From positions 62,001 to 126,000 of the forward strand of contig JAWPMN010000001.1 in the NCBI GenBank assembly GCA_033344895.1: 64,000 nucleotides of DNA. The letters are read 5' to 3'. Positions 1 to 64,000 of this stretch are shown here, piece after piece. The position numbers were made by a program, and so were the translations under genes. Within the stretch, counting starts at the first letter, position 1. Each line of letters starts with the position of its first letter. The DNA is from Alphaproteobacteria bacterium. Its GTDB lineage: Bacteria; Pseudomonadota; Alphaproteobacteria; UBA8366; Aestuariispiraceae. The notes beneath the pieces are model-generated. The model saw only the letters and a program-made list of their open reading frames with translations. It did not search any database and was not told the origin of the DNA.

Positions 1-427
1 GGAAGTCCTGTACGAGAAGCCTGAAAACGCCTTCGTTGCGTCCTTCATCGGCGAGAACAACCGCCTGATGGGGACGGTAACCGCAATCAATGGCGACAAG
101 GCCCAGGTCAAGCTGGATGGCGGCGGTGAAACGGTCAACGCGCTGGCGATCAAGTGCGGTGGCGTCGGCGAGCGCACCCAGCTTTCCATCCGCCCGGAGC
201 GGGTCGTCATCGGTCAGGACGATGTCGACAACAAGCTGAGCGGAAAGGTCGTCGAACTGATCTATCTCGGTGATCACATCCGCTGCCGGATGGAAGTCGC
301 CTCCAGCAAGGAATTCGTGGTCAAAGTACCGAACAGCCATGCGCATGCCGCGCTGAAGGTCGGTGAAGTGACGCCGATCGGCTGGGTCACCGACGATTGT
401 CGCGCGCTGGACGTGCTGGACGCATAA
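1..427 (+). CDS. ABC transporter ATP-binding protein, C-terminal part (PotA-like), 5' end outside window
   Basis: The frame is already open at base 2 and stops at 427, so only about 141 C-terminal residues are present. The first residues (LYEKPENAFVASFIGENNRL) are the typical end of a PotA/UgpC-type nucleotide-binding domain, and the rest is a TOBE domain with IRPERVVI-like strands. Family knowledge: this subunit powers import of spermidine, putrescine or related cations. The binding protein and two permeases that follow on the same strand make it the first visible gene of that operon. The catalytic Walker motifs lie outside the window, so activity cannot be judged. Confidence 0.9.
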   Translation, partial: EVLYEKPENAFVASFIGENNRLMGTVTAINGDKAQVKLDGGGETVNALAIKCGGVGERTQLSIRPERVVIGQDDVDNKLSGKVVELIYLGDHIRCRMEVASSKEFVVKVPNSHAHAALKVGEVTPIGWVTDDCRALDVLDA

Positions 428-438
428 ACCGTAGAGTT

Positions 439-489
439 TTCGGAACCGTTTTGCCCGAGACGGTTCCGAACCTGAGCTTCGGGCGTTTT
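439..489 (+). promoter_or_regulatory. Overlapping hairpins between the PotA-like and binding-protein genes
   Basis: Bases 439-449 pair perfectly with 460-470 (11 bp, 10-nt loop). A second stem, 453-459 with 478-484, uses the loop and right arm of the first and is followed by TTTT at 486-489. The two folds exclude each other, as in attenuators. It could equally be a processing or mRNA-stability element that raises binding-protein expression. Pairing was checked by eye only. Confidence 0.45.
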
Positions 490-515
490 GAAACAGGGAA
501 ATCAGGGAGTACGTC

Positions 516-1619
516 ATGAAATCCATGCATACCCTTGCCACCGCAGCCGCTGCCACGATGCTCGTGGCGACCGCGGCGCAGGCAGACGAGATGACGATCG
601 TCTCCTGGGGCGGCGCATATTCTGCCTCGCAGCAGAAAGCCTACCATGATCCGTATATGGCAAAGAATCCGGACGTCACCATCGTCAACGACGAAAGCTC
701 CGCCGAGGCCGTAGCCAAGCTGCGCGCCATGGACGAAGCCGGCAACGTGACCTGGGACGTCGTGGACGTCGTCGCATCCGACGCCATCCGTCTTTGCGAC
801 GAAGGCCTGGCCATGGAGATCAACCCGGATGAGCATCTGGCGCCCGCGCCGGATGGAACGCCGGCCTCCGAAGACTTCGGCGACCTGCTGGTCTCCGAGT
901 GCTTCATCCCGCAGATCGTCTACTCCACCACGTTCGGCTATCGCACCGATGTCGAAGCGTGGGGCGGCAAGACGCCGGACGACGTCTGCGACATCTTCGA
1001 CACCGCGACCTTCCCGGGCAAGCGCAGCCTGGAAAAGCGTCCGATCAACAACGTCGAATGGGCTCTGCTCTGCGACGGTGTTGCGCCGGAAGACGTTTAT
1101 GAAGTTCTCGGCACGGACGAAGGCGTCGCCCAGGCGCTGGCCAAGCTGGACACGATCCGCGACGACATCATCTGGTGGTCGGCCGGTGCGGAAACCCCGC
1201 AGCGCCTCGCCGATGGTGAAGCCGTGATCGGTTCCACCTACAACGGCCGTCTGTTCTCCGTCATCGAAGAGCAGAAGCAGCCGGTGGCCATGCTGTGGGA
1301 CTGGCAGGTGTTCGACCTCGACGGCTGGATCATCCCGGCCGGCCTGAGCGACGAGCGCAAGGCCCGCGCGCTGGACTACATCTACTTCGCCACGGACACG
1401 CAGCGTCTGGCGGATCAGGCCAAGTACATCTCGTACGGTCCGGCCCGTAAGTCCTCGGCTCCGCTGGTCGGCAAGCACGCCGATCTGGGCATCGACATGG
1501 CGCCGCACATGCCGACGGACCCGAACAACGCGAAGACCACCCTGCTCTATAACTACGAGTTCTGGGCGGATAACCGTGACGACATCGACGCCAAATTCCA
1601 GGCGTGGCTGGTTCAGTAA
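516..1619 (+). CDS. Polyamine-type ABC transporter substrate-binding protein (PotD/PotF family)
   Basis: The protein has 367 residues and begins with a clear Sec signal peptide (hydrophobic A/T/M-rich core, cleavage near AQA-DE at about residue 24). The mature protein starts MTIVSWGGAYSASQQKAY, the usual first strand of family 8 solute-binding proteins for spermidine/putrescine-like ligands. GGGAG lies 6 nt before ATG 516. It acts in the periplasm and delivers ligand to the permeases encoded at 1735 and 3012. The exact ligand cannot be read from sequence. Amine-binding acidic and aromatic residues are plausible but were not mapped. Confidence 0.9.
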   Translation: MKSMHTLATAAAATMLVATAAQADEMTIVSWGGAYSASQQKAYHDPYMAKNPDVTIVNDESSAEAVAKLRAMDEAGNVTWDVVDVVASDAIRLCDEGLAMEINPDEHLAPAPDGTPASEDFGDLLVSECFIPQIVYSTTFGYRTDVEAWGGKTPDDVCDIFDTATFPGKRSLEKRPINNVEWALLCDGVAPEDVYEVLGTDEGVAQALAKLDTIRDDIIWWSAGAETPQRLADGEAVIGSTYNGRLFSVIEEQKQPVAMLWDWQVFDLDGWIIPAGLSDERKARALDYIYFATDTQRLADQAKYISYGPARKSSAPLVGKHADLGIDMAPHMPTDPNNAKTTLLYNYEFWADNRDDIDAKFQAWLVQ

Positions 1620-1636
1620 GAACCGATGTCTTTCTT

Positions 1637-1667
1637 CCGGGGGCGGGCACGCCCGTCCCCGGGTTTT
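1637..1667 (+). terminator. Strong GC hairpin plus T-run after the binding-protein gene
   Basis: Bases 1637-1647 pair with 1652-1662 (11 bp including one G-U) around a CACG tetraloop, followed by TTTT at 1664-1667. Placed between a binding-protein gene and its permease genes, it probably acts as a partial terminator and 3' RNA protector, giving more binding protein than permease. A comparable stem follows the other PotD-like gene of this window (61339-61360). Confidence 0.7.
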
Positions 1668-1734
1668 GTTCCTTTGATTTACAGATTTTGTCGAGCGTAC
1701 GGGTAGCGGTCAGCGCGAGGGGGATGACAAAGCG

Positions 1735-3006
1735 ATGAGCACGACGACCGAGAATGACAGCGGACCGATGCTGGCCGCGGACGGCACACCTCTGAAGGTG
1801 AGTCTCGCACGCGCCCTGCGCCGCCAGAAAATCCGCGCCTTTCTGCTGATCCTGCCGCTCCTGGCCTTTATCCTGATCAGCTTCATAGCGCCGATCGGCG
1901 ACATGTTGCTGCGATCCGTGGAAAACAGCATCGTGCCGGACACCATGCCGCGTACGGTGGTGGCCCTGGAGAGCTGGGACGAGACCAGCGGCGAAGCGCC
2001 GGGCGAGGAAGTCTTCGCAGCTTTCTACGAAGACATGAAAATCGCCACGGCGGAGAAGAACCACACCAAGCTGGGTTCCCGCCTGAATTATGATACCGCC
2101 GGCATCGCCAGCCTGTTCCGCAAGCTGCGCAAGCCGATGCGTACCGTCGACGAATCCATGCCCATCAAGCCGCAGTTCATCGAAGCGGAGGAAGAATGGG
2201 GGGATCCGGAAGTCTGGCAGACGATCAAGCGGCTGTCCGGCCACTATACGTCCAGCTACTTCCTGTCCGCCGTCGACATGGAAACCGGCCCCGACGGCAT
2301 CCAGATGAAGGATGATTTCGAACGGATCTATCTGACCCTGTTGTGGCGGACCCTCGTTCTGTCCGTGGTCATCACGTTGTCCTGCATCCTGCTCGGCTAT
2401 CCGGTCGCCTTCCTGCTGGCCAACCTGCCGCTGCGCACGTCGAACATCCTGATGATCCTGGTCCTGCTGCCGTTCTGGACCTCGCTGCTGGTCCGGACCT
2501 CATCCTGGATCGTGCTGCTGCAGCAGGAGGGCGTCATCAACGACACCCTTGTCACGCTGGGCATTCTCGACGATCAGGGCCGTCTGGAACTGATGTACAA
2601 CCAGATCGGTACCATCGTGGCGATGACCCACATTCTGCTGCCCTTCATGATCCTGCCGCTCTATTCGGTGATGAAGACGGTGTCGCCATCCTATGTCCGG
2701 GCCGCGAAGTCGCTGGGGGCGAATGACTGGACCGCCTTCTGGAAGGTCTACTTCCCGAATACCGTCCCCGGGATCGGCGCCGGCGCCGTCCTGGTCTTCA
2801 TTCTGGCCATCGGCTACTACATCACGCCCGAACTGGTCGGTGGAACGTCCGGGATCTTCATCTCGAACAGGATCGCCTATCACATCTCCTCGTCCCTGAA
2901 CTGGGGGCTGGCGGCCGCACTCGGCGTGATGCTGCTGGGGCTGATCCTTATCTTCTACTGGCTCTACGACCGGATCGTGGGCATCGACAACGTGAAACTG
3001 GGGTAA
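1735..3006 (+). CDS. ABC transporter permease, PotB-like with large N-terminal periplasmic insert
   Basis: This 423-residue membrane protein has a first helix at about 34-56. The usual permease core (five more helices) only begins near residue 200, and the EAA-loop motif is near residues 322-340 (YVRAAKSLGANDWTAFWKVY). E. coli PotB is about 275-285 residues. The extra length is a hydrophilic stretch, roughly residues 65-195, between helix 1 and helix 2, which should be periplasmic. Long permeases of this kind occur in other proteobacterial polyamine-like transporters. It pairs with the PotC-like permease 5 bp downstream. Confidence 0.9.
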   Translation: MSTTTENDSGPMLAADGTPLKVSLARALRRQKIRAFLLILPLLAFILISFIAPIGDMLLRSVENSIVPDTMPRTVVALESWDETSGEAPGEEVFAAFYEDMKIATAEKNHTKLGSRLNYDTAGIASLFRKLRKPMRTVDESMPIKPQFIEAEEEWGDPEVWQTIKRLSGHYTSSYFLSAVDMETGPDGIQMKDDFERIYLTLLWRTLVLSVVITLSCILLGYPVAFLLANLPLRTSNILMILVLLPFWTSLLVRTSSWIVLLQQEGVINDTLVTLGILDDQGRLELMYNQIGTIVAMTHILLPFMILPLYSVMKTVSPSYVRAAKSLGANDWTAFWKVYFPNTVPGIGAGAVLVFILAIGYYITPELVGGTSGIFISNRIAYHISSSLNWGLAAALGVMLLGLILIFYWLYDRIVGIDNVKLG

Positions 3007-3011
3007 GAACG

Positions 3012-3866
3012 ATGTCCGCACTGCCTCCTTATGCATCCAATCTGCAGATCGCCTGGTACTACGGGTTCCGTTTCATCTGCGCGATGATCTTCCTGTTCCT
3101 GATTATTCCGATCCTGGTGATCATCCCGCTCAGCTTCAACGCCAGCGACTTCTTCACCTTTACCAAGGAAATGCTGGCCCTGGACCCGGAAGGCTATTCG
3201 CTGAAGCACTACCGGGATTTCTTCACCAATCCGGACTGGCAGCAGGCGCTGCGGAACTCGGTCTCCATCGCGCCGATGGCGACCCTGCTCTCCACCGGTC
3301 TGGGGACGCTGGCCGCGATCGGACTGTCGCAGAGCCATGTGCCCTTCCGCGGAACCATCATGGCGATCCTGATTTCGCCGATGATCGTGCCGCTGATCAT
3401 ATCGGCGGCGGGAATGTACTTCTTCTATTCCCGCATCGGCATGCAGGGCACCTATTGGGGGGTCGTCCTGGCCCATGCGGCGCTGGGAACGCCCTTCGTC
3501 ATCATCACGGTGACTGCCACCCTGGTCGGCTTCGACAAGAGCCTGGTGCGCGCGGCGGCGAGCATGGGTGCAAACCCGGTGACCACCTTCTTCAAGGTAC
3601 AGATGCCGCTGATCATGCCGGGCGTGATCTCCGGCGGGCTGTTCGCCTTCATCACCTCCTTCGACGAGGTCGTGGTCGTGCTCTTCGTCGGCTCCGCATC
3701 GCAGAAGACTCTGCCCTGGCAGATGTTCACCGGCCTGCGGGAGCAGATTTCACCGACCATTCTTGCGGTCGCGACGGTTCTGGTCACGATATCCATCATA
3801 CTGCTGACCACGCTGGAACTGCTGCGCCGGCGCGCAGAGCGTCTGCGTGGTCTGTCCCCGGGCTGA
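3012..3866 (+). CDS. ABC transporter permease, PotC-like
   Basis: This 284-residue inner-membrane protein has six predicted helices and the EAA signature (LVRAAASMGANPVTTFFKVQ) that contacts the ATPase. The end of the permease domain (GLFAFITSFDEVVVVLF) is typical of PotC/YdcV proteins. The gene starts 5 bp after the PotB-like gene and is the last of the operon, being followed by hairpins and a T-tract. With the upstream genes it completes an ATPase, binding protein and two-permease set. Confidence 0.92.
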   Translation: MSALPPYASNLQIAWYYGFRFICAMIFLFLIIPILVIIPLSFNASDFFTFTKEMLALDPEGYSLKHYRDFFTNPDWQQALRNSVSIAPMATLLSTGLGTLAAIGLSQSHVPFRGTIMAILISPMIVPLIISAAGMYFFYSRIGMQGTYWGVVLAHAALGTPFVIITVTATLVGFDKSLVRAAASMGANPVTTFFKVQMPLIMPGVISGGLFAFITSFDEVVVVLFVGSASQKTLPWQMFTGLREQISPTILAVATVLVTISIILLTTLELLRRRAERLRGLSPG

Positions 3867-3870
3867 CCGA

Positions 3871-3927
3871 GGTCGGAAAACACCGACCTGAAACAGGCCC
3901 GGACCCAGTTCGGGCCTTTTTTTTTTT
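3871..3927 (+). terminator. Rho-independent terminator of the left polyamine-type ABC operon
   Basis: A 6-bp hairpin (3871-3876 with 3883-3888) precedes a second stem GGCCCG/CGGGCC (3896-3901 with 3911-3916) that runs directly into eleven T residues (3917-3927). This is a canonical intrinsic terminator ending the operon. Confidence 0.93.
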
Positions 3928-4029
3928 GCGAAGGGGCCACATGACCCGGCAATTGGAGTATGGATTTAGGCGTGCAAACACCCTATCTCTACTGCGAACC
4001 GTTCGCATGTCTTGAACCGGGAAACCCGA

Positions 4030-4575
4030 ATGTTTCACGATAGAAGTCTGGTACCGGGGGAAGCCGTTCGCCTGTTGGCGCTCGGTGCCCTGATGGAGCA
4101 GGACCGCCGATACGGTGAACTGGCGACGGAAATCCGTTTCTTCACACAGCGGATCGTCGGGCCCAGTCTGGATCTCCTGGGATCTTCGCTGGAGCTGCTT
4201 CGGATCGAAGGGCTGGCGGACGCCATTGAGGAGCCGGCGGAAGACGAGAAGACCCTGTTGCGCATCACGGCTCACGGCCGGGCCATGTTCCATGAACTGA
4301 TGAGCGCCCAGCTGCGCGCACCGATCAACGATGTCGGTCGGCTCGTCCTCCTCCTGAAACTTCGCTTCCTGAAGCTGCTGCCGCCGGACTCTCAGGAGGA
4401 TCAGCTCGATCTGCTATGCGATATCGTCCGGACGGAACGGGCGCGCGCGGCGGATCTGGCCAAGGAGTACGATCATTCTGCGGTGGCGGATTGGGTCCGA
4501 TTCGACGTCGAACTGTCCAATAGACGTCTGGAATGGCTGGAATCGGCGTTGGAGGAACTGGGCGCGACGGTCTAG
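4030..4575 (+). CDS. PadR-like winged-helix protein
   Basis: This protein has about 181 residues from ATG 4030. A TTG at 4012 would add six residues but is a weaker start. The N-terminal 90 residues resemble a PadR winged helix (VRLLALGALMEQDRRYGELA, then a second helix and DEKTLLRITAHGRAMF as the wing), followed by an acidic helical tail that may dimerise. No ligand site is recognisable. It lies alone after the ABC-operon terminator and convergent to the receiver gene, so its targets are unknown. Assignment rests on fold pattern, not on a close named homologue. Confidence 0.6.
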   Translation: MFHDRSLVPGEAVRLLALGALMEQDRRYGELATEIRFFTQRIVGPSLDLLGSSLELLRIEGLADAIEEPAEDEKTLLRITAHGRAMFHELMSAQLRAPINDVGRLVLLLKLRFLKLLPPDSQEDQLDLLCDIVRTERARAADLAKEYDHSAVADWVRFDVELSNRRLEWLESALEELGATV

Positions 4576-4613
4576 CACCTGTCTGTTTTAGCGCCCTGGT
4601 CCGGAGCCCTCGG

Positions 4614-4994
4614 TCAGTTCGCCTGCACGTCCTGATAATGCCGTGCGATGGTTTCAGCGAATAACGGCACGTTGATCGGCTTCGACATGTAGTCGTCGCA
4701 TCCCGCCTCGAGAAACCTCTCTTCGTCCCCTGCCATGGCGAAGGCCGTCACGGCGATAATCGGAATTTCCATCAGGTCAGGATCGGCCTTGATCGCGCGG
4801 GTGCATTCCTCACCGGACATCCCCGGCAACTGGATGTCCATCACAATGGCTCCGGGCCTTACGGATTTCAGAAGTTCCAACGCCGTTTCCGCATCCCCGG
4901 CCTGATAGACGACATAACCGAGCGCACTGAGCAGATCGGTGAACAACCGCATATTCACTTCATTGTCTTCAACGATAAGGATCGGTGGGCGCAT
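4614..4994 (-). CDS. divK: Single-domain response regulator, DivK-like
   Basis: From ATG 4994 the product has 126 residues and is only a receiver domain. The acidic pair is in LIVEDNEVNM, the phospho-acceptor is D53 in IVMDIQLPGMSG, the switch Thr is in VTAFAM and the Lys is in YMSKPI. D53, the NEVNM/NELNM start and VTAFAMxGDEERF match Caulobacter DivK closely. DivK relays phosphate signals to the kinases controlling CtrA and cell polarity. An upstream in-frame start would add 21 unrelated residues. No pleD gene is adjacent, so the name is by similarity. Confidence 0.8.
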   Translation of the reverse strand: MRPPILIVEDNEVNMRLFTDLLSALGYVVYQAGDAETALELLKSVRPGAIVMDIQLPGMSGEECTRAIKADPDLMEIPIIAVTAFAMAGDEERFLEAGCDDYMSKPINVPLFAETIARHYQDVQAN

Positions 4995-5098
4995 AAGCAG
5001 CTTGTTTCGTGTTGATTCTGAGCTTTGCCGACCACCCGCTCGGCGATCGATTGCCACTGTCTCAAATTATTCTTAATGAAACACAAACAAATTGCGCT

Positions 5099-5614
5099 TC
5101 AGCCTTTTGCCGCCAATGCAGCAATTTCGTCACCCTCAATCCGATAGCTGAGACGGTTCAGGCGAAAGCTATCCGGCGCCATCATCTCGTAGAATGTCCT
5201 GGCATCCAGGTCCAGCCGTGCGGCGTGCCAGTCGATCCGGCGGATGCCGTCCCGACGACATTCCTGCGCCAGCGCTATCATCAGCGCCTTGCCCAAACCC
5301 TGCCCGCGGGCACGTTCGGTGACATAGATGTCGCGCAGAAATATGCCGTTGCCGGCAAAGGCCGCCTCGTAAACCGTTGAATACATGGCAAATCCAGCAG
5401 GCCGGCCGTCGCTATCCTCCACAATGAGGCAGCGATAGGCCCCGCTACCGGCAGGACCGTCCCGTTCCAGCGCCTCCGCAAAGGCATCGCCCTCGAGCGG
5501 AACCGCGCTGCCGTGGTATTCAAGCATTTCCCGAACCAGATCGGCGATCTTTGCCATATCGCCCGGGCCTGCGGGGTATACGCGCCTATCCGTCAAAGCC
5601 TGCGCTTCCCCCAC
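5099..5614 (-). CDS. GNAT family N-acetyltransferase
   Basis: This 171-residue protein probably starts at GTG 5614. The acetyl-CoA pyrophosphate loop RARGQGLGKAL lies near residues 100-110, preceded by the beta strand IFLRDIYV and followed by a C-terminal WHAARLDLDARTFYEMM region typical of spermidine/diamine-type GNATs. Family role: transfer of acetyl from acetyl-CoA to a primary amine or peptide. The substrate is not predictable. It ends close to the receiver gene on the same strand and starts 3 bp after the CtpA-type protease stop, suggesting co-transcription. Confidence 0.88.
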   Translation of the reverse strand: MGEAQALTDRRVYPAGPGDMAKIADLVREMLEYHGSAVPLEGDAFAEALERDGPAGSGAYRCLIVEDSDGRPAGFAMYSTVYEAAFAGNGIFLRDIYVTERARGQGLGKALMIALAQECRRDGIRRIDWHAARLDLDARTFYEMMAPDSFRLNRLSYRIEGDEIAALAAKG

Positions 5615-5617
5615 GCC

Positions 5618-6943
5618 CTAGTTCTTGAAAGTGCCGCTGTTCCACAGAACGGAGTGACTGCCCCCGGCATTCCGCACGAGGTCGAGTGCGACCTGAAGCG
5701 CTTCGTCGACCTCTTCCGTTTCCGGATCATCCACGGCATCGACATTCGGCGTGATCCCGCCTTCGACGGTCTTGCCGCTCGGCGTATAGTACAGCGCGGT
5801 TGTCAGCTTCAGCCCACCGCCGCCGTGAAACTCGAACGTGGTCTGAACGGACCCCTTGCCATAACTCTTCTCGCCGACGACGAGCCCCCGATCACGATAC
5901 TTGATCGCGCCGGCTACGATTTCCGATGCACTGGCGGAACCCTGGTTGATCAGGACGACCACCGGCAGCCCCTCGCTGGGGTCCGCCAGATCGGCACGAA
6001 ACTCCTGAGAGGTCTTCCGACCGCGCGTCGACACCACCATACCGCCGCTCAGGAAGGCCCCGGCGACGTCGATGCTTTCCTCCAGCAGACCGCCGGGATT
6101 ACTGCGCAGATCGACGACATAGCCCTTGAGGCCGCCCGGACCGGCCTCTTCTTTCAGGCGCACCATCTCGCGCCGCAGGGCCAGGCCGGTATCGCGCACG
6201 AAATGGGTGATCCGCAGATAGGCGATCCCGTCCTCCAACCGCGCACGAACCCGCTGGATTCGGATCACTTCCCGGGTCAGCGGCACGTCAAAATCCGGCA
6301 CGCCGTTGCGTGACACCGTGACGGTCACAGTCGTCCCGGGCGCGCCGCGCAGCAATTCCACCGCCTCCCGCAATGTCAGATCGGCCAGAGGGCTGCCATC
6401 GGCATGGGTCAGCCGGTCACCGGGTTGAAGTCCGGCGCGCATCGCAGGCGTGCCATCGATTGGCGAGATCACTTCCAGACCGGTCGGATCCTTCTTGATC
6501 TCGATTCCAAGGCCGCCGAAGCTGCCGTTGATTTCCTGATGAAGTTTGGAATAACCGGCCTTGTCCAGATAGACGGAATAATCGTCCAGCGAATGCATCA
6601 TGCCGTTGATCGCGGCTTCTATCAGCTGGGAATCCGTCGCAACCGCCGGGTCCGGGTAGGCTTCGCGCATGCCGTTCTGGGCGGCCAGCACCAGGGAATC
6701 GTCCTCGACCGGGCGTACATAGCTTGTCTGAACCCGCTGATAGGCCTGCGCGAACAATCTGGAATCCGCAATGCCCGGATCGCTGGGACCCGGTCGGCCG
6801 CCACGATAATCGTTCAACGCCTGCTCGATCTTGCTGGCGGCATCCCGGGCTTGCGGCGATGAGATATCCGCCGTGACCGCACAGGCCACCGCTACGGCGC
6901 ATGCCAGACCGGCGGCAATCAGGAGCTTCGTTCCGCGCTTCAT
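5618..6943 (-). CDS. Carboxyl-terminal processing protease (S41, CtpA-like)
   Basis: From ATG 6943 the protein has 441 residues, with an N-terminal hydrophobic segment (about 7-25) for export or anchoring. A PDZ domain follows (about 140-205, FGGLGIEIK to GLQPGDRL), then the S41 catalytic core. The serine is S338 in NQGSASASE and the general-base lysine is K363 in YGKGSVQ; their 25-residue spacing fits CtpA-type dyads. It trims periplasmic protein C-termini. A start at 6970 (MSNSTILFY extension) is possible. In-frame sequence up to 7051 is probably untranslated. Confidence 0.92.
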   Translation of the reverse strand: MKRGTKLLIAAGLACAVAVACAVTADISSPQARDAASKIEQALNDYRGGRPGPSDPGIADSRLFAQAYQRVQTSYVRPVEDDSLVLAAQNGMREAYPDPAVATDSQLIEAAINGMMHSLDDYSVYLDKAGYSKLHQEINGSFGGLGIEIKKDPTGLEVISPIDGTPAMRAGLQPGDRLTHADGSPLADLTLREAVELLRGAPGTTVTVTVSRNGVPDFDVPLTREVIRIQRVRARLEDGIAYLRITHFVRDTGLALRREMVRLKEEAGPGGLKGYVVDLRSNPGGLLEESIDVAGAFLSGGMVVSTRGRKTSQEFRADLADPSEGLPVVVLINQGSASASEIVAGAIKYRDRGLVVGEKSYGKGSVQTTFEFHGGGGLKLTTALYYTPSGKTVEGGITPNVDAVDDPETEEVDEALQVALDLVRNAGGSHSVLWNSGTFKN

Positions 6944-7060
6944 GTAGAAAAGGATAGTCGAATTCGACATTGTCCGCCAATCGATCCCTTGTTTGGTACG
7001 GCAGCAATCGACACTGCCCTCGGAGCGGGGGATAAGCAATTGCCCTGCCAAGATATGCGG

Positions 7061-7588
7061 TCAGTCACCTGCCAGAAACTCCCGTGCGCGGCGCCGATAG
7101 TGTTCTGCATCAAAATCCAGGAATTCCTCGTCCTCGGGCCGCAGGTCGCGGAGTTTCCGCGCCGGATTGCCGCCCCACAATTCCCCGCTGGGCACAATCT
7201 TGTTGGGGGTGACCATGGCACCTGCCGCAACGAAGGCGCGGGTTCGAACCACGGCGCCGTCCAGGACAATCGCACCGATTCCGACGAGGCATTTGTCCTC
7301 CAGCGTGCAGCCGTGCAGCCGTGCGCCGTGGCCGATCGTGACGTCCTTTCCAATCACCGTTGGCCCGGTGTCCAGCGTGACGTGGATGACCGTCCCGTCC
7401 TGAACGTTGGCCCCTTCCCCCACGACGATATGGTGATCGTCGCCGCGCAGCACTGCGCCGAACCAGACACTGGCATGGGCGTGGACGGTGACGTCACCGA
7501 CCAGGACGGCGCCCGGCGCAATATAGGCGGTGGGATCGATCTTCGGAGACTTACCTTGAAACGAAACGATAATCGGCGTGGCGGACAT
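7061..7588 (-). CDS. Gamma-class carbonic anhydrase family protein (YrdA/PaaY-like)
   Basis: This 175-residue protein is a left-handed beta-helix built from hexapeptide repeats (for example VGDVTVHAHASVWFGAVLRG, IGHGARLHG, GIGAIVLDGAVV). The histidine in VIHVT and the pair in IGHGARLHG are where the family binds metal between subunits of a trimer. The end NPARKLRDL is typical of YrdA-type members. Some relatives hydrate CO2 and others act as thioesterase-like proteins, so the precise reaction is open. It lies upstream of, and co-oriented with, the CtpA-type protease gene. Confidence 0.9.
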   Translation of the reverse strand: MSATPIIVSFQGKSPKIDPTAYIAPGAVLVGDVTVHAHASVWFGAVLRGDDHHIVVGEGANVQDGTVIHVTLDTGPTVIGKDVTIGHGARLHGCTLEDKCLVGIGAIVLDGAVVRTRAFVAAGAMVTPNKIVPSGELWGGNPARKLRDLRPEDEEFLDFDAEHYRRRAREFLAGD

Positions 7589-7673
7589 GAACGGCTGGGC
7601 CCGATTGCTGTGTGCGAAAGGTCAGGTCCCTAGACTAAGGGTGCCGGTCCCGCAATAACAAGGCGAAGGCGGG

Positions 7674-8045
7674 CTACCGTCGAAAATCGACATGCAGATG
7701 ATTGCCGTCCGGATCGCTGAGATTGATCTGGGTAATTGGCATATCCGGCAGATCAACCGCATGGTAGGCGATCCCTTCAGCTTCCAGCGTCGCCAGGAAA
7801 CCCGCCATGTCGTCGGCGGCAATCGCGAAATGCTCCAGTTGCTGATCGCGCCGATATGGCGATGGTGGGGCGTCCACGCCGACCAGATGTACGATGGGCG
7901 CCCCGTCGCAATAAAGCCATGCACCGGGAAAATCGAAGGACGGGCGCCGCCCCTGCGTCAGTCCGAGCACCCTGGTATAGAAGTCGACCATCCGTTCCAG
8001 CCGTGCGGTGCGGAGATTGACATGGTCCAGCCGGCGCAGGGGCAT
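7674..8045 (-). CDS. VOC superfamily protein (glyoxalase/dioxygenase fold)
   Basis: ATG 8045 gives 123 residues with the paired beta-alpha-beta-beta-beta modules of the VOC fold. The first metal His is in RRLDHVNLRT, another is in QQLEHFAI, and the C-terminal strand ends SDPDGNHLHVDF, which carries the conserved Asn/His edge. Substrate is unknown. The gene begins 1 nt after the stop of the NOX-like gene, so the two are almost certainly co-transcribed. A longer in-frame start at 8219 would lie inside that gene and is rejected. Confidence 0.85.
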   Translation of the reverse strand: MPLRRLDHVNLRTARLERMVDFYTRVLGLTQGRRPSFDFPGAWLYCDGAPIVHLVGVDAPPSPYRRDQQLEHFAIAADDMAGFLATLEAEGIAYHAVDLPDMPITQINLSDPDGNHLHVDFRR

Positions 8046-8046
8046 G

Positions 8047-10095
8047 TCAGAAGTTTTCCTTCTTGTAGCCGAAATCGACCCGCCCGCTTTCCCGCGCCAG
8101 TATACGGGACAGTCCTTCCGGTCCGCAGTAGAAGACGTCGACATCGGTATTCGGGTGGGCGGCGCGGATCTCCGTGAACACGTCCCGCCAGTTCGGGCGC
8201 GACAGGCGGGTCGGCGCATGCAGCCCGGTCAGAAGGTCGCGTCCGGTCTCGCGGTGGTAGACTTCCATGGCGACTGTCAGGCTTGCCGACGTCAGTTCCG
8301 CCCGCAACCCCGTCAGATAGACCCTCAGATCAATCAGATCCCGGGTTTCCGGATCGTCCTCCAACTCCGCCATCAGGTGAATGAACCATTCAAAGGCCTG
8401 CTGATCACGGTTCATCCAGATGAAGTAGACCTTTTGCAGGTCCATCGTGCCGGGATCGGCCGCCCGACGGCGGTGCAGGATGGATCGCAGGATCGAGGCA
8501 AAGGGTGTGACCCCGATCCCCGCGCCGATCAGTACCGGAACCCGGCTGTCGAAGATGTCGGACGCGGGGGACCCGTATGGACCGTCAAGGAACACCTTAC
8601 GCCAGTGCTCAGGGCGGTCACCGGGATCGCGCGACGCAATTCGGTTCAGGCGCCGGGTCCATGTGCCGACACTGCGAACATGAAGCTCCAGGTTTTCCTT
8701 GTCTTCCGGATTGGAGGTCACGGTGAAAGGGTGCCATTCACGCCGGGAGATCGCCGGATGCTTCAGAAAGACATACTCCCCTGCCTCGTATTCGAACCAC
8801 TCCGGCCGTGCCATTCTCAGCCGGGTCACATCCGAGGGCATGGCATCCAGGGTGCTGAGCTCCGACGGGCGACGCCCTCGCATCAGGCGCACCGCCTGCT
8901 CGATCAGGAAGATCGCGCCCGGCACCACGACCCACATCCAGAAATCCGGAACATGGATCAGAAAGAATGCGAACCAGAGCCAGAACAGTCGGTGCGTGAC
9001 ATAGAACAGCTCGAACAGTCCCAACCTGCGGACGAAGCTGAGCGAGCAGACCCAGACAACCAAGAATATTCCGATGAGGGTCAGACCGGACCAGCCGACC
9101 TGGCTGGCGAACAGCTCACCATAGATCAGGTCCCGGGTGAAGAAATCCGGGTCGACCATGGATTCGTAGGTCGCGATGTAGCCCCCGACATGCACCAGGG
9201 CCAGGATGAAGGAAACGTGGCCGACCACCTTGTGAAAGTCGATGGCGCGATCGAGCGGCAGATAGGGGCCGACCGCCGTCCTTCGCAGGAAGGTCAGCGA
9301 GTGGCGCAGCATGCTGACCAAAATCACCGCGCCGTTCAGTTTCAGGGCCTCGGCCGCCCCCTGGGCCGTCACTGTAAAGATGTCAGAGCCGAGCGCCTGT
9401 TCCGCCAGGGCCCCCTGTCGGAACATCCAGACATTGCCGATCGCATAGAGCAGTAGCAGCACCAGCCAGGGCCGGTCATTGTCCCACAGGCGCTCCGCAA
9501 GGTCGGCCAGCGCCTGTAGGGCCCTGCCCCCCTTGCGGCGATCGCTTGGAATGCGCTGCGGCAGTTTCAGCCAGGTCGACGCACTGGCCACCATCTGCTC
9601 CTTGAGGGCCGGGTGAGCGTCGATGGTGGCCTTGAATTCGGCGAAGCTGATCGAGCCGCTGCCATCGGTGTCCACCGAACGGAAAAGTGCGTCGCTCAGC
9701 GCGTCGAGTTTCTCCGGCGGAATTTCCAGCCGGTGCTCGTTGAGACTGCGGTCCAGGATATGCGTCAGTTCCTGAAGGTCGATGGTCCCATCACCATTCA
9801 GGTCATGCAGATCGAAGACGATCCGCAGTTTCTCGTCCGGCGATCCGTCGATCAGGATCTTCGCAAACTCTATGAACTCCCAGAGCGTGACGGTGCCGCT
9901 GGCGTCGCGATCGACCAGCGCAAAGATTCGGGCGGCGTATTCCGCATCATTCAGTCCCAGACCTGCCTGCAGTTCGGCGCAATCGATCCTCTCGTCATTC
10001 CCGGCGATGGCCTTGAACCGTGTTTCGATGTCACGCAGTTGCGATGCAACATCCTTCCCGGTCTTAACCTTCAGTTCCGTACGTTCTTCCCCCAT
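8047..10095 (-). CDS. EF-hand NADPH-oxidase-like protein (NOX5 architecture)
   Basis: This 682-residue protein has three canonical EF-hand loops (62-73, 98-109, 142-153) plus a degenerate one near 30-45. Helices span about 208-400. The paired histidines H288/H302 and H368/H381, spaced 14 and 13, fit bis-heme ligation in NOX enzymes. FAD binding (HPFTVTS, 455-461), NADPH binding (GAGIGVTPF, from 524) and FYCGPEG (655-661) follow, with a final Phe as in NOX5. Predicted role: Ca2+-gated electron transfer from NAD(P)H across the membrane, to O2 or another acceptor such as ferric iron. GGGGAGG precedes ATG 10095. Confidence 0.88.
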   Translation of the reverse strand: MGEERTELKVKTGKDVASQLRDIETRFKAIAGNDERIDCAELQAGLGLNDAEYAARIFALVDRDASGTVTLWEFIEFAKILIDGSPDEKLRIVFDLHDLNGDGTIDLQELTHILDRSLNEHRLEIPPEKLDALSDALFRSVDTDGSGSISFAEFKATIDAHPALKEQMVASASTWLKLPQRIPSDRRKGGRALQALADLAERLWDNDRPWLVLLLLYAIGNVWMFRQGALAEQALGSDIFTVTAQGAAEALKLNGAVILVSMLRHSLTFLRRTAVGPYLPLDRAIDFHKVVGHVSFILALVHVGGYIATYESMVDPDFFTRDLIYGELFASQVGWSGLTLIGIFLVVWVCSLSFVRRLGLFELFYVTHRLFWLWFAFFLIHVPDFWMWVVVPGAIFLIEQAVRLMRGRRPSELSTLDAMPSDVTRLRMARPEWFEYEAGEYVFLKHPAISRREWHPFTVTSNPEDKENLELHVRSVGTWTRRLNRIASRDPGDRPEHWRKVFLDGPYGSPASDIFDSRVPVLIGAGIGVTPFASILRSILHRRRAADPGTMDLQKVYFIWMNRDQQAFEWFIHLMAELEDDPETRDLIDLRVYLTGLRAELTSASLTVAMEVYHRETGRDLLTGLHAPTRLSRPNWRDVFTEIRAAHPNTDVDVFYCGPEGLSRILARESGRVDFGYKKENF

Positions 10096-10200
10096 GCGCC
10101 GGTACCTCCCCTATCACGCATTAACCGTTTAACACATTCTTCGCGAGGCGGCATGTCCGTGATCGTTGCCCGAAAATGCAAAGTATTTTATCTTTTCAAC

Positions 10201-10578
10201 ATGATGAAACGATTCATGATCGCGCTTGCCGCGCCGGTCCTGTTCGCGGCGACAGCCGCCCAGGCCCAGGACATCTCGGGCGACCCCGCGCGGGGCCGCT
10301 CGCTGATGGAGGAGATGAAATGTCCGCAATGTCATGGCCCGGATGGAAAAGGGCGCATGAAGACACCCGGCGTTCCGCGCATTGACGGTCAGTACGAAAC
10401 CTATCTCGTCAATCAGCTGCAGAATTTCCGCGACGGGCGGCGCCCGCATAAATTCATGGAGGTCTATGCCGGTCGTCTGGACGGTCAGACCATTCGTGAC
10501 CTTGCCGCCTTCTATGCATGCCAGGGTTCGGAGCAGCCGCTGCTGCCGGATCCCGAGCGCTGCACGCCGGTGCGGTGA
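10201..10578 (+). CDS. Periplasmic class I c-type cytochrome
   Basis: From ATG 10201 (a second ATG follows at once) the product has 125 residues, with a signal peptide ending near AQA-QD and one heme site, CPQCH, at about residues 41-45. MKTPGVPRIDGQYETYL and the later FMEVYAG segment resemble cytochrome c4/c553-type domains, the Met probably being the distal ligand. It is a soluble periplasmic electron carrier. It is divergent from the NOX-like gene (105 bp apart) and is followed 5 bp later by a small exported protein. Confidence 0.88.
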   Translation: MMKRFMIALAAPVLFAATAAQAQDISGDPARGRSLMEEMKCPQCHGPDGKGRMKTPGVPRIDGQYETYLVNQLQNFRDGRRPHKFMEVYAGRLDGQTIRDLAAFYACQGSEQPLLPDPERCTPVR

Positions 10579-10583
10579 CCGAC

Positions 10584-11075
10584 ATGCGCCATGCAACGAT
10601 CGCCGCCGCGGGACTGTTACTGGGATTGTCGGTGCTGACCGGCCCCAAGGACGCCGCGGCGCTGGAATGCAACGAAAAGAACCCCGACATCTGCGCGACA
10701 TGCGAGGATCTGCGGAAAGCGTATAGCGGTGCCGATATCAAATCGGTCCGCCAGATTCGGGGGCGCTCCGTGTGGACGCCGCTCTATTCCGCGTATTTCA
10801 AGGACTGCCCGGAACTGGCAACCCGCTATATCAGCATGGGCGCCCATCCCGCCATCGGCGGCATGGAGGGCGATATGCTGGCCTCCGTCATTTCCTGGGA
10901 CCGTTGGGAAGTACCGAAACGCGCCGAATGGGTCGTGATGCTGGTCAAGGCCGGCGCGCGACTGGACCGGCCGCCGATTACCGACCGTACGACACGCCAG
11001 CGCTTGATGCAGGAATACGGTCAGCGCGACGATATCATGGCCCTGATCAAGATCGCGGAGGATGCCGGGGGCTGA
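10584..11075 (+). CDS. Exported ankyrin-like small protein of unknown function
   Basis: ATG 10584 lies 5 bp after the cytochrome stop and gives about 163 residues. A signal peptide (ending near AAA-LE) is followed by a short Cys-containing segment (LECNEKNPDICATCEDL). Helical pairs then follow, with ankyrin-like wording (LATRYISMGAHPAI, WVVMLVKAGARLD). The cysteines could form disulfides in the periplasm. Nothing catalytic is visible. Coupling to the cytochrome suggests a shared redox or assembly role, but that is inference only. Confidence 0.65.
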   Translation: MRHATIAAAGLLLGLSVLTGPKDAAALECNEKNPDICATCEDLRKAYSGADIKSVRQIRGRSVWTPLYSAYFKDCPELATRYISMGAHPAIGGMEGDMLASVISWDRWEVPKRAEWVVMLVKAGARLDRPPITDRTTRQRLMQEYGQRDDIMALIKIAEDAGG

Positions 11076-11130
11076 CGCCTCGTCCCGGCGGCGCGCCTCC
11101 AACGCGCCTTTTTCATCCAAGGAGAATGCA

Positions 11131-12105
11131 ATGAAATCCGTTCGGCTCGGCCGTACCGGCCTCGAAGTCTCGCAACTCTGCTTCGGCACGATGTCCTTCG
11201 GCGGCGATGCAGACGAAGCCGAATCCAGAAAGCTGTACGCGGCCTGTCGCGATGCCGGAATCGACTTCTTCGATTGCGCCGATGTCTACAATGGCGGCAA
11301 GGCGGAGGAGATCCTGGGCGATCTGATCCGCCCGGAACGCGACCGGATCGTACTGACGTCGAAATGTGCCTCGGTCCTGGGGGACGGCAGCGATCCCAAT
11401 CGCGGTGGCGCCAATCGCCGGCATATCCTGAAAGCCGTCGAGGACAGTCTTAAACGGCTCGGCACCGACCGACTGGACATCCTGTTCCTGCACCGCTGGG
11501 ACCCCAAGACACCGATCGAGGAGAGCCTGCGGACGCTGGAGGATCTCGTCCGATCCGGCAAGGTCATCCATATCGGCGCCAGCAACTACACCGCCTGGCA
11601 GATGGCAAAGTCCCTGGGCATTCAGGATCGCAACAATTGGGCCCGGTTCGACATCATCCAGCCGATGTACAACCTGCTGAAGCGTCAGTCCGAGGTCGAA
11701 ATTCTGCCGCAGGCGGCAGAGGAAGGCCTGGGCGTCATCACCTACGGACCGAATGCCGGCGGCTTGCTGACCGGCAAGTATCGCGACGGCGCCCGCCCGG
11801 ACGGGTCGCGGCTGACGGCGAATGACATGTATGCGCAGCGCTATGCGGACCCCTACTACTACGAAACCGCAGCAAAATTCACGGCCTTTGCCGACGGGAT
11901 CGGTGTCCATCCGGTCAGCCTGGCCGTTGCCTGGGCCGGGCATCATCCGGCGGTCACCTGCCCGATTATCGGCGCCCGGTCCGTCGCGCAGCTTCAGGCC
12001 TCGCTGGCCTCGGTCGATGTTCCAATGTCCGACGATCTGTGGCGGGAAATCGCCGGCCTGACGCGCCGACCACCCTCCCCCGTCGACCGGGACGAAGAAC
12101 TCTGA
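11131..12105 (+). CDS. Aldo/keto reductase
   Basis: ATG 11131 with GGAG 6-9 nt upstream gives 324 residues. The AKR barrel starts MKSVRLGRTGLEVSQLCFGT. The catalytic residues are Asp in FDCADVY with its Tyr, Lys in LTSKCA and His in FLHRWD. NADPH contacts come from GASNY and the C-terminal PIIGARSVAQL. This is the YajO/PdxI-like bacterial subgroup, which reduces aldehydes or ketones. No operon partner is obvious; the exporter gene starts 113 bp later. Confidence 0.9.
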   Translation: MKSVRLGRTGLEVSQLCFGTMSFGGDADEAESRKLYAACRDAGIDFFDCADVYNGGKAEEILGDLIRPERDRIVLTSKCASVLGDGSDPNRGGANRRHILKAVEDSLKRLGTDRLDILFLHRWDPKTPIEESLRTLEDLVRSGKVIHIGASNYTAWQMAKSLGIQDRNNWARFDIIQPMYNLLKRQSEVEILPQAAEEGLGVITYGPNAGGLLTGKYRDGARPDGSRLTANDMYAQRYADPYYYETAAKFTAFADGIGVHPVSLAVAWAGHHPAVTCPIIGARSVAQLQASLASVDVPMSDDLWREIAGLTRRPPSPVDRDEEL

Positions 12106-12218
12106 TCCGGGCCGCGCGCCCGCGGTCATAACTCCTGTGCTCAGCGGTCCGACGCCGCCGCATTGCCATGACAGTGGCGGCGTGGTGAAACCTTTGGTCT
12201 CTACTGAAAGGGATATGC

Positions 12219-13142
12219 GTGAGCGACAATGCCACCACAGCGCAGGATGACCGGCGGCAAACGGCGGAAGCCTATCTTTTCCTTGCCGTGACCTCGCTGT
12301 GCTGGGCCGGGAATGCGGTGCTCGGCCGGCTTGCGGTGGGAGAAGTCTCTCCCATGATGGTCGTGCTCGCCCGGTGGGCCGGTGTGCTGATCCTGTGCTG
12401 CGTCTTCCTGTTGCCGACATTGCGGCGGGACTGGCACGTCCTGAAACACCACCTGCCGTTTCTGGCCCTGCTGGGCGCGACAGGCTTCACGGGGTTCAAT
12501 GCGCTGTTCTATCTGGCGGCCCATGGCACAACCGCCCTGAACATTGGCATTCTTCAGGGCACGATCCCGATCTTCGTCCTGATCGGCAGCATCGTCTTTC
12601 ACAGGGTCGGGGTGCGGCCGTTGCAGGGGCTGGGCGTCGTCGTGACCCTCACCGGCGTCATCACGGTCAGCAGCGGCGGCAGTGTGGACCGTCTGCTGGC
12701 GCTTCAGTTCAATCCGGGCGATCTGCTGATGCTCTGCGCCTGCTTCCTCTATGCTGCCTACGCCATCGCACTGCGCAACCGGCCGAAAGTGTCACCGTTG
12801 AGCATGTTCGCGGTCATGGCGGGTGCGGCCTTCATCTTGTCCCTGCCGGCCGCCGGCATCGAGGCGGCCCTGGGTCACCATCAATGGCCGACGCCGTTTG
12901 GCTGGCTGGTGATCGGTCTCGTGACGCTCTTCCCGTCCTTCATCGCGCAGATCCTCTTCATTCAGGGCGTCGACCGTATCGGTCCCGGCCGCGCGGGCGT
13001 CTTCGTGAACCTTGTGCCGGTTTTTGCCGCCGCAATGGCCGTCCTGTTTCTGCAGGAGGCCTTCCACCTCTATCACGCGGTGGCACTCTGCCTTGTCCTG
13101 TTCGGCATCTACCTGTCAGAGCGCTTCAAAGCCAGAACATGA
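12219..13142 (+). CDS. DMT-superfamily (EamA) metabolite exporter
   Basis: GTG 12219 with AAAGGGA 5-11 nt upstream starts a 307-residue inner-membrane protein. It has ten predicted helices in two EamA repeats (AYLFLAVTSLCWAGNAVLGR opens the first; FNPGDLLMLCACFLYAAYAI opens the second). EamA proteins such as RhtA or YdcZ relatives export amino acids, purines or other small metabolites. Substrate cannot be assigned. Confidence 0.88.
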   Translation: MSDNATTAQDDRRQTAEAYLFLAVTSLCWAGNAVLGRLAVGEVSPMMVVLARWAGVLILCCVFLLPTLRRDWHVLKHHLPFLALLGATGFTGFNALFYLAAHGTTALNIGILQGTIPIFVLIGSIVFHRVGVRPLQGLGVVVTLTGVITVSSGGSVDRLLALQFNPGDLLMLCACFLYAAYAIALRNRPKVSPLSMFAVMAGAAFILSLPAAGIEAALGHHQWPTPFGWLVIGLVTLFPSFIAQILFIQGVDRIGPGRAGVFVNLVPVFAAAMAVLFLQEAFHLYHAVALCLVLFGIYLSERFKART

Positions 13143-13346
13143 ACCTGCACATGCTCCGCGGGAACAGATCATTTCAAATACGATCAATACTTGCCTGGCC
13201 GACCTGCCCCTGCGGCAAATAGAGGACCCGAGCGACTACCCCGGAACATATTCGTAAGTTAAAGTATGCTCCAACGGGCGCTTTTCGTATGGGGAGATAT
13301 GAAAACGCACCGGCAAACCATAACTGGATCACGGGGGAGCTTTAAA

Positions 13347-14381
13347 ATGATTTCGATATGGAAGGGGCCCGCGCGGCCCGCATCAGACCGATCGCTCATT
13401 GTGGCAATTGCATGCGCGCTGGTTGTGTCCTGCCAGACCGCGTCCGCCCCGACCGGCCCGGCCCTGACGCAATTGTCGGGTACGGAAACCGGCGACATTC
13501 TTTATGAAAGCCGATCCCCCTATGACTTCGTGAACATGATCGACGGATCCGCGCCCGAGGTGACCGTTCCGGCCACCCTGACCTTCCCGGACGGAGCAAA
13601 TCCCGAAACGCCGGTCCCGGCCGTGATCATCATGCATGACAGTGCAGGCGTGGACGCGGTTCATGAACACGCCTATGCGTCGATGTTGAACCGGGAAGGC
13701 TATGCCGCCCTGGTCGTCGACAGCTATGGCGCGCGCGGCATTCGGAGTACGGAAGCGAACCAGACCCTGGTAACCGCGGTGATGATGCTCGCGGATGCCT
13801 ATGCGGGGCTGGATCTGCTCAGCTCCGACCCGCGCATCGACGGGAACAGGGTTGCCGTGATGGGCTTTTCAAAGGGCGGCATGGTCGCGTTGTACTCATC
13901 CTTTGAACAGGTCAGGCAATGGTTTGCCGTCGGCAATGAACGTTTCGCCGCGCATGTTCCGATCTATCCGTATTGCGGGCTGCTGCCGGATGACACGACG
14001 ATGACCGGGGCGCCTGTGAAGATGCTGCTGGGCGGTCTGGACGACTACACCCCCGCCTCCCAGTGTCAGACGGTGCAGGAACATGCCGATCCGGACGGCA
14101 CCCTCATGACCCTGGAAATCTACAAGGGGGCATATCACTCCTTCGATGGATCGTGGACTGTCGAACGGGAACCTTTCTTCAATCCGAGTGAGTGTCACTT
14201 CTCCTTCGGAGCAGACGGCGTGACGCGGGAACGCGGAACGGGCCGGATCGCCTCCACGGCGGAACAGCGTCAGGACGTCCTGAGCGACTGCGGATCCATT
14301 GGCATCACTTCAGGTCGCAATTCGCAGGCTTCGGCCCAGGCCAGACAGGATCTGAAATCTTTTCTGAGCGCCACCTTCTGA
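13347..14381 (+). CDS. Dienelactone-hydrolase-family lipoprotein
   Basis: The ATG at 13347, 7 nt after GGGGGAG, is preferred over in-frame ATGs at 13266 and 13299. The product has 344 residues with a lipobox-like segment (IACALVVSCQTAS), suggesting a membrane lipoprotein. The alpha/beta-hydrolase core has the nucleophile region VMGFSKGGMVAL, where Ser replaces the DLH cysteine. The Asp is in LLGGLDDYTPA and the His in GAYHSFDG. It probably hydrolyses esters or lactones in the cell envelope. The C-terminal 60 residues carry an extra Cys pair (ECHF, SDCGS). Confidence 0.8.
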   Translation: MISIWKGPARPASDRSLIVAIACALVVSCQTASAPTGPALTQLSGTETGDILYESRSPYDFVNMIDGSAPEVTVPATLTFPDGANPETPVPAVIIMHDSAGVDAVHEHAYASMLNREGYAALVVDSYGARGIRSTEANQTLVTAVMMLADAYAGLDLLSSDPRIDGNRVAVMGFSKGGMVALYSSFEQVRQWFAVGNERFAAHVPIYPYCGLLPDDTTMTGAPVKMLLGGLDDYTPASQCQTVQEHADPDGTLMTLEIYKGAYHSFDGSWTVEREPFFNPSECHFSFGADGVTRERGTGRIASTAEQRQDVLSDCGSIGITSGRNSQASAQARQDLKSFLSATF

Positions 14382-14442
14382 ACGTAACGACGCCCTGAGC
14401 CGGTCCCGGCCGACATCACCCGGTCGGAACCGACGCCGGAAA

Positions 14443-14469
14443 GCCCCCTGGAAAGCTCCAGGGGGCTTG
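14443..14469 (+). terminator. Perfect 10-bp hairpin after the DLH-family gene
   Basis: GCCCCCTGGA (14443-14452) pairs exactly with TCCAGGGGGC (14457-14466) around a 4-nt loop, followed by TTGT. The T-run is weak, but position and stem strength suggest a terminator for the upstream gene. Confidence 0.7.
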
Positions 14470-14630
14470 TCCGTTCGGCATCCGCCGCTCAATCCGGAAC
14501 CATCATCGGCAACGAAAGCTCTGGTCGTGGCCGCCCGCAAACCTGTCCGATTCCCACACGGTTCATACTTTCGGAATAACCTGATAAACTGTCTTTTCAG
14601 AATATCGCAACGTTCGGGAGGGAATACCCC

Positions 14631-15899
14631 ATGGCCCGTACTCCGTTGGCGATGCTGTTAGGGATAATGATGGGCCTGATCGTCGCTGCAGATTTCGCAG
14701 CGGCGGAAACGCGTATGGCGCTCGTGATCGGCAATGGCAGTTATGCCACGGCCCCCTTGCAGAACCCGCCGAATGACGCGCGGCTGGTCGGGGACACCCT
14801 GGAAAGCCTGGGCTTCACTGTTTCCCGCCATTCCGATCTGGACCAGCGCGCCCTGAAGCGCGCCGTGCTGGATTACGGCGAGGCGTTGGCCGAGGCCGGG
14901 CCCGACACCATCAATGTGATCTTCTATGCCGGGCATGGCGTTCAGATTCAGGGGCGCAATTATCTGATCCCGGTAAAGGCGCAGATCGAACACGAACGCG
15001 ACGTCCCCATCGAAGCGGTGGCCGCCGACGAGATCCTGCAATCCATCGCCTATGCGGAGACCCAGCTCAACATCGTCATTCTCGACGCCTGTCGGAACAA
15101 TCCCTATGCGCGCAGCTTCCGATCGTCGGAAACCGGGCTGGCGCGCATGGATGCACCGCGGGGAACGCTGCTCGCTTACTCGACCGCCCCGGGATCCGTC
15201 GCGGCGGACGGTACCGGGCGCTACAGCCCCTATGCGCGCGCGCTGGCCCGGGCCATGAACCTGCCCGGGCTGCCAATTGAGGAGGTCTTCAAGCGCGCCC
15301 GGATCGACGTCATGGAACATACCGCCGAACGTCAGGTGCCCTGGGAAAGCTCGAGCCTGACCGGCAATTTCTCCTTCGTTCCCGCCGCTGCCGCAGGCGA
15401 CGTGGCGGCGCAATCGCCCGAGGCCGTGTTCTGGAGCTCCATCGCCGCTCAGGACGATCCCGCCCTGTTTGAGGAATACCTGGCACGATATCCGGACGGG
15501 CTGTTCCGCAGCATCGCCGAAAGCCGCCTTGCAGCCCTGTCCGGCGCCGCATCCGCGCCACCACGTACCGCGCGTACCGGCCCTGTCCGGTTCAAACCGG
15601 GAACCTACGACCCCGCCATTCTGCGCAGCGAAACCGAATGTGCGGAAGTCCGGTTCCAATCGGTCACCCTGGAGCCGGAAAGCGGCAAGGGATTCTGGCT
15701 CCATCCGGATACCACCGGAATCGTGCAGTATCGTATCGAGGACGGCATCGTCGGCGTAAAGTTCAAGGGGACCCTGGTCAGCGAAACCCACGAAACCGTG
15801 CAGGTCCAGGGGGCGGACCTCTTTGTCCGAATGCGGGTCATCTATGCCGGAGGGGTCTGCAAGATCGCCTATTGGCTGAAAGGCGCCATCGGCCCGTAG
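14631..15899 (+). CDS. Exported caspase-like (C14) protein
   Basis: This 422-residue protein has a signal peptide (hydrophobic to about residue 25, FAAA-ET) and a caspase/metacaspase-type p20 domain. The domain starts RMALVIGNGSYATAPL, with catalytic His102 in FYAGHGVQ and Cys154 in LDACRNNPY, followed by GTLLAYSTAPG and YSPYARALA. The C-terminal half, after about 250, is not recognised and may bind a partner; it has a single Cys near the end. Such periplasmic orthocaspase relatives are common in alphaproteobacteria but of unclear role. GGGAGGG lies before ATG 14631. Confidence 0.88.
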   Translation: MARTPLAMLLGIMMGLIVAADFAAAETRMALVIGNGSYATAPLQNPPNDARLVGDTLESLGFTVSRHSDLDQRALKRAVLDYGEALAEAGPDTINVIFYAGHGVQIQGRNYLIPVKAQIEHERDVPIEAVAADEILQSIAYAETQLNIVILDACRNNPYARSFRSSETGLARMDAPRGTLLAYSTAPGSVAADGTGRYSPYARALARAMNLPGLPIEEVFKRARIDVMEHTAERQVPWESSSLTGNFSFVPAAAAGDVAAQSPEAVFWSSIAAQDDPALFEEYLARYPDGLFRSIAESRLAALSGAASAPPRTARTGPVRFKPGTYDPAILRSETECAEVRFQSVTLEPESGKGFWLHPDTTGIVQYRIEDGIVGVKFKGTLVSETHETVQVQGADLFVRMRVIYAGGVCKIAYWLKGAIGP

Positions 15900-15925
15900 G
15901 GACCGATTCCTTCCTTGCGATCCGT

Positions 15926-15960
15926 AAAAGACGAAACCCCCAGGTTTCCCTAGGGGTTTC
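15926..15960 (-). terminator. Terminator of the tRNA-Val gene
   Basis: Read on the minus strand, GAAACCCC (15960-15953) pairs with GGGGTTTC (15940-15933), followed by GTCTTTT ending at 15926. It starts directly after the tRNA CCA end. Confidence 0.8.
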
Positions 15961-15962
15961 GA

Positions 15963-16037
15963 TGGTGGGCGCGGCAAGGATTGAACTTGCGACCCCTGCG
16001 ATGTCAACACAGTGCTCTCCCACTGAGCTACGCGCCC
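15963..16037 (-). tRNA. tRNA-Val (anticodon GAC), CCA encoded
   Basis: The cloverleaf reads from 16037 to 15966. Acceptor GGGCGCG pairs with CGCGCCC, the D stem is GCTC/GAGC, and anticodon stem CTGTG/CGCAG has loop TTGACAT (GAC at 34-36). The variable loop is GGGTC and the T stem GCAAG/CTTGC has loop TTCAATC. Discriminator A is followed by a genomic CCA (15965-15963). All stems pair, with one G-U in the anticodon stem. Confidence 0.96.
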
Positions 16038-16198
16038 GCGTCTCTGTGGACGGCGCGGTGTTTAGCACCGGTTCCCGGGTCCATCAAGCATTTGATCGCA
16101 GGAAAATTCATCGAAACGACATCGGGGCCGGCAAAAGCTGGCACAGGCCTTGCTACGCCTGGGGTGAGAGAGAAGTTCTATCGAACGGGAGAGGTTCG

Positions 16199-16942
16199 AT
16201 GTTGCGCGTTTCCCTGGTCGCGGCGCTGCTTGGCGCCCTGCTGATTTCCGGACCGTCGGCCCGGGCGGAAGAACTTGCCGCCGCCCCGGCGGGCGCGATC
16301 GCGCCCGGCGCGCCCTCCACCAAGGACGCCGGCCCCTGCGCCGCCGCCATCGCCTATGCCGAGCGGGCCCGGAACATTCCGGTTCATCTGCTGCAGGCAA
16401 TTTCCCTGACCGAGAGCGGCCGCTGGAGCGACGCCCATGACGCCTTTATCGCCTGGCCCTGGACCGTCATGGCCGAAGGCAAGGGACGCTACCTGCCCAG
16501 CATGGCAGCCGCCATTGCCGAGGTGAAGGAACTGCAGGCGCGCGGCATCACCAACATCGATGTCGGCTGCATGCAGGTAAACCTGTATTATCACGGCGAC
16601 AATTTCGCGAGCCTGGAAGACGCGTTCAACCCGATTCACAACGTTGCCTATGCGACGACCTTCCTGACCCATCTGCGCCACAAGCGAAACAGCTGGACCC
16701 GCGCGGTGAAGGAATATCACTCGACCAAGCCGGAGCGGCAGGAAATCTATCGCGAGCGCGTGATGCGGATCTGGGACGCCCTGAAGAAGGGGCGGCCCGT
16801 CGGCGGCCGGGAAACCGGACTGGAAAGCAGCGGATTCGCCTATATCTCCACCGCGGAATGGCCGCCCCGCAACTATCGTGCCCAGAAGCAGATGGAAGCC
16901 GCGGCCCGGGCACGGGTCATGAACGGCGGCAGCCAGTTCTGA
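16199..16942 (+). CDS. Exported lytic-transglycosylase-like (SLT domain) protein
   Basis: ATG 16199, preceded by GGGAGAGG, gives 247 residues with a signal peptide ending near ARA-EE. The SLT/lysozyme-like domain has the catalytic Glu in AISLTESGRW (about residue 73), GCMQVNLYYHG in place of the usual GLMQI motif, and a helical KEYHST region. It should cleave peptidoglycan in the periplasm. The C-terminal 60 residues are basic and unrecognised. There is no neighbouring secretion or flagellar gene, so its task is unknown. Confidence 0.85.
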   Translation: MLRVSLVAALLGALLISGPSARAEELAAAPAGAIAPGAPSTKDAGPCAAAIAYAERARNIPVHLLQAISLTESGRWSDAHDAFIAWPWTVMAEGKGRYLPSMAAAIAEVKELQARGITNIDVGCMQVNLYYHGDNFASLEDAFNPIHNVAYATTFLTHLRHKRNSWTRAVKEYHSTKPERQEIYRERVMRIWDALKKGRPVGGRETGLESSGFAYISTAEWPPRNYRAQKQMEAAARARVMNGGSQF

Positions 16943-17032
16943 ACCATCGCGTCCTCAGCCTCGGCCGACGCATGCCCCGCGCCTTGCCGCCCCGCTTCGG
17001 ATCGTCTTAAGTCCCTGACAACAGAAGAAACG

Positions 17033-18247
17033 ATGCGACGGGGCGATTTCATGGATGAACTGGATATCGAGGGGCTGCGCGCCGATACACCGGGCTGCGG
17101 CGGCGGGCTGATCCATCTGAACAATGCCGGGGCCGGACTGATGCCGCGCCCGGTTCTGGAGAGCGTTCAGGCCCACCTCACCCGCGAGGCGACGATCGGC
17201 GGCTACGAGGCGTTCAATCTGGCCAGGGACCAGGCGGAAAGCCTGTATGACAGCGCCGCGCGCCTGATCGGCGGCAAGCCCAACGAGATTGCCTATCTGG
17301 AGAACGCGACCCGGGCCTGGGACGCCGTCTTCTACGCGTTCGACTGGCAACCCGGCGACACCGTCGTAACCGCCAGGTCGGAATACAATTCCAACATGAT
17401 CGCCTTCCTGCATGCCGAAAAGCGTCACGGCATTCGGGTCGTGCTGGCGCCCGATACACCGGACGGCGCAGTCGATCCAGACGGGCTGGAGGCGCTGCTG
17501 GACGACAGCGTGAAGCTGATCTGCCTGTCGCATATGCCGACCAATGACGGTCTGGTGAACCCCGCCGAGGCCGTCGGCACCGTAGCCGCGAAGCACGGCA
17601 TCCCCTATCTGCTGGATGCCTGCCAGTCGGTCGGCCATTACCCGGTCGACGTCGCACGGATCGGCTGTACCATGCTGTCCACCACCGGCCGCAAATATCT
17701 GCGCGGTCCGCGCGGGACAGGATTCCTGTGGGTGCGTGAAGACTGGATCGCGCGGCTGGACCCGCCTTTCCTGGACAACCGCGCAGCCCGATGGACGGAA
17801 ATCGACGGCTACGAGGTCTGGGACAGCGCCCGCCGCTTCGAGAATTGGGAAAGCTACATCGCCGGCCGGATCGGGCTGGGCGTCGCGCTGGACTATGCCA
17901 ACATGCTGGGCGCGGACCGGATCTGGGATCGGGTCACCGGCCTTGCCACCCGGCTGCGGCGCGGTCTGGCGGAAATTCCGGGCATCACGGTCCATGACCG
18001 CGGCACGGTGAAGAGCGGCATCGTTACCTTTTCACATCCAGATGTGGACACGGCGGAGATCGTGAACCGGCTGCGGCTGGAGCATCGGATCAACACCTCG
18101 GCCTCGGACGTCCAACTGACCCGGACCGAGACGCTGGACAGCGGCATCAGGGCGATGGTCCGCGCCTCCCCGCATGTCTACAACACCGAGGCCGAGATCG
18201 ACACGCTGCTGAACGCAGTGTCCGGGATCGTTCAGGTCCGGAAATAG
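17033..18247 (+). CDS. Class V PLP-dependent aminotransferase/desulfurase-like enzyme
   Basis: This protein has 404 residues from ATG 17033, or 398 from ATG 17051, which begins more like relatives (MDELDIEGLRAD). Motifs include IHLNNAGAGLMPRPV at the start, PLP-ring contacts around LLDACQSVGHY and the Schiff-base Lys in TTGRKYLRGPRGTGFL. It belongs to the isopenicillin-N-epimerase/SufS-like branch; the substrate could be an amino acid or cysteine conjugate. It stands alone and its last 16 bp overlap the convergent membrane-protein gene. Confidence 0.85.
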   Translation: MRRGDFMDELDIEGLRADTPGCGGGLIHLNNAGAGLMPRPVLESVQAHLTREATIGGYEAFNLARDQAESLYDSAARLIGGKPNEIAYLENATRAWDAVFYAFDWQPGDTVVTARSEYNSNMIAFLHAEKRHGIRVVLAPDTPDGAVDPDGLEALLDDSVKLICLSHMPTNDGLVNPAEAVGTVAAKHGIPYLLDACQSVGHYPVDVARIGCTMLSTTGRKYLRGPRGTGFLWVREDWIARLDPPFLDNRAARWTEIDGYEVWDSARRFENWESYIAGRIGLGVALDYANMLGADRIWDRVTGLATRLRRGLAEIPGITVHDRGTVKSGIVTFSHPDVDTAEIVNRLRLEHRINTSASDVQLTRTETLDSGIRAMVRASPHVYNTEAEIDTLLNAVSGIVQVRK

Positions 18248-19077
18248 GCGTAGACACGGCCCACATAAACGCAGGCCAGCATGATACCCAACGCCTGGAT
18301 CAGCGCCTTGATCAGGCCGCCGAGCGGCGCGACACCCGACGGGAGCAACATCGCGAATCCAAGGGACAGGGCGAGTTGAACCAGCATGAGCGTGCCGCCG
18401 AAGCTGACGAGCGACCAGAATAGCGGACGGGCCTGCGCCTTGGTCTCATCCCAGCCGGCTCTGATCGCGAAGGGCTGACCCAGGGCCGTCGCCCCAAGTG
18501 CCGGAACGAACCGGGCCGAAACATAGATAAAGGCCGCCAGGCCGAGAACGGAGCCGACAACGCTTGCCAATTGAAGGAATGTGCCTCCCGACGCCGCACC
18601 GATTACCGCTGCCAGCACACTGACCGTCAGGGTCGATGCAATTAGCACCCCGATCATCGCCGCCAGCGAAAACACGACCACCACGATGTACGCGAAGAGA
18701 TACTGAAGTTCCGCCTCGCCGAGAGATAAGAGCGGAAACCGTCCGTCCTCCGGCGGACCGTATACGGTCAGTCGGATCCATACCGTGATCGCGGGCAGCA
18801 ACACCAATAGGGTGAGTATCTCAAAAGCCAGAACTTCGAAGAATCCGCCCACGGCGGTCAGATACAAGATGAGATCGGCCATTTCATTGCCGGGCGGCGG
18901 CACTGGCGGCGGCGACATCATGGTCGAAACCAGCATGCTGGCCACGACAAAGGCGCCGAGCGACAGCCACGCCGACCGCAGGAACAGACCGAAATGCCCG
19001 AACGGCAGCGAGAAACTGCCCAGTACGATGTCCTTTGTCGGGAAAGTCCCTGCCCCACCTGTATCGGGTTCGCTCAC
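18232..19077 (-). CDS. Multi-spanning membrane protein of unknown function (paralogue of 20915-21796)
   Basis: This 281-residue protein starts at GTG 19077 and has about six hydrophobic helices. Features shared with the protein at 20915-21796 include a proline-led helix with a basic exit (LPAITVWIRLTVYG against MTPALAIWLRMGVEG) and the loop RFVPALGATALG against HFIPAVVGSALG. No Pfam-like motif is recognised. It ends inside the convergent class V aminotransferase gene by 16 bp. Function unknown. Confidence 0.75.
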   Translation of the reverse strand: MSEPDTGGAGTFPTKDIVLGSFSLPFGHFGLFLRSAWLSLGAFVVASMLVSTMMSPPPVPPPGNEMADLILYLTAVGGFFEVLAFEILTLLVLLPAITVWIRLTVYGPPEDGRFPLLSLGEAELQYLFAYIVVVVFSLAAMIGVLIASTLTVSVLAAVIGAASGGTFLQLASVVGSVLGLAAFIYVSARFVPALGATALGQPFAIRAGWDETKAQARPLFWSLVSFGGTLMLVQLALSLGFAMLLPSGVAPLGGLIKALIQALGIMLACVYVGRVYAYFRT

Positions 19078-19155
19078 GGTTCCCTCTGCATGTCCTTGTA
19101 TGTCCCGCGACGGATATAGGGGGTGTCGCGGGGTTTGGCCACCGATTCGCGCGCC

Positions 19156-19623
19156 TCACTCTTCGGCATCGTCGTCGCGGCTGCGATCCTCATCCATGAA
19201 GGTGCGGACCTCGGCCAGGGTCGGCAGAAGCACGGCGATCCGGTCGGGGGGGATGGCTGTGGCCAGGCGCTGGACGTCGGGATCCAGCGCCCGAATGGCC
19301 TCCTCGCGAAACCGGCGCCCCTGATCGGTCAGCCACACCCGCTTGCTGCGGCCGTCCTTTGGATTGGGCCGCATTTCGACCAGGCCATGCTTCACCAGAC
19401 CGGTCAGGGTATGGGTCATCGTCGTCTTGGGCACCTGAAAGGCCCTGGCCAGGGTGTTCGGCGTCTGGCCATCCCGGACCCTGGTCAGATGGTTCAGGAC
19501 AGAGAAATGCGGCAGCATCAGCCCCTCCGGGAGCCGCGCCTCCATCGCCGCGCGGCTCAACTGTGAAAGGATGCCGATCTCGTTGAAGAATCCGAAGTAA
19601 ATGAGCCGCGTTTCGTCGTCCAT
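19156..19623 (-). CDS. MarR family transcriptional regulator
   Basis: This 155-residue protein has a MarR winged helix: helix-turn-helix around NTLARAFQVPKTTMTHTLTG and wing with the signature DGRSKRVWLTDQGRR. N- and C-terminal helices form the dimer interface. The gene starts 13 bp after the nitroreductase stop, so the regulator is the second gene of that transcript and should autoregulate through the double palindrome at 20751-20786. The inducer is unknown; quinones or nitro/electrophilic compounds are common for such pairs. Confidence 0.92.
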   Translation of the reverse strand: MDDETRLIYFGFFNEIGILSQLSRAAMEARLPEGLMLPHFSVLNHLTRVRDGQTPNTLARAFQVPKTTMTHTLTGLVKHGLVEMRPNPKDGRSKRVWLTDQGRRFREEAIRALDPDVQRLATAIPPDRIAVLLPTLAEVRTFMDEDRSRDDDAEE

Positions 19624-19636
19624 TCCGGACCTTGCT

Positions 19637-20734
19637 CTAAAGAATCTTGTTTTCCAGCGGCCAGCGCGGGGCGGGCGGTTTGGCCGGTCCGAAACCCAGC
19701 CTTCCGATCATCTGAACAGTATGCCCTGGTTCGGCCAGCAGGTCATGGGCGGACTGACGGTGTTCCGACATTTCGGGATATTCCTGAAGCGCCTGACTGA
19801 CCGGATGGAGGGACAGGCCCAACCCCGTCGTCGCCAGATTGAGGCGCATCCACTGCCGTCCGGCGCCGATCTGATGCTCCCGCGTGTTCCCGTTGGTGGT
19901 GACGACAGCATAGGCCGGCGTGGCGGCCAGCATCTCCTGATAGATCGCAATGCCCTGCTGGTAGGACGTCGATGTCGGATCCAGCTGTGCCTGCCGACTC
20001 AGCATGCCGAAGGTGATCAGGAGTTCCAGCATGCCACCGCCGAGATCGATACCGTCCGGATTGGCTTCGATCTCCGACTTGCCAAGCCGCATCAGTTCCA
20101 CACTTTCGCGATGGGTCCTGGGCGTTCCGGCTTCCACTTTCCAGGCCCTCCAGGTCAGATCGCGCAATGCCGCGACTGTGTCAGGATCCGTGACAATGTC
20201 CGCCATCGCCTGAAGTCCGAAGGCCAGCTCCTCCGGGACTGCGCGGTCTTCGAACGGTTCCTTGCAGGAACGTCGGTCCAGCATGTGGTCGAACAGTGGG
20301 CTGCGTTCCGCGCCTGGCTGAAAGACGACGCGTGCGGTCGGCCCATCCTCTCCCTCCGGAAACAGTGTCGTATCCAGCTTGAAGCCACGGGCGCTCGCCG
20401 CGATGTCCAGACCTTCCAGGAAACAGCCCATCCCGATGGTCAATTGCCTGTCATAGGGGTCGGTTTCCGGGAGGTTCAGCGTCCGGTCACGATGAATGAT
20501 CACCGTGTCGTCACCGACCAGTTCCGCCAGCCACGGCTGACGGTTATGCGGGTTGGGTGCCAGGATCGCGTAGGACAGCGCAAACCGGCGGGGCTCGTCA
20601 TAGCCCCCTGCTACCCGCCAGGGCGCCAACGCCTTATCCGGAGACCGCGTGGCGACATGGCCGGCCCATCCGCCGGCTGCGAGAATGGTACCGCCCCCGA
20701 TCAGGGCGAGGGTCTTACGTCGGGAAAGGGGCAT
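19637..20734 (-). CDS. Exported nitroreductase-fold protein (Acg-like)
   Basis: This 365-residue protein starts with a twin-arginine-like signal (SRRKTLALIGGGTILAAGGW). The body resembles two half nitroreductase domains as in mycobacterial Acg: LAPNPHNRQPW near the start, DRRSCKEPFEDRAVP mid-protein and GAGRQWMRLNLATTGLGL near the FMN-site end. Family members bind FMN in a closed site and may store or reduce rather than act as classic nitroreductases. It is co-transcribed with the MarR gene. A Tat route would fit a cofactor-loaded periplasmic flavoprotein. Confidence 0.85.
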   Translation of the reverse strand: MPLSRRKTLALIGGGTILAAGGWAGHVATRSPDKALAPWRVAGGYDEPRRFALSYAILAPNPHNRQPWLAELVGDDTVIIHRDRTLNLPETDPYDRQLTIGMGCFLEGLDIAASARGFKLDTTLFPEGEDGPTARVVFQPGAERSPLFDHMLDRRSCKEPFEDRAVPEELAFGLQAMADIVTDPDTVAALRDLTWRAWKVEAGTPRTHRESVELMRLGKSEIEANPDGIDLGGGMLELLITFGMLSRQAQLDPTSTSYQQGIAIYQEMLAATPAYAVVTTNGNTREHQIGAGRQWMRLNLATTGLGLSLHPVSQALQEYPEMSEHRQSAHDLLAEPGHTVQMIGRLGFGPAKPPAPRWPLENKIL

Positions 20735-20750
20735 CGATCAAACTCCATTT

Positions 20751-20786
20751 AGTGCGATTTCGTATTATATAGTTCGATATCGTACT
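20751..20786 (-). promoter_or_regulatory. Tandem MarR-type operator, two 16-bp palindromes 20 bp apart
   Basis: AGTGCGATTTCGTATT (20751-20766) and AGTTCGATATCGTACT (20771-20786) are imperfect palindromes of shared pattern AGTnCGATnTCGTAnT. They start exactly 20 bp apart, about two helical turns. They lie 16-52 bp upstream of the nitroreductase ATG, overlapping the expected promoter. The nearby MarR protein is the obvious candidate ligand. Confidence 0.75.
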
Positions 20787-20914
20787 TAATGGCAAGAACA
20801 ATATGATTTCCGCGCACTCCCCCACCGAACCTGAAGAGGTTGTGTCCCCAAACTGGCTAACAGGAGGGGACGTGACGACAATGTCCGTCGCCGCCCAGGA
20901 TCAGAATCGCCGCG

Positions 20915-21796
20915 TCACATGCCCGGTCGCATCGATTGATAAATGCGGGCAAAGAACAGACAGCCCATCAAGGTACTGAAGAACTCGACGAAGACACCGA
21001 GGGCCGTGAAGAAAATCAAGTATGCCCAATAAGATCCCGATGACGGGTCAAAGCCGAAGCCTAACCCAAGGACATCCGCTAGCAGGAAGCCGAGCGCGGT
21101 CACCACGAACCCAAACAGTGCAAATATGAGAAGGCAGACGATGACGAACATAATGAAGGCGAGAACGACAATGATGCCGCTACCGCGCGCCAAACGCCAG
21201 GAACGGCCAATGCCGATTCGGTCGCCCAAGGCGGAGCCAACGACCGCCGGGATGAAATGGGACAAGACATACCCGAAGGCCGCGAGGGATAGGATCATCG
21301 CCGGAACCGCCAACCATTGCGCGTCTCGGCCCAGCGCCCGAACACCATCGAAAACGGTGGTCGCGAGCAAGGCCATACCGACCGAGAGAACCACACCAGT
21401 GAGGATTAAGGCGATCAACAATCGGATTTCTCGGCCGCCGAATGGGAACGACGTTTCCCGTTGTGCCTGACCACGGCCTTCGACGCCCATCCGCAGCCAG
21501 ATCGCCAACGCTGGGGTCATGGGCAGTAGAAAGACGAGTTCGAAAACCAGGGTATGGACCGTGACCCGCATCTCTGTCGGAATCCACCCAACCCTGTGAC
21601 CGATCGTAAACAGCTCCCGATCCAGAATGTAAGGGCTCAGGAATGGCGTGAGCAGTGCCAGGACGAAGACAATCGCCAGCGGAAGCCGCGCCGCACGGAA
21701 ATAGGTTCCGACGTAACCGAACGCCTCGTGCATCGCAAAACCGAGGGGCGCCAAAACGGTTAGGCGCCCCGACGTGTTAATCGTGTCGTCCGACAT
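20915..21796 (-). CDS. Multi-spanning membrane protein of unknown function (paralogue of 18232-19077)
   Basis: This 293-residue protein has about six to seven hydrophobic helices and shares helix-loop landmarks with the protein at 18232-19077 (see that entry). A glycine/phenylalanine-rich loop (GLGFGFDPSSGSYW) precedes the last helix. The 125 bp between it and the operator region hold no gene. No motif allows a functional call. The creatinase gene ends 18 bp upstream on the same strand, so read-through is possible. Confidence 0.75.
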   Translation of the reverse strand: MSDDTINTSGRLTVLAPLGFAMHEAFGYVGTYFRAARLPLAIVFVLALLTPFLSPYILDRELFTIGHRVGWIPTEMRVTVHTLVFELVFLLPMTPALAIWLRMGVEGRGQAQRETSFPFGGREIRLLIALILTGVVLSVGMALLATTVFDGVRALGRDAQWLAVPAMILSLAAFGYVLSHFIPAVVGSALGDRIGIGRSWRLARGSGIIVVLAFIMFVIVCLLIFALFGFVVTALGFLLADVLGLGFGFDPSSGSYWAYLIFFTALGVFVEFFSTLMGCLFFARIYQSMRPGM

Positions 21797-21814
21797 GTCC
21801 CCCCCATAACCCTT

Positions 21815-23032
21815 CTATCTGGACGGGAGTATATTATGCTCCGGGCCGAAGGGGAAACCGGTGATGTTGTCGGCACCGTCTTCCGTGACGATCAGGATGT
21901 CGTGCTCGCGATATCCGCCAGCACCGGGCAGACCTTCGGGCAGCATGATCATCGGTTCCATGGACACGACCATGCCGGGCTGCAGGACGGTGTCGATATC
22001 CTCGCGCAGTTCGACGCCCGCCTCGCGGCCGTAATAGTGGCTCAGCACCCCGAAACTGTGGCCATAGCCGAAGGACCGGTACTGCAGCAGGTCCCAGCCT
22101 CGATACATCTCATTCAGTTCAGCCGCGATATCGCAGCAGCGCGCCCCGGGTTTGATCAGGTCCAGCCCACGCCGGTGGACGGCAACGTTCTTTTCCCACA
22201 GGTCGAGATGCGCGTCGGAGGCATGTTCGCAGAACAGGGTCCGCTCCAGCGCCGTGTAGTAGCCGAAGATCATCGGGAACGTGTTCAGCGACAGGATGTC
22301 CCCCGCCTGAACCACCCGGTTCGTGACCGGGTTATGGGCCCCGTCCGTGTTGATGCCCGACTGGAACCAGGTCCAGGTATCCATCAATTCGACATAGGGA
22401 TAGGAGGCGGCGATCTCTCGGATCATGGCATTCGTTCCGGCGATGGCGACCTCATGCTCCGGCACGCCGGCCGCCACGGCCTCTGCCACTGCGACGCCGC
22501 CGATATCGGCGACCTGGGCGCCCTTGCGGATCAGGACGTGCTCTTCCTCCGACTTGATCGTGCGCATCCACATGGACGGCTGACCGACATCGACCAGTTC
22601 CACGCCCGGCAGCGCGTCCTGAAGCTGGCGTTGCGTGTCCAGCGTGATGTGGTCGAACTCGACACCCAGCCGCTTCACGCCCCGGGTCAGGGTCTGAACG
22701 GCATGGAAATAGTTATCCTTCCGCCAGTCGGTATAGGTGACGTTGTCCCCGAATGTCCGGCGCCACGGCTGCCCGCCGTCGATCCCGGCGGAGATGGAGG
22801 TCGCGCCGTCCCGGTCGATCACGAAGCCGTATTTGCGCCCGAAATAGCAGTAAACGAAGCCCGCGTAGTAGTTGATGCAGTGATAGGATGTGAACAGGCA
22901 GGCATCGACATCGTTCTGTCCCATCCAGTCACGCACAGCGTTCTGCCGCCGCGCCATCTCCGCGTCGGAGAAGGGGGAATAGGATTTTTCGCCATTATGC
23001 CAGGTCACCAGACGCGCGAGATCGTCGGCCAT
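21815..23032 (-). CDS. Creatinase (creatine amidinohydrolase)
   Basis: This 405-residue protein is highly similar along its whole length, from memory, to Pseudomonas putida creatinase (403 residues). Matching blocks include FTSYHCINYYAGFVYC, ISAGIDGGQPWRRTFG, MDTWTWFQSGINTDGAHNPV and VSMEPMIMLPEGLPGAGGYR. H233 corresponds to the catalytic H232, with Glu in YYTALERTLF and SMEPM. The pita-bread fold is shared with metal peptidases, but creatinase needs no metal. Reaction: creatine + H2O gives sarcosine + urea in the cytoplasm. AGGAGAG precedes ATG 23032. Confidence 0.93.
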   Translation of the reverse strand: MADDLARLVTWHNGEKSYSPFSDAEMARRQNAVRDWMGQNDVDACLFTSYHCINYYAGFVYCYFGRKYGFVIDRDGATSISAGIDGGQPWRRTFGDNVTYTDWRKDNYFHAVQTLTRGVKRLGVEFDHITLDTQRQLQDALPGVELVDVGQPSMWMRTIKSEEEHVLIRKGAQVADIGGVAVAEAVAAGVPEHEVAIAGTNAMIREIAASYPYVELMDTWTWFQSGINTDGAHNPVTNRVVQAGDILSLNTFPMIFGYYTALERTLFCEHASDAHLDLWEKNVAVHRRGLDLIKPGARCCDIAAELNEMYRGWDLLQYRSFGYGHSFGVLSHYYGREAGVELREDIDTVLQPGMVVSMEPMIMLPEGLPGAGGYREHDILIVTEDGADNITGFPFGPEHNILPSR

Positions 23033-23061
23033 ATCTACTCTCCTAGGGTTTGAGGCGGGCG

Positions 23062-23865
23062 TCAGGCGCCGCGCAGGATAGGGAAGTCCGGGCCGGACAG
23101 CGGGTCCCCGCTGGCCAGGGTCACATTCGGGAAAGGCGGCGAGGTCACACGGCCTTCGGGCCGGATGAAGGTCGCCGGTCCGCCTACCAGCCGCAGGGAA
23201 AACGCGCGGCGGCTCTGATCGGCGCTGTTGTTCGCGGGGGCGCCGTGAATGGTACGGTAGTCGAAGGCGACCGCGTCGCCCGGCTCCAGCGCCCAGCCGA
23301 GAATGTCGTATTCATCGCGATGATCGTTGATGTTCGGAATATCTTCCAACCCGTCCCCCGGATTCAGCGCCGAGCCGTCGAAACGCTGCGGCCGGAAGAA
23401 CTTGCCCCATTTGTGCGAGCCACCGACGAATTCCAGCGTCCGGTCGCGCGGCACCGGATCCAGTGGCACCCAGATGCTGACTGTGCGCGGGGCCTCAACG
23501 CTGTAATAGGGCTGATCCTGGTGCCAGGGCGTCGGAATGCCGGTATTGGGCAGTTTTACGATAACGTGCTCGTGGAACAGTTGGACCTGTTCGCATCCCA
23601 TCAGTTCCGCGCCGACATCGGCGGCGGGTGAATTGAAGATGAAGTCCCGGTATTGCGGAATGCGCTGCCAGTTGCAGTAGTCGCTCAGGAAGGTGCCGCC
23701 CTTCTCCTCGTCGTGATAGATGCGGGCCTCCGGTGCAGGGTCCTCGATATTGCGGTCAACGCCGGCGCGCAGCGTGTCCACCCAGTCGCGGAAGACACCG
23801 CGCAGCACGGCCGCACCGTCGCGGTCGAAAGCGTCGACCGTTTCCTGATCCAGATAGGCTGCCAT
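23062..23865 (-). CDS. PhyH (phytanoyl-CoA dioxygenase) family Fe(II)/2-oxoglutarate enzyme
   Basis: This protein has 267 residues from ATG 23865; the preceding GTG is less likely. Iron ligands are HQD in PTPWHQDQPYYSV and the distal His in DYRTIHGAPANN. The 2-oxoglutarate Arg is in SRRAFSLRLVG. The family hydroxylates small molecules using O2 and 2-oxoglutarate. It is upstream of creatinase by 29 bp on the same strand and divergent from a LysR gene, so its substrate may be a guanidino or N-methyl compound. That substrate guess is inference only. Confidence 0.88.
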   Translation of the reverse strand: MAAYLDQETVDAFDRDGAAVLRGVFRDWVDTLRAGVDRNIEDPAPEARIYHDEEKGGTFLSDYCNWQRIPQYRDFIFNSPAADVGAELMGCEQVQLFHEHVIVKLPNTGIPTPWHQDQPYYSVEAPRTVSIWVPLDPVPRDRTLEFVGGSHKWGKFFRPQRFDGSALNPGDGLEDIPNINDHRDEYDILGWALEPGDAVAFDYRTIHGAPANNSADQSRRAFSLRLVGGPATFIRPEGRVTSPPFPNVTLASGDPLSGPDFPILRGA

Positions 23866-23921
23866 CACGTCGATCCTCAGAAATGCGTTTGATACCCCTC
23901 CGCTTTACACCGTCTGCGCCT

Positions 23922-23946
23922 ATCCGTAGAAATAATACTTATGGAT
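23922..23946. promoter_or_regulatory. Possible LysR-type operator in the PhyH/LysR divergent region
   Basis: ATCCGTAG (23922-23929) and TTATGGAT (23939-23946) form an imperfect inverted repeat (6 of 8) in the 75-bp divergent gap. The right arm touches the LysR start codon. It fits a LysR autoregulatory site, but the evidence is weak. Confidence 0.3.
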
Positions 23947-24888
23947 ATACTTCATAAGAAAATCCGATCGCTCACATTGAAGCAGATCGCCTATGCCGTG
24001 GCGACGGCGGATGCGGGAAATGTGTCGATGGCGGCACGGCGTCTGAACGTGTCTCAGCCGGCGATCTCGGCCGCAATCCAGGCGCTTGAAGACCTGTTCG
24101 GGCATCGAATCTTCACGCGCCATCCCGGACAGGGCGTCGCCCCGACTTCGTTCGGCCTGACAGTGCTGGCCGAGGCGCGTAACCTGCTGGCCCAGGTAGA
24201 GAGTTTCTCCTCGCTTGGAGACCCCGCGGCGGCACCGCGAGGTCAGGTCGTGCTGTGCTGCTATCGCGGGTTGGGGCCCTATGTCCTGCCCGGCCTTCTG
24301 AAGCATCTGGAATCGCAATTGCCCGGCATTACCGTGCGTTTCCTTGAGGTCGATCTGGACGAAGTCCCGTCGCGACTGCAGCAGGACAATGCGGACATGG
24401 CGATTACATACAATCTGGGCCTCGATGAAGGGCTGGAATCCCATTCCCTCTATTCGGCGCGGCCGTATCTGCTATGCGCTTCCGATCATCCACTGGCCGT
24501 GCGCGACACGGTCGCCCTGCAGGACCTGCAGGGTGAGGCCCTGATCCTGCTGGATCAGCCGACCAGCGCCCAGCATATGATCAGCCTGTTGAAAGGGCAC
24601 GGCGTCGAACCGCGCATCGCGGCACGGGTCAGCGAGTACGAACTGCAGCGGGCCCTCGTCGCCCATGGCTTCGGAATCAGCCTGACCTACACCGTGCCGA
24701 ACAATGGTGTCTCGTATGATGGCCGACCGTTGGTGGCCCTACCGATCGACACCCCCTTGCCGTCCGAAAAGGTCCTTCTGGTTCGAAACATTCAATCGCG
24801 ATACCACCCGGCGGTTGCTGCAACACATGCTGCCGTTCTGGACTGGGCCCAAACGGAAAGGGTCAGCCCGACGGTGCCGCATGCTTGA
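23941..24888 (+). CDS. LysR family transcriptional regulator
   Basis: This 315-residue protein has an N-terminal winged helix (VSMAARRLNVSQPAISAAIQALEDLFG, about residues 29-55). The effector domain starts near 95 (RGQVVLCCYRGLGPYVLPGLL) and includes LLCASDHPLAVRD. It is divergent from the PhyH-creatinase pair, the classic arrangement for control of the neighbouring catabolic genes; creatine or sarcosine are reasonable effectors by context. No clear ribosome site precedes ATG 23941. Confidence 0.92.
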   Translation: MDILHKKIRSLTLKQIAYAVATADAGNVSMAARRLNVSQPAISAAIQALEDLFGHRIFTRHPGQGVAPTSFGLTVLAEARNLLAQVESFSSLGDPAAAPRGQVVLCCYRGLGPYVLPGLLKHLESQLPGITVRFLEVDLDEVPSRLQQDNADMAITYNLGLDEGLESHSLYSARPYLLCASDHPLAVRDTVALQDLQGEALILLDQPTSAQHMISLLKGHGVEPRIAARVSEYELQRALVAHGFGISLTYTVPNNGVSYDGRPLVALPIDTPLPSEKVLLVRNIQSRYHPAVAATHAAVLDWAQTERVSPTVPHA

Positions 24889-24958
24889 TCGCACCCTGTC
24901 GGCGGTTTAACGCTTACGTCCGGATGGAATTCACCATTGTCCAGAGGGAGGCCGCCCC

Positions 24959-25891
24959 ATGGCCCGCGGTTCGTTCTCCGGCGTTCTGTCGCCGGTCCTT
25001 TCGCCCAACAGCGCCGACGGCGGCGTCGACGCCGAACGCTTTCAGGCGATGTGCAAATGGCAGCTTTCCGCGGGGATCGACGGTCTGGCCATTTTCGGCA
25101 CGACCAGCGAAGCCAACAGCATTTCCATCTCGGAGCGGATGCGGCAGACCGAAGCCTTGGTCGCATCCGGGGTGCCGGCCGACAGGCTGATGCCGGGCAC
25201 GGGCACCTGCTCCCTTGCCGACACCGCGGCGCTGACCAAACAGGCTGTCGAACTCGGCGCGGGCGGTGTCCTGCTACTGCCCCCCTTCTATTTCAAGGGT
25301 GTCAGCGAGGACGGGTTGTTCGCCTATGTCGCGGAACTGATCCGGATCGTCGCCGACGACCGGCTACGCATCTATCTGTATCACATCCCGCCGCAGGCCG
25401 TGATCGGTTGGTCCCTGCCACTGATCCAGCGCCTTGTTGCCGCCTTTCCGCAGACGGTGGTCGGCCTGAAGGACAGCACCGGCGACTGGGACAACACCAA
25501 GGCGATCCTGGATAACGTTCCGGACTTTGATGTCTTCCCCGGTTCCGAACTGCTGCTGCTTGACGGCCTGAAAAATGGGGGCGCCGGGTGCATCAGCGCG
25601 ACCGCCAACGTGAATCCGACCGGCATTCGCGCCGTTCTGGATGCCTATGCCGCGGGCGATATGGACGCGGCCGAAAAGGCGAACGAGGCGATGAAGGCTG
25701 TCCGGCTGGTCTTTCAGGGCTATGCGCCTATCCCGGCCCTGAAGGCGGCCGTCGCCAGTTTCAGCGGCGATGATGCCTGGGCGGCGGTTCGCCCCCCACT
25801 TTTGGGCCTGACTGCCGACAAGACCGCAACCCTGATGGAACAGCTGCGCCAGCTGGATTTCTCCATCGACTTCAATGGAAAGCTGGGCTGA
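24959..25891 (+). CDS. DapA/NAL superfamily lyase or dehydratase
   Basis: This 310-residue TIM barrel has Schiff-base Lys K171 in VVGLKDSTGD, Tyr Y141 in IYLYHIPP and the carboxylate-binding TTSE loop (FGTTSEANSIS, about 47-57). The GTTSE rather than GTTGE wording and the late IPALKAAV end suggest a catabolic or unknown-substrate member rather than true 4-hydroxy-tetrahydrodipicolinate synthase. It follows the LysR gene by 70 bp with a good GAGGGAGG site. It may belong to the same regulon. Confidence 0.88.
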   Translation: MARGSFSGVLSPVLSPNSADGGVDAERFQAMCKWQLSAGIDGLAIFGTTSEANSISISERMRQTEALVASGVPADRLMPGTGTCSLADTAALTKQAVELGAGGVLLLPPFYFKGVSEDGLFAYVAELIRIVADDRLRIYLYHIPPQAVIGWSLPLIQRLVAAFPQTVVGLKDSTGDWDNTKAILDNVPDFDVFPGSELLLLDGLKNGGAGCISATANVNPTGIRAVLDAYAAGDMDAAEKANEAMKAVRLVFQGYAPIPALKAAVASFSGDDAWAAVRPPLLGLTADKTATLMEQLRQLDFSIDFNGKLG

Positions 25892-25899
25892 GACCGACC

Positions 25900-26361
25900 A
25901 TGACAAGCAACCGTTACCGTGAAGTGGTGCAACGTATTACCGCCCTGGCCGAGGGCGAAACCGACGCCATCGCCCTGATGGCGACGACTGTCTGCGAGTT
26001 GTATCAGGAAGACGATCGTTTCGACTGGGTCGGCTTCTATCGCAATGTCGGCAACGACATCTTGAAGATCGGACCGTATCAGGGCGGCCATGGCTGCCTG
26101 ACCATCCCGTTCTCACGCGGTGTTTGTGGTGCCTGTGCCCGCACCGGCGAGGTTCAACTGGTCCCCGATGTCGATGCGTTCGAGGATCATATCGCCTGCG
26201 CGTCGAGCACCCGATCCGAACTGGTGCTGCCGGTCCGCGACGCGAAGGGAAACCTGCTGGCGGTTCTGGACATCGACAGTGACAAACCCGACGCCTTCGA
26301 TCAGGAAGACGTCACGGCGCTGGAAACCCTGATGCGGGATCTGTTCGCCAAGGCGCAGTAG
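25900..26361 (+). CDS. msrC: Free methionine-(R)-sulfoxide reductase (GAF-type)
   Basis: This 153-residue protein is a single GAF domain. Cysteines C66, C76 and C100 are spaced 10 and 24, exactly as C84, C94 and C118 of E. coli fRMsr, in the contexts GHGCLTIPF, GVCGAC and DHIACASSTRSE. An extra C79 is present. It reduces free L-methionine-(R)-sulfoxide in the cytoplasm with thioredoxin. The gene starts 8 bp after the DapA-like stop and is convergent with glnS, 6 bp apart. Confidence 0.93.
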   Translation: MTSNRYREVVQRITALAEGETDAIALMATTVCELYQEDDRFDWVGFYRNVGNDILKIGPYQGGHGCLTIPFSRGVCGACARTGEVQLVPDVDAFEDHIACASSTRSELVLPVRDAKGNLLAVLDIDSDKPDAFDQEDVTALETLMRDLFAKAQ

Positions 26362-26367
26362 GCCGGG

Positions 26368-28047
<1,680 letters not shown>

Positions 28048-28051
28048 GGGA

Positions 28052-29180
28052 TCAATCCAGATCTTCGACTTCGCTATGATTGCCATCCAGCTTCGACGCC
28101 AGCGAGGCTTCCAGGAAGGCGTCGATATCGCCATCCAGAACCGCGCCGGTATTGCTGGTTTCGACGCCGGTGCGCAGGTCCTTCACCATCTGGTAGGGCT
28201 GCAGCACATAGGACCGGATCTGCCGGCCCCAGCCGATCTCGGTTTCCGCCTCGAAGTTTTCCTGGGCGGCGGCTTCGCGCTTCTTCAGTTCCATCTCGTA
28301 GAGACGGGCCTTCAGCATCTTCATCGCCGTCGCGCGGTTCTTGTGCTGCGACCGATCGTTCTGACACTGCACCACGATACCGGTCGGCTGGTGGGTGATA
28401 CGCACCGCGGAATCGGTCCGGTTGACGTGCTGGCCACCTGCGCCGGAAGCCCGGTAGGTGTCGACGCGCAACTCACTGTCGTTGATTTCGATCTCGATGG
28501 AATCGTCGATCTCGGGATAGACCTTGACGGACGAGAAGCTGGTATGGCGCCGCGCCGAGGAATCATACGGCGAAATCCGCACCAGGCGATGAACACCGCC
28601 CTCGGTCTTCAGCCAGCCATAGGCGTCCTGCCCCGACACTTTCAGGGTGACGGATTTGATACCGGCCTCTTCCCCGGGGCTTTCTTCGATCAGTTCGGTC
28701 TTGTAGCCGCGCTTGTCGCACCATCGCGAATACATGCGCGTCAGCATCTGCGCCCAATCCTGGCTTTCGGTTCCGCCGGCACCGGCGTGAACTTCCAGGA
28801 AGCAGTTGTTGCCGTCGGCCTCGCCGGATAGCAGGCTCTGCAATTGCAGCTTCGCGGCGGTATCGCGCAGGCTGGAAAGGGCCTTTTCGGCATCCTCGAT
28901 CATCGACTGATCGTCTTCCAGCTCCGCCAGTTCGATCAGTTCGACATTGTCGTTGAGGCCGTTCTCCAGTTCCAGAAAACCGTTGATCCGGCTTTCCAGC
29001 GACGCGCGCTCGCGCATGACTTTCTGCGCGGCCTCGGGGTCGTTCCAAAGATCCGGGTCTTCCGACCGGGCGTTCAGTTCTTCAAGGCGTTTTGTCGAGA
29101 CACCCCAGTCAAAGATGCCTCCTCAGCAGTTCCAGCGACTGCTTGAGTTCGTCGACCACCGCTTGCGTCTCAGCGCGCAT
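28052..29180 (-). CDS. prfB: Peptide chain release factor 2 with programmed +1 frameshift
   Basis: Translation starts at ATG 29180 ([14 protein letters not shown]), reaches CTT TGA at 29114-29109 and must shift +1 there to continue as [12 protein letters not shown] into the main frame ending at 28052. The total is about 375 residues, normal for RF2. The shift site is AGGAGG CAT CTT TGA C, nearly the E. coli form. The main body carries the GGQ motif ([10 protein letters not shown]) and the recognition loop [11 protein letters not shown]. It releases peptides at UGA and UAA, and RF2 scarcity promotes its own frameshift. Confidence 0.97.
29107..29123 (-). promoter_or_regulatory. prfB programmed +1 frameshift signal
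   Basis: On the minus strand an internal Shine-Dalgarno AGGAGG (29123-29118), a CAT spacer, the slippery CTT (29114-29112) and stop TGA (29111-29109) followed by C are in the standard arrangement. This autoregulates RF2 synthesis. Confidence 0.96.
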
Positions 29181-29310
29181 TCGAACCGATCCTTTCCAGT
29201 TTCGGATTATCGGCCCTGCACTTAGGCGATGCGGCGCGAACAGGCAAGCCCGCTCGCGGCATTCCAAGCGCGCGCAGGTAGTGCGCGCGCCTGCAATCCA
29301 GCCCCTTGCA

Positions 29311-29658
29311 TCACCCGTCATGCCTTTCCCGGGAGTCCGCCGGGGCCTGTTCGCGGTCGGTCATACCGTAATCGCGGATGACGCTGGCGATCCGCAGCCT
29401 GTAGTCCTGAAACACCCCTTCCCGACCGGCCGACTGGGCATCCCGGTGTGCCATTCGATTACGCCAGGCGGCGACCGCCTCTTCATCCCGGAAGAAGGAC
29501 AGTGACAGCAGCTTTGAAGGGTCGCTCAGGCTCTGGAACCGCTCCACCGACAGGAATCCGTCATGATCCTTCAACTCCTCGAACAGACGCGCAGCGATAT
29601 CCAGATAAGCCGCCTTGCCGCCTTCGCTTGGCGTGACCTCGAAGATAACGGCGATCAT
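29311..29658 (-). CDS. Antibiotic-biosynthesis-monooxygenase-domain (ABM) protein
   Basis: ATG 29658 overlaps the upstream stop as ATGA and gives 115 residues. The dimeric ferredoxin-like ABM fold is indicated by MIAVIFEVTPSEGGKAAYL, then DGFLSVERFQSLSDP and LSLSFFRDEEAVAAWR. Family members include cofactor-free monooxygenases (YgiN-like) and heme-degrading proteins, and many have no known reaction. It is translationally coupled to the NIPSNAP gene, and the pair is divergent from an ArsR-type gene. Confidence 0.85.
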   Translation of the reverse strand: MIAVIFEVTPSEGGKAAYLDIAARLFEELKDHDGFLSVERFQSLSDPSKLLSLSFFRDEEAVAAWRNRMAHRDAQSAGREGVFQDYRLRIASVIRDYGMTDREQAPADSRERHDG

Positions 29659-29984
29659 GACGACACCGTCCCGCCATGGGGCAGCGACACGCATTTCAGG
29701 AAAGTCCGATCCTCGCGCAGCAGGAACTTTTCCCGCTGGGCGAACTCATAATTCTCGCGGCCCAGCGGATCCGCGGCCAGGCGCGCCCGATAGGCCTCAT
29801 AGACAGCCAGACTTTCGATGTTGTAGACGCCGTAGGCCAGGGTCGATGACCCTTCATGCGGGGCGAAATATCCGATCAGGTCGGCGCCGCAACGCGGGAT
29901 GGCCTGGCCCCAGTTCCGGGCATATTCGGCGAAGGCGTCCTTCTTCGTCGGATCGATATGATAACGGATGAAACAGGTCAGCAT
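29655..29984 (-). CDS. NIPSNAP family protein
   Basis: This 109-residue protein starts MLTCFIRYHIDPTKKDAFAEYARNW and contains the NIPSNAP-like strand-helix pair GYFAPHEGSSTLAYGVYNIESLAVYEAYR. It is again a dimeric alpha/beta-barrel relative of ABM domains. Biochemical role unknown. It is first in a two-gene operon with the ABM protein, and similar pairs may form heterodimers (inference). Confidence 0.83.
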   Translation of the reverse strand: MLTCFIRYHIDPTKKDAFAEYARNWGQAIPRCGADLIGYFAPHEGSSTLAYGVYNIESLAVYEAYRARLAADPLGRENYEFAQREKFLLREDRTFLKCVSLPHGGTVSS

Positions 29985-30058
29985 GGCCGTCTCCAGGAGG
30001 TTCCGATGCCCTTCATTGCCACGTTGCCGCCCGCCAATGCTTCGTCTAGCATCGAAGT

Positions 30059-30742
30059 ATGAAAGAAGGCCCAGACATTGCGTTGATCGCCTCCCTCATC
30101 GGTGACCCAGCCCGCGCCAACATGCTGACCGCATTGATGGACGGAAAGGCGTATACGGCCACGGAACTGGCCGCCGAGGCCGGTATCACCCAACAGACCG
30201 CCAGCACAAATCTGAAGAAGCTGGAATCCGGCGGGTTGATCCGCCAGCGAAAGCAGGGACGCCACCGCTATTTCGCGCTATTCGACGAACAGGTGGGCAA
30301 TCTTCTGGAATCCATGATGGGATTGGCTGCGGCTCGCGGCCATGTCCGAACGCGCACCGGACCGAAAGATCCAGCCCTTCGCCATGCCCGCATCTGTTAT
30401 GACCATCTTGCCGGGGAACTGGCCGTGTCGCTGCTCGACAGCCTGTTGGAACGCCGCATGCTGCGGGAGGATGGGGAGGAACTCCACCTCACCGATATTG
30501 GGGAATCCTTCTTCGGTGCGATCGGCATCGACCTGGACAGCCTGACCGGCAGTCGGCGCCCGGTCTGCAAATCGTGCCTGGACTGGAGCATGCGGCGCAG
30601 CCATCTGGCCGGCGGTCTGGGCAAGGCGGTTCTGGACCACACCTACGCCGCCGGTTGGGCTCGCCGGATCGACGGCACGCGGATTGTGGCATTCACACCG
30701 GTTGGCGAAAGCGCGTTTAGAAAAGCCTTCGACATCGTGTGA
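30059..30742 (+). CDS. ArsR-type winged-helix regulator with long C-terminal domain
   Basis: This 227-residue protein has an N-terminal ArsR winged helix (LIGDPARANMLTALMDGK, TATELAAEAGITQQTASTNL, RQRKQGRHRYFALF) in the first 85 residues. The C-terminal domain has a Cys pair in SRRPVCKSCLDW and RICYDH, which might bind metal or sense redox. Relatives of this longer type are often next to ABM/NIPSNAP or glyoxalase genes. It is divergent from the NIPSNAP-ABM pair, which it probably controls. Confidence 0.85.
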   Translation: MKEGPDIALIASLIGDPARANMLTALMDGKAYTATELAAEAGITQQTASTNLKKLESGGLIRQRKQGRHRYFALFDEQVGNLLESMMGLAAARGHVRTRTGPKDPALRHARICYDHLAGELAVSLLDSLLERRMLREDGEELHLTDIGESFFGAIGIDLDSLTGSRRPVCKSCLDWSMRRSHLAGGLGKAVLDHTYAAGWARRIDGTRIVAFTPVGESAFRKAFDIV

Positions 30743-30748
30743 CACCAT

Positions 30749-30787
30749 ATTGACGGTTCCCGTGGGTAGGGTACCTATATCGTCAAT
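30749..30787. promoter_or_regulatory. Inverted repeat ATTGACG-N25-CGTCAAT upstream of the AGT-family aminotransferase
   Basis: ATTGACG (30749-30755) and CGTCAAT (30781-30787) are exact inverted copies in the 80-bp gap. TTGACG (30750-30755) could also be a -35 element, with a poor -10 (CTATAT, 30775-30780). Either an operator pair or a promoter is possible. Confidence 0.35.
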
Positions 30788-30822
30788 CAAAGTGATGACC
30801 ATACAATTGGGAGGACGGCCTG

Positions 30823-32043
30823 ATGGCGTCTGAACGCGGATACCAGTTTCTGCTTAGTCCGGGCCCGACGCCCATCCCCGACCGCATTCTGCGCGCGATG
30901 CATTGCCAGTCCGTGGACTTTTCCGGTCCCGACTTCATGGCGCTGTGTGACGAGGTCTTCGAGGATGTGAAGGCAATCTTCCGTACATCGGGAACCGTCC
31001 ACCTGTATGCCGCGAATGGCCATGGCGGCTGGGAAGCGGCACTGACCAACATCCTGTCTCCCGGCGATACGGTCCTGATCCCGGAGGTCGGCGTCTTCTC
31101 CGAGGCCTGGCGCAGCATGGCCGATGCCTTGGGCCTTCATTGCGAGACCGTAGCCAATGACTGGCGTCACGCGATTGATCCTAACCGGCTGGAAGAAAAG
31201 CTGCGGGCGGATACCGATCACAAGATCAAGGCCGTCCTGTTCGTCCATGTCGACACGGCGACCAGTTTGAAGAGCGATGTACTGGCCGCGCGCAAGGCAA
31301 TCGACGCCGCCGGTCATCCCGCCCTGTTCTGCGTCGACACGATCGCATCGCTGGGCACAACCCATTTCCCGATGGACGAGTGGGGGGTCGACGTCACCGT
31401 CGCCGCCTCGCAGAAGGGGCTGATGATGCCGCCGGGCCTTGCCATGGTCGCGGCGAATGACAAGGCGATGCAGGTAGGCAAGAAGACCACCATGCCCCGC
31501 CGGTACTGGGACTGGCAGGAACGCGTCGCCGGGGAACACTACCAGCGTTTCTGCGGCACGGCGCCGGAGCATCATGTCTTCGGTCTGCGCGAGGCGCTGA
31601 ATATCATCGCCGAGGAAACCCTGGACGGCGTCATCGCCCGGCATGCCCGCCTGGCACGGACCGTCCGCGCGGCGGTCGGCCGCTGGTGCGACGGCGGCGC
31701 GCTGCAATTCAACGCGGTAGAGCCGTCCCAGCGCGCCGACAGCGTCACATCGATCCTGATGCCGGAGGGTATGGACGCGGAGGCCGTTCGGTCGACGGGC
31801 CGCGAAATGAACCTGCATATCGGTTCCGGAATCGGGCCGTTCCGCGGACGCGCCTTTCGCATCGGCCATATGGGCGACATCAACGAGCCGATGGTCCTCG
31901 GGTCGTTGGCCGCGATAGAAACGGTGCTGCGCCTCCACGGCGTACCGCTGGGGAATGGCGCCATGGACGCGGCCATTGCGGAACTGAGCGCCGCCAACAA
32001 CGACGCCACGGTTCCAAACAGCGCAATGAAGGCCGCCGAGTAG
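30823..32043 (+). CDS. Class V aminotransferase of the alanine/serine-glyoxylate family
   Basis: This 406-residue protein opens with FLLSPGPTPIPDRILRAM, the AGT-type start. PLP contacts lie around VDTIASLGTTHFPMDEW and the Schiff-base Lys is in AASQKGLMMPPGLAMV. The late RIGHMGDI carries the carboxylate-binding Arg. Relatives transaminate glyoxylate with alanine or serine, or act on pyridoxamine or phosphonates. No pathway partner is adjacent, so the amino donor is unknown. It ends 1 bp before the convergent PBP4-type gene. Confidence 0.87.
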   Translation: MASERGYQFLLSPGPTPIPDRILRAMHCQSVDFSGPDFMALCDEVFEDVKAIFRTSGTVHLYAANGHGGWEAALTNILSPGDTVLIPEVGVFSEAWRSMADALGLHCETVANDWRHAIDPNRLEEKLRADTDHKIKAVLFVHVDTATSLKSDVLAARKAIDAAGHPALFCVDTIASLGTTHFPMDEWGVDVTVAASQKGLMMPPGLAMVAANDKAMQVGKKTTMPRRYWDWQERVAGEHYQRFCGTAPEHHVFGLREALNIIAEETLDGVIARHARLARTVRAAVGRWCDGGALQFNAVEPSQRADSVTSILMPEGMDAEAVRSTGREMNLHIGSGIGPFRGRAFRIGHMGDINEPMVLGSLAAIETVLRLHGVPLGNGAMDAAIAELSAANNDATVPNSAMKAAE

Positions 32044-32044
32044 G

Positions 32045-33265
32045 CTATTCGCGAAACAGCGCAGTCACCGCATCGTCCACCGCCTGCCGGGCGGCGCGGT
32101 CCCATGCACGGGCGCTGACTTCGGAGACGGGGTCGGCGGACAGCGGATCGTATGCCGCCCGGCGGACAGGGTCGTGGGCATAGGCCGCAAAGGCCAGCAG
32201 GCCACGCCGCGGATGCAGGACATACCCGGCCAACCCGACGCCATAATGCATGGTGCCGGTCTTGGCCCAGACGGCAAGAGCCGCCGGCGGCCCGGTCATG
32301 CGTCTGCGCAATCCGCCGTCCCAGCCGGCCGGCGTCAGGATTGCGGGCAGTGCCGCATCGCCGATTTCCCGTCCGGCCTCCCGTGCCAGCAGCAAGGCCA
32401 TCGCCCTTGCCGTGACACGCGACTTTTCGCCGAGTCCGGAAAAGTTCTCCAATACGATATCTGCCAGGTCCGGATGGGCATCCGCCAGCCACACATTCGG
32501 CCCCTGCGCCGTGGTGGCAAAACGACCGAGCATTTCCGCCGCGGCGTTGCTGGATGTCCACAACATATCACGGATCAGATCGCCAAGCGGGTCGCTTTGA
32601 TGCCGCGCCAGCTCTGCCGGGCAGGATTCGGGCCCGGGCTCAGGAGAGGGCAGATCGACCCCCAGGCCCGCGGCATAGGTTCGAAACAGCATCGCCGCCT
32701 GCCTCGGCGGATCAGGATGGGCGTACCAGTCCTCGCCGTCTTGAGGCGGCACAGGCCCGCCTTCGGGCACGCTCCAGCTCGTGGTGCCTGCCCGGTATCC
32801 CTTGAACGCGCCCTCCGCCACCATCAGACCAGATAGAACGGGATTGTAGGCGGCATCGGCAGGCTGCCCGGAATTCACGGCGCCCAGTGTGCGCACCGGT
32901 GCATAGTGGAATGAGGTCGCCCCATGGAGACCGTCCTTCGCCGCCAGTGCCAATGCCAGCAGATCCTCGACATCCAGCGACGGATCGCCGCCGCCGATCA
33001 ACATCACCGCATCGCCGTCGCGACACAGGCGTGTAGTGAAGCGGTGCTCCAGGTCGGCCCGATCCGCAACGGTTAGGGCGGTAACCAGCTTCGCCGTGGA
33101 GGCGGGCAACACGGCACGGTCCGCATCGATGGCGACGACCGCGCGGCCGCCCTCAACGGAAATGGCCGCAATCGAGACGTCGATCGGTCCGGGATCATCC
33201 CGGGACAGGGTCCGATCAGCGGAACATCCGGCAAGCAGCCAGAGAAGGATCATTATGGCGCGCAT
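32045..33265 (-). CDS. dacB: D-Ala-D-Ala carboxypeptidase/endopeptidase (PBP4, S13), lipoprotein
   Basis: This 406-residue protein has a short lipobox-like leader (LLWLLAGCSAD), indicating lipid anchoring. The S13 active site is complete: SxxK at S56-K59 in LPASTAKLV, SxN in MLWTSSNAAAEML and KTG in VWAKTGTMHYGVG. PBP4-type enzymes trim or cut cross-linked peptidoglycan peptides in the periplasm. It is shorter than E. coli PBP4 (about 477), consistent with a reduced insert domain. Confidence 0.87.
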   Translation of the reverse strand: MRAIMILLWLLAGCSADRTLSRDDPGPIDVSIAAISVEGGRAVVAIDADRAVLPASTAKLVTALTVADRADLEHRFTTRLCRDGDAVMLIGGGDPSLDVEDLLALALAAKDGLHGATSFHYAPVRTLGAVNSGQPADAAYNPVLSGLMVAEGAFKGYRAGTTSWSVPEGGPVPPQDGEDWYAHPDPPRQAAMLFRTYAAGLGVDLPSPEPGPESCPAELARHQSDPLGDLIRDMLWTSSNAAAEMLGRFATTAQGPNVWLADAHPDLADIVLENFSGLGEKSRVTARAMALLLAREAGREIGDAALPAILTPAGWDGGLRRRMTGPPAALAVWAKTGTMHYGVGLAGYVLHPRRGLLAFAAYAHDPVRRAAYDPLSADPVSEVSARAWDRAARQAVDDAVTALFRE

Positions 33266-33356
33266 TGCAGGACGCTATCGCGTCCGCACGCCGGTTGAAA
33301 GAGCGTGGCAATGCGCCCGCTTGCTTGCCGCGAATGGCCGGTCTAAATCATGATGC

Positions 33357-34820
33357 ATGACGGAGATGCCCTACCGACCGACACCGGACGAGCAGGACGC
33401 CCTGCACCGGATTCGCGAGCGACTCGGCCCGAAGGGCTGGATCGACGATCCCGAAACACTGGCGCCCTGGCTCATCGATTCCCGCAACGTCTATGAAGGA
33501 CGCTGCTTGGGTATGGCCAAGCCCGCGACGACGCAGGAAGTCTCCGACATCCTGTCGATCGCCTATGCGGCCGGCATCCAGGTCGTTCCCCAGGGCGGCA
33601 ATACCAGCCGAGTCGGCGGAGCAACGCCGGATCCTAGCGGCCGGCAGTTGCTGATCAATCTGGGCCGGATGAACGCCGTTCGCGATGTCGACGCGGCCAA
33701 TTACACGATGACGGTCGAAGCCGGTTGCATCCTGAAAGACCTTCAGGACACGGCGGAGGCGGCCGATCGCCTTTTCCCGCTCAGTCTCGGTGCCGAAGGG
33801 TCCTGTCAGATCGGCGGCAATCTGTCGTCCAATGCGGGCGGCATCAATGTACTGCGCTATGGCAATGCCCGCGATCTGGTGCTTGGCCTTGAGGTCGTGT
33901 TGCCGGACGGGCGAATCTGGAACGGGCTGCGGCGTCTGCGCAAGGACAATACCGGTTACGATCTGAAGCAGTTGTTCCTGGGATCGGAAGGGACGCTCTG
34001 CATCATTACCGCCGCGGTTCTGAAACTGTTCCCCCTGCCGAAGGAGCGTGCGGCAGCGCTGGTCGCCCTGTCCGACCTGGACGCGGCGGTCACCCTGCTG
34101 GAGCAGGCCCGAACCGCCAGTGCCGATGCGCTGATGTCCTTTGAACTGATGCCGGGATTTGCCCTGGATTGGGCGGAAAAGCATGTCGATGGCGCCAAGC
34201 AGCCCTTTGAGACAACCTATGACTGGACCGTCCTGCTGGAAATCGGTGGCACACGTGCCGACGGTTCGGCGTCCCGGGCGCTGGAAGGCCTGCTGGAAAG
34301 TGCCTACGAGGACGGCCACATCGTCGATGCGGTTCTGCCCCAGTCGGAAGATCAGAGGAACCAGATCTGGTTCCTGCGCGAAGCGATTGTCGACGCCCAG
34401 GTCCGCGAGGGTGCGCAGGTGAAACACGACGTTTCCGTGCCGGTCAGTCTGGTCCCGGATTTCATCCGCCAGGCCAATGCCGAGGTGACCGAGATGATGC
34501 CGGGCATCCGCCCCTACCCGTTCGGTCACGTCGGGGATGGCAACATTCACTACAACCTGTCCCAGCCGGTGGACATGCCGGCCGAGGAGTTTGCGAAACA
34601 TCGCGAGGCGCTGCAACGCCGCGTGCATGATGTGGCCCTGTCCCTGGACGGGTCGATCTCCGCCGAGCATGGCATCGGCATGTCGAAACGCGAAGAAATG
34701 TTGCGTTGCAAATCGGATGTCGAACTTGCGACGATGCGCGCCCTGAAGGATCTGTTCGATCCGAAGGGGTTGATGAATCCGGGCAAGACGATCCCGGCCG
34801 CGCGCCCGAAACAGGACTGA
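33357..34820 (+). CDS. FAD-linked 2-hydroxyacid dehydrogenase (GlcD/D2HGDH family)
   Basis: This 487-residue protein has a PCMH-type FAD domain (VVPQGGNTSRVGGATPD, then LGAEGSCQIGGNLSSNAGG) and a C-terminal catalytic domain with FGHVGDGNIHYNL and SAEHGIGMSKREEML. Those histidines and glutamate build the active site of D-lactate/D-2-hydroxyglutarate dehydrogenases. It oxidises a D-2-hydroxy acid to the 2-oxo acid and passes electrons to ETF or quinone. It lies 13 bp before the acyl-CoA dehydrogenase gene, so the two may share a catabolic pathway and electron acceptor. Confidence 0.9.
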   Translation: MTEMPYRPTPDEQDALHRIRERLGPKGWIDDPETLAPWLIDSRNVYEGRCLGMAKPATTQEVSDILSIAYAAGIQVVPQGGNTSRVGGATPDPSGRQLLINLGRMNAVRDVDAANYTMTVEAGCILKDLQDTAEAADRLFPLSLGAEGSCQIGGNLSSNAGGINVLRYGNARDLVLGLEVVLPDGRIWNGLRRLRKDNTGYDLKQLFLGSEGTLCIITAAVLKLFPLPKERAAALVALSDLDAAVTLLEQARTASADALMSFELMPGFALDWAEKHVDGAKQPFETTYDWTVLLEIGGTRADGSASRALEGLLESAYEDGHIVDAVLPQSEDQRNQIWFLREAIVDAQVREGAQVKHDVSVPVSLVPDFIRQANAEVTEMMPGIRPYPFGHVGDGNIHYNLSQPVDMPAEEFAKHREALQRRVHDVALSLDGSISAEHGIGMSKREEMLRCKSDVELATMRALKDLFDPKGLMNPGKTIPAARPKQD

Positions 34821-34833
34821 AGGGGAAGACCCG

Positions 34834-36621
34834 ATGAATGCTTACACGGCCCCGACGCGGGACATGCAGTTCATCCTGAAGGATATGGGGCTGCTGAACC
34901 AGGTGATGCAATTGCCCGGCTGTGAGGAAATTACGCCGGACCTCGTCGACGCGATCCTGGAAGAGGCCGCGAAATTCGCATCCGAGCAGTTGGCGCCGAT
35001 CAATCATTCGGGCGACCAGCAGGGTGCGCGCTACGAAAACGGCGTCGTCCGCGTGCCGGATGGGTTTGCCGAGGCTTACAAGGCGTTCGTCGATGGCGGA
35101 TGGAATGCGGTCCCGTTCGAGGCCGAGTTCGGTGGCCAGGAACTGCCCTGGATCGTGTCGACCGCGGTGGCCGAGATGTGGCAGTCGGCAAACCTGGCCT
35201 GGGCGCTGTGCCCGCTGCTGAACCAGGGTGCCGTCGAGGCGCTTCAGGCGCACGGGTCGCCGGAGCAGAAGGCGACCTACCTTCCAAAGATGGTGTCGGG
35301 CGAATGGTCTGGCACGATGAACCTGACCGAACCGCAGGCCGGCACCGATCTGTCGCTGGTGAAGACCCGGGCCGAACGGCGCGAGGATCATTACCGAATT
35401 CGCGGCACGAAGATCTTCATCACCTATGGCGAACACGAAATGGCCGAGAACATCGTCCATCTGGTTCTCGCCCGGTGCGAGGATGCGCCGGAGGGGACCA
35501 GGGGAATCTCGCTGTTCATCGTGCCGAAATACCTGCCCAAGGAAGACGGCACGCCGGGTGAGCGCAACGACCTGCGTTGTGTCTCGATCGAGCACAAGCT
35601 GGGCATCATGGGTTCGCCCACCTGCGTAATGTCCTACGGCGACAATGACGGTGCCATCGGATACCTGGTCGGCGAGGAAAACCGTGGCCTGGAATACATG
35701 TTCACGATGATGAACAATGCCCGCCTCGCCGTCGGGCTGCAGGGATTGAGCGTTATCGAGCGCGCCTATCAGCAGGCCCGAGACTATGCGCTGGAGCGCA
35801 AGCAGGGGCGCGCCGGCGACAAGGCGCTGGCCCCCATTGTCGATCACGCCGATGTGCGTCGCATGTTGATGACCATGCGCAGCCATGCCGAGGCGATGCG
35901 CGGCCTGGTTCTGGAAGCGATGGTCGCGCTGGACCAGCAGAAACGCCACCCCGACGAATCCTGGCGCAAATGGGGGGAACGGCGTGTCGGTCTGCTGACC
36001 CCGGTGATCAAGGGCTGGTTCACCGACATGGGTGTCGAACTGTCGTCCATGGGCGTTCAGGTCCATGGCGGCATGGGCTTCATTGAGGAAACCGGCGCCG
36101 CCCAGCATTTCCGGGATAGCCGCATTCTGCCGATCTATGAAGGCACGAACGGCGTGCAGGCGATGGATCTGGTCGGGCGCAAGCTGCTGCGCGACGGGGG
36201 CAAGGCAGCGCAGGAATATCTGGATGAACTGCATGTCCAGATCACCGGCCTGAACAACGTGCCGGGTGACGATATGGCGGCCATTCGCAAACGTCTGGCG
36301 AAGGCGGTTGATGCTCTCGAGGACGCCACAGAATGGCTTCTGGAGAACGCGTCCAACGATCCGGATGTCGCCGGCGGTACGGCGGCCTATTACCTGCGGG
36401 CCTTCGGTATTACAGCCGGCGGGGCCTCCCTCGCCCATGCGGCTCGGGTTGCCCTCGAAAAGCTGGAATCCGATGCTGAGGCCGACGAGACTTTCCTGCG
36501 TGCCAAGATCGCGACGGCGCGATTCTTCGCCGACAATGTCCTGACCCAGGTACCGGGTCTTGCAAAGTCGATGGAGAACGGCTGGGAAACCCTGCGGGCA
36601 ATCCCGGACGATGCGCTCTAG
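34834..36621 (+). CDS. Long acyl-CoA dehydrogenase (DmdC-like, with C-terminal extension)
   Basis: This 595-residue protein has the ACAD core: MNLTEPQAGTDLSLVKT (FAD/substrate loop), ITYGEHEMAENIVHLVLAR, and QVHGGMGFIEETGAAQHFRDSRILPIYEGTNG split across the C-terminal helical bundle, where the Glu of IYEGTNG is the expected catalytic base. The extra 130-residue C-terminal part is typical of the about 600-residue group that includes 3-methylmercaptopropionyl-CoA dehydrogenase DmdC. Other acyl-CoA substrates are possible, because no other dmd genes are near. Confidence 0.88.
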   Translation: MNAYTAPTRDMQFILKDMGLLNQVMQLPGCEEITPDLVDAILEEAAKFASEQLAPINHSGDQQGARYENGVVRVPDGFAEAYKAFVDGGWNAVPFEAEFGGQELPWIVSTAVAEMWQSANLAWALCPLLNQGAVEALQAHGSPEQKATYLPKMVSGEWSGTMNLTEPQAGTDLSLVKTRAERREDHYRIRGTKIFITYGEHEMAENIVHLVLARCEDAPEGTRGISLFIVPKYLPKEDGTPGERNDLRCVSIEHKLGIMGSPTCVMSYGDNDGAIGYLVGEENRGLEYMFTMMNNARLAVGLQGLSVIERAYQQARDYALERKQGRAGDKALAPIVDHADVRRMLMTMRSHAEAMRGLVLEAMVALDQQKRHPDESWRKWGERRVGLLTPVIKGWFTDMGVELSSMGVQVHGGMGFIEETGAAQHFRDSRILPIYEGTNGVQAMDLVGRKLLRDGGKAAQEYLDELHVQITGLNNVPGDDMAAIRKRLAKAVDALEDATEWLLENASNDPDVAGGTAAYYLRAFGITAGGASLAHAARVALEKLESDAEADETFLRAKIATARFFADNVLTQVPGLAKSMENGWETLRAIPDDAL

Positions 36622-36911
36622 ACGGTCCAACCATCGAACAGCGATAGCCTGAAAATATTCCGTCCGGCCGATCTGGAATTGGACAAACCGGCACATCACC
36701 TAACGGATAACCGCAGCCATTTGCGGCTGTCGGCCCAATGGGCCGGCCCCTTCTGCTCAGGGACGCGCCGGAAAGATATCCGCGCGTGCGACATGAGTAG
36801 CGAACCGAAGTTGTCCCGCCTGTCGGCGGACCGTGGCCCGATGCACGCATCAGTGCCTCCGGATATGACTTCGTGCCCTCCCCGCGCCCCTGTGCATCTC
36901 GGAGACCCGAA

Positions 36912-37298
36912 ATGTACGACTTCTTGATGTCCGCAGCGCTGCTCTGCGGTGGCCTCGTCCTCGCCTGGACCTGGTTGCAGTTCCAGGGTGCGGAGAATGC
37001 CCAATCCTCCGAACTGGGTGAAATGGGCACCATACTCTTCTGCGTCCTGCTGACCGGCCTTGTCAGCATCGGGACGGCCTATGCCTTCACCGCGGTTCAC
37101 GCGCTGGACTTCGACGGCCCGGCCGGGATCGCCGCACTGGCGGGTGTCTTTGCCCTTCCTGTCTTCTGGCTGGTGCTGCTGGGCCGGCTCGTTCGGTCCG
37201 AAGACCCCCGGATGAGCCCGGAGATTCCCGACACCCCGGTCAACGACAACCACGAGCGTGCAACACATCGGCTTTCGAAACGCCGCAAGGCCGCGTAA
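36912..37298 (+). CDS. Small three-helix membrane protein of unknown function
   Basis: ATG 36912, with GGAG at 36901, gives about 128 residues with three hydrophobic helices (about 2-20, 38-58 and 68-92) and a basic hydrophilic tail (RATHRLSKRRKAA). No motif is recognised. The 290 bp before it hold only short hairpins such as GGCCC-AAT-GGGCC near 36733-36745 and no gene. Confidence 0.65.
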   Translation: MYDFLMSAALLCGGLVLAWTWLQFQGAENAQSSELGEMGTILFCVLLTGLVSIGTAYAFTAVHALDFDGPAGIAALAGVFALPVFWLVLLGRLVRSEDPRMSPEIPDTPVNDNHERATHRLSKRRKAA

Positions 37299-37361
37299 CC
37301 GGTGCGCCGGCGAGGGCTGGAAACAGCCTTGGCCGGCGGTACGGCTCCGCCTAGTCTGGCC

Positions 37362-37371
37362 GGATCAATTG
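37362..37371. promoter_or_regulatory. GGATCAATTG element shared with the GntR/livH intergenic region
   Basis: This 10-mer, centred on the CAATTG palindrome, sits 20 bp upstream of the TIM-barrel regulator start. The identical 10-mer occurs at 40608-40617. It may be a GntR operator linking both promoters. Confidence 0.35.
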
Positions 37372-37390
37372 TCCGACCGGGGAGCCGGCA

Positions 37391-39148
37391 TTGCCCGACG
37401 CCACACGCAGGAAAATCGCCGAAACCGATGCGCCGTTTCTGATCGGCGCGGCTATCGGTTCCGGCAGTACCGGTCTTGCGGCGGCACGCGGCGGGGCCGA
37501 CTTTCTGCTGGCGATCAACGCCGGTCGGTTGCGCAGCATGGGCGCCCCTTCCATCGCCTGCATGTTGCCGATCTTCGAGGCAACCGGTCTGACCGAGCCG
37601 TTTGCGCGCAACGAATTGCTGCCCCAATGCGACCTTCCGGTCCTGCTGGGCGTCGATGTCTGGAGCGGCGACTTCGACCCCGTGCGACGCGCCCGGGAGA
37701 TCGCCGACGCCGGATTTGCCGGGGCCGTCAATTTTCCCAGTTGTATGCACTTTTCGCGCGCCATGCAGCAGATGCTGAGTCGCAGCGGGCGCGGCATCGA
37801 ACGCGAGGTCGAACAGTTGCGCGCCGTTCAGAATGCGGGCCTGACGGCAATGTTCTATTGCGCGACCCGAACGCAGGCGCGGCTGGCAGCGGATTCCGGC
37901 ATCGACATGGTCTGTCTCAATCTCGGCTGGAATGTGGGGGGCACCGTCGGACACCGCCGTCGGTCCTCCGTGGAGGAGGTAGCGACCGCGGTCCGGGAAA
38001 TCGGCCGGCTAATCAAGCGGATCAATCCGCGTATCCGGTTCCTGCTGGAAGGCGGCCCCATCGCCACGGCGGAGGATCTGGGCCGTCTGCTTCGCCTTGC
38101 ACCGATCGACGGCTACGTTGGTGGCTCGACCTTCGAACGCATGCCGCTGGAAGCCTCAGTTGCCGATCAGATCGACCGGTTCCGGCATGCCGGCCGACGG
38201 ATGGAGACCCTGAACGATGAAAGCGCGAGCCTGCTTTCCTGGGGACGACGCTTCGGCCTGACGGGGCGGTCCAAGGCGCAACTCGGCTTTCTGGAGCGCC
38301 TGCGCCCGCTGGCCGGGGGTCGTTCGCCGGTGATGGTCCATTGCGGGCCGGGCCAGGATCCGATGCCGACCCTGCGCGCCCTGGCATCAGGCGCCGCCGG
38401 CACGCCGGTAATCTATCAGATCGATCTGGCGGGCGAGGATTTTCCCGCCCGGGCACGCGCCATCCTGTTCGGACAGGCCGATCCGTCCTCCCGGCGTCGC
38501 CCGGCCCTGGGTGACCCGGAAATCGATCTGCTCGTCATTCATGCGCCGGAACGCATGCCCACGGGCGCGCAGCGGCGCCTCGCCCGCGCCTTGTCGGATG
38601 GCGTGTTCCGGGCCACAGGTCAACGCCGCCCGAATTCCGTCGCACCACGAATTGCCCTGGTTCGCGCCGATGCCGGATCCGATGCCCGCAATGCCAATGC
38701 CCTGGAGGGCCTGGACCCGTCCCTGTGCCACATACTCGGCGGATCGGTCGTTCGGCTGCCATCCCTGACAGAGCGAATCGACGACCTGCTGACCTTGCTG
38801 GAGAGCCTCTCAGAGGATCGGCTCGGGCGTCCGCTGAAGCGGGAAGCGTTCTCGGCCGACGCCCTGCAGGCGCTGGAGGCCCATCCCTGGCCGGGGAACG
38901 AGGCGGAACTGCGCACTGTTCTCGGTCAGTTGCGCCATCCGGGCTCCGGCCAGCCGATCCAGAAGGGCGAAGTGCTGCCGCTGTTGCGTGGGGAAACGGA
39001 GCAACCAACGTCCGGGCGGGGCGAAAAGGACCGGATCGTGGACGCATTATGGCGTCACGGTTTCAGCCGCAGCCGAACGGCGGAAGCGCTCGGCATCTCG
39101 CGCAAGACGCTCTACAACAAGATCCGCAAGTATGGCCTGTCGGACTAG
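37391..39148 (+). CDS. TIM-barrel / degenerate sigma-54-activator AAA+ / Fis-HTH regulator
   Basis: TTG 37391 with GGGGAG upstream gives 585 residues. Residues 1 to about 275 are a TIM barrel of the PEP-hydrolase/TIM-barrel signal-transduction family (GAVNFPSCMHFSRAMQQML, RFLLEGGPIATAEDLGRLL). Residues about 290-500 align in order with a sigma-54 activator AAA+ domain. Walker A is replaced by VHCGPGQDP, the GAFTGA loop is missing, and only remnants such as ILFGQ, MPTGAQRRLARALSDG and HPWPGNEAELRTVL remain. Residues about 540-585 are a Fis-type HTH (FSRSRTAEALGISRKTLYNK). It should bind DNA and sense a small molecule, but probably cannot activate sigma-54 by ATP hydrolysis. Confidence 0.85.
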   Translation: MPDATRRKIAETDAPFLIGAAIGSGSTGLAAARGGADFLLAINAGRLRSMGAPSIACMLPIFEATGLTEPFARNELLPQCDLPVLLGVDVWSGDFDPVRRAREIADAGFAGAVNFPSCMHFSRAMQQMLSRSGRGIEREVEQLRAVQNAGLTAMFYCATRTQARLAADSGIDMVCLNLGWNVGGTVGHRRRSSVEEVATAVREIGRLIKRINPRIRFLLEGGPIATAEDLGRLLRLAPIDGYVGGSTFERMPLEASVADQIDRFRHAGRRMETLNDESASLLSWGRRFGLTGRSKAQLGFLERLRPLAGGRSPVMVHCGPGQDPMPTLRALASGAAGTPVIYQIDLAGEDFPARARAILFGQADPSSRRRPALGDPEIDLLVIHAPERMPTGAQRRLARALSDGVFRATGQRRPNSVAPRIALVRADAGSDARNANALEGLDPSLCHILGGSVVRLPSLTERIDDLLTLLESLSEDRLGRPLKREAFSADALQALEAHPWPGNEAELRTVLGQLRHPGSGQPIQKGEVLPLLRGETEQPTSGRGEKDRIVDALWRHGFSRSRTAEALGISRKTLYNKIRKYGLSD

Positions 39149-39151
39149 CGG

Positions 39152-39847
39152 TCAGGCGGCTTTGGGCCGGATCATCAACCCATCCACGCCTTCCGGCCAC
39201 AGCGCCGGATGAGCCGCCTCTGTCGCGTCGCCGAGACCAAGGACGGATCCCTGCCAATCCGATGACGCCAGCGCATTGCGAACAAGCTGGATCGCCGTCC
39301 CCCGCTGACGGGATGATGGAAACCCTGCCGCAAAGTCCGAGACACGCGGCAGAACGATCAGCACCTCCGCCCCCGCGGCGATCGCCTTCTCGGCCCCTTC
39401 GGCATCCGTGACCACGGCCGCGGTGCGAAGACCGCGTGCGTGCAGGGCATCGAGACGTCGCAACTCGCCGGTCAGATCGAGACCGACATCCTCCAACTGC
39501 TGACCGAACTCCGAGTCCTGTTGCGCAACGCTCGGCAAGTTGACGATCCATTCGATCGATGCCGACTGACAGGCAGCCGCAACGGTATCGAGCTTCAGGA
39601 AGGGGTTCGCCATAAACAGGCCCAGCGCAGGGCGCGCGCCATCCCCCGCCGCCAGCCGATCCGCGATTGCGAGTTCCACAGGTTGGGAATTGCGATTGGG
39701 CAGCAACAACCCGACTTCCGCCGGCAATCCTTCCGCCAGCAGGGCCGGTACCGGGGTTGCGACCGCGTGAAACAAGCCGGCGCCGGACTTCCGGCTGCGC
39801 CATTCGACCGGCCAGGTCAGGTAATCCATGAATTCATTATCAGGCAT
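39152..39847 (-). CDS. Stand-alone divergent TIM-barrel protein of the same family
   Basis: This 231-residue protein starts at ATG 39847; ATG 39829 is an alternative. The segment GLFMANPFLKLDTVAAACQ, then WIVNLPSVAQQDSEFGQQLE and a GL-T-V-AGAEVLIV end, parallels the protein at 47506-48339 ([47 protein letters not shown]) and the N-terminus of the regulator at 37391. It is shorter and has lost the GG(A/P) substrate loop at the start, so it may be a sensor or a degenerate enzyme. Its stop faces the regulator stop 3 bp away. Confidence 0.72.
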   Translation of the reverse strand: MPDNEFMDYLTWPVEWRSRKSGAGLFHAVATPVPALLAEGLPAEVGLLLPNRNSQPVELAIADRLAAGDGARPALGLFMANPFLKLDTVAAACQSASIEWIVNLPSVAQQDSEFGQQLEDVGLDLTGELRRLDALHARGLRTAAVVTDAEGAEKAIAAGAEVLIVLPRVSDFAAGFPSSRQRGTAIQLVRNALASSDWQGSVLGLGDATEAAHPALWPEGVDGLMIRPKAA

Positions 39848-39850
39848 CTA

Positions 39851-39866
39851 TACCCATTTTTACCCA
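39851..39866. repeat. Tandem TACCCA motif, copy 1
   Basis: TACCCATTTTTACCCA lies 4 bp before the start of the minus-strand TIM-barrel gene. A 15-of-16 match lies at 40897-40912 in front of livH. Each copy holds two TGGGTA-like half-sites 10 bp apart, suggesting a shared protein-binding site. Confidence 0.5.
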
Positions 39867-39887
39867 TACTCATCTTTAGAAAAGCGA

Positions 39888-40571
39888 TCAACCTTCCAGT
39901 AGAGCGCGGCGCACTTCCTCCAGATGCACGATCATCGCCTCGCGTGCGGCCCTGGGCGAACGACGCCGTACCGCGTCGATAATCGCGGCATGCTGCGCGA
40001 CATAGCGGGCCTTCAGATCACTCGAATAGGCATTTCGCTTGGCAGCCAGCCAATCCGCATTGTCGCGCATCGACCGCAGCATCTCATCGATCCGCTGAAC
40101 AAGTTGGTTATGCGTCATGGCAAAGATCAACTGATGGATCTGCGCGTCATAGCGCTCGAACTCTTCCATGACGCTGGTGTCTTCCGAGGCCGCCTGGGCT
40201 TCGAGGAGAAGCTCGATATCGGCATCGGTCGCATTTGCCGCAGCCGCAGCCGCCGCGGCCGGCTCGATCATCATGCGTGCCTCGATCAGATCCCGCGGGC
40301 TGATATCGGCCGGCAGGACGGTCCCCGTCGCGGCGAGCTGCGCCCCCTCCCCCGATGGAGACCGGGTAACGAAAGTACCCCGGCCGACCTGCCGCGTGAT
40401 GTGTCCGTCCGATTCCAGGGAATCCATGGCGCGGCGGATCGTGTTTCGGGCGACGCCAAACCGATCTGCCAGATCCCGCTCCGTTGGGAAACGCCCATCG
40501 GGCCCGAAGGCGCCGGATTCAATGTCCCGGCGCAGAACTTCGCGGATCCTGGTCGATACCGTATTACGCAC
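39888..40571 (-). CDS. GntR family regulator, FadR subfamily
   Basis: GTG 40571 preceded by AGGAAG gives 227 residues. The winged helix includes FPTERDLADRFGVARNTIRRAM and the wing HITRQVGRGTFVT (to about residue 70). The FCD effector domain follows, with its metal- or ligand-binding His residues in YDAQIHQLIF, YVAQHAAII and MIVHLEEV. It is divergent from the long liv-type operon and lies beside the operator cluster, so it most likely controls that operon and itself. Confidence 0.92.
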   Translation of the reverse strand: MRNTVSTRIREVLRRDIESGAFGPDGRFPTERDLADRFGVARNTIRRAMDSLESDGHITRQVGRGTFVTRSPSGEGAQLAATGTVLPADISPRDLIEARMMIEPAAAAAAAANATDADIELLLEAQAASEDTSVMEEFERYDAQIHQLIFAMTHNQLVQRIDEMLRSMRDNADWLAAKRNAYSSDLKARYVAQHAAIIDAVRRRSPRAAREAMIVHLEEVRRALLEG

Positions 40572-40606
40572 ACCTCTTCCTTTCCTGTCGGTCTAGGCGG
40601 AACAAT

Positions 40607-40724
40607 AGGATCAATTGGCTCAATAAAGCAACGAATTTGGCCGAACTCCCGAATCTTGATTGACAAAGGATCTATTGGCCCATCAATATTGAACCAATTG
40701 GTCCAGTCATTGGATCATTATAGG
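40607..40724. promoter_or_regulatory. Cluster of ATTGG sites, likely GntR operators with a promoter
   Basis: AGGATCAATTGGCTCAAT (40607-40624) and AGGATCTATTGGCCCATC (40667-40684) are exactly 60 bp apart. A perfect palindrome ACCAATTGGT (40693-40702) and ATTGGATC (40709-40716) follow. TTGACA at 40660-40665 with CAATAT about 18 bp later could be the forward promoter, overlapped by the second site. Confidence 0.6.
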
Positions 40725-40896
40725 CTGCTTCGGTCCAGAAAGCAGATAGTGTCACCCCAACATTTCGGTGAACGGGTGGCCAAGAACAGGGAGGTTTTGG
40801 CAGTGCCGGATAGGTTTTTCCCGGTTTTCCAGTTCACGACTCACCTTCCGTTGAGGAAGTCCGAGTCCAATGAATCAAATTTATGGCCGCAGATAT

Positions 40897-40912
40897 TACC
40901 CATTTTTTCCCA
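40897..40912. repeat. Tandem TACCCA motif, copy 2
   Basis: TACCCATTTTTTCCCA differs at one base from 39851-39866. It lies about 200 bp before livH within the leader region. Candidate site for the HTH regulator encoded at 37391. Confidence 0.5.
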
Positions 40913-41067
40913 TTTTGTCTTCGATCTCTGTTGCGGTCGTTTCGGGACACGATCAAGCTTGTCCTCAACCGTCGGATACAGACGGCGCGATGAAACATCG
41001 CAATCGAGAGCCGCCGAAGGCGCAAATGCGTCGACCGAATGCGGCCGCCAGGGAGGATACGCGTCGT

Positions 41068-41100
41068 ATGTCGCACCATAACGGCAAGCGGCTGCCATGA
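41068..41100 (+). CDS. Possible 10-residue leader peptide coupled to livH
   Basis: ATG 41068, 11 nt after AGGGAGG, opens a frame encoding MSHHNGKRLP whose TGA overlaps the livH ATG (ATGA, 41097-41100). livH itself has no ribosome site and no other in-frame start, because TAA lies at 41079-41081. Translation of this mini-ORF therefore probably delivers ribosomes to livH. Confidence 0.45.
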   Translation: MSHHNGKRLP

Positions 41101-42107
41101 GGCAGTTTATCGAACGCCACACATTCTGGGCGATCGTGATTCTTGTGATCGCGGCGGCTTTCCTGTGGATGATCTTCGCGGTCTGGCCGGACTGGATGGT
41201 TGATGCGATCGGCCGCAAGAAGACATTCGTGAACACCTTCCTCAACGGGATCACGCTCGGCGGTCTTTATTTCCTGGTCGCCAGCGGTTTCACGCTCGTC
41301 TTCGGGCTGATGCGCAACGTGAACCTCGCGCATGGTTCGATGTATCTGCTCGGCGCTTATATCGGCTACGAGGTCGCCGAGGCTACCGGCTCCTGGTTCC
41401 TGGGCCTCGCCGTTGCCTTTCTGGCCATCGCCGCAAGCGGCATACTGCTGCAGGTCCTGATTTTCCGCCGCATGGAAGGCGACGACCTGCGCCAGACCCT
41501 GGTCACGATCGGAATCTCGATCATCGCCGCGGACCTGATGCTCGCGATCTGGACCGGGACGACTTACCAGTTCGCACCGCCCGAATGGCTTTTCGGTGCA
41601 GCCACACTGCCCGTCGTCTCAGTCGTCAAATCCTCCGGCGACGCGGTCTTCATCAAATACCCGGTCTATCGCTTGGCCGTTCTTGCGGTGGCCGTCGCGG
41701 TCGGCATCGCCCTGTGGCTTTTCCTGAACCGCACCAGAATCGGCATGATGATCCGCGCCGGCGTGAACGATCGCGAGATGCTGGCCGCGTCGGGCGTGAA
41801 CGTTCAACTGGTATTCGCACTGGTGTTTGCCATCGGCGCGGGGCTCGCGGGATTCGCCGGTGTCATCGGCGGCACCGCCCTGTCCATCGCGCCGGGCGAG
41901 GACATCCGTTATCTGCTCGCGTCCCTGATCGTCGTGATCGTCGGCGGGCTCGGCTCAGTGACCGGGGCGGCCATCGGCGCGCTTCTGATCGGCCTGGCGG
42001 AGCAGTTCGGCCTCGCCTATTTCCCGACCTACGGCGTGGTCCTGACCTTCCTGATCATGGTCGTGACCCTGGCGGTCCGTCCGCAGGGCATCATGGGGGG
42101 ACGCTGA
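41097..42107 (+). CDS. Branched-chain-amino-acid-type ABC permease, LivH-like
   Basis: This 336-residue inner-membrane protein has about eight to nine helices. Family signatures are ITLGGLYFLVASGFTLVFGL, NVNLAHGSMYLLGAYIGYE and the ATPase-contact loop region GVNDREMLAASGVNVQL. It is longer at the N-terminus than E. coli LivH (308) by one extra helix. It is the first protein of the 12-gene operon. The HAAT family imports amino acids, amides, urea or aromatic acids, so the ligand is open. Confidence 0.92.
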   Translation: MRQFIERHTFWAIVILVIAAAFLWMIFAVWPDWMVDAIGRKKTFVNTFLNGITLGGLYFLVASGFTLVFGLMRNVNLAHGSMYLLGAYIGYEVAEATGSWFLGLAVAFLAIAASGILLQVLIFRRMEGDDLRQTLVTIGISIIAADLMLAIWTGTTYQFAPPEWLFGAATLPVVSVVKSSGDAVFIKYPVYRLAVLAVAVAVGIALWLFLNRTRIGMMIRAGVNDREMLAASGVNVQLVFALVFAIGAGLAGFAGVIGGTALSIAPGEDIRYLLASLIVVIVGGLGSVTGAAIGALLIGLAEQFGLAYFPTYGVVLTFLIMVVTLAVRPQGIMGGR

Positions 42108-42111
42108 GATC

Positions 42112-43176
42112 ATGGACACGCGGCGCCTCTTCTCCGGCGAGTTCTCCTTCAAGGACGTTCATCCGGCCAAACTGGCGGTGGCCGTTTTCCTGATCGCCTA
42201 TCCGACCTTTGCATCGGACTTCTTCACCTATCAGATCGGCGCCTATTCCCTGATCCTCGGCACAATCGCGCTGTCGCTGGTCATGCTGGCCGGCTACGGT
42301 GGCATGGTCAGTCTGGCACAGCTGACCGTTGCCGGTTTCGCCAGCTACATGATGGCCATCTTCGGCGACAACAGTGTCGGGGTCATGGGCCTTGGCTGGC
42401 CATGGTGGATCACCGCCCCCTTCGCAATCTTCATGGCCGCCCTGTTCAGCGCCTTCATCGGTGCGATTTCGGTCCGGACCGAAGGCATCTACACGATCAT
42501 GATCACGCTGGCGATCGCGGTCGCCTTCTTCTACTTCGTGCGCCAGAACTACGTCCTGTTCAACGGCTTCACCGGTTTCGCCGGTGTCGAGCCACCAACC
42601 CTGTTCGGGATCTACTGGCGTGATCCGGTGCCGTTCTACTATCTGACGCTGGTCATCTCGGCCGGCTTCTATGGCGCCATCGTCTATGCCGCGCGGGCCC
42701 CGTTCGGGCTCAGCCTGCAGGCAATCCGGGACAATCCGCGCCGAATGCGGGCGCTGGGCTATGACGTGACGCTGCACCGCGTCACCGCCTATTTCTTCTC
42801 CGGCATCATCGCGGGCACAGCGGGCGTGCTGATGGTCTGGTTCAACGGCCGGGTTTCCCCCGGATCCGTCGGCGTCGACGTCGCCATCGACATTCTGGTG
42901 ATTGCGGTGGTCGGTGGTCTGCGTCACCCGATCGGGCCCTTTCTCGGTGCCATCGCCTTTGTGCTTCTGGAAAACTTCGCCATCGATCTGATCGACCGCG
43001 AACGCTTCAACACCGTGATCGGGTTGGCGTTCCTGCTGGTCGTCCTGTTCTCGCCCGATGGCCTGTTGGGAATTTGGAACCGCCTGCGCGAGCGGGTTCG
43101 GTTCTCACGAAATGCGCAGCGATCGGCTGAACGCATGGCAAGAGACGACCGGCAGTCTGCCGGATCTCTCGAATAA
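42112..43176 (+). CDS. Branched-chain-amino-acid-type ABC permease, LivM-like
   Basis: This 354-residue protein has about nine helices. It has the LivM landmarks SLVMLAGYGGMVSLAQLTVAG, TEGIYTIMITLAIAVAFFYF, LQAIRDNPRRMRALGYDV (EAA-like loop) and VVGGLRHPIGPFLGAIAFVL. It starts 4 bp after the LivH-like stop and forms the second half of the translocation channel. Confidence 0.92.
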   Translation: MDTRRLFSGEFSFKDVHPAKLAVAVFLIAYPTFASDFFTYQIGAYSLILGTIALSLVMLAGYGGMVSLAQLTVAGFASYMMAIFGDNSVGVMGLGWPWWITAPFAIFMAALFSAFIGAISVRTEGIYTIMITLAIAVAFFYFVRQNYVLFNGFTGFAGVEPPTLFGIYWRDPVPFYYLTLVISAGFYGAIVYAARAPFGLSLQAIRDNPRRMRALGYDVTLHRVTAYFFSGIIAGTAGVLMVWFNGRVSPGSVGVDVAIDILVIAVVGGLRHPIGPFLGAIAFVLLENFAIDLIDRERFNTVIGLAFLLVVLFSPDGLLGIWNRLRERVRFSRNAQRSAERMARDDRQSAGSLE

Positions 43177-43202
43177 ACCTAGCAATAGGGAGGAAGGAAG
43201 AG

Positions 43203-44450
43203 ATGTTCGGTATTGGAAAGAAGGCGCTGGCCGCCGCGGCGGTCCTGTCGGTCGCCGGGCCGGCCATGGCGGAAGACACCGTCAAGATGGGGGCATTGGC
43301 AACGCTTGAGGGGGCGTTCACGGTCCTGGGTGAAGACGGCATGCGCGGCGTCAAGTTGGCGCTGGAAGAGTTCGGCTACACCGCAGGCGGCAAGAAGATC
43401 GAGCTGATCACCGGCTCTTCCGACGCCTCCCCCGACAGCGCGGTTCGCGCCGCCCGCAAGCTTGTGGAACAGGATGGCGTGGAAATCCTGGTTGGTCCTC
43501 TGTCCGGGTCGGAAGGCCTGGCCGTCAAGGATTACGCCAAGACGCAACCCGACGTCACCTTCCTGAACGGCTCCTCGGCCGCCCAGGACACGACGCTGCG
43601 CAATCCCTCGGACAACTTCTTCCGCTTCGGCACGGAAGGCGCCCAGTGGATGGCCGGCCTCGGCGAGTATGTCTATAATGAAAAAGGCTATCGCAAGGTC
43701 GCCGTCCTGGCGGAAGATTATTCCTTCCCCTACACGCAGGTCTTCGGCTTCCTGGAGCCGTTCTGCCGTCTGGGCGGCGAAGCGCCGGTGGATGCCCGCT
43801 ACTGGGTCCCGATCGGCAACAAGGACTATTCCTCGGTCATCGCGGCGCTGCCGGATGATGTTGACGCCATCTATGTCGCCCTCGGGGGCGCGGACGCGGT
43901 CAACTTCCTGACGCAATACGAACAGGCCGGTGGTGAACTGCCACTGATCGGAGGCTCAATCACGGTCGACCAGACGGTTCTGGGCTCCAAGGGACGCACC
44001 CGCGACTTCATCATCGGCACGCCGTCGGCGGGACCGATTTCGGACACCTGGGACGACCCGCGCTGGAACGCCTTCGTATCCGCCTACAAGGAACAGTTCC
44101 CGGACGGCTTCCCGTCCCCGTCGCTGTTTGCCCATGCCTACTACATCAACACCAAGGCCGCACTGCTGGCGCTTGAGGAAGTCGGCGGCGATCTGTCGGA
44201 CGGCGGCAAGAAGTACCGTGAAGCCCTGTCCAATCTGTCCTTCGAAACCCCGACGGGCATGGTATCGCTGGACGAACGCCGCAACGCGATTGCCGACATC
44301 TTCCTGACGGAGGTCATCGAAGGTCCGGAAGGCAACCTCGTCAACAAGACCATCAAGGTCATTCCGCAGGTCAGCCAGACCCTGGGCCTCTCCTACGAGA
44401 AGTTCCTGGAGTACGGTCAGGTCGGCCGCGACAACCCGAGCTGCGAATAA
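43203..44450 (+). CDS. Periplasmic binding protein, LivK/AmiC type
   Basis: This 415-residue protein has a signal peptide (to AMA-ED, about 24) and a type I periplasmic-binding fold: VKMGALATLEGAFTVLGEDG, ASPDSAVRAARKLVEQDGV, LVGPLSGSEGLAVKDYA. The start has AGGAGG upstream and is well expressed by context. The lack of the SGA/ALG amino-acid contact wording of LivJ suggests a non-canonical ligand. It delivers to the LivHM-like permeases. Confidence 0.92.
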   Translation: MFGIGKKALAAAAVLSVAGPAMAEDTVKMGALATLEGAFTVLGEDGMRGVKLALEEFGYTAGGKKIELITGSSDASPDSAVRAARKLVEQDGVEILVGPLSGSEGLAVKDYAKTQPDVTFLNGSSAAQDTTLRNPSDNFFRFGTEGAQWMAGLGEYVYNEKGYRKVAVLAEDYSFPYTQVFGFLEPFCRLGGEAPVDARYWVPIGNKDYSSVIAALPDDVDAIYVALGGADAVNFLTQYEQAGGELPLIGGSITVDQTVLGSKGRTRDFIIGTPSAGPISDTWDDPRWNAFVSAYKEQFPDGFPSPSLFAHAYYINTKAALLALEEVGGDLSDGGKKYREALSNLSFETPTGMVSLDERRNAIADIFLTEVIEGPEGNLVNKTIKVIPQVSQTLGLSYEKFLEYGQVGRDNPSCE

Positions 44451-44464
44451 GCCCGTAGTCGGGG

Positions 44465-45265
44465 ATGGATACGATGCCGATAGCCAAGACCGACGCCCTT
44501 TCCCGCCTTCAAAGCGCCGGACGCTATGCGCTGGAGCTTGAAGCCGTCAGCCGCCATTTCGGCGCGCTGGTAGCACTGGCCGACATCAACATGACGGTCA
44601 GGGCCGGGGAGCGGCGTGCGGTTCTGGGATCGAACGGGGCCGGCAAGACCACCCTGTTCAACGCGATCACGGGGGATTTCCCCCCGACCACCGGCCGTGT
44701 CCGCCTGTTCGGTGAGGACGTGACGGATCTGCCCGCCCATGAGCGGATTCGTCGCGGCCTGCGCCGCACCTATCAGATTTCCCTGCTGTTTCATGGGCTC
44801 AGCGTCATAGACAACATTTATCTCGCCTGTCGCGGGGTCGGCCGAGGCCGTTTCTCCCTGTGGCGGCCCAAGCGGGACGACGCGACGATGCAGATGGCCG
44901 AAACCCTGTTGGCGGCGGTCCATCTGGAGGCGGTGCGCGAGACGCAGGTGGCGACCCTCAGCTATGGCCAGCAGCGCCAGCTGGAGATCGCCCTTGCGCT
45001 CGCGGGCGCCCCGCGTCTGATCCTGTTCGACGAGCCGGCGGCCGGCCTGTCCCCGACAGAACGGACGGAGTTGATCGAAATCCTCCAGTCGCTGCCGGAC
45101 CACATCGGATACATCATCATCGAACACGACATGGATGTGGCACTGCGCGTGTCCGAAAGCGTGACCATGATGCACAACGGACGCATCTTCAAGGAAGGCA
45201 CCCCTGCCGAGATCGAGAGCGATCCGGAAGTCCAGGAACTCTATCTGGGGCAAGGTCATGGCTGA
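44465..45265 (+). CDS. ABC ATPase, LivG-like
   Basis: This protein has 266 residues (263 if it starts at ATG 44474, which has better ribosome-site spacing). Walker A is GSNGAGKTT, the signature is the variant LSYGQQRQLEIA typical of LivG, Walker B is LILFDEPAAGL and the switch His is in IIIEHDMDV. The C-terminal end is HNGRIFKEGTPAEIESDPEVQELYLG split by family custom. Its last 8 bp overlap the LivF-UPF0261 fusion gene. Confidence 0.93.
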   Translation: MDTMPIAKTDALSRLQSAGRYALELEAVSRHFGALVALADINMTVRAGERRAVLGSNGAGKTTLFNAITGDFPPTTGRVRLFGEDVTDLPAHERIRRGLRRTYQISLLFHGLSVIDNIYLACRGVGRGRFSLWRPKRDDATMQMAETLLAAVHLEAVRETQVATLSYGQQRQLEIALALAGAPRLILFDEPAAGLSPTERTELIEILQSLPDHIGYIIIEHDMDVALRVSESVTMMHNGRIFKEGTPAEIESDPEVQELYLGQGHG

Positions 45266-47519
45266 CCGGAACCGAAACCGCCCCAGTGCTTCCGAGGTCC
45301 TTCAGATCCGCGACCTGCACGTCTATTACGGCCAATCTCACGCGTTGCAGGGTGTCGATCTGACACTGGAGCACGGCGTCCATTCCGTGGTCGGGCGCAA
45401 CGGCATGGGCAAGACGACCCTGTGCAATGCGATCATGGGCCTGCAGCCGGCGCGGCGCGGTTCCATCCGGTTCAAGGGCGAGGAACTGATCGGCCAGCAG
45501 CCCTACAAGATCGCCGGCAAAGGCGTCGGCTACACACCGCAGGGCCGCCGGCTTTGGCCGTCCCTGACCGTCGACGAGCACTTGCGTCTGGCCGATACCG
45601 GCAGCGGCGCCTGGACCATCGATCGGATCTACGACACCTTCCCGCGCCTTGCCGAACGACGCCGCAATGGCGGTGGTCAGCTGTCCGGCGGCGAACAGCA
45701 GATGCTGGCGATCTCCCGCGCGTTGCTGCAGGACCCGCAACTGCTGGTCCTGGACGAGCCGACCGAGGGCCTCGCCCCCGTCATCGTCGATCACGTCGAG
45801 CAACTGCTGTCGACCCTCGCCGAGGAAAGCGATGTCGCGATCCTGCTGATCGAACAGAACATCTCGGTCGCGACGTCGATCTCGGAAGATGTCGCGATCA
45901 TGGTAAACGGCCGGATCAGCCGCGTCATGCCGGCAAAGCAGTTGGCCAATGATCGTGCGTTGCAGGAACGCCTGCTGGGTGTCGGCCGCCATTCCCACGA
46001 CGATATGGAAGTCGACGTTCCGGCTTACGAACCGCCGCAGGACGCGCCCGCCGAACCGGAACATCCGGCAGAAGCCGCGACACCGAAAGACGACGCGGCC
46101 GAAAAACCGAAAAGCTTCGTCTATGTGCCGCCGACCCGCTGGTCCAGCGCCGGCTGGAAGGAAGACAAGGCCGCAACCGCGCCGGTAACAAAACCGGCCA
46201 ATCCGCCAACCCGCCCCTTCGATGCCGCGCCCGAACCGATTTATCGCGAGAAGCCGACCGCGCTCGACGCACTGCGCGGCGATGATGTGCTGGTTGTCGG
46301 GACCTTCGACACCAAGGGTGCGGAACTGCGATACATCCGGGACTGCATTGCAGAACAGGGGCTGCGCATTCGCACGGTCGACCTTTCCACATCCGGAAAG
46401 CCTTCGTCCGCGGACATTCCCCCGCATGTCATCGCGGCCTATCACCCACGCGGGACCACCGGCGTCTTTTCCGGAGACCGTGGCGCCTCTGTCCGCGCGA
46501 TGGCCGAGGCGTTCGAGAGATGGATCGTCCGGCAGCACGGAATTGGCGGCATCATATCGGCGGCCGGATCCGGCGGGACCGCCCTTGCCACGCCGGCGAT
46601 GCGGCGCCTTCCGATCGGCATTCCGAAAGTGATGATCTCCACCATCGCATCCGGCGATGTCGGCCAGTATGTCGGCCCATCCGACATCATGATGATGTAC
46701 CCGGTGACCGATGTGCAGGGCCTGAACCGCATTTCCAGACAGGTTCTGCGCAATGGGGCGACGGCGCTGGCCGGCATGGTCCGCCATGCGCAGGTCAAGA
46801 AGACACAGAAAGCCGACAAACCGGGCCTGGGCCTGACCATGTTCGGCGTCACGACGACAGCCATCCAGCAGATATCCGAGCAACTGGAAGACAGCTATGA
46901 CTGCCTCATATTCCACGCCACCGGCGTCGGGGGCCGCTCGATGGAGAAACTGGCCGACAGCGGGCTTTTGTCCGCGGCTGTCGATCTGACCACGACCGAA
47001 ATATGCGACATGATGTTCGATGGGGTCTTTGCGGCTGATGAAGACCGGTTCGGCGCCTTCATCCGAACCCGTATTCCTTATGTCGGCTCTGTCGGCGCCC
47101 TGGACATGGTGAATTTCCGCGCGCCCGAAACTGTGCCGGAGAAATACGCATCCCGAACCTTCGTCGAACACAATCCTCAGGTCACGCTGATGCGCACCAC
47201 GGCGGAGGAAAACGCGAGGATGGGCACCTGGATCGCCGAGCGGCTGAACCAGATGACCGGTCCGGTACGCTTCCTGATCCCTGAAGGGGGCGTGTCGGCT
47301 TTGGATGCGCCAGGACAGCCCTTCCATGACCCGGAAGCCGACAAGGCCCTGTTCGACGCCATTACCCGAACCTTCCGGGAAGAAGGGAACCGGCGGCTGA
47401 TCCGCCTGCCCCATCACATAAACGATCCGGCCTTCGCCACGGCGACGGTCGAAGCCCTGAACGACATCAATCCGATACGGAATGCAACGGAGAGGACGGC
47501 CCGCCATGCCGCGATTTGA
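45258..47519 (+). CDS. LivF-type ABC ATPase fused to UPF0261/Tm-1-like domain
   Basis: This 753-residue protein has a complete LivF ATPase at residues 1 to about 243 (Walker A GRNGMGKT 46-53, signature LSGGE 142-146, Walker B LLVLDEP 162-168). A Pro/Glu/Ala-rich linker spans about 245-338. A UPF0261 domain spans about 342-745, starting [16 protein letters not shown] with Gly-rich [44 protein letters not shown] and [18 protein letters not shown]. In tomato Tm-1 this domain is joined to a TIM barrel of the kind encoded by the next gene, which overlaps this one by 14 bp. Fusion to a transporter ATPase would tether that unknown chemistry to import. Confidence 0.93.
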
Positions 47520-48339
47520 ACGAAAAGACCTTCTGGCGAAGTTTCAGGACATGAAAGCGCGGGGCGAGCCGATCGTCGGCGGGGGCGCCGGGACGGGCCT
47601 GTCCGCGAAATGCGAGGAAGCGGGCGGGATCGACCTGATCGTGATCTATAATTCCGGGCGCTACCGGATGGCCGGACGCGGATCGCTGTCCGGACTGATG
47701 GCCTATGGCAATGCCAACGAGGTCGTCATGGAAATGGCGCATGAGGTCCTGCCGGTCACAAAGAAGACTCCGGTCCTTGCGGGGGTCAACGGCACCGACC
47801 CGTTCTGCATCTTCGATCACTACCTGGACCAGGTGAAGGCAATCGGCTTTTCCGGCATTCAGAACTTTCCGACCGTCGGTCTGATTGACGGGACGTTCCG
47901 GGCCAATCTGGAAGAAACCGGCATGTCCTACGGCCAGGAGGTCGACATGATCCGCATGGCCCATGAAAAGGACATGTTCACAACGCCCTATGTCTTCAAC
48001 GAAGACGACGCCAAGGCGATGGCGAGCGCCGGTGCGGACATCGTCGTCTGCCATCTCGGCCTGACGACGGGAGGCTCGATCGGCGCGGAAACGGCGCTGA
48101 AGCTGGAGGACTGCCCTGCCCTGGTGAATTCCTGGGCCGAGGCCGCCCTGTCCGTGAACCCGGATGTCTTGGTCCTGGTCCATGGCGGCCCGGTCGCCAT
48201 GCCGGCGGACGCCGAATATGTCCTGAAGAACACCGACAACTGCCACGGGTTCTACGGCGCCTCCTCCATGGAACGGCTGCCGACGGAAAAGGCACTGACC
48301 GAACAGACAAAAGCGTTCAAAGCGCTGCGAACGGGCTGA
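47506..48339 (+). CDS. TIM-barrel protein of the phosphoenolpyruvate-hydrolase family (Tm-1 C-terminal type)
   Basis: ATG 47506 gives 277 residues. The barrel begins [20 protein letters not shown] with [17 protein letters not shown], then [27 protein letters not shown] and [15 protein letters not shown], ending with the phosphate-site-like [14 protein letters not shown]. In many bacteria this gene neighbours UPF0261; in plants the two are one protein. Reaction unproven. It is translationally coupled to the fusion gene and has two diverged paralogues at 37391 and 39152. Confidence 0.88.
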
Positions 48340-48356
48340 TAGGGAGGATTGAGACC

Positions 48357-50426
48357 ATGACGACCGGCCTGATCGGATCCATCATTCTCTGGCTGATCAT
48401 CGCGATCATCGCGATTGTGGTGATCGTTTATCTGTTGAACTGGCTCTACCACCGTTCGACGAAGGAAGTCGCCTTCGTGCGCACCGGCTTCGGCGGCGAG
48501 ACCGTGGTGATAAACGGCGGGGCTTTGGTCCTGCCGATCATTCACGAGGTGACGCCCGTCAACCTGAACGTCGTGCGCATTCCAGTCGCCCGAAAGGAAG
48601 ACAGCGCGGTCATTACCAAAGACCGAATGCGGGTTGATATCGAGGCCGAATTCTTCGTCCGCGTCATTCAGAAGCCCGATGCCGTCGCGGCCGCCGCCTC
48701 CACTCTGGGCCGGCGCACCATGGACCGTGACAGCCTGGCGGACCTGCTGAACGGGAAGTTTGTCGGCGCCCTGCGCTCCGTCGCGGCGGAGATGACGCTG
48801 GACGAGATGCATGAGAAGCGCGGCGACTTCGTCTCCATCGTCGAAAACCGGGCTGCCGAAGCCCTGGCTCGCAACGGGCTGGAGCTGGAATCCGTCGCCA
48901 TCACCGACCTGGACCAGACGGACCTGGAATACTTCAACCCTGCCAACCGCTTCGATGCCGAAGGTCTGACGCAGTTGATCGAGACCATCGAGTCGCGCCG
49001 CAAGCTGCGCAACGATATCGAGCAATCGTCGATGCTGGCCATCCGCAGCCGCAATCTGGAGGCGGAAAAGGAAACCCTGAAGCTGGAGCAGGAAAGCGAA
49101 AGCTCCCGCCTGGATCAGGAACGGGCGCTGGAGGCGCTGCGCGCGGCCCAGCGGATGGAGGTCGTCCGCGATCGCGTCGCCCGCGAGGCGGAGGCCGAGA
49201 AATCCCGGATCGCCAGCGAGCGCGAGACCCGGGAGTTCGACATCGAACGTCGCCGTGCGCTGGAGGAAATCGAAATCCGCGCCCAGCAGCAGATCGAAGC
49301 CGCCCGCATCGCCCAGGAAGAGGCGTTGGAACAGGCGCGCATCGACCGGGAAAAGCAGATCCGCACCCTGCAGATCAAGCAGCGGCACGAGGTCGAGACG
49401 GCGGAAATCGCGTCCTCTGAGGATGTCGAGCGCGCCAAGATCGTGTCCGAACGGCAATTGCGGGAAGCCCGCATCGCGGCGGATGAGGAGACCGAAGCGC
49501 GTGAAATCGCCCGCGGTCAGCAACTGGAGACGGCCCGCATAGCCGCCACGAAATCGGTCGAATCCGCCCGGATCGCCCAGGAGCAGATCCTCGACAAGGC
49601 CCGGATCGAACGCGACCGCCTGTTGCGCGCGCAGCAGATTGCGCAGCGGCAGTCGCTGGAGGAAACCGAGATTTCCGCCAATGAGGAAATCGAACGGGCC
49701 CGCATTGCATCCAACCGCGGCCTGGAAGAAGCCCGAATCCTGCAGGACCGGGACCTGAAGCGTCTGGAAATCGAACGCGCGATGGCTCTGGAGCTTGCGG
49801 ATATCGAGCGGGAAATCGCCCGTCTGCGCAAGCAATCGGAAGAGGCCGATGTGCGGACCACGACCGAGGCAGCCCGCGCCGAAGCCGTCGCGGCAGAGGA
49901 GAAGGTCGCTACAGTCCGCGAGCGGGAAATCGCCGAACGTGTTGCCGCTGTCGACAGGTTGCTGGCGCAGAAAAATGCCGATGCTGCGGTTATCGCGGCC
50001 GAAGCGGACAAGATCTCCGCAGCGGTGGCAGCGGAAGCCGAACGCCTGCGCAACGAAGCCGAAAACGTACTCAGCGAAGACGCCCGTGCCGGCCGAATCC
50101 GCTCGAAGATGATCGACCGCCTGGAAGGCATCGTGCGCGAGAGCGTCAAGCCCATGGAGAAGATCGACGGCATCAAGATCCTGCATGTCGACGGTCTGAC
50201 CGGGCATGGCGGAGATGGCGGTCATCGCTCCCCCACCGACGAGGTGATCGAGAGCGCATTGCGCTATCGCGCCCAGGCCCCGCTGATTGACGAAATGATG
50301 AAGGAAATCGGCGTCGAGAATGCCGGTGTCGCCAAGATGGGGGACATCTTCCGCTCCGCCAAGGACGCGCAGTCCCTGGCCAAGGAAGCCCAGGCATCCA
50401 AGAAGAAAAAGGATGACGACGCATGA
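48357..50426 (+). CDS. Giant flotillin-like SPFH protein with 20 tandem 11-residue repeats
   Basis: This 689-residue protein has a membrane helix at about 8-28, an SPFH/band 7 domain at about 35-200 (KEVAFVRTGFGGETVVINGG, DRMRVDIEAEFFVRV) and then a very long charged helix. Residues 274-493 are 20 uninterrupted 11-residue units of the type IAQEEALEQAR. It ends in an Ala/Glu-rich region (to about 570) and a cytoplasmic C-terminal domain with a Lys-rich tail. It probably assembles as a YqiK/flotillin-type cage at the inner membrane. Inside a transporter-catabolic operon its role may be scaffolding. Confidence 0.9.
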   Translation: MTTGLIGSIILWLIIAIIAIVVIVYLLNWLYHRSTKEVAFVRTGFGGETVVINGGALVLPIIHEVTPVNLNVVRIPVARKEDSAVITKDRMRVDIEAEFFVRVIQKPDAVAAAASTLGRRTMDRDSLADLLNGKFVGALRSVAAEMTLDEMHEKRGDFVSIVENRAAEALARNGLELESVAITDLDQTDLEYFNPANRFDAEGLTQLIETIESRRKLRNDIEQSSMLAIRSRNLEAEKETLKLEQESESSRLDQERALEALRAAQRMEVVRDRVAREAEAEKSRIASERETREFDIERRRALEEIEIRAQQQIEAARIAQEEALEQARIDREKQIRTLQIKQRHEVETAEIASSEDVERAKIVSERQLREARIAADEETEAREIARGQQLETARIAATKSVESARIAQEQILDKARIERDRLLRAQQIAQRQSLEETEISANEEIERARIASNRGLEEARILQDRDLKRLEIERAMALELADIEREIARLRKQSEEADVRTTTEAARAEAVAAEEKVATVREREIAERVAAVDRLLAQKNADAAVIAAEADKISAAVAAEAERLRNEAENVLSEDARAGRIRSKMIDRLEGIVRESVKPMEKIDGIKILHVDGLTGHGGDGGHRSPTDEVIESALRYRAQAPLIDEMMKEIGVENAGVAKMGDIFRSAKDAQSLAKEAQASKKKKDDDA
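49176..49835 (+). repeat. 20 tandem hendecad-coding units (33 bp each)
   Basis: Within the flotillin-like gene, Ile (Val in unit 1) recurs at residues 274, 285, 296 and every 11 thereafter up to 483, with Leu/Val/Ile commonly at unit position 7 and Ala at position 10. The period never slips over 220 residues. The DNA copies are diverged, so this is an old protein repeat and not a recent satellite. Confidence 0.92.
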
Positions 50427-50860
50427 CCGAGGTCTATGCATCTTCCGTCATCGGCGCACCTGCGGACCAGGTCTGGGCGGCGATCCGCGACTTCAACAGC
50501 CTGCCTTCCTGGCATCCAGCCATTGCGGAGAGCCGTATCGAAGGCGGCGCCCCGGCGGATCAGGTCGGCTGCGTCCGGGCCTTCCGCCTGAAGGACGGCG
50601 GTTTCATCCGCGAGAAGCTGCTGGCTCTGTCGGACTATGACTTCGCCTGCACCTATTCGATCCTGGAAAGCCCGATGGGTGTCGAGAATTACGTCGCGAC
50701 CCTGAAGCTGTCGCCGATCACCGATGGCGGGCGCACCTTCGCGGAATGGTCGGCGGAGTTCGACTGCGCCCCGGAGCGGGCAGGAGAACTTACCGATCTG
50801 ATCGGCAACGGCGTGTTCCAGGGCGGGTTCAACGCGCTGAAGGAACGCTTCGGGGGCTGA
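50423..50860 (+). CDS. SRPBCC (Bet v 1-like) protein
   Basis: This 145-residue protein overlaps the upstream stop as ATGA. The helix-grip fold is indicated by ASSVIGAPADQVWAAIRDFN at the start, WHPAIAES, a central strand series and a long C-terminal helix (IGNGVFQGGFNALKERF). Such proteins bind hydrophobic or aromatic ligands, and some are cyclases or START-type carriers. It is clearly a paralogue of the N-terminal domain of the next protein. The ligand may be the imported compound (inference). Confidence 0.88.
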   Translation: MTEVYASSVIGAPADQVWAAIRDFNSLPSWHPAIAESRIEGGAPADQVGCVRAFRLKDGGFIREKLLALSDYDFACTYSILESPMGVENYVATLKLSPITDGGRTFAEWSAEFDCAPERAGELTDLIGNGVFQGGFNALKERFGG

Positions 50861-50864
50861 TGCC

Positions 50865-52346
50865 ATGGTCGCCGTGCGACGCAGCACCATTATCGACGCC
50901 CCAATCGCGGCGGTCTGGGAAGTCCTGCGCGACTTCAACGGCCATGACCGCTGGCATCCGGCTGTCCGGCGCAGCGACCTCGAAGAAGGTCGCCGCACGG
51001 ACCAGATCGGTGCCGTCCGCAATTTCACCCTGGAATCAGGCGACCGCATCCGCGAACGGCTGCTGTCCCTGTCCGACAAGGACAAGCGATTGCGCTACTG
51101 CATCGTCGATGCCGATGTACCGCTGCAGAACTATGTCGCCGAAATCGCCTTGAAACCGGTCACGGACGGCAACCGCACCTTCTGGTCCTGGACGTCTAGT
51201 TTCGGCACGCCGAAGGGCCGCGAGAACGAATTGGCAAAGCTGGTCGCCGAGGGCGTTTATGAAGCCGGGTTCGATGCCGTGCGTGACCGTGTGGAATCCG
51301 CAACGATCAAGTCCCCTGCTGTCCCCGCAATTGCGTCCGGCGCGGCCTTACCGGGCTGTGCCATGATGATCGATCGGCATGGCGGACCGGAAGAACTCCA
51401 TATGCGGGACATCAGCGCCCCGCCCCCGGGACCCGGTCAGGTCCGTCTGCGCCAGACGGCAATCGGGGTCAACTTTATCGATGTCTATTGCCGCAGCGGC
51501 TATTTCGACCTCCTGGAGCCGCCGGGCGCCCCCGGGATGGAAGCGGCCGGCGTCGTGGATGCCGTCGGCCCGGATATACGCCACCTGAAACCGGGCCAGC
51601 GCGTCGGCTATGCCTGCGCACCGGTCGGAGCCTACGCCACCGTGCGTACCATGGACGCGGCCTCGGTCGTTCCCCTGCCGGACTTCCTGGACGACCGGCA
51701 GGCCGCCGCGATCCTGCTGAAGGGGATGAGCGCGGAGTTCCTGCTGCACCGGGTCCATCCAGTCCGCACGGGCGAGACGGTGCTGATCTACGCCCCGGCC
51801 GGCGGCATCGGGCAACTGCTCTGTCGCTGGGCGAACCGGCTTGGGGCGACCGTGATCGGCGCGACCAGCAGCGAGGAAAAGGCGCGGATCGCACGAGCGG
51901 CCGGTGCCCATCACGTCATTTTACCGGGCCGCGACAGTCTCGAAAAGCAAGTGCGGGACCTGACCCGGGGACGGGGCGTCGACGTGATCTATGACGCCGT
52001 CGGTCGTGATACGTTCGATCATTCCGTCGCCGCGCTGGCAAATTGCGGGCATCTGGTCAGCTTCGGCCAGGCGTCAGGCGATATCGGCCCCCGGGACATC
52101 AGCGCCCTGGCCGGCCGATCCGTAACCCTGTCGCGGCCAAATTTCGGCCATTACACCGATACGCCGGCCAAGATCGCGGCCATAACCGGCCGCCTGTTCG
52201 ACGCCCTGCGCAACGGCGTTCTTCGCGTTGATATCGGGCGCACCCTGCCCCTCAGCGCCGCGGCGGAGGCGCACCGAGCCCTCGAAAGCCGGGAGACGAC
52301 CGGCGCCACTATTCTGATCCCCGACGATCTGTACGAGAAAGGATAA
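50865..52346 (+). CDS. SRPBCC domain fused to zinc-independent quinone oxidoreductase (MDR)
   Basis: This 493-residue protein has residues 1 to about 145 as an SRPBCC domain (STIIDAPIAAVWEVLRDFN, RWHPAV). Residues about 165-493 are an MDR of the QOR type: GVNFIDVYCRSGYFDLLEPP, GMEAAGVVDAVGPD, NADPH Rossmann loop IYAPAGGIGQLLCRWANRLG, and no structural zinc cysteines. It should reduce a quinone or enone, with the SRPBCC part possibly presenting the ligand. It starts 4 bp after the single-domain paralogue. Confidence 0.9.
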   Translation: MVAVRRSTIIDAPIAAVWEVLRDFNGHDRWHPAVRRSDLEEGRRTDQIGAVRNFTLESGDRIRERLLSLSDKDKRLRYCIVDADVPLQNYVAEIALKPVTDGNRTFWSWTSSFGTPKGRENELAKLVAEGVYEAGFDAVRDRVESATIKSPAVPAIASGAALPGCAMMIDRHGGPEELHMRDISAPPPGPGQVRLRQTAIGVNFIDVYCRSGYFDLLEPPGAPGMEAAGVVDAVGPDIRHLKPGQRVGYACAPVGAYATVRTMDAASVVPLPDFLDDRQAAAILLKGMSAEFLLHRVHPVRTGETVLIYAPAGGIGQLLCRWANRLGATVIGATSSEEKARIARAAGAHHVILPGRDSLEKQVRDLTRGRGVDVIYDAVGRDTFDHSVAALANCGHLVSFGQASGDIGPRDISALAGRSVTLSRPNFGHYTDTPAKIAAITGRLFDALRNGVLRVDIGRTLPLSAAAEAHRALESRETTGATILIPDDLYEKG

Positions 52347-52351
52347 GACGT

Positions 52352-53218
52352 ATGAAACTGGCCACCTTCGATTGGAACGGGGAACGTCATGTCGGCCGCG
52401 TATCGGACGATGGCGGGACGATTACGCGCTTGGACCTGCCGGCCGGTGCCGCCGACCGGGACGGCGTTGCCGCCCTGATCGGATCGGACATGCCCGGCGA
52501 TGCGGAGAGCTTGTCCGTTTCGGACATCAAACTGGTCGCGCCGGTGCCGCGTCCCCATCGCAACATCTTCTGCGTCGGGAAGAACTACTTCGAACACGCC
52601 CATGAATTCGCCTCTTCCGGCTTCGACAGCAGCGCCGCCAAGGGCGCGGTGCCGGAAGCGCCCATTGTCTTCTCCAAACTGCCGGAAAGCGTGATCCCGC
52701 ACGAAGCCGCCGTGAAAGTCGATGCCGGCGTCACCACCGCAGTCGACTATGAGGCTGAACTGGCCGTGATCATCGGCAAGGGCGGGCGCAACATTTCCAA
52801 GGAAGACGCGCTTTCCCATGTCTGGGGCTATACCATCGTCAACGACGTGACCGCCCGCGACCTGCAGGGCCTGCACAGTCAATGGCTGATCGGAAAATCG
52901 CAGGACACCTTCTGCCCGATGGGCCCGGTGGCGGTCACCGCCGACGAGATCAACCTGGAAGACACGGCGGTCCGGTGCTGGGTCAATGGCGAACTGCGCC
53001 AGGATTCCAACACCAAGCTGCTGATCTTCGATGTACCGACGATCATCGCAGCAATTTCGAACGGCATCACCCTGATGCCCGGTGACGTGATCGCCACCGG
53101 CACGCCCGCCGGTGTCGGGATCGGCTTCAAGCCGCCGAAATATCTGACGCCCGGAGACACGGTGCGTGTCGAGATCGCCGGAATCGGCATCCTGGAAAAC
53201 CCGGTGGAGGCCTATTGA
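52352..53218 (+). CDS. Fumarylacetoacetate-hydrolase-family enzyme
   Basis: This 288-residue protein has the FAH fold: FCVGKNYFEHAHEF, VDYEAELAVIIGKGG (metal-binding acidic residues), YTIVNDVTARDLQ and GDVIATGTPAGVGIGFKPP. Family members hydrolyse C-C bonds of acylpyruvates, decarboxylate oxaloacetate or hydrate 2-oxopent-4-enoates, using Mg or Mn. It starts 5 bp after the QOR-fusion gene. In this operon it may handle a ring-opened intermediate (inference). Confidence 0.9.
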   Translation: MKLATFDWNGERHVGRVSDDGGTITRLDLPAGAADRDGVAALIGSDMPGDAESLSVSDIKLVAPVPRPHRNIFCVGKNYFEHAHEFASSGFDSSAAKGAVPEAPIVFSKLPESVIPHEAAVKVDAGVTTAVDYEAELAVIIGKGGRNISKEDALSHVWGYTIVNDVTARDLQGLHSQWLIGKSQDTFCPMGPVAVTADEINLEDTAVRCWVNGELRQDSNTKLLIFDVPTIIAAISNGITLMPGDVIATGTPAGVGIGFKPPKYLTPGDTVRVEIAGIGILENPVEAY

Positions 53219-53220
53219 TC

Positions 53221-53997
53221 ATGACGGAGGTCCGGTTGGGCAGCATGATCGCGGAACGCTGCGGCAAGGGCCCTACCGTGGTGATGATCCACGGTCTGGG
53301 CGGCACGTCAAACACGTTCCAGCCCCAGATAAGCGCGCTGGAAGGATTCGACATCCTGCGCCCCGACCTGCCCGGCGCGGGGCGGTCGGCGCTACGCCCC
53401 GGCAAGCCGGGCCTGAAGGCGATGGCGCAGGACGTGAAGGAAATGATGCGTGCGGCCGGGATTTCCCGGGCCCATCTGGTCGGGCATTCCATGGGCACGT
53501 TGATCTGTCAGTATCTCGCGGCCGACCGCGACTTTCAGGCCCTCAGCCTGACCCTATTCGGTGCCATTCTGGAACCGCCGGAAGCCGCGCGTGCCGGGTT
53601 GAAGGACCGGGCCGTCTCCGCACGCCGGGACGGAATGACCAGCATTGCCGACGCCGTTTCCCAGGCAAGTGTCTCCGTCGCATCCCGCAAAGCGAACCCG
53701 GTTGTCCCGGCCTTCGTGCGCGAAAGCCTGATGCGTCAGGACCCCGCCGGTTACGCCGCCCATTGCGAGGCGTTGAGCGGCGCCCAGGCGGCGAACCACG
53801 CCGCGATCGCCTGCCCGACACTGATGATTGCGGGCAGCGACGACCCGGTCGCGCCGGTTGCGATGGCGCAGGAGTTGAAGCGCCGCATCACCGGCGCAAC
53901 GGTCGAGACCCTTTCCGGGATCGGTCACTGGATGACAATGGAAGACCCGCAACGGTCGGCGGACCTGTTGCGGCAACATTTGGACGCGGCCGCGTAA
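53221..53997 (+). CDS. Alpha/beta hydrolase (PcaD/enol-lactonase-like)
   Basis: ATG 53221 lies 2 bp after the FAH-family stop and gives 258 residues. The oxyanion segment is MIHGLGGTSNTF, nucleophile S90 is in LVGHSMGTL, the Asp is in GSDDPVAP and the His in GIGHWMTMED. Wording resembles 3-oxoadipate enol-lactonase and related C-C or ester hydrolases. It is cytoplasmic, with no signal peptide, and probably hydrolyses an ester, lactone or beta-diketone of the same pathway. Confidence 0.9.
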   Translation: MTEVRLGSMIAERCGKGPTVVMIHGLGGTSNTFQPQISALEGFDILRPDLPGAGRSALRPGKPGLKAMAQDVKEMMRAAGISRAHLVGHSMGTLICQYLAADRDFQALSLTLFGAILEPPEAARAGLKDRAVSARRDGMTSIADAVSQASVSVASRKANPVVPAFVRESLMRQDPAGYAAHCEALSGAQAANHAAIACPTLMIAGSDDPVAPVAMAQELKRRITGATVETLSGIGHWMTMEDPQRSADLLRQHLDAAA

Positions 53998-54027
53998 AAG
54001 AACGGCCGCCACGAAGGGAGAGAAACC

Positions 54028-55371
54028 ATGGCTGACAACAGTTTCGGAGGCTGGGGCGGATCCGGCGGCGGCGCGCCGCGCAACCCGGAGATCGTCTTCA
54101 GCAATGTCCGCATTCTGGACGGCACCGGCGAGAAGCCCTATTCGGGCGAGGTCACCGTTTCGGGCAACCGGATCAAGTCGATCTCGCGATCCGGCGCCGG
54201 CGGTTTCGGTTGGAACAGCCAGAGCAATGGCGGCACTCAGCGCATCGACGGTCGGGGCATGACCCTGATGCCCGGCCTGATCGACGCACATCTGCATCTC
54301 AGCTGGAACAATGCGCCAGGCATCAACCCGATCCAGATGATGCCGGTCGAGGAGCACATGCTGAACTGCGTCTATATGGCGAAGCTGCTGCTGGATGCCG
54401 GGTTTACGGCCGGATATGGCGCGGCAGCCGCAAAGCCGCGCCTGGACGTGGTAATCCGCGACGCCATCCGGGCGGGCAAGGTGCCGGGGCCGCGCTACAC
54501 CGCCGCCGGTCCGGAGCTGACGTCAGTCGGCGGGCTGGGCGATGCGTCCCTGCCGCATATCCCGCATGAAGGTTTGAACCTGGGTATCGTGGTTTCCGGG
54601 CCGGAAGACATGCGTCGCAAGGTACGGGAACTGATGAAATGGGGCGTCGACACGATCAAGATCAACCTGTCCGGTGAGGAAATCACCGGCATGGGCGCCG
54701 AGGAAAACCAGTTCAGCGACGAGGAAATCCGCGTCGCGGTCGAGGAAGCGAAGGGTCGTCACCGCCGTCTCGCAGCCCATGCCCGGTCCAAGGAATCCAT
54801 TCAGCGCTGCGTGAAATTCGGCATCGACATCATCTACCACGCCTCCTTCACCGACGAACAGACGCTCGACATGCTGGAGGCCAACAAGGACAAGCATTTC
54901 GTGGCACCCGGCCTCGCCTGGCTGATCAACACGGCGCGCAACGCCGCAGAATACGGCATCAAGCCCGGCACGCCGATGACCGAAGCCTACGAACGGGAAC
55001 TGGAACACGCGGTCGAATCCATGCGCAAGATGCGCGAACGCGGGATTCGGGTCCTGATCGGCGGAGACTACGGTTTCGCGTGGACACCGCACGGCACGAA
55101 CGCGAAGGACCTGGAATACTTCGTGGATCTGGTCGGCATGTCCCCGATCGAGGCGATCCAGGCCGGCACCAAGCTGGGCGGCGAGATCATGGGCATGGGC
55201 CATGAACTCGGCATGATCAAGGAAGGCTATCTGGCGGACATGCTGTTGGTCGACGGAGATCCCAGCACGGATGTGCGCGTCCTCCAGGACCACAAACGCA
55301 TTGTGGCAATCATGCAGGACGGCGCCTTTCACAAGGCGCCGTCCGCACAAACCGTTGGGATGAGGTACTAG
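54028..55371 (+). CDS. Metal-dependent amidohydrolase
   Basis: This 447-residue cytoplasmic protein has a Gly-rich N-terminal tail (NSFGGWGGSGGGAPRN). The amidohydrolase barrel has HxH at H88/H90 in GLIDAHLHLSW, a likely carboxylated Lys in TIKINLSGEE, His residues in RLAAHARS and IIYHASF, and Asp in LIGGDYGFAW. It resembles the prolidase-like/imidazolonepropionase-like branch, often dinuclear Zn. It should hydrolyse an amide, imide or lactam. It is the last gene of the operon, 30 bp after the hydrolase and convergent with ridA. Confidence 0.9.
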   Translation: MADNSFGGWGGSGGGAPRNPEIVFSNVRILDGTGEKPYSGEVTVSGNRIKSISRSGAGGFGWNSQSNGGTQRIDGRGMTLMPGLIDAHLHLSWNNAPGINPIQMMPVEEHMLNCVYMAKLLLDAGFTAGYGAAAAKPRLDVVIRDAIRAGKVPGPRYTAAGPELTSVGGLGDASLPHIPHEGLNLGIVVSGPEDMRRKVRELMKWGVDTIKINLSGEEITGMGAEENQFSDEEIRVAVEEAKGRHRRLAAHARSKESIQRCVKFGIDIIYHASFTDEQTLDMLEANKDKHFVAPGLAWLINTARNAAEYGIKPGTPMTEAYERELEHAVESMRKMRERGIRVLIGGDYGFAWTPHGTNAKDLEYFVDLVGMSPIEAIQAGTKLGGEIMGMGHELGMIKEGYLADMLLVDGDPSTDVRVLQDHKRIVAIMQDGAFHKAPSAQTVGMRY

Positions 55372-55379
55372 GCCCAGCG

Positions 55380-55730
55380 TTACGGCAGGGCGGCGACGAT
55401 GATGACCTCATAGAGGTATTCCGGCGTCGCCAGCTTTGCCTCGCCGCAGGCGCGGGTCGGGGGATTGCCGGGGGCGACCCAGGCGTCCCAGACCTCGTTC
55501 GCCGCCGCAAAGTCCTTCATGTCGGCCAGCCATATGGTGGCCTGCAGCAGGCGGGTCTTATCCGTGCCGGCTTCGGCCAGCAGGGCGTCCACACTTTCCA
55601 GCGCGGTGCGGGCCTGGGTCTGAATGTCGGCGCCTGGGGTGCCGACCTGCCCCGCCAGATAGACCACACCATTGTGAATAACGGCCTGGCTCATCCGGGT
55701 GCCGGGTTTGATGCGTTTGATATCGCTCAT
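55380..55730 (-). CDS. RidA family protein
   Basis: ATG 55730 gives 116 residues with the RidA trimer fold: MSQAVIHNGVVYLAGQVG, DIQTQARTALESVDALL, and the active-site Arg and Glu region NPPTRACGEAKLATPEYLYEV. RidA relatives hydrolyse reactive enamines/imines such as 2-aminoacrylate, or imines released by amine and amino-acid oxidases. It follows the FAD oxidase gene by 20 bp, so clearing that enzyme's imine product is the natural reading. Confidence 0.9.
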   Translation of the reverse strand: MSDIKRIKPGTRMSQAVIHNGVVYLAGQVGTPGADIQTQARTALESVDALLAEAGTDKTRLLQATIWLADMKDFAAANEVWDAWVAPGNPPTRACGEAKLATPEYLYEVIIVAALP

Positions 55731-55750
55731 TGGGGTTTCCTCATTTTGGG

Positions 55751-56857
55751 TCAGTTGGCTCGGAACCGGCGGGGCGACAGAGCCGCGACCGTTTCTGCGG
55801 CCAGGGAAGGCGTTCGTCCATTGCACATATCCGCCGCCAGTTGCGACAGCGCGGGCGCGGTCTGGATACCATATCCCCCCTGCCCCGCGAGCCAGAAAAA
55901 TCCTTCGGCCTCGGGATCGAATCCGACAACCGGGGTGCGGTCGGGCGCAAAAGTCCGCAGGCCCGCCCAGTTGCGGACGACCCTGGTCACTTCCATCGTG
56001 ACAGCTTGTTCGAAGCGGAACAGACCCTCGGCCAATACCATCTCATCCGCCCAGGCATCGTGCGGCTCGACCGGATCCTCTTCGGCGGGCGACACCATCA
56101 GCATCCCGGCCTCCGGCTTGGCGTACCACTGTTCCGACGCGCTGGCGACCAACGGCCAACGGGTGATATTCATCCCGTCCGGCGGCGGTAGAATCGCGGC
56201 GGAACGTCGATACGGCGTCAGACCGACCGGCGTCACGCCAGCCAGCCCGGCGACAGTATCGGCCCATGCGCCCGCGGCATTGATCAGGATCGGCGCTTCA
56301 AAATCACCGGTCGCCGTCGCGACACGCCAGACACCGCCCGCGCGCTCGATCCTTGCCACTTTGGCGTCGCAGTGGACGTTGCCGCCCCGCGCCTTCAGAA
56401 GGCGGGCGTATCCCTGGAACAGTCGGTCGACGTCGATATCGCGGGCATCCCGCTCGATGGCGGCGCCGGCGATGCTTTCCTTTCGAAGGATTGGACACAG
56501 ATCCACCGCCTCCCGGGCGGTCAGCCGCTCTATACCCTCCGCCCCGTCCAGATAGGCCTCAAGATCCGGCAATTCGTCCTCGGTTGCCACCAGCATTTCC
56601 CCGCGTTCGGTCAGGACCGTGCTGTCGGTGATACCTTCCGGATTTTCAAAGACCGGCTCCGAAGCGGCATTCAGGGCACGAAGGGTCGCATTGCCGTAAT
56701 TCAGGATGAAGATCGCGGCGGAGCGGCCGGTGGCATGGCGCCCGATCGCGTCCTCACTCTCCAGGACCCGCACCGACGCGTCGGCGGCAATCATCGCCCC
56801 CGCGCCGATCCCGGCGATCCCGCCGCCGATTACCAAGACATCGCTGCGTTCCGTCAT
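55751..56857 (-). CDS. FAD-dependent D-amino-acid/amine oxidase-like protein (DAO fold)
   Basis: This 368-residue protein has N-terminal dinucleotide-binding fold VLVIGGGIAGIGAGAMIA, then GRHATGRSAAIF (FAD contact), an acid loop VDLCPILR and C-terminal DRTPVVGFDPEAEGFFWLAGQGGYGIQ. It is the glycine/D-amino-acid/sarcosine oxidase superfamily and oxidises a C-N bond to an imine. Its ATG overlaps the deacetylase stop (ATGA). RidA next door supports an imine product. Electron acceptor O2 or quinone unknown. Confidence 0.9.
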   Translation of the reverse strand: MTERSDVLVIGGGIAGIGAGAMIAADASVRVLESEDAIGRHATGRSAAIFILNYGNATLRALNAASEPVFENPEGITDSTVLTERGEMLVATEDELPDLEAYLDGAEGIERLTAREAVDLCPILRKESIAGAAIERDARDIDVDRLFQGYARLLKARGGNVHCDAKVARIERAGGVWRVATATGDFEAPILINAAGAWADTVAGLAGVTPVGLTPYRRSAAILPPPDGMNITRWPLVASASEQWYAKPEAGMLMVSPAEEDPVEPHDAWADEMVLAEGLFRFEQAVTMEVTRVVRNWAGLRTFAPDRTPVVGFDPEAEGFFWLAGQGGYGIQTAPALSQLAADMCNGRTPSLAAETVAALSPRRFRAN

Positions 56858-57876
56858 CCGTTGGTGTATCCGTCCAAAAAGCTTTCCAGGTTCAACCCCA
56901 ACTCATCGCACAGATAGCCACCTTCCTGAACCAGAACGGTGGGTTTGCCCAGCGTTGCGACCTTTGCCCCGATCTTCGCGAAACCGTCTGTGGAGATGCT
57001 CAATCCGCCGAACGGGTCGCCTTCATAACCGTCCAGGCCCAGTGCCACGACGATGGCATCCGGCGCGAAAGCTTCTATCCGCGCGACGGCCTGGTCGAGA
57101 ACCGGCATGTATTCAGCATCCGCGGTCCCACGCGGGATCGGCAGGTTCAGGTTATAGCTCAGCCCCGGCCCCGCACCGCGTTCATCCGCATGCCCCCAGA
57201 AGAACGGATAGAACCGGACCGGATCGGCATGGATCGAAACGGTCAGGACATCCGCCCGCTCATAGAATATGCCCTGCGTTCCGTTGCCATGATGCAGGTC
57301 GACATCCAGAATCGCGACCCGTTCCATCCGGGTCAGCAGTTCGGCGGCGGCGACGGCGGAATTGTTCACAAAGCAGAAACCGCCTGCCAGGTCCTTGAAG
57401 GCGTGATGCCCGGGCGGACGGCACAGGGCATAGGCAGCCCCCTCTCCATCCCTCACGGCCCGCGCCGCACCGACAGCGCAATTTGCGCTCCAATAGATCG
57501 ACTGCCAGCTTTTCGGTCCGATGGGACACGCCGTGTCCGCCTGGTGATAGCCGGCCTGCCCGACAGCGGAGGCGGGATAGGATCCGTCCCGGCGATCGGG
57601 GTGGATGTTCGGGATGACTTCAGGCGATGCGCCGTCGATCCGTTGCCAACGCTCATATATCCCGGACAGGAAGGCGATGTATTCCGGTGTGTGAACGCGC
57701 GCGATCGGGCCCAGCCCGTAATCTTCCGGGGCGATCTGGCTCAACCCCGCCGTCCTGGCGCTTTCCAGCAGACGTGTCGCCCGTGCGGGCTTTTCCGGAC
57801 TGGGCTGCGGCGCCCCGCTGACCAGAAACATCTGAGGATCATGAAGGGTCTGGTCGTCGTGATAGTAAACTTTCAT
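56854..57876 (-). CDS. Acetylpolyamine amidohydrolase-like Zn deacetylase (HDAC superfamily)
   Basis: ATG 57876 gives 340 residues, against 341 for Mycoplana ramosa APAH, with the same landmarks. Tandem His H157/H158 are in CRPPGHHAF, Zn ligands D193/H195 in LDVDLHHGNG and D282 in LGLDGYEGDP, and catalytic Y321 is in EGGYLCDELG. The APAH-type loop near residues 85-115 narrows the active site for small linear amines. Expected reaction: N-acetyl-polyamine or other acetylated amine + H2O gives acetate + amine. In-frame sequence upstream to 58032 lies in the BKACE gene. Confidence 0.92.
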   Translation of the reverse strand: MKVYYHDDQTLHDPQMFLVSGAPQPSPEKPARATRLLESARTAGLSQIAPEDYGLGPIARVHTPEYIAFLSGIYERWQRIDGASPEVIPNIHPDRRDGSYPASAVGQAGYHQADTACPIGPKSWQSIYWSANCAVGAARAVRDGEGAAYALCRPPGHHAFKDLAGGFCFVNNSAVAAAELLTRMERVAILDVDLHHGNGTQGIFYERADVLTVSIHADPVRFYPFFWGHADERGAGPGLSYNLNLPIPRGTADAEYMPVLDQAVARIEAFAPDAIVVALGLDGYEGDPFGGLSISTDGFAKIGAKVATLGKPTVLVQEGGYLCDELGLNLESFLDGYTNG

Positions 57877-57908
57877 GGCGATACGAACTTTCGCTTTTGA
57901 GACATGTA

Positions 57909-58838
57909 TCAGAAGGCGACCCGGTCGCCGCCCTTCAGGTCGAGGCGCGCGCGGGCCTCTTTCGGTGTGGCGATCTCCAGGGACAGGCCTTCGGCAATCT
58001 TGCGCACCTGACGCACCTGATCGGCATTCCATTCCGCCAGCTTGCCGGGGCCGATGGACAGGCTGTCCTCCAGCCCGACCCGAACATTGCCGCCGAGCGA
58101 CAGCGAAACCGCGGCCAGCGGCATCTGGTGTCGGCCGGCGCCCAGAACGGAAAACTCGTAATCCGTCCCGAACAGGCGGTCGGCGGTCTGCTTCATGAAG
58201 ACCAGGTTCTCACGTTCAGGTCCTATCCCGCCCAGTACGCCCAACACGAACTGGATGAAGAATGGCGCCCGAACCAGCCCCCGGTCCACGAAATGTTTCA
58301 GCGTATAGAGGTGGCCAACGTCGTAGCATTCGAACTCGAACCGCACGCCCATTCCGGTGCCCAGACGATCCAGCGCCGTTTCGATGTCGCGGAACGTGTT
58401 CTTGAAGATGAAGTCACGGGTGGATTCCAGGAAGGGCTCTTCCCAGTCATGACGAAACTCCTGGATACGATCCAGGGCGGGGTACAGGCCGAAATTCATC
58501 GACCCCATGTTCAGCGAGCACATCTCGGGCGCATGGGTCAGTGCGGCCGCCATGCGTTCCTCCACCGTCATGGTCGCCCCACCACCGGTGGTGATGTTCA
58601 CCACCGCGTCGCATGCCTGCTTGATGCGCGGCAGGAAGGCGCCGAACAGTTCGGGATCCGGGCTGGGTCGTCCGTCCTGCGGGTCGCGGGCGTGCAGATG
58701 CAGGATCGACGCGCCGGCCTCCGCTGCGCCGATGGCGTGCTGGGCGATTTCATCCGGGGTGACAGGCAAATGCGGCGACATGCTGGGCGTATGGACCGAG
58801 CCGGTGACCGCGCAGGTAATGATGACGGAACGGGCCAT
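57909..58838 (-). CDS. BKACE family beta-keto acid cleavage enzyme
   Basis: This 309-residue TIM barrel has the Zn-binding motif HLHARDP (H47, H49), N-terminal VTGSVHTPSMSPHLPVTP and a late GHLYTLKHF helix. Type member Kce converts 3-keto-5-aminohexanoate + acetyl-CoA to acetoacetate + 3-aminobutyryl-CoA; other members act on different beta-keto acids, such as dehydrocarnitine. The start overlaps the aminotransferase stop (TAATG). In this operon the substrate may be a beta-keto acid formed from the deacetylated and transaminated amine. Confidence 0.92.
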   Translation of the reverse strand: MARSVIITCAVTGSVHTPSMSPHLPVTPDEIAQHAIGAAEAGASILHLHARDPQDGRPSPDPELFGAFLPRIKQACDAVVNITTGGGATMTVEERMAAALTHAPEMCSLNMGSMNFGLYPALDRIQEFRHDWEEPFLESTRDFIFKNTFRDIETALDRLGTGMGVRFEFECYDVGHLYTLKHFVDRGLVRAPFFIQFVLGVLGGIGPERENLVFMKQTADRLFGTDYEFSVLGAGRHQMPLAAVSLSLGGNVRVGLEDSLSIGPGKLAEWNADQVRQVRKIAEGLSLEIATPKEARARLDLKGGDRVAF

Positions 58839-60199
58839 TACGTGCCGCCGTCCAGTCCGGCCCTTGCCGCAAATGCCGTGATGGCGTCATCCAGCTTTGA
58901 CAGGATTTCCGAGAGGTGACTGTCATCCATGATCATCGGCGGGCAGACCAGGAAATGATCACCGGCGATGCCGCCACGGGTGCGCCGCGAATAGATGATC
59001 AGACCGCGCTTATAGGCTTCCTCAACCAATTCAACATGGGCGTTCAGTGCGGTGGGAAGCGGCGCCATCGTGGCGCGGTCCGCAACCAGTTCAAAGGCCA
59101 GCAGCAGCCCCTTGCCCCGAACATCGCCGATGAAGGAATACCGCTGCATCAGGCCTTCCAGGCCCTCTTTCAGCTTGGCGCCCATGATCTCGGCATTGCA
59201 CACGAGCCCCTGACGCTCAATCTCGTCCAGCACGGCCAGCCCTGCGGCACAGGCAAGCGGGTTGCCGGCATAGGTATAGCCATGGATGAAACCGCCGGAA
59301 TCCAGGACCGGCTCGACCAGCTTCCGATCTGCTACCATCGCCCCGAGCGGCGCATAGCCCGCGGCGAACCCTTTGGACAGTGCAACGATGTCCGGCTTCG
59401 CATCCGGCCAGTGATCAGCCCCCAGGAAACGCCCGGTGCGACCGGCACCGGTCATGACCTCGTCATAGATCAGCAGAATGCCGAACTCGTCGCAGATTTC
59501 GCGAATGCGCGGCAGGTAGCTGTCGGGCGCCACCAGCGCCCCGGTCGACGCCCCACCGATCGGTTCGACAATGAATGCCAGGACCGTTTCCGGCCCTTCC
59601 TGCAGGATGCGGTCGCGCAGCATGTTGGCATAGCGCACCCCGCGATCCGCGTCCGACAGATTGTCCCGATCCAGATAGCAGGTCGGCGCCGGAATCTTCG
59701 GCATCTCCCGCATCATCGGCGCGAAGGGGGCCGACATGGTGGCCATGCCGGTCAGCGACAGCGCCCCCAGGGTCGAGCCATGATAGGACGGGAAACGCGA
59801 AATCACTTTCCAGCGCTGCGGCTCGCCGACGGCAATCGTGTATTGCCGGGCCAGTTTGATACAGCTTTCCACCGCTTCCGACCCGCCGGATACGAAGAAC
59901 ACGCGATCCAGACCGTCGGGCATGTACTGCGCAGTACGGGCGGCCAGCTTCTCTGCCGGCTCGTTCTCGAAATGCAGACGATAGCCGAAGGTCGCCTTTT
60001 CCATCTGGCGGCGCATGGCCTCCAGGACATTCGGGTTGGAATGACCGATATTGGCGACCATGGCTCCGCTGGACCCATCCAGATACGCCTTGCCGTCCGT
60101 GTCATAGAGATAGACGCCTTCGCCCCGATCCAGCATCGGCCGGCGCTGTCGGCTTTGATAGAAAAGATGCGACGGCGGTCGCGCCAGGGGTTCGCTCAT
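58838..60199 (-). CDS. Class III PLP aminotransferase (omega-amino acid/diamine type)
   Basis: This 453-residue protein has PLP Lys K276 in VALSKGFAAGYAPLGA, Asp in LLIYDEVMTGAGRTG, phosphate contacts in FVSGGSEAVES and the Tyr-His stack in RFPSYHGSTLGALSLTG. This family moves amino groups from omega-amino acids, diamines or amino acids to pyruvate or 2-oxoglutarate. It lies 12 bp after the PotA-like gene. It probably turns the freed amine into an aldehyde or keto compound. Confidence 0.92.
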   Translation of the reverse strand: MSEPLARPPSHLFYQSRQRRPMLDRGEGVYLYDTDGKAYLDGSSGAMVANIGHSNPNVLEAMRRQMEKATFGYRLHFENEPAEKLAARTAQYMPDGLDRVFFVSGGSEAVESCIKLARQYTIAVGEPQRWKVISRFPSYHGSTLGALSLTGMATMSAPFAPMMREMPKIPAPTCYLDRDNLSDADRGVRYANMLRDRILQEGPETVLAFIVEPIGGASTGALVAPDSYLPRIREICDEFGILLIYDEVMTGAGRTGRFLGADHWPDAKPDIVALSKGFAAGYAPLGAMVADRKLVEPVLDSGGFIHGYTYAGNPLACAAGLAVLDEIERQGLVCNAEIMGAKLKEGLEGLMQRYSFIGDVRGKGLLLAFELVADRATMAPLPTALNAHVELVEEAYKRGLIIYSRRTRGGIAGDHFLVCPPMIMDDSHLSEILSKLDDAITAFAARAGLDGGT

Positions 60200-60211
60200 C
60201 TTGTCCTCGAC

Positions 60212-61303
60212 CTATACCGGCAGGACGACGCAATCGCGCGCCCGTATCCGGACTGAAACCTGCTTGCCTTCGCTCAGCGGATGCTCGTCGATCTGGTTGA
60301 TCGCCTGAAGCTGCCGTCCACCTGCATCCAGGAAGTACCGGGCGACCTGCCCCTGATAATCCACCGTGGTGACGCGGGCGTCCAGAACCGTCGCATCCGC
60401 CCCGGCTTCGGCCGTATCGCTCAGTGCCAGTTTCTCGGCGCGGATCGACAGCTTGACCTTCTGGCCGGCGCTCAGGGTCTGATCCCCCGTCACGCTGGCC
60501 AGGATGGGCCCCAGACCGTCGACATCCAGTCTCGCCACACCGCCGTCGACGCCGGTCACGGAGGCGGCGACAATGTTGGAATTACCCAGGAAACTGGCGA
60601 CGAACTCCGAGGCCGGACGATTATAGACCTCTTCCGGCGTGCCGACCTGTTCGACATGGCCGGCGCTCATGACCACGATCTGATCGGACATGGCGAGGGC
60701 TTCGGACTGGTCATGGGTGACGAAGACCGTCGTGATGCCCAAGGTGTCCTGAATGCGCTTCAACTCAATGCGCATATCCTCGCGCAGATTGGCGTCCAGC
60801 GCCGACAACGGCTCGTCCAGAAGCAGCACATCCGGCTGCACGACGATAGCGCGGGCCAGCGCGATACGCTGCTGCTGCCCGCCGGAAAGTTGGCTGGGCA
60901 TACGGTCCGCCATCTGAGGCAATTGTACCAGTTCCAGCGCGTCCTTGACCCGCTTGGCCGCCTCGTCCCGTGCGACGCCGCGATATTTCAGACCAAAGGC
61001 GACGTTCTCGAAGACCGTCTTGTGCGGAAACAGGGCATAGTTCTGAAACACGATGCCCAGATTGCGCTTGTGAATGGGAAGGTCGTTGACCCGTCGACCC
61101 TTGATTTGGATCTCGCCCTCGGTGATCGAGGTCAGTCCCGCAATCATCCGCAGGGTCGTTGTCTTGCCGCAGCCCGACGGGCCCAGAAGGGTCAGAAACG
61201 ATCCCTCCGGTATCTCAAGATCCGTCCTGTGCACCGCCGTGAATGTGCCATAGCGCTTTACCACGCCTTGCAGATCCACCGCCGTTTGCGTTCCGTCGCC
61301 CAC
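60212..61303 (-). CDS. ABC ATPase, PotA-like
   Basis: GTG 61303 with AGGAGGA upstream gives 363 residues. Walker A is GPSGCGKTT, the signature is LSGGQQQRIALARAI and Walker B is VLLLDEPLSALD, with TVFVTHDQSEAL. A C-terminal TOBE domain begins near residue 280. It energises the PotB/PotC-type permeases encoded upstream (62640-64000). Its TOBE half is distinct from the partial one at 1-427, so these are two separate systems. Confidence 0.93.
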   Translation of the reverse strand: MGDGTQTAVDLQGVVKRYGTFTAVHRTDLEIPEGSFLTLLGPSGCGKTTTLRMIAGLTSITEGEIQIKGRRVNDLPIHKRNLGIVFQNYALFPHKTVFENVAFGLKYRGVARDEAAKRVKDALELVQLPQMADRMPSQLSGGQQQRIALARAIVVQPDVLLLDEPLSALDANLREDMRIELKRIQDTLGITTVFVTHDQSEALAMSDQIVVMSAGHVEQVGTPEEVYNRPASEFVASFLGNSNIVAASVTGVDGGVARLDVDGLGPILASVTGDQTLSAGQKVKLSIRAEKLALSDTAEAGADATVLDARVTTVDYQGQVARYFLDAGGRQLQAINQIDEHPLSEGKQVSVRIRARDCVVLPV

Positions 61304-61338
61304 GGTATCCTCCTAGAAATGGTATCCGTCCGGGGAAT

Positions 61339-61360
61339 GGGGGCCGGCGCACCGGCCCCC
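61339..61360 (-). terminator. Perfect 9-bp GC hairpin after the PotD-like gene
   Basis: GGGGGCCGG (61339-61347) pairs exactly with CCGGCCCCC (61352-61360) around a 4-nt loop, in the 69-bp gap between the binding-protein and ATPase genes. There is no T-run, so mRNA protection or partial termination is more likely than full stop. Confidence 0.6.
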
Positions 61361-61372
61361 GCCCGTTTCGGA

Positions 61373-62527
61373 TCAGTAGCCCTTCTGGACCCGACCGAAG
61401 GTCTTCGACCATTCGGCTTCGTTCGAGTTCCAGTACGGCGGATCGAAAAAGTTCAGACCCGACAGTGTGCCCGTCGGATCGAAGGCCGGCAGCGCGGCGA
61501 CCTTGTCGCTGAGCTTCACCTTCGTCGGATCGAGCGCCGGCGGGTAGTTCTGCCCCTCGGCCACGGCGATCGCGACGTCCGGCTCCAGCATGAAGTTCAG
61601 AAGCTCTTCGCAAGCTTCCATCGGGCTGCCTTTCAGCACGAACAGGCATTCCTGCCAGCCCAGACCGCCCGGCGGATCGTAGTAGCCGATATCGTGGCCC
61701 TCGTCCTGCAGCGCCTTGATGCGACCGGACCAGCCCTCGGTGACGTAGATTTCCTCTTCCGCCAGCAGGCTCATCAGTTCGGCGCCGGATGCCCAGTACT
61801 TCAGCGCCAGATCGCGGTGCTCGCGGATCGCGTCCCAGACGGCATCCATGTCTTCGATGGCATTCGGGTTCTGATCGGTCTGCAGCGCGCCGTACCAGAT
61901 GCGCGTCTTCCATTCACCCCAACCGCCGATCTTGCCCTTGTATGCCGGATCGATCAGCAGCTTCGCGCCCTTCTCCTTCATCTCCTCATCGGAGATGTAC
62001 TTGCGGTTATAGGCCAAGCTGGTCGTGCCGTAATCGTAGGGCACCGCCGACAGCGTGCCGCCGGTAACATTGCGCAGAACATCCTGCAGCGCCGTGATGA
62101 CGTTCTTCAGGTTGGGAATGTTGTCTTCGTTCAGTTCCGTCGACAGTTCCAGATTGTGATATCGCACATAGTCGAAGACGCCGGACAAGTGGGCGATATT
62201 GAATTCGCCCGGCTGGCTGGCCTTGACGCGGGAGATGTATTCGTCGGCACCGCCGAAGGTACCGTCGACGACCTCGATGCCGGTCTTCGCGGTATAGGCC
62301 TTGAAGGCATGCTCGCGGAACGCCTCCGAGACGACACCGCCCCAGCCGTCGAAGCGGACCTGGTCCGGCTTCGCGGCCATCGCGTGGCGTGTCAGTTTCG
62401 ATACCGGCAGGCCAGTCACGCCGGCCGTCACGGCCGCGGCGCCCAGCAGGCCCAGGAAGGTGCGGCGTTCCAGATCCCCGTTGCGGTACCGCTCCAGCAG
62501 GCGTTCATAACGTTTCGTCGTATCCAT
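61373..62527 (-). CDS. Polyamine-type ABC substrate-binding protein (PotD-like), Tat-like signal
   Basis: This protein has 384 residues from ATG 62527, with AGGAGG upstream; a TTG at 62536 is too close to that site. The leader carries LERRTFLGLLGAAAVTAG, a Tat-type signal. The mature fold includes VRFDGWGGVVSEAFREHAF, YDYGTTSLAYNRKYI, IYVTEGWSGRIKALQDEG and YYDPPGGLGWQE, typical of spermidine/putrescine-type binding proteins with Trp/Asp-rich amine pockets. It only weakly resembles the one at 516-1619. Confidence 0.92.
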   Translation of the reverse strand: MDTTKRYERLLERYRNGDLERRTFLGLLGAAAVTAGVTGLPVSKLTRHAMAAKPDQVRFDGWGGVVSEAFREHAFKAYTAKTGIEVVDGTFGGADEYISRVKASQPGEFNIAHLSGVFDYVRYHNLELSTELNEDNIPNLKNVITALQDVLRNVTGGTLSAVPYDYGTTSLAYNRKYISDEEMKEKGAKLLIDPAYKGKIGGWGEWKTRIWYGALQTDQNPNAIEDMDAVWDAIREHRDLALKYWASGAELMSLLAEEEIYVTEGWSGRIKALQDEGHDIGYYDPPGGLGWQECLFVLKGSPMEACEELLNFMLEPDVAIAVAEGQNYPPALDPTKVKLSDKVAALPAFDPTGTLSGLNFFDPPYWNSNEAEWSKTFGRVQKGY

Positions 62528-62639
62528 TGTGCTCAAAGCCTCCTCTGCTCCATGTCGATCGCGTGTTTCGCGTTACGGTCTGTCAGTGCCGCCGGCGGGC
62601 GCGATCGGGCCCCGGACCGGCGTGTCTCGGTAGGCCAGT

Positions 62640-63431
62640 CTAGCCCCTTTGCTTTCGCCCGAGGCGGCGCGCAGCGGCGGCCCCCAGGAGCGGCAGGGCG
62701 ACGGTGACGATGATCATCACGGTCCCCAGGGCGTTGATCTCCGGCGAAATTGAATTGCGCAGCATGGCGAAAATCTGCGTCGGCACCGTCTCCACCCCGC
62801 CCGGCTTCCAGAACAGCGTTCCGGTGATGTCGTCAAAGGAAATGGTGAAGGCAAACAGTCCCCCCGCCAGCACAGCCGGCAGGATCAGCGGCAAGGTGAT
62901 CTGGAAGAAGGTCTCGATCGGCCCGGCCCCGAGGCTCATCGCCGCCTCTTCATAGTCGCGCCGCACCGCGACCAGCCGTGCCTGCACGACCAGAATGACG
63001 AAGGGCAGCGTGAAAATGACATGGCCGGCCAGCAGCAGCGGGAAACTCTTCGGCACCCCCATGGCGCCCAGGAACAGCAGCAGCGCGACTGCCAGCACGA
63101 CTTCCGGCACCAGGATCGGCGCGATCAGCGCGGTGGCGATCAGCGTCTTGCCCGGGAAGTCGTAACGCACCATGGCCAGCGAGGCGAGGACGCCCAGGGT
63201 CGTCGAAATGACCGCGGTCAGCGCGCCCAGCAACAGCGAGGTCTGGAAAGCCCGGACGATGGCCTGGTTCTCCCACAACTCCACGAACCAGCGCAGGCTG
63301 AGCCCCTCCATCGGGAAGGAACCGAACTGGTTCGCATTGAACGACAGCAGGACAACGACGGCGACAGGCGCGAACATGAAGAGATAGATCAGCGCGGTGC
63401 CGAGACGGATCAGGTTCCAGCTGGTGAACAT
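62640..63431 (-). CDS. ABC permease, PotC-like
   Basis: ATG 63431 gives 263 residues with six helices and the EAA loop RDYEEAAMSLGAGPIETFFQ, ending FAFTISFDDITGTLFW, the PotC hallmark. It begins 13 bp after the PotB-like stop. The in-frame extension to 63506 overlaps the PotB-like gene and is rejected. About 110 bp without a gene separate it from the binding-protein gene. Confidence 0.93.
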   Translation of the reverse strand: MFTSWNLIRLGTALIYLFMFAPVAVVVLLSFNANQFGSFPMEGLSLRWFVELWENQAIVRAFQTSLLLGALTAVISTTLGVLASLAMVRYDFPGKTLIATALIAPILVPEVVLAVALLLFLGAMGVPKSFPLLLAGHVIFTLPFVILVVQARLVAVRRDYEEAAMSLGAGPIETFFQITLPLILPAVLAGGLFAFTISFDDITGTLFWKPGGVETVPTQIFAMLRNSISPEINALGTVMIIVTVALPLLGAAAARRLGRKQRG

Positions 63432-63444
63432 GGTGCCTCTCCCC

Positions 63445-64000
63445 CTATCCGAAGCTCTTGGCGATCTGGCCCATGCCAGCGAAGCGGTTGTAGACCGCGA
63501 CGACACAGCCGAGCAGGATCAGCAGGACAAGCGACAGCGCCGAGCCAAGCGGCCAGTTCAACTGGGTGATGATCGCGTCGAAGACCAAATTGGCGAACAT
63601 CGCATCCGTCGGCCCACCCAGGACCAGCGGGGTGATGTAGGTGCCGGCGCCGAGCACGAAGCACAACAGCGAACCGGCGGCCAGCCCGGGCAGCGAAAGC
63701 GGCAAGGTGACCTCCCGGAACGCCTGCCAACCCGTGCAGCCGAGGGAGCGGGCCGCGTCGACGAGGTTCCGGTCGATGCCGTAGAGGCTGACATAGATGT
63801 TCAGGATCATGAAGGGCAGCAGGAAATGCACCAGCCCGACGATCACGGTCCATTGATTGTAGAGCATCTGTATCGGCTCGTCGGTCAGCCCGATCCAGAT
63901 CAGCGCCGCGTTCACGATCCCGCTGGAACCCAGAATATTTATCCAGGACATCGTGCGGATGATGTAGCTGATCCAGAACGGCAGCATCAGCAGCAACAGC
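63445..64000 (-). CDS. ABC permease, PotB-like, 5' end outside window
   Basis: The C-terminal 185 residues are visible; the frame is open at the window edge. It includes LLMLPFWISYIIRTMSWINI, the EAA loop NLVDAARSLGCTGWQAFREV and GPTDAMFANLVFDAI, matching PotB. It forms the permease pair with the PotC-like gene. This is the first visible gene of the right-hand amine operon. Confidence 0.92.
   Translation of the reverse strand, partial: LLLLMLPFWISYIIRTMSWINILGSSGIVNAALIWIGLTDEPIQMLYNQWTVIVGLVHFLLPFMILNIYVSLYGIDRNLVDAARSLGCTGWQAFREVTLPLSLPGLAAGSLLCFVLGAGTYITPLVLGGPTDAMFANLVFDAIITQLNWPLGSALSLVLLILLGCVVAVYNRFAGMGQIAKSFG

Follow-up and report, generated by a model that had tools for sequence, protein, structure and literature searches.

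Gene organization of the locus

In the 64,000-nucleotide stretch of an Alphaproteobacteria bacterium genome analysed here (the window), ORF calls and Pfam matches place 12 consecutive plus-strand ORFs at 41097-55371, preceded by three putative regulatory genes and two copies of a short repeat (Table 1). The ORFs are tightly packed, with gaps of 4, 26, 14, 17, 4, 5 and 30 bp and overlaps of 8, 14, 4 and 4 bp; the 14 bp value applies to a TIM start at the second ATG (47506), and the LivF~UPF0261/TIM overlap becomes 38 bp if TIM begins at the first. The run of 12 genes with small gaps and overlaps reported in an earlier note on this DNA is exact, as ORF calls reproduce every junction, and the family named there for each gene is borne out by Pfam. 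Between 40400 and 55700, terminator-like sites (11 found, 11.3 expected) and promoter-like sites (1 found, 2.7 expected) occur at chance level.

Table 1. Features of the locus in window coordinates
Feature	Position	Strand	Basis or remark
RegTIM, predicted transcriptional activator	37391..39148	+	PF09370 TIM-barrel + AAA-lid + Fis-type HTH
TIM2, half barrel, putative RegTIM partner	39152..39847	-	partial PF09370
TTACCCA-N3-TTACCCA, 1 mismatch	39850..39866	+	just before TIM2 start
GntR/FCD-family regulator	39888..40571	-	ORF, Pfam
TTACCCA-N3-TTACCCA, 1 mismatch	40896..40912	+	184 bp before LivH
LivH-type permease	41097..42107	+	ORF, Pfam BPD_transp_2
LivM-type permease	42112..43176	+	ORF, Pfam BPD_transp_2
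LivK-type periplasmic binding protein	43203..44450	+	ORF, Pfam Peripla_BP_6
LivG-type ATPase	44465..45265	+	ORF, Pfam ABC_tran
LivF~UPF0261 fusion	45258..47519	+	ABC_tran N-terminal, linker, UPF0261 N and C (aa 343-736)
TIM-barrel enzyme PF09370 (PEP hydrolase-like)	47506..48339 (first ATG 47482)	+	ORF, Pfam
Flotillin	48357..50426	+	Pfam Band_7 + Flot
SRPBCC protein 1 (SRP1)	50423..50860	+	Pfam Polyketide_cyc2
SRPBCC2~MDR fusion (NADPH:quinone reductase-like)	50865..52346	+	Polyketide_cyc2 + zinc-type dehydrogenase
FAH-family hydrolase	52352..53218	+	Pfam FAA_hydrolase
Alpha/beta hydrolase, PcaD-like, under PcaD model cut-off	53215..53997	+	Pfam Abhydrolase_1
Amidohydrolase-family metallohydrolase	54028..55371	+	Pfam Amidohydro_1

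Conservation and two cassette types

The genes had been read as a single unit of import and catabolism, and this reading gains support, as the gene set of the predicted operon is retained in relatives of three classes. Because retention holds even with altered gene order, the run exceeds chance. As judged by sequence comparison, the 12 genes are a conserved type of predicted catabolic operon of Alpha-, Beta- and Gammaproteobacteria, and its hallmark is the fusion of UPF0261 to an ATPase of the importer. Co-occurrence beyond close relatives, which had been set as a check, was found in Mesorhizobium, Azospirillum, Variovorax, Ramlibacter, Sneathiella, Hwanghaeella and others. Further, the earlier note knew of no described system with the full set, and literature searches likewise brought up no description of one.

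Locus comparison shows operon membership to be conserved, with rearranged gene order, across the three classes, and distinguishes two types. In type I, which includes the window, the 3' part encodes the reductase and three hydrolases, while in type II these are replaced by a molybdenum-hydroxylase set whose FAD, 2Fe-2S and first Mo subunits are each present in 31/31 loci. Among loci picked by similarity (the best 80 of 529 plus samples), for which counts from a frame-checked table are not population frequencies, 10 of 48 loci of type I, and 1 of 31 of type II, lack the TIM gene in cis; RegTIM is seen in 12 of 48 type I as against none of 31 type II loci. All 11 Mesorhizobium genomes with a TIM-less operon carry PF09370 elsewhere, beside a second UPF0261 in each of the nine places retrieved; a genome-wide search of the L159 MAG found no PF09370.

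In a quick, reduced tree (106 of 149 rows, after removal of near-copies, cut rows and the majority of far rows), in which far rows are long and 35 of 103 inner branches are open, all 74 fused rows fall into one 80-row group with 6 unfused rows (SH-aLRT 95). Co-inheritance of the operon parts is well supported. The earlier note made no mention of a possible kinase role for UPF0261, of the RegTIM/TIM2 pair and its site, or of type II.

The importer and its UPF0261 domain

The LivHMKGF complement, comprising two permeases, a binding protein and two ATPases, is complete in one cluster and is shared with Liv-type (HAAT) ABC importers, but the window LivF additionally bears a C-terminal UPF0261 domain. 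Branched-chain amino acid import was rejected as the default function, as LivK and LivF score far under the NCBIfam amino-acid transporter cut-offs. PDB matches of LivK include 4ey3/4eyg/4eyk and 4evq, which we take to be aromatic-acid complexes; the best match, 4zpj, is uninformative on the ligand.

The N and C domains of the window UPF0261 have the Tm-1 fold according to Pfam and structure comparison, and NCBI names for the family read 'Tm-1-like ATP-binding'. Among matched UPF0261 structures, one small-molecule ligand is named in the titles, the phenolic ketone acetovanillone, bound in PDB 9mpy to Saro_1862 of Novosphingobium aromaticivorans. The window domain shares 31% identity with 9mpy at a TM-score of only about 0.58, and of 91 columns that are invariant across 41 sequences, 57 have the same residue in it. 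Acetovanillone catabolism in that organism is initiated by a kinase, MarK, described as single-component (PMC13101465). We infer that MarK is Saro_1862, and this distant similarity suggests a kinase role for the window UPF0261. The likeness to MarK/Saro_1862 lies in the UPF0261 family and, on MarK's side, in aromatic-monomer catabolism; unlike single-component MarK, the window domain is fused to LivF and belongs to a type mostly partnered with TIM, flotillin and SRPBCC proteins, and the carboxylase route is absent among the 12 genes.

Phosphorylation prior to breakdown, as proposed here, is also a feature of the Hpe/Acv hydroxyphenylethanone pathways for aromatic compounds, where an ATP-grasp and swivel-His kinase is followed by a biotin carboxylase and a phosphatase, and trapping of the hydrophobic substrate was proposed as the purpose of phosphorylation in the Hpe pathway. 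The Hpe/Acv acetovanillone route itself was rejected for the window, as its two-component ATP-grasp/swivel kinase, biotin carboxylase and phosphatase are absent among the 12 genes; more generally, the carboxylase, phosphatase and CoA ligase of acetovanillone routes were all missing from these genes. Also, no oxygenase occurs among the 12, an unusual omission if this were a conventional aerobic pathway for aromatics.

Tomato Tm-1 and plant Tm-1L carry UPF0261 and PF09370 in one chain, and the window has the same two domains, its UPF0261 part being 37-41% identical to Tm-1 chains; here, however, they lie on two genes, with UPF0261 joined to an ABC ATPase instead. The known role of plant Tm-1 is virus inhibition (PMC5028733), and the same paper gives bacteria, archaea, fungi and land plants as sources of the domain pair. 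Literature searches on the function of UPF0261, PF09370 or Tm-1-like proteins turned up no functional description. The papers drawn on were PMC5028733, PMC4240915, PMC11962113, PMC12167813, PMC9618137, PMC13101465, PMC12911418, PMC11837543, PMC12607616 and PMC13406360.

The absence of oxygenases from the 12 genes, together with the presence of three hydrolases, would also fit a different chemistry, in which UPF0261 and TIM jointly use ATP to open the ring, or cleave a C-C bond, of a lactone, a lactam or some other cyclic carbonyl compound that is not aromatic. ATP would then activate the ring and TIM cleave it, and the fusion would merely fix stoichiometry, with no import-coupled phosphorylation. 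The single type II operon traced downstream has lactonase-like genes, which point the same way, as do UPF0261-TIM pairs beside sugar importers and Gfo/Idh oxidoreductases (a cupin protein is a further neighbour of such pairs). Set against this is the phenolic nature of the one titled UPF0261 ligand, whose pathway begins with a kinase, and we consider ring opening by the pair unlikely, if still a serious contender.

SRPBCC proteins and their partners

In type II operons, SRPBCC genes adjoin split Mo-hydroxylase genes together with MoxR and VWA genes, which resembles aerobic CO dehydrogenase with CoxG and the four-component 3-hydroxypyridine dehydrogenase; type I differs from both in having an MDR reductase instead. 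To our knowledge, neither an importer fusion nor a flotillin is part of those systems. SRP1 is a paralogue of SRP2, and each is partly counted as the other by tblastn.

This arrangement raises the possibility that the main role of the SRPBCC proteins is to tether soluble oxidoreductases, in a CoxG-like manner, to the membrane or the quinone pool, with flotillin, their partners being MDR in type I and the Mo-hydroxylase in type II. CoxG and CoxG-like proteins do keep dehydrogenases at the membrane. However, the proteins scanned in Pfam (both SRPBCC proteins of the window, SRP1 and SRP2, and the SRP2 of one type II locus) hit Polyketide_cyc2 and never a CoxG family, on which grounds an identity as CoxG proper was rejected, and the predicted structure of SRP1 has its nearest neighbours among XoxI-type proteins and the ABA receptors of plants. 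Anchoring as their main role is rather improbable in our estimation.

The operon flotillin

Flotillin was earlier proposed as part of the system, and its linkage to the fusion bears this out, as linkage only: of the loci that could be assessed, 83 of 84 fused ones carry it, as compared to 1 of 20 near ones with a separate UPF0261 and 0 of 21 far ones, although the fusion-flotillin link amounts to only four independent contrasts (p 0.125). The sole fused locus without it is L150, in whose genome TIM lies beside an SPFH gene elsewhere.

The operon flotillin is the only PF15975 match in the window's genome. Bacterial flotillins usually have an NfeD-family partner; NfeD gave no match in this genome, while the same search was positive in 11 of 14 control genomes. 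Residues 30-293 share about 46% identity with proteins of Escherichia and Salmonella, presumably flotillins of the YqiK kind, with which the window protein has Band_7 and Flot in common but from which it differs in its longer frame. Nine operon copies measure 728-819 aa and ten other copies in relatives 557-618 aa (one 199). A sequence search of solved structures with the flotillin returned no chain at E 1e-5.

A bystander or general stress gene, co-transcribed by chance, might leave some of the same traces, given that 8 of 29 relatives lacking UPF0261 have flotillins and that a second copy is present in G001 and G004, both genomes of the genus. Its persistence in nearly all fused loci across two cassettes and altered gene orders argues otherwise, as do its single copy and the missing NfeD in the window's genome, and chance co-transcription seems very unlikely.

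A predicted regulator resembling the TIM enzyme

RegTIM, upstream of the operon, carries a Fis-type HTH (PF02954, 1.6e-12). TIM2 is found at 22 of 23 RegTIM loci and at none of 124 others. The repeat TTACCCA-N3-TTACCCA, with at most one mismatch, occurs at 19 of these 23 loci (duplicates removed by hand, window excluded, loci related to one another) and at 0 of the 124 without RegTIM; since it was first spotted in 14 aligned type I upstream regions, including the window, the count of 19 is partly circular for them. As the RegTIM loci are related, the Fisher value for this contrast does not represent a true probability. At the seven distant RegTIM loci that were not among the aligned regions (L069, L098, L163, L168, L201, L203 and L204), it is present in three with at most one mismatch and in six with at most two. 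We regard the linkage of regulator and predicted site as well supported. With two mismatches, the repeat also occurs at L239 and L244, both labelled regulator-free and both outside the 124. The annotation of L244 lists a sigma-54-type Fis regulator, and the L239 genome has a further long PF09370 frame.

Residues D51, R62, N128 and E153 are each retained in 24 of 25 RegTIM sequences, while H191 is changed to N in 23, Y56 to I or L in 24 and K43 to L in 15. The operon TIM retains K43, Y56 and H191 in 103 or 104 of 106 sequences. This pattern suggests that RegTIM is a copy of the operon TIM enzyme with altered catalysis. That the UPF0261-TIM pair is itself regulatory, as an older domain name ('TIM-barrel signal transduction') and the neighbouring PF09370 domain fused to a Fis HTH might suggest, is highly improbable, as the operon TIM keeps the residues mostly lost in RegTIM and such pairs accompany importers and enzymes in most annotated examples, Vibrio casei being an exception.

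Sigma-54 control was considered and rejected: neither GAFTGA nor Walker A patterns occur in the window RegTIM, and no -24/-12 pattern was matched in 40561-41100. Among 21 RegTIM relatives scanned, GAFTGA is found in L163 and L168, and L098 has a match resembling Walker A. A sigma-70-like TTGCGG-18-AAGCTT was read by eye downstream of the repeat, where the promoter scan gave no site.

Proposed pathway and significance

The interpretation we favour, held at about even strength, is an import-and-degrade system in which a compound is taken up, phosphorylated at the importer and then processed by TIM, the reductase and the hydrolases, with a flotillin and a RegTIM switch of its own. The substrate would be a small compound, probably cyclic and enolisable or phenolic. 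From what is known of these families, LivK would capture it and LivHMGF would transport it across the inner membrane, where UPF0261, tethered by a linker to the importer ATPase, may phosphorylate the arriving compound, leaving it trapped and activated. The TIM-barrel enzyme would work on the phosphorylated product. SRP1 and SRPBCC2 could bind a hydrophobic intermediate and pass it to the fused MDR reductase, and the FAH, alpha/beta and amidohydrolase enzymes would finish ring or side-chain opening. Flotillin may keep importer and enzymes at one membrane site. RegTIM, linked to the repeat ahead of the operon, would bind and activate there, with its sensing domain binding a ligand and TIM2 possibly acting jointly with it or modulating it. 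The more specific picture of a group-translocation-like ABC importer, with a kinase covalently on the ATPase, a dedicated flotillin gathering the parts and a regulator made from a retired enzyme copy sensing an intermediate, is tentative and on balance doubtful.

The little-known UPF0261/PF09370 pair thereby gains a concrete setting, with an importer, a regulator and its predicted DNA site, and two enzyme cassettes. The operon also links a flotillin to a single metabolic pathway. If the kinase reading is true, it would represent an ABC importer with built-in substrate phosphorylation and would give relatives of the plant virus-resistance protein Tm-1 a metabolic role.

Operon structure and distribution

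The 12-gene plus-strand run claimed in the earlier note, families included, is borne out by the ORF coordinates and by Pfam, which confirmed every family; the genes are separated by gaps of 4-30 bp or overlap by 8, 14, 4 and 4 bp. The importer assignment and the co-inheritance of the operon genes are both well supported. The genome, a single contig of 4.64 Mb, also carries genes upstream of the operon that were absent from the first list, namely RegTIM (a PF09370 and Fis-HTH regulator), its half-barrel partner TIM2 and a GntR/FCD regulator.

Features of the window, with the operon, its regulators and neighbouring genes
Feature	Position	Strand	Content
Region upstream of the regulators	33357-36621		FAD-linked oxidase and acyl-CoA dehydrogenase genes
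RegTIM	37391-39148	+	PF09370 domain, degenerate AAA region, Fis-type HTH
TIM2	39152-39847	-	partial PF09370
TTACCCA repeat site	39850		at most 1 mismatch
GntR/FCD regulator	39888-40571	-	
TTACCCA repeat site	40896		at most 1 mismatch
Operon	41097-55371	+	12 ORFs, LivH to amidohydrolase (AMH)
Separate cluster, resembling an amine or amino-acid catabolic set	55380-60199	-	RidA-family protein, DAO-type FAD oxidoreductase, histone-deacetylase-family hydrolase, BKACE, class III aminotransferase

The operon type is real and widespread. In the class sample, 53 of 386 genomes carry UPF0261_C, 20 of these 53 with a fusion-sized frame (≥765 aa) around it; in the phylum sample 46 of 397 carry it (44 above the cut-off). 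At least 529 relatives were confirmed in a named scan, and the record titles of the best 80 of 529 belong to Alpha-, Beta- and Gammaproteobacteria. The co-occurrence that the earlier note proposed to look for is found across these three classes, in collinear and in changed orders. In searches with the window proteins (tblastn), Hwanghaeella, Denitrobaculum, Sneathiella and Pelagibius keep the window's gene order. In Mesorhizobium, Azospirillum, Marivibrio and Ramlibacter, FAH and the alpha/beta and amidohydrolase genes (ABH, AMH) precede LivH, and the annotation shows the same arrangement for Variovorax. Membership was kept while order changed, which argues for a shared function. No description of the operon type was found in the literature searched, in agreement with the original remark that no described system has the full set.

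Among 231 matching plasmid records, one (Variovorax) covered at least 80% of the whole SRPBCC-reductase fusion protein. An operon in a record titled Oceanobacillus sp. HTM 045, labelled Bacillota, is of type II (see below) and nested among proteobacterial rows; the label likely reflects contamination or mislabelling.

Fusion, flotillin and two cassettes

The joining of LivF and UPF0261 in one frame coincides with the flotillin (SPFH) gene. We compared 148 distinct UPF0261 places, near ones having at least 45% identity and assessable ones a closed upstream frame and at least 3.5 kb downstream. Near fused places had flotillin in 83 and lacked it in 1 when assessable (n=84), and had it in 5 and lacked it in 3 when not (n=8); near separate places had it in 1 and lacked it in 19 (assessable, n=20) or in 1 and 10 (non-assessable, n=11). 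Far places (n=25) had flotillin in 1 and lacked it in 24, with 0/21 among those assessable. The sole assessable fused locus without flotillin (L150) lies in a genome where TIM adjoins an SPFH gene elsewhere, away from LivF-UPF0261, a split version of the operon. The contrary case is Mesorhizobium sp. AR07 (L196), with flotillin present but UPF0261 and LivF not in a single frame, through either a frameshift or a genuine separation of the genes.

In a quick tree of 106 of the 149 rows, 74 fused rows fall in a single 80-row group (SH-aLRT 95), the other 6 being unfused. Four independent fusion contrasts all differ in flotillin in the same direction, a number too small to reach significance (p 0.125). 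In a set of 39 genomes made up of the window's own and its relatives, all nine with a fusion-sized frame carry flotillin where the operon has it, and G001 and G004, both among the nine, have a second copy; flotillin is absent from the genome with a separate UPF0261 (G030) and present in 8 of 29 without UPF0261. In the window's genome the operon flotillin is the sole PF15975 match, and NfeD gave no match.

A second case of flotillin within an import-and-catabolism cluster is found on plasmids of Martelella sp. AD-3 and Hoeflea sp. IMCC20628, where a sugar-type ABC importer, rhodopsin, flotillin, two hypothetical proteins and an iron alcohol dehydrogenase (iron-ADH) lie near an AttM-type lactonase; the Martelella cluster additionally has a semialdehyde dehydrogenase.

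The 84 assessable fused loci comprise 48 of type I (a reductase and three hydrolases, as in the window), 31 of type II (a molybdenum-hydroxylase set instead) and 5 not assigned, and among rows of known type the split is one change on the tree.

Loci with each gene, counting same-strand genes at most 11.5 kb away; contig ends lower some numbers
Gene	Type I (n=48)	Type II (n=31)
LivH	45	31
LivM	47	31
LivK	48	28
LivG	48	31
SPFH	48	31
SRP1	48	31
SRP2	48	31
TIM	38	30
RegTIM	12	0
QOR	48	
AMH	46	
ABH	44	
FAH	34	
Mo set, FAD subunit		31
Mo set, 2Fe-2S subunit		31
Mo subunit, part 1		31
Mo subunit, part 2		30
MoxR		30
AraC		29
iron-ADH		18
ALDH		4

Family scans of type II representatives identified a molybdenum hydroxylase with its large subunit split, an AraC regulator, an aldehyde dehydrogenase and an iron alcohol dehydrogenase whose nearest model, below cut-off, is 4-hydroxybutyrate dehydrogenase. 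In one Yoonia record, type II continues with fuconolactonase-like amidohydrolase, lactonase-like, isochorismatase-family, SDR and FAH genes.

Ten type I loci have no TIM in the operon; nine come from records titled Mesorhizobium and the other from a Hyphomicrobiales MAG. Those inspected contained no runs of N as a cause. PF09370 was present in 13 of 14 genomes searched, including 11/11 Mesorhizobium (the nine with TIM-less operons and those of L194 and L196), and was not found in one type II MAG (L159) alone. All nine retrieved Mesorhizobium places adjoin a second UPF0261, which agrees with the co-occurrence reported in PMC5028733 (UPF0261 in 491/504 genomes with the TIM domain).

Regulators and the TTACCCA repeat

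An alignment of upstream regions revealed the repeat TTACCCA-N3-TTACCCA, and its link to the regulator is well supported. When up to 1 mismatch is allowed, 19 of the 23 distinct RegTIM loci contain it and 0/124 loci without RegTIM do (reversed pattern 2/23 and 0/124; four further controls 0 and 0). When up to 2 are allowed, the counts are 22/23 vs 0/124 (reversed pattern 6/23 and 4/124; other patterns 0-1 and 1-6). The repeat lies 110-280 bp upstream of LivH where LivH is the nearest start, and closer to TIM2 in several loci. The window's genome has two matches when up to 1 mismatch is allowed, both at the operon locus; the reversed pattern also matches twice, so the genome-wide number is uninformative and the evidence is position.

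TIM2 accompanies RegTIM in 22/23 loci (some weak matches, 27-33% identity) vs 0/124 others, and the three PF09370 matches in the window's genome are all within the operon locus. In 106 TIM enzymes K43, Y56 and H191 are conserved in 103 or 104, whereas 25 RegTIM domains have L (15/25), I or L (24/25) and N (23/25), respectively, and retain D51, R62, N128 and E153 in 24/25 or nearly so. This substitution pattern suggests that RegTIM is a sensor with its ligand site retained and catalysis lost.

On rhizobial plasmids the repeat precedes sugar importer genes and UPF0261-TIM pairs. It is found with 1 mismatch on pNGR234a, before the importer (3876-3892) and UPF0261 (8886-8902), and with 2 mismatches on pMLa, before UPF0261 at 4543. 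These plasmids also carry a RegTIM-like regulator, so with the repeats in place the switch extends beyond this operon.

Possible substrate handling

The closest structural matches of the SRP1 model (pLDDT 96.1) are XoxI and other functionally uncharacterised bacterial proteins, followed by plant abscisic-acid receptors, which would be compatible with binding a small hydrophobic ligand. Alternatively, the SRPBCC proteins may be CoxG-like anchors, as type II suggests.

For UPF0261, the best lead is kinase activity towards a phenolic or enol hydroxyl. The predicted model (pLDDT 88.7) matches tomato Tm-1 and PDB 9mpy, whose title gives Saro_1862, a UPF0261 domain protein of Novosphingobium aromaticivorans with acetovanillone bound. 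According to PMC13101465, acetovanillone catabolism in that organism starts with a kinase, MarK; Saro_1862 is probably this kinase. The putative kinase role is inferred from this match, from the MarK assignment and from 9mpy sharing 57 of the 91 columns that do not vary across 41 sequences; the 31% identity and TM-score of about 0.58 counsel caution. Phosphorylation may retain a hydrophobic substrate in the cell, as suggested by Dexter et al. (PMC9618137). A kinase tethered to the importer ATPase might then retain the substrate by phosphorylation at its point of entry.
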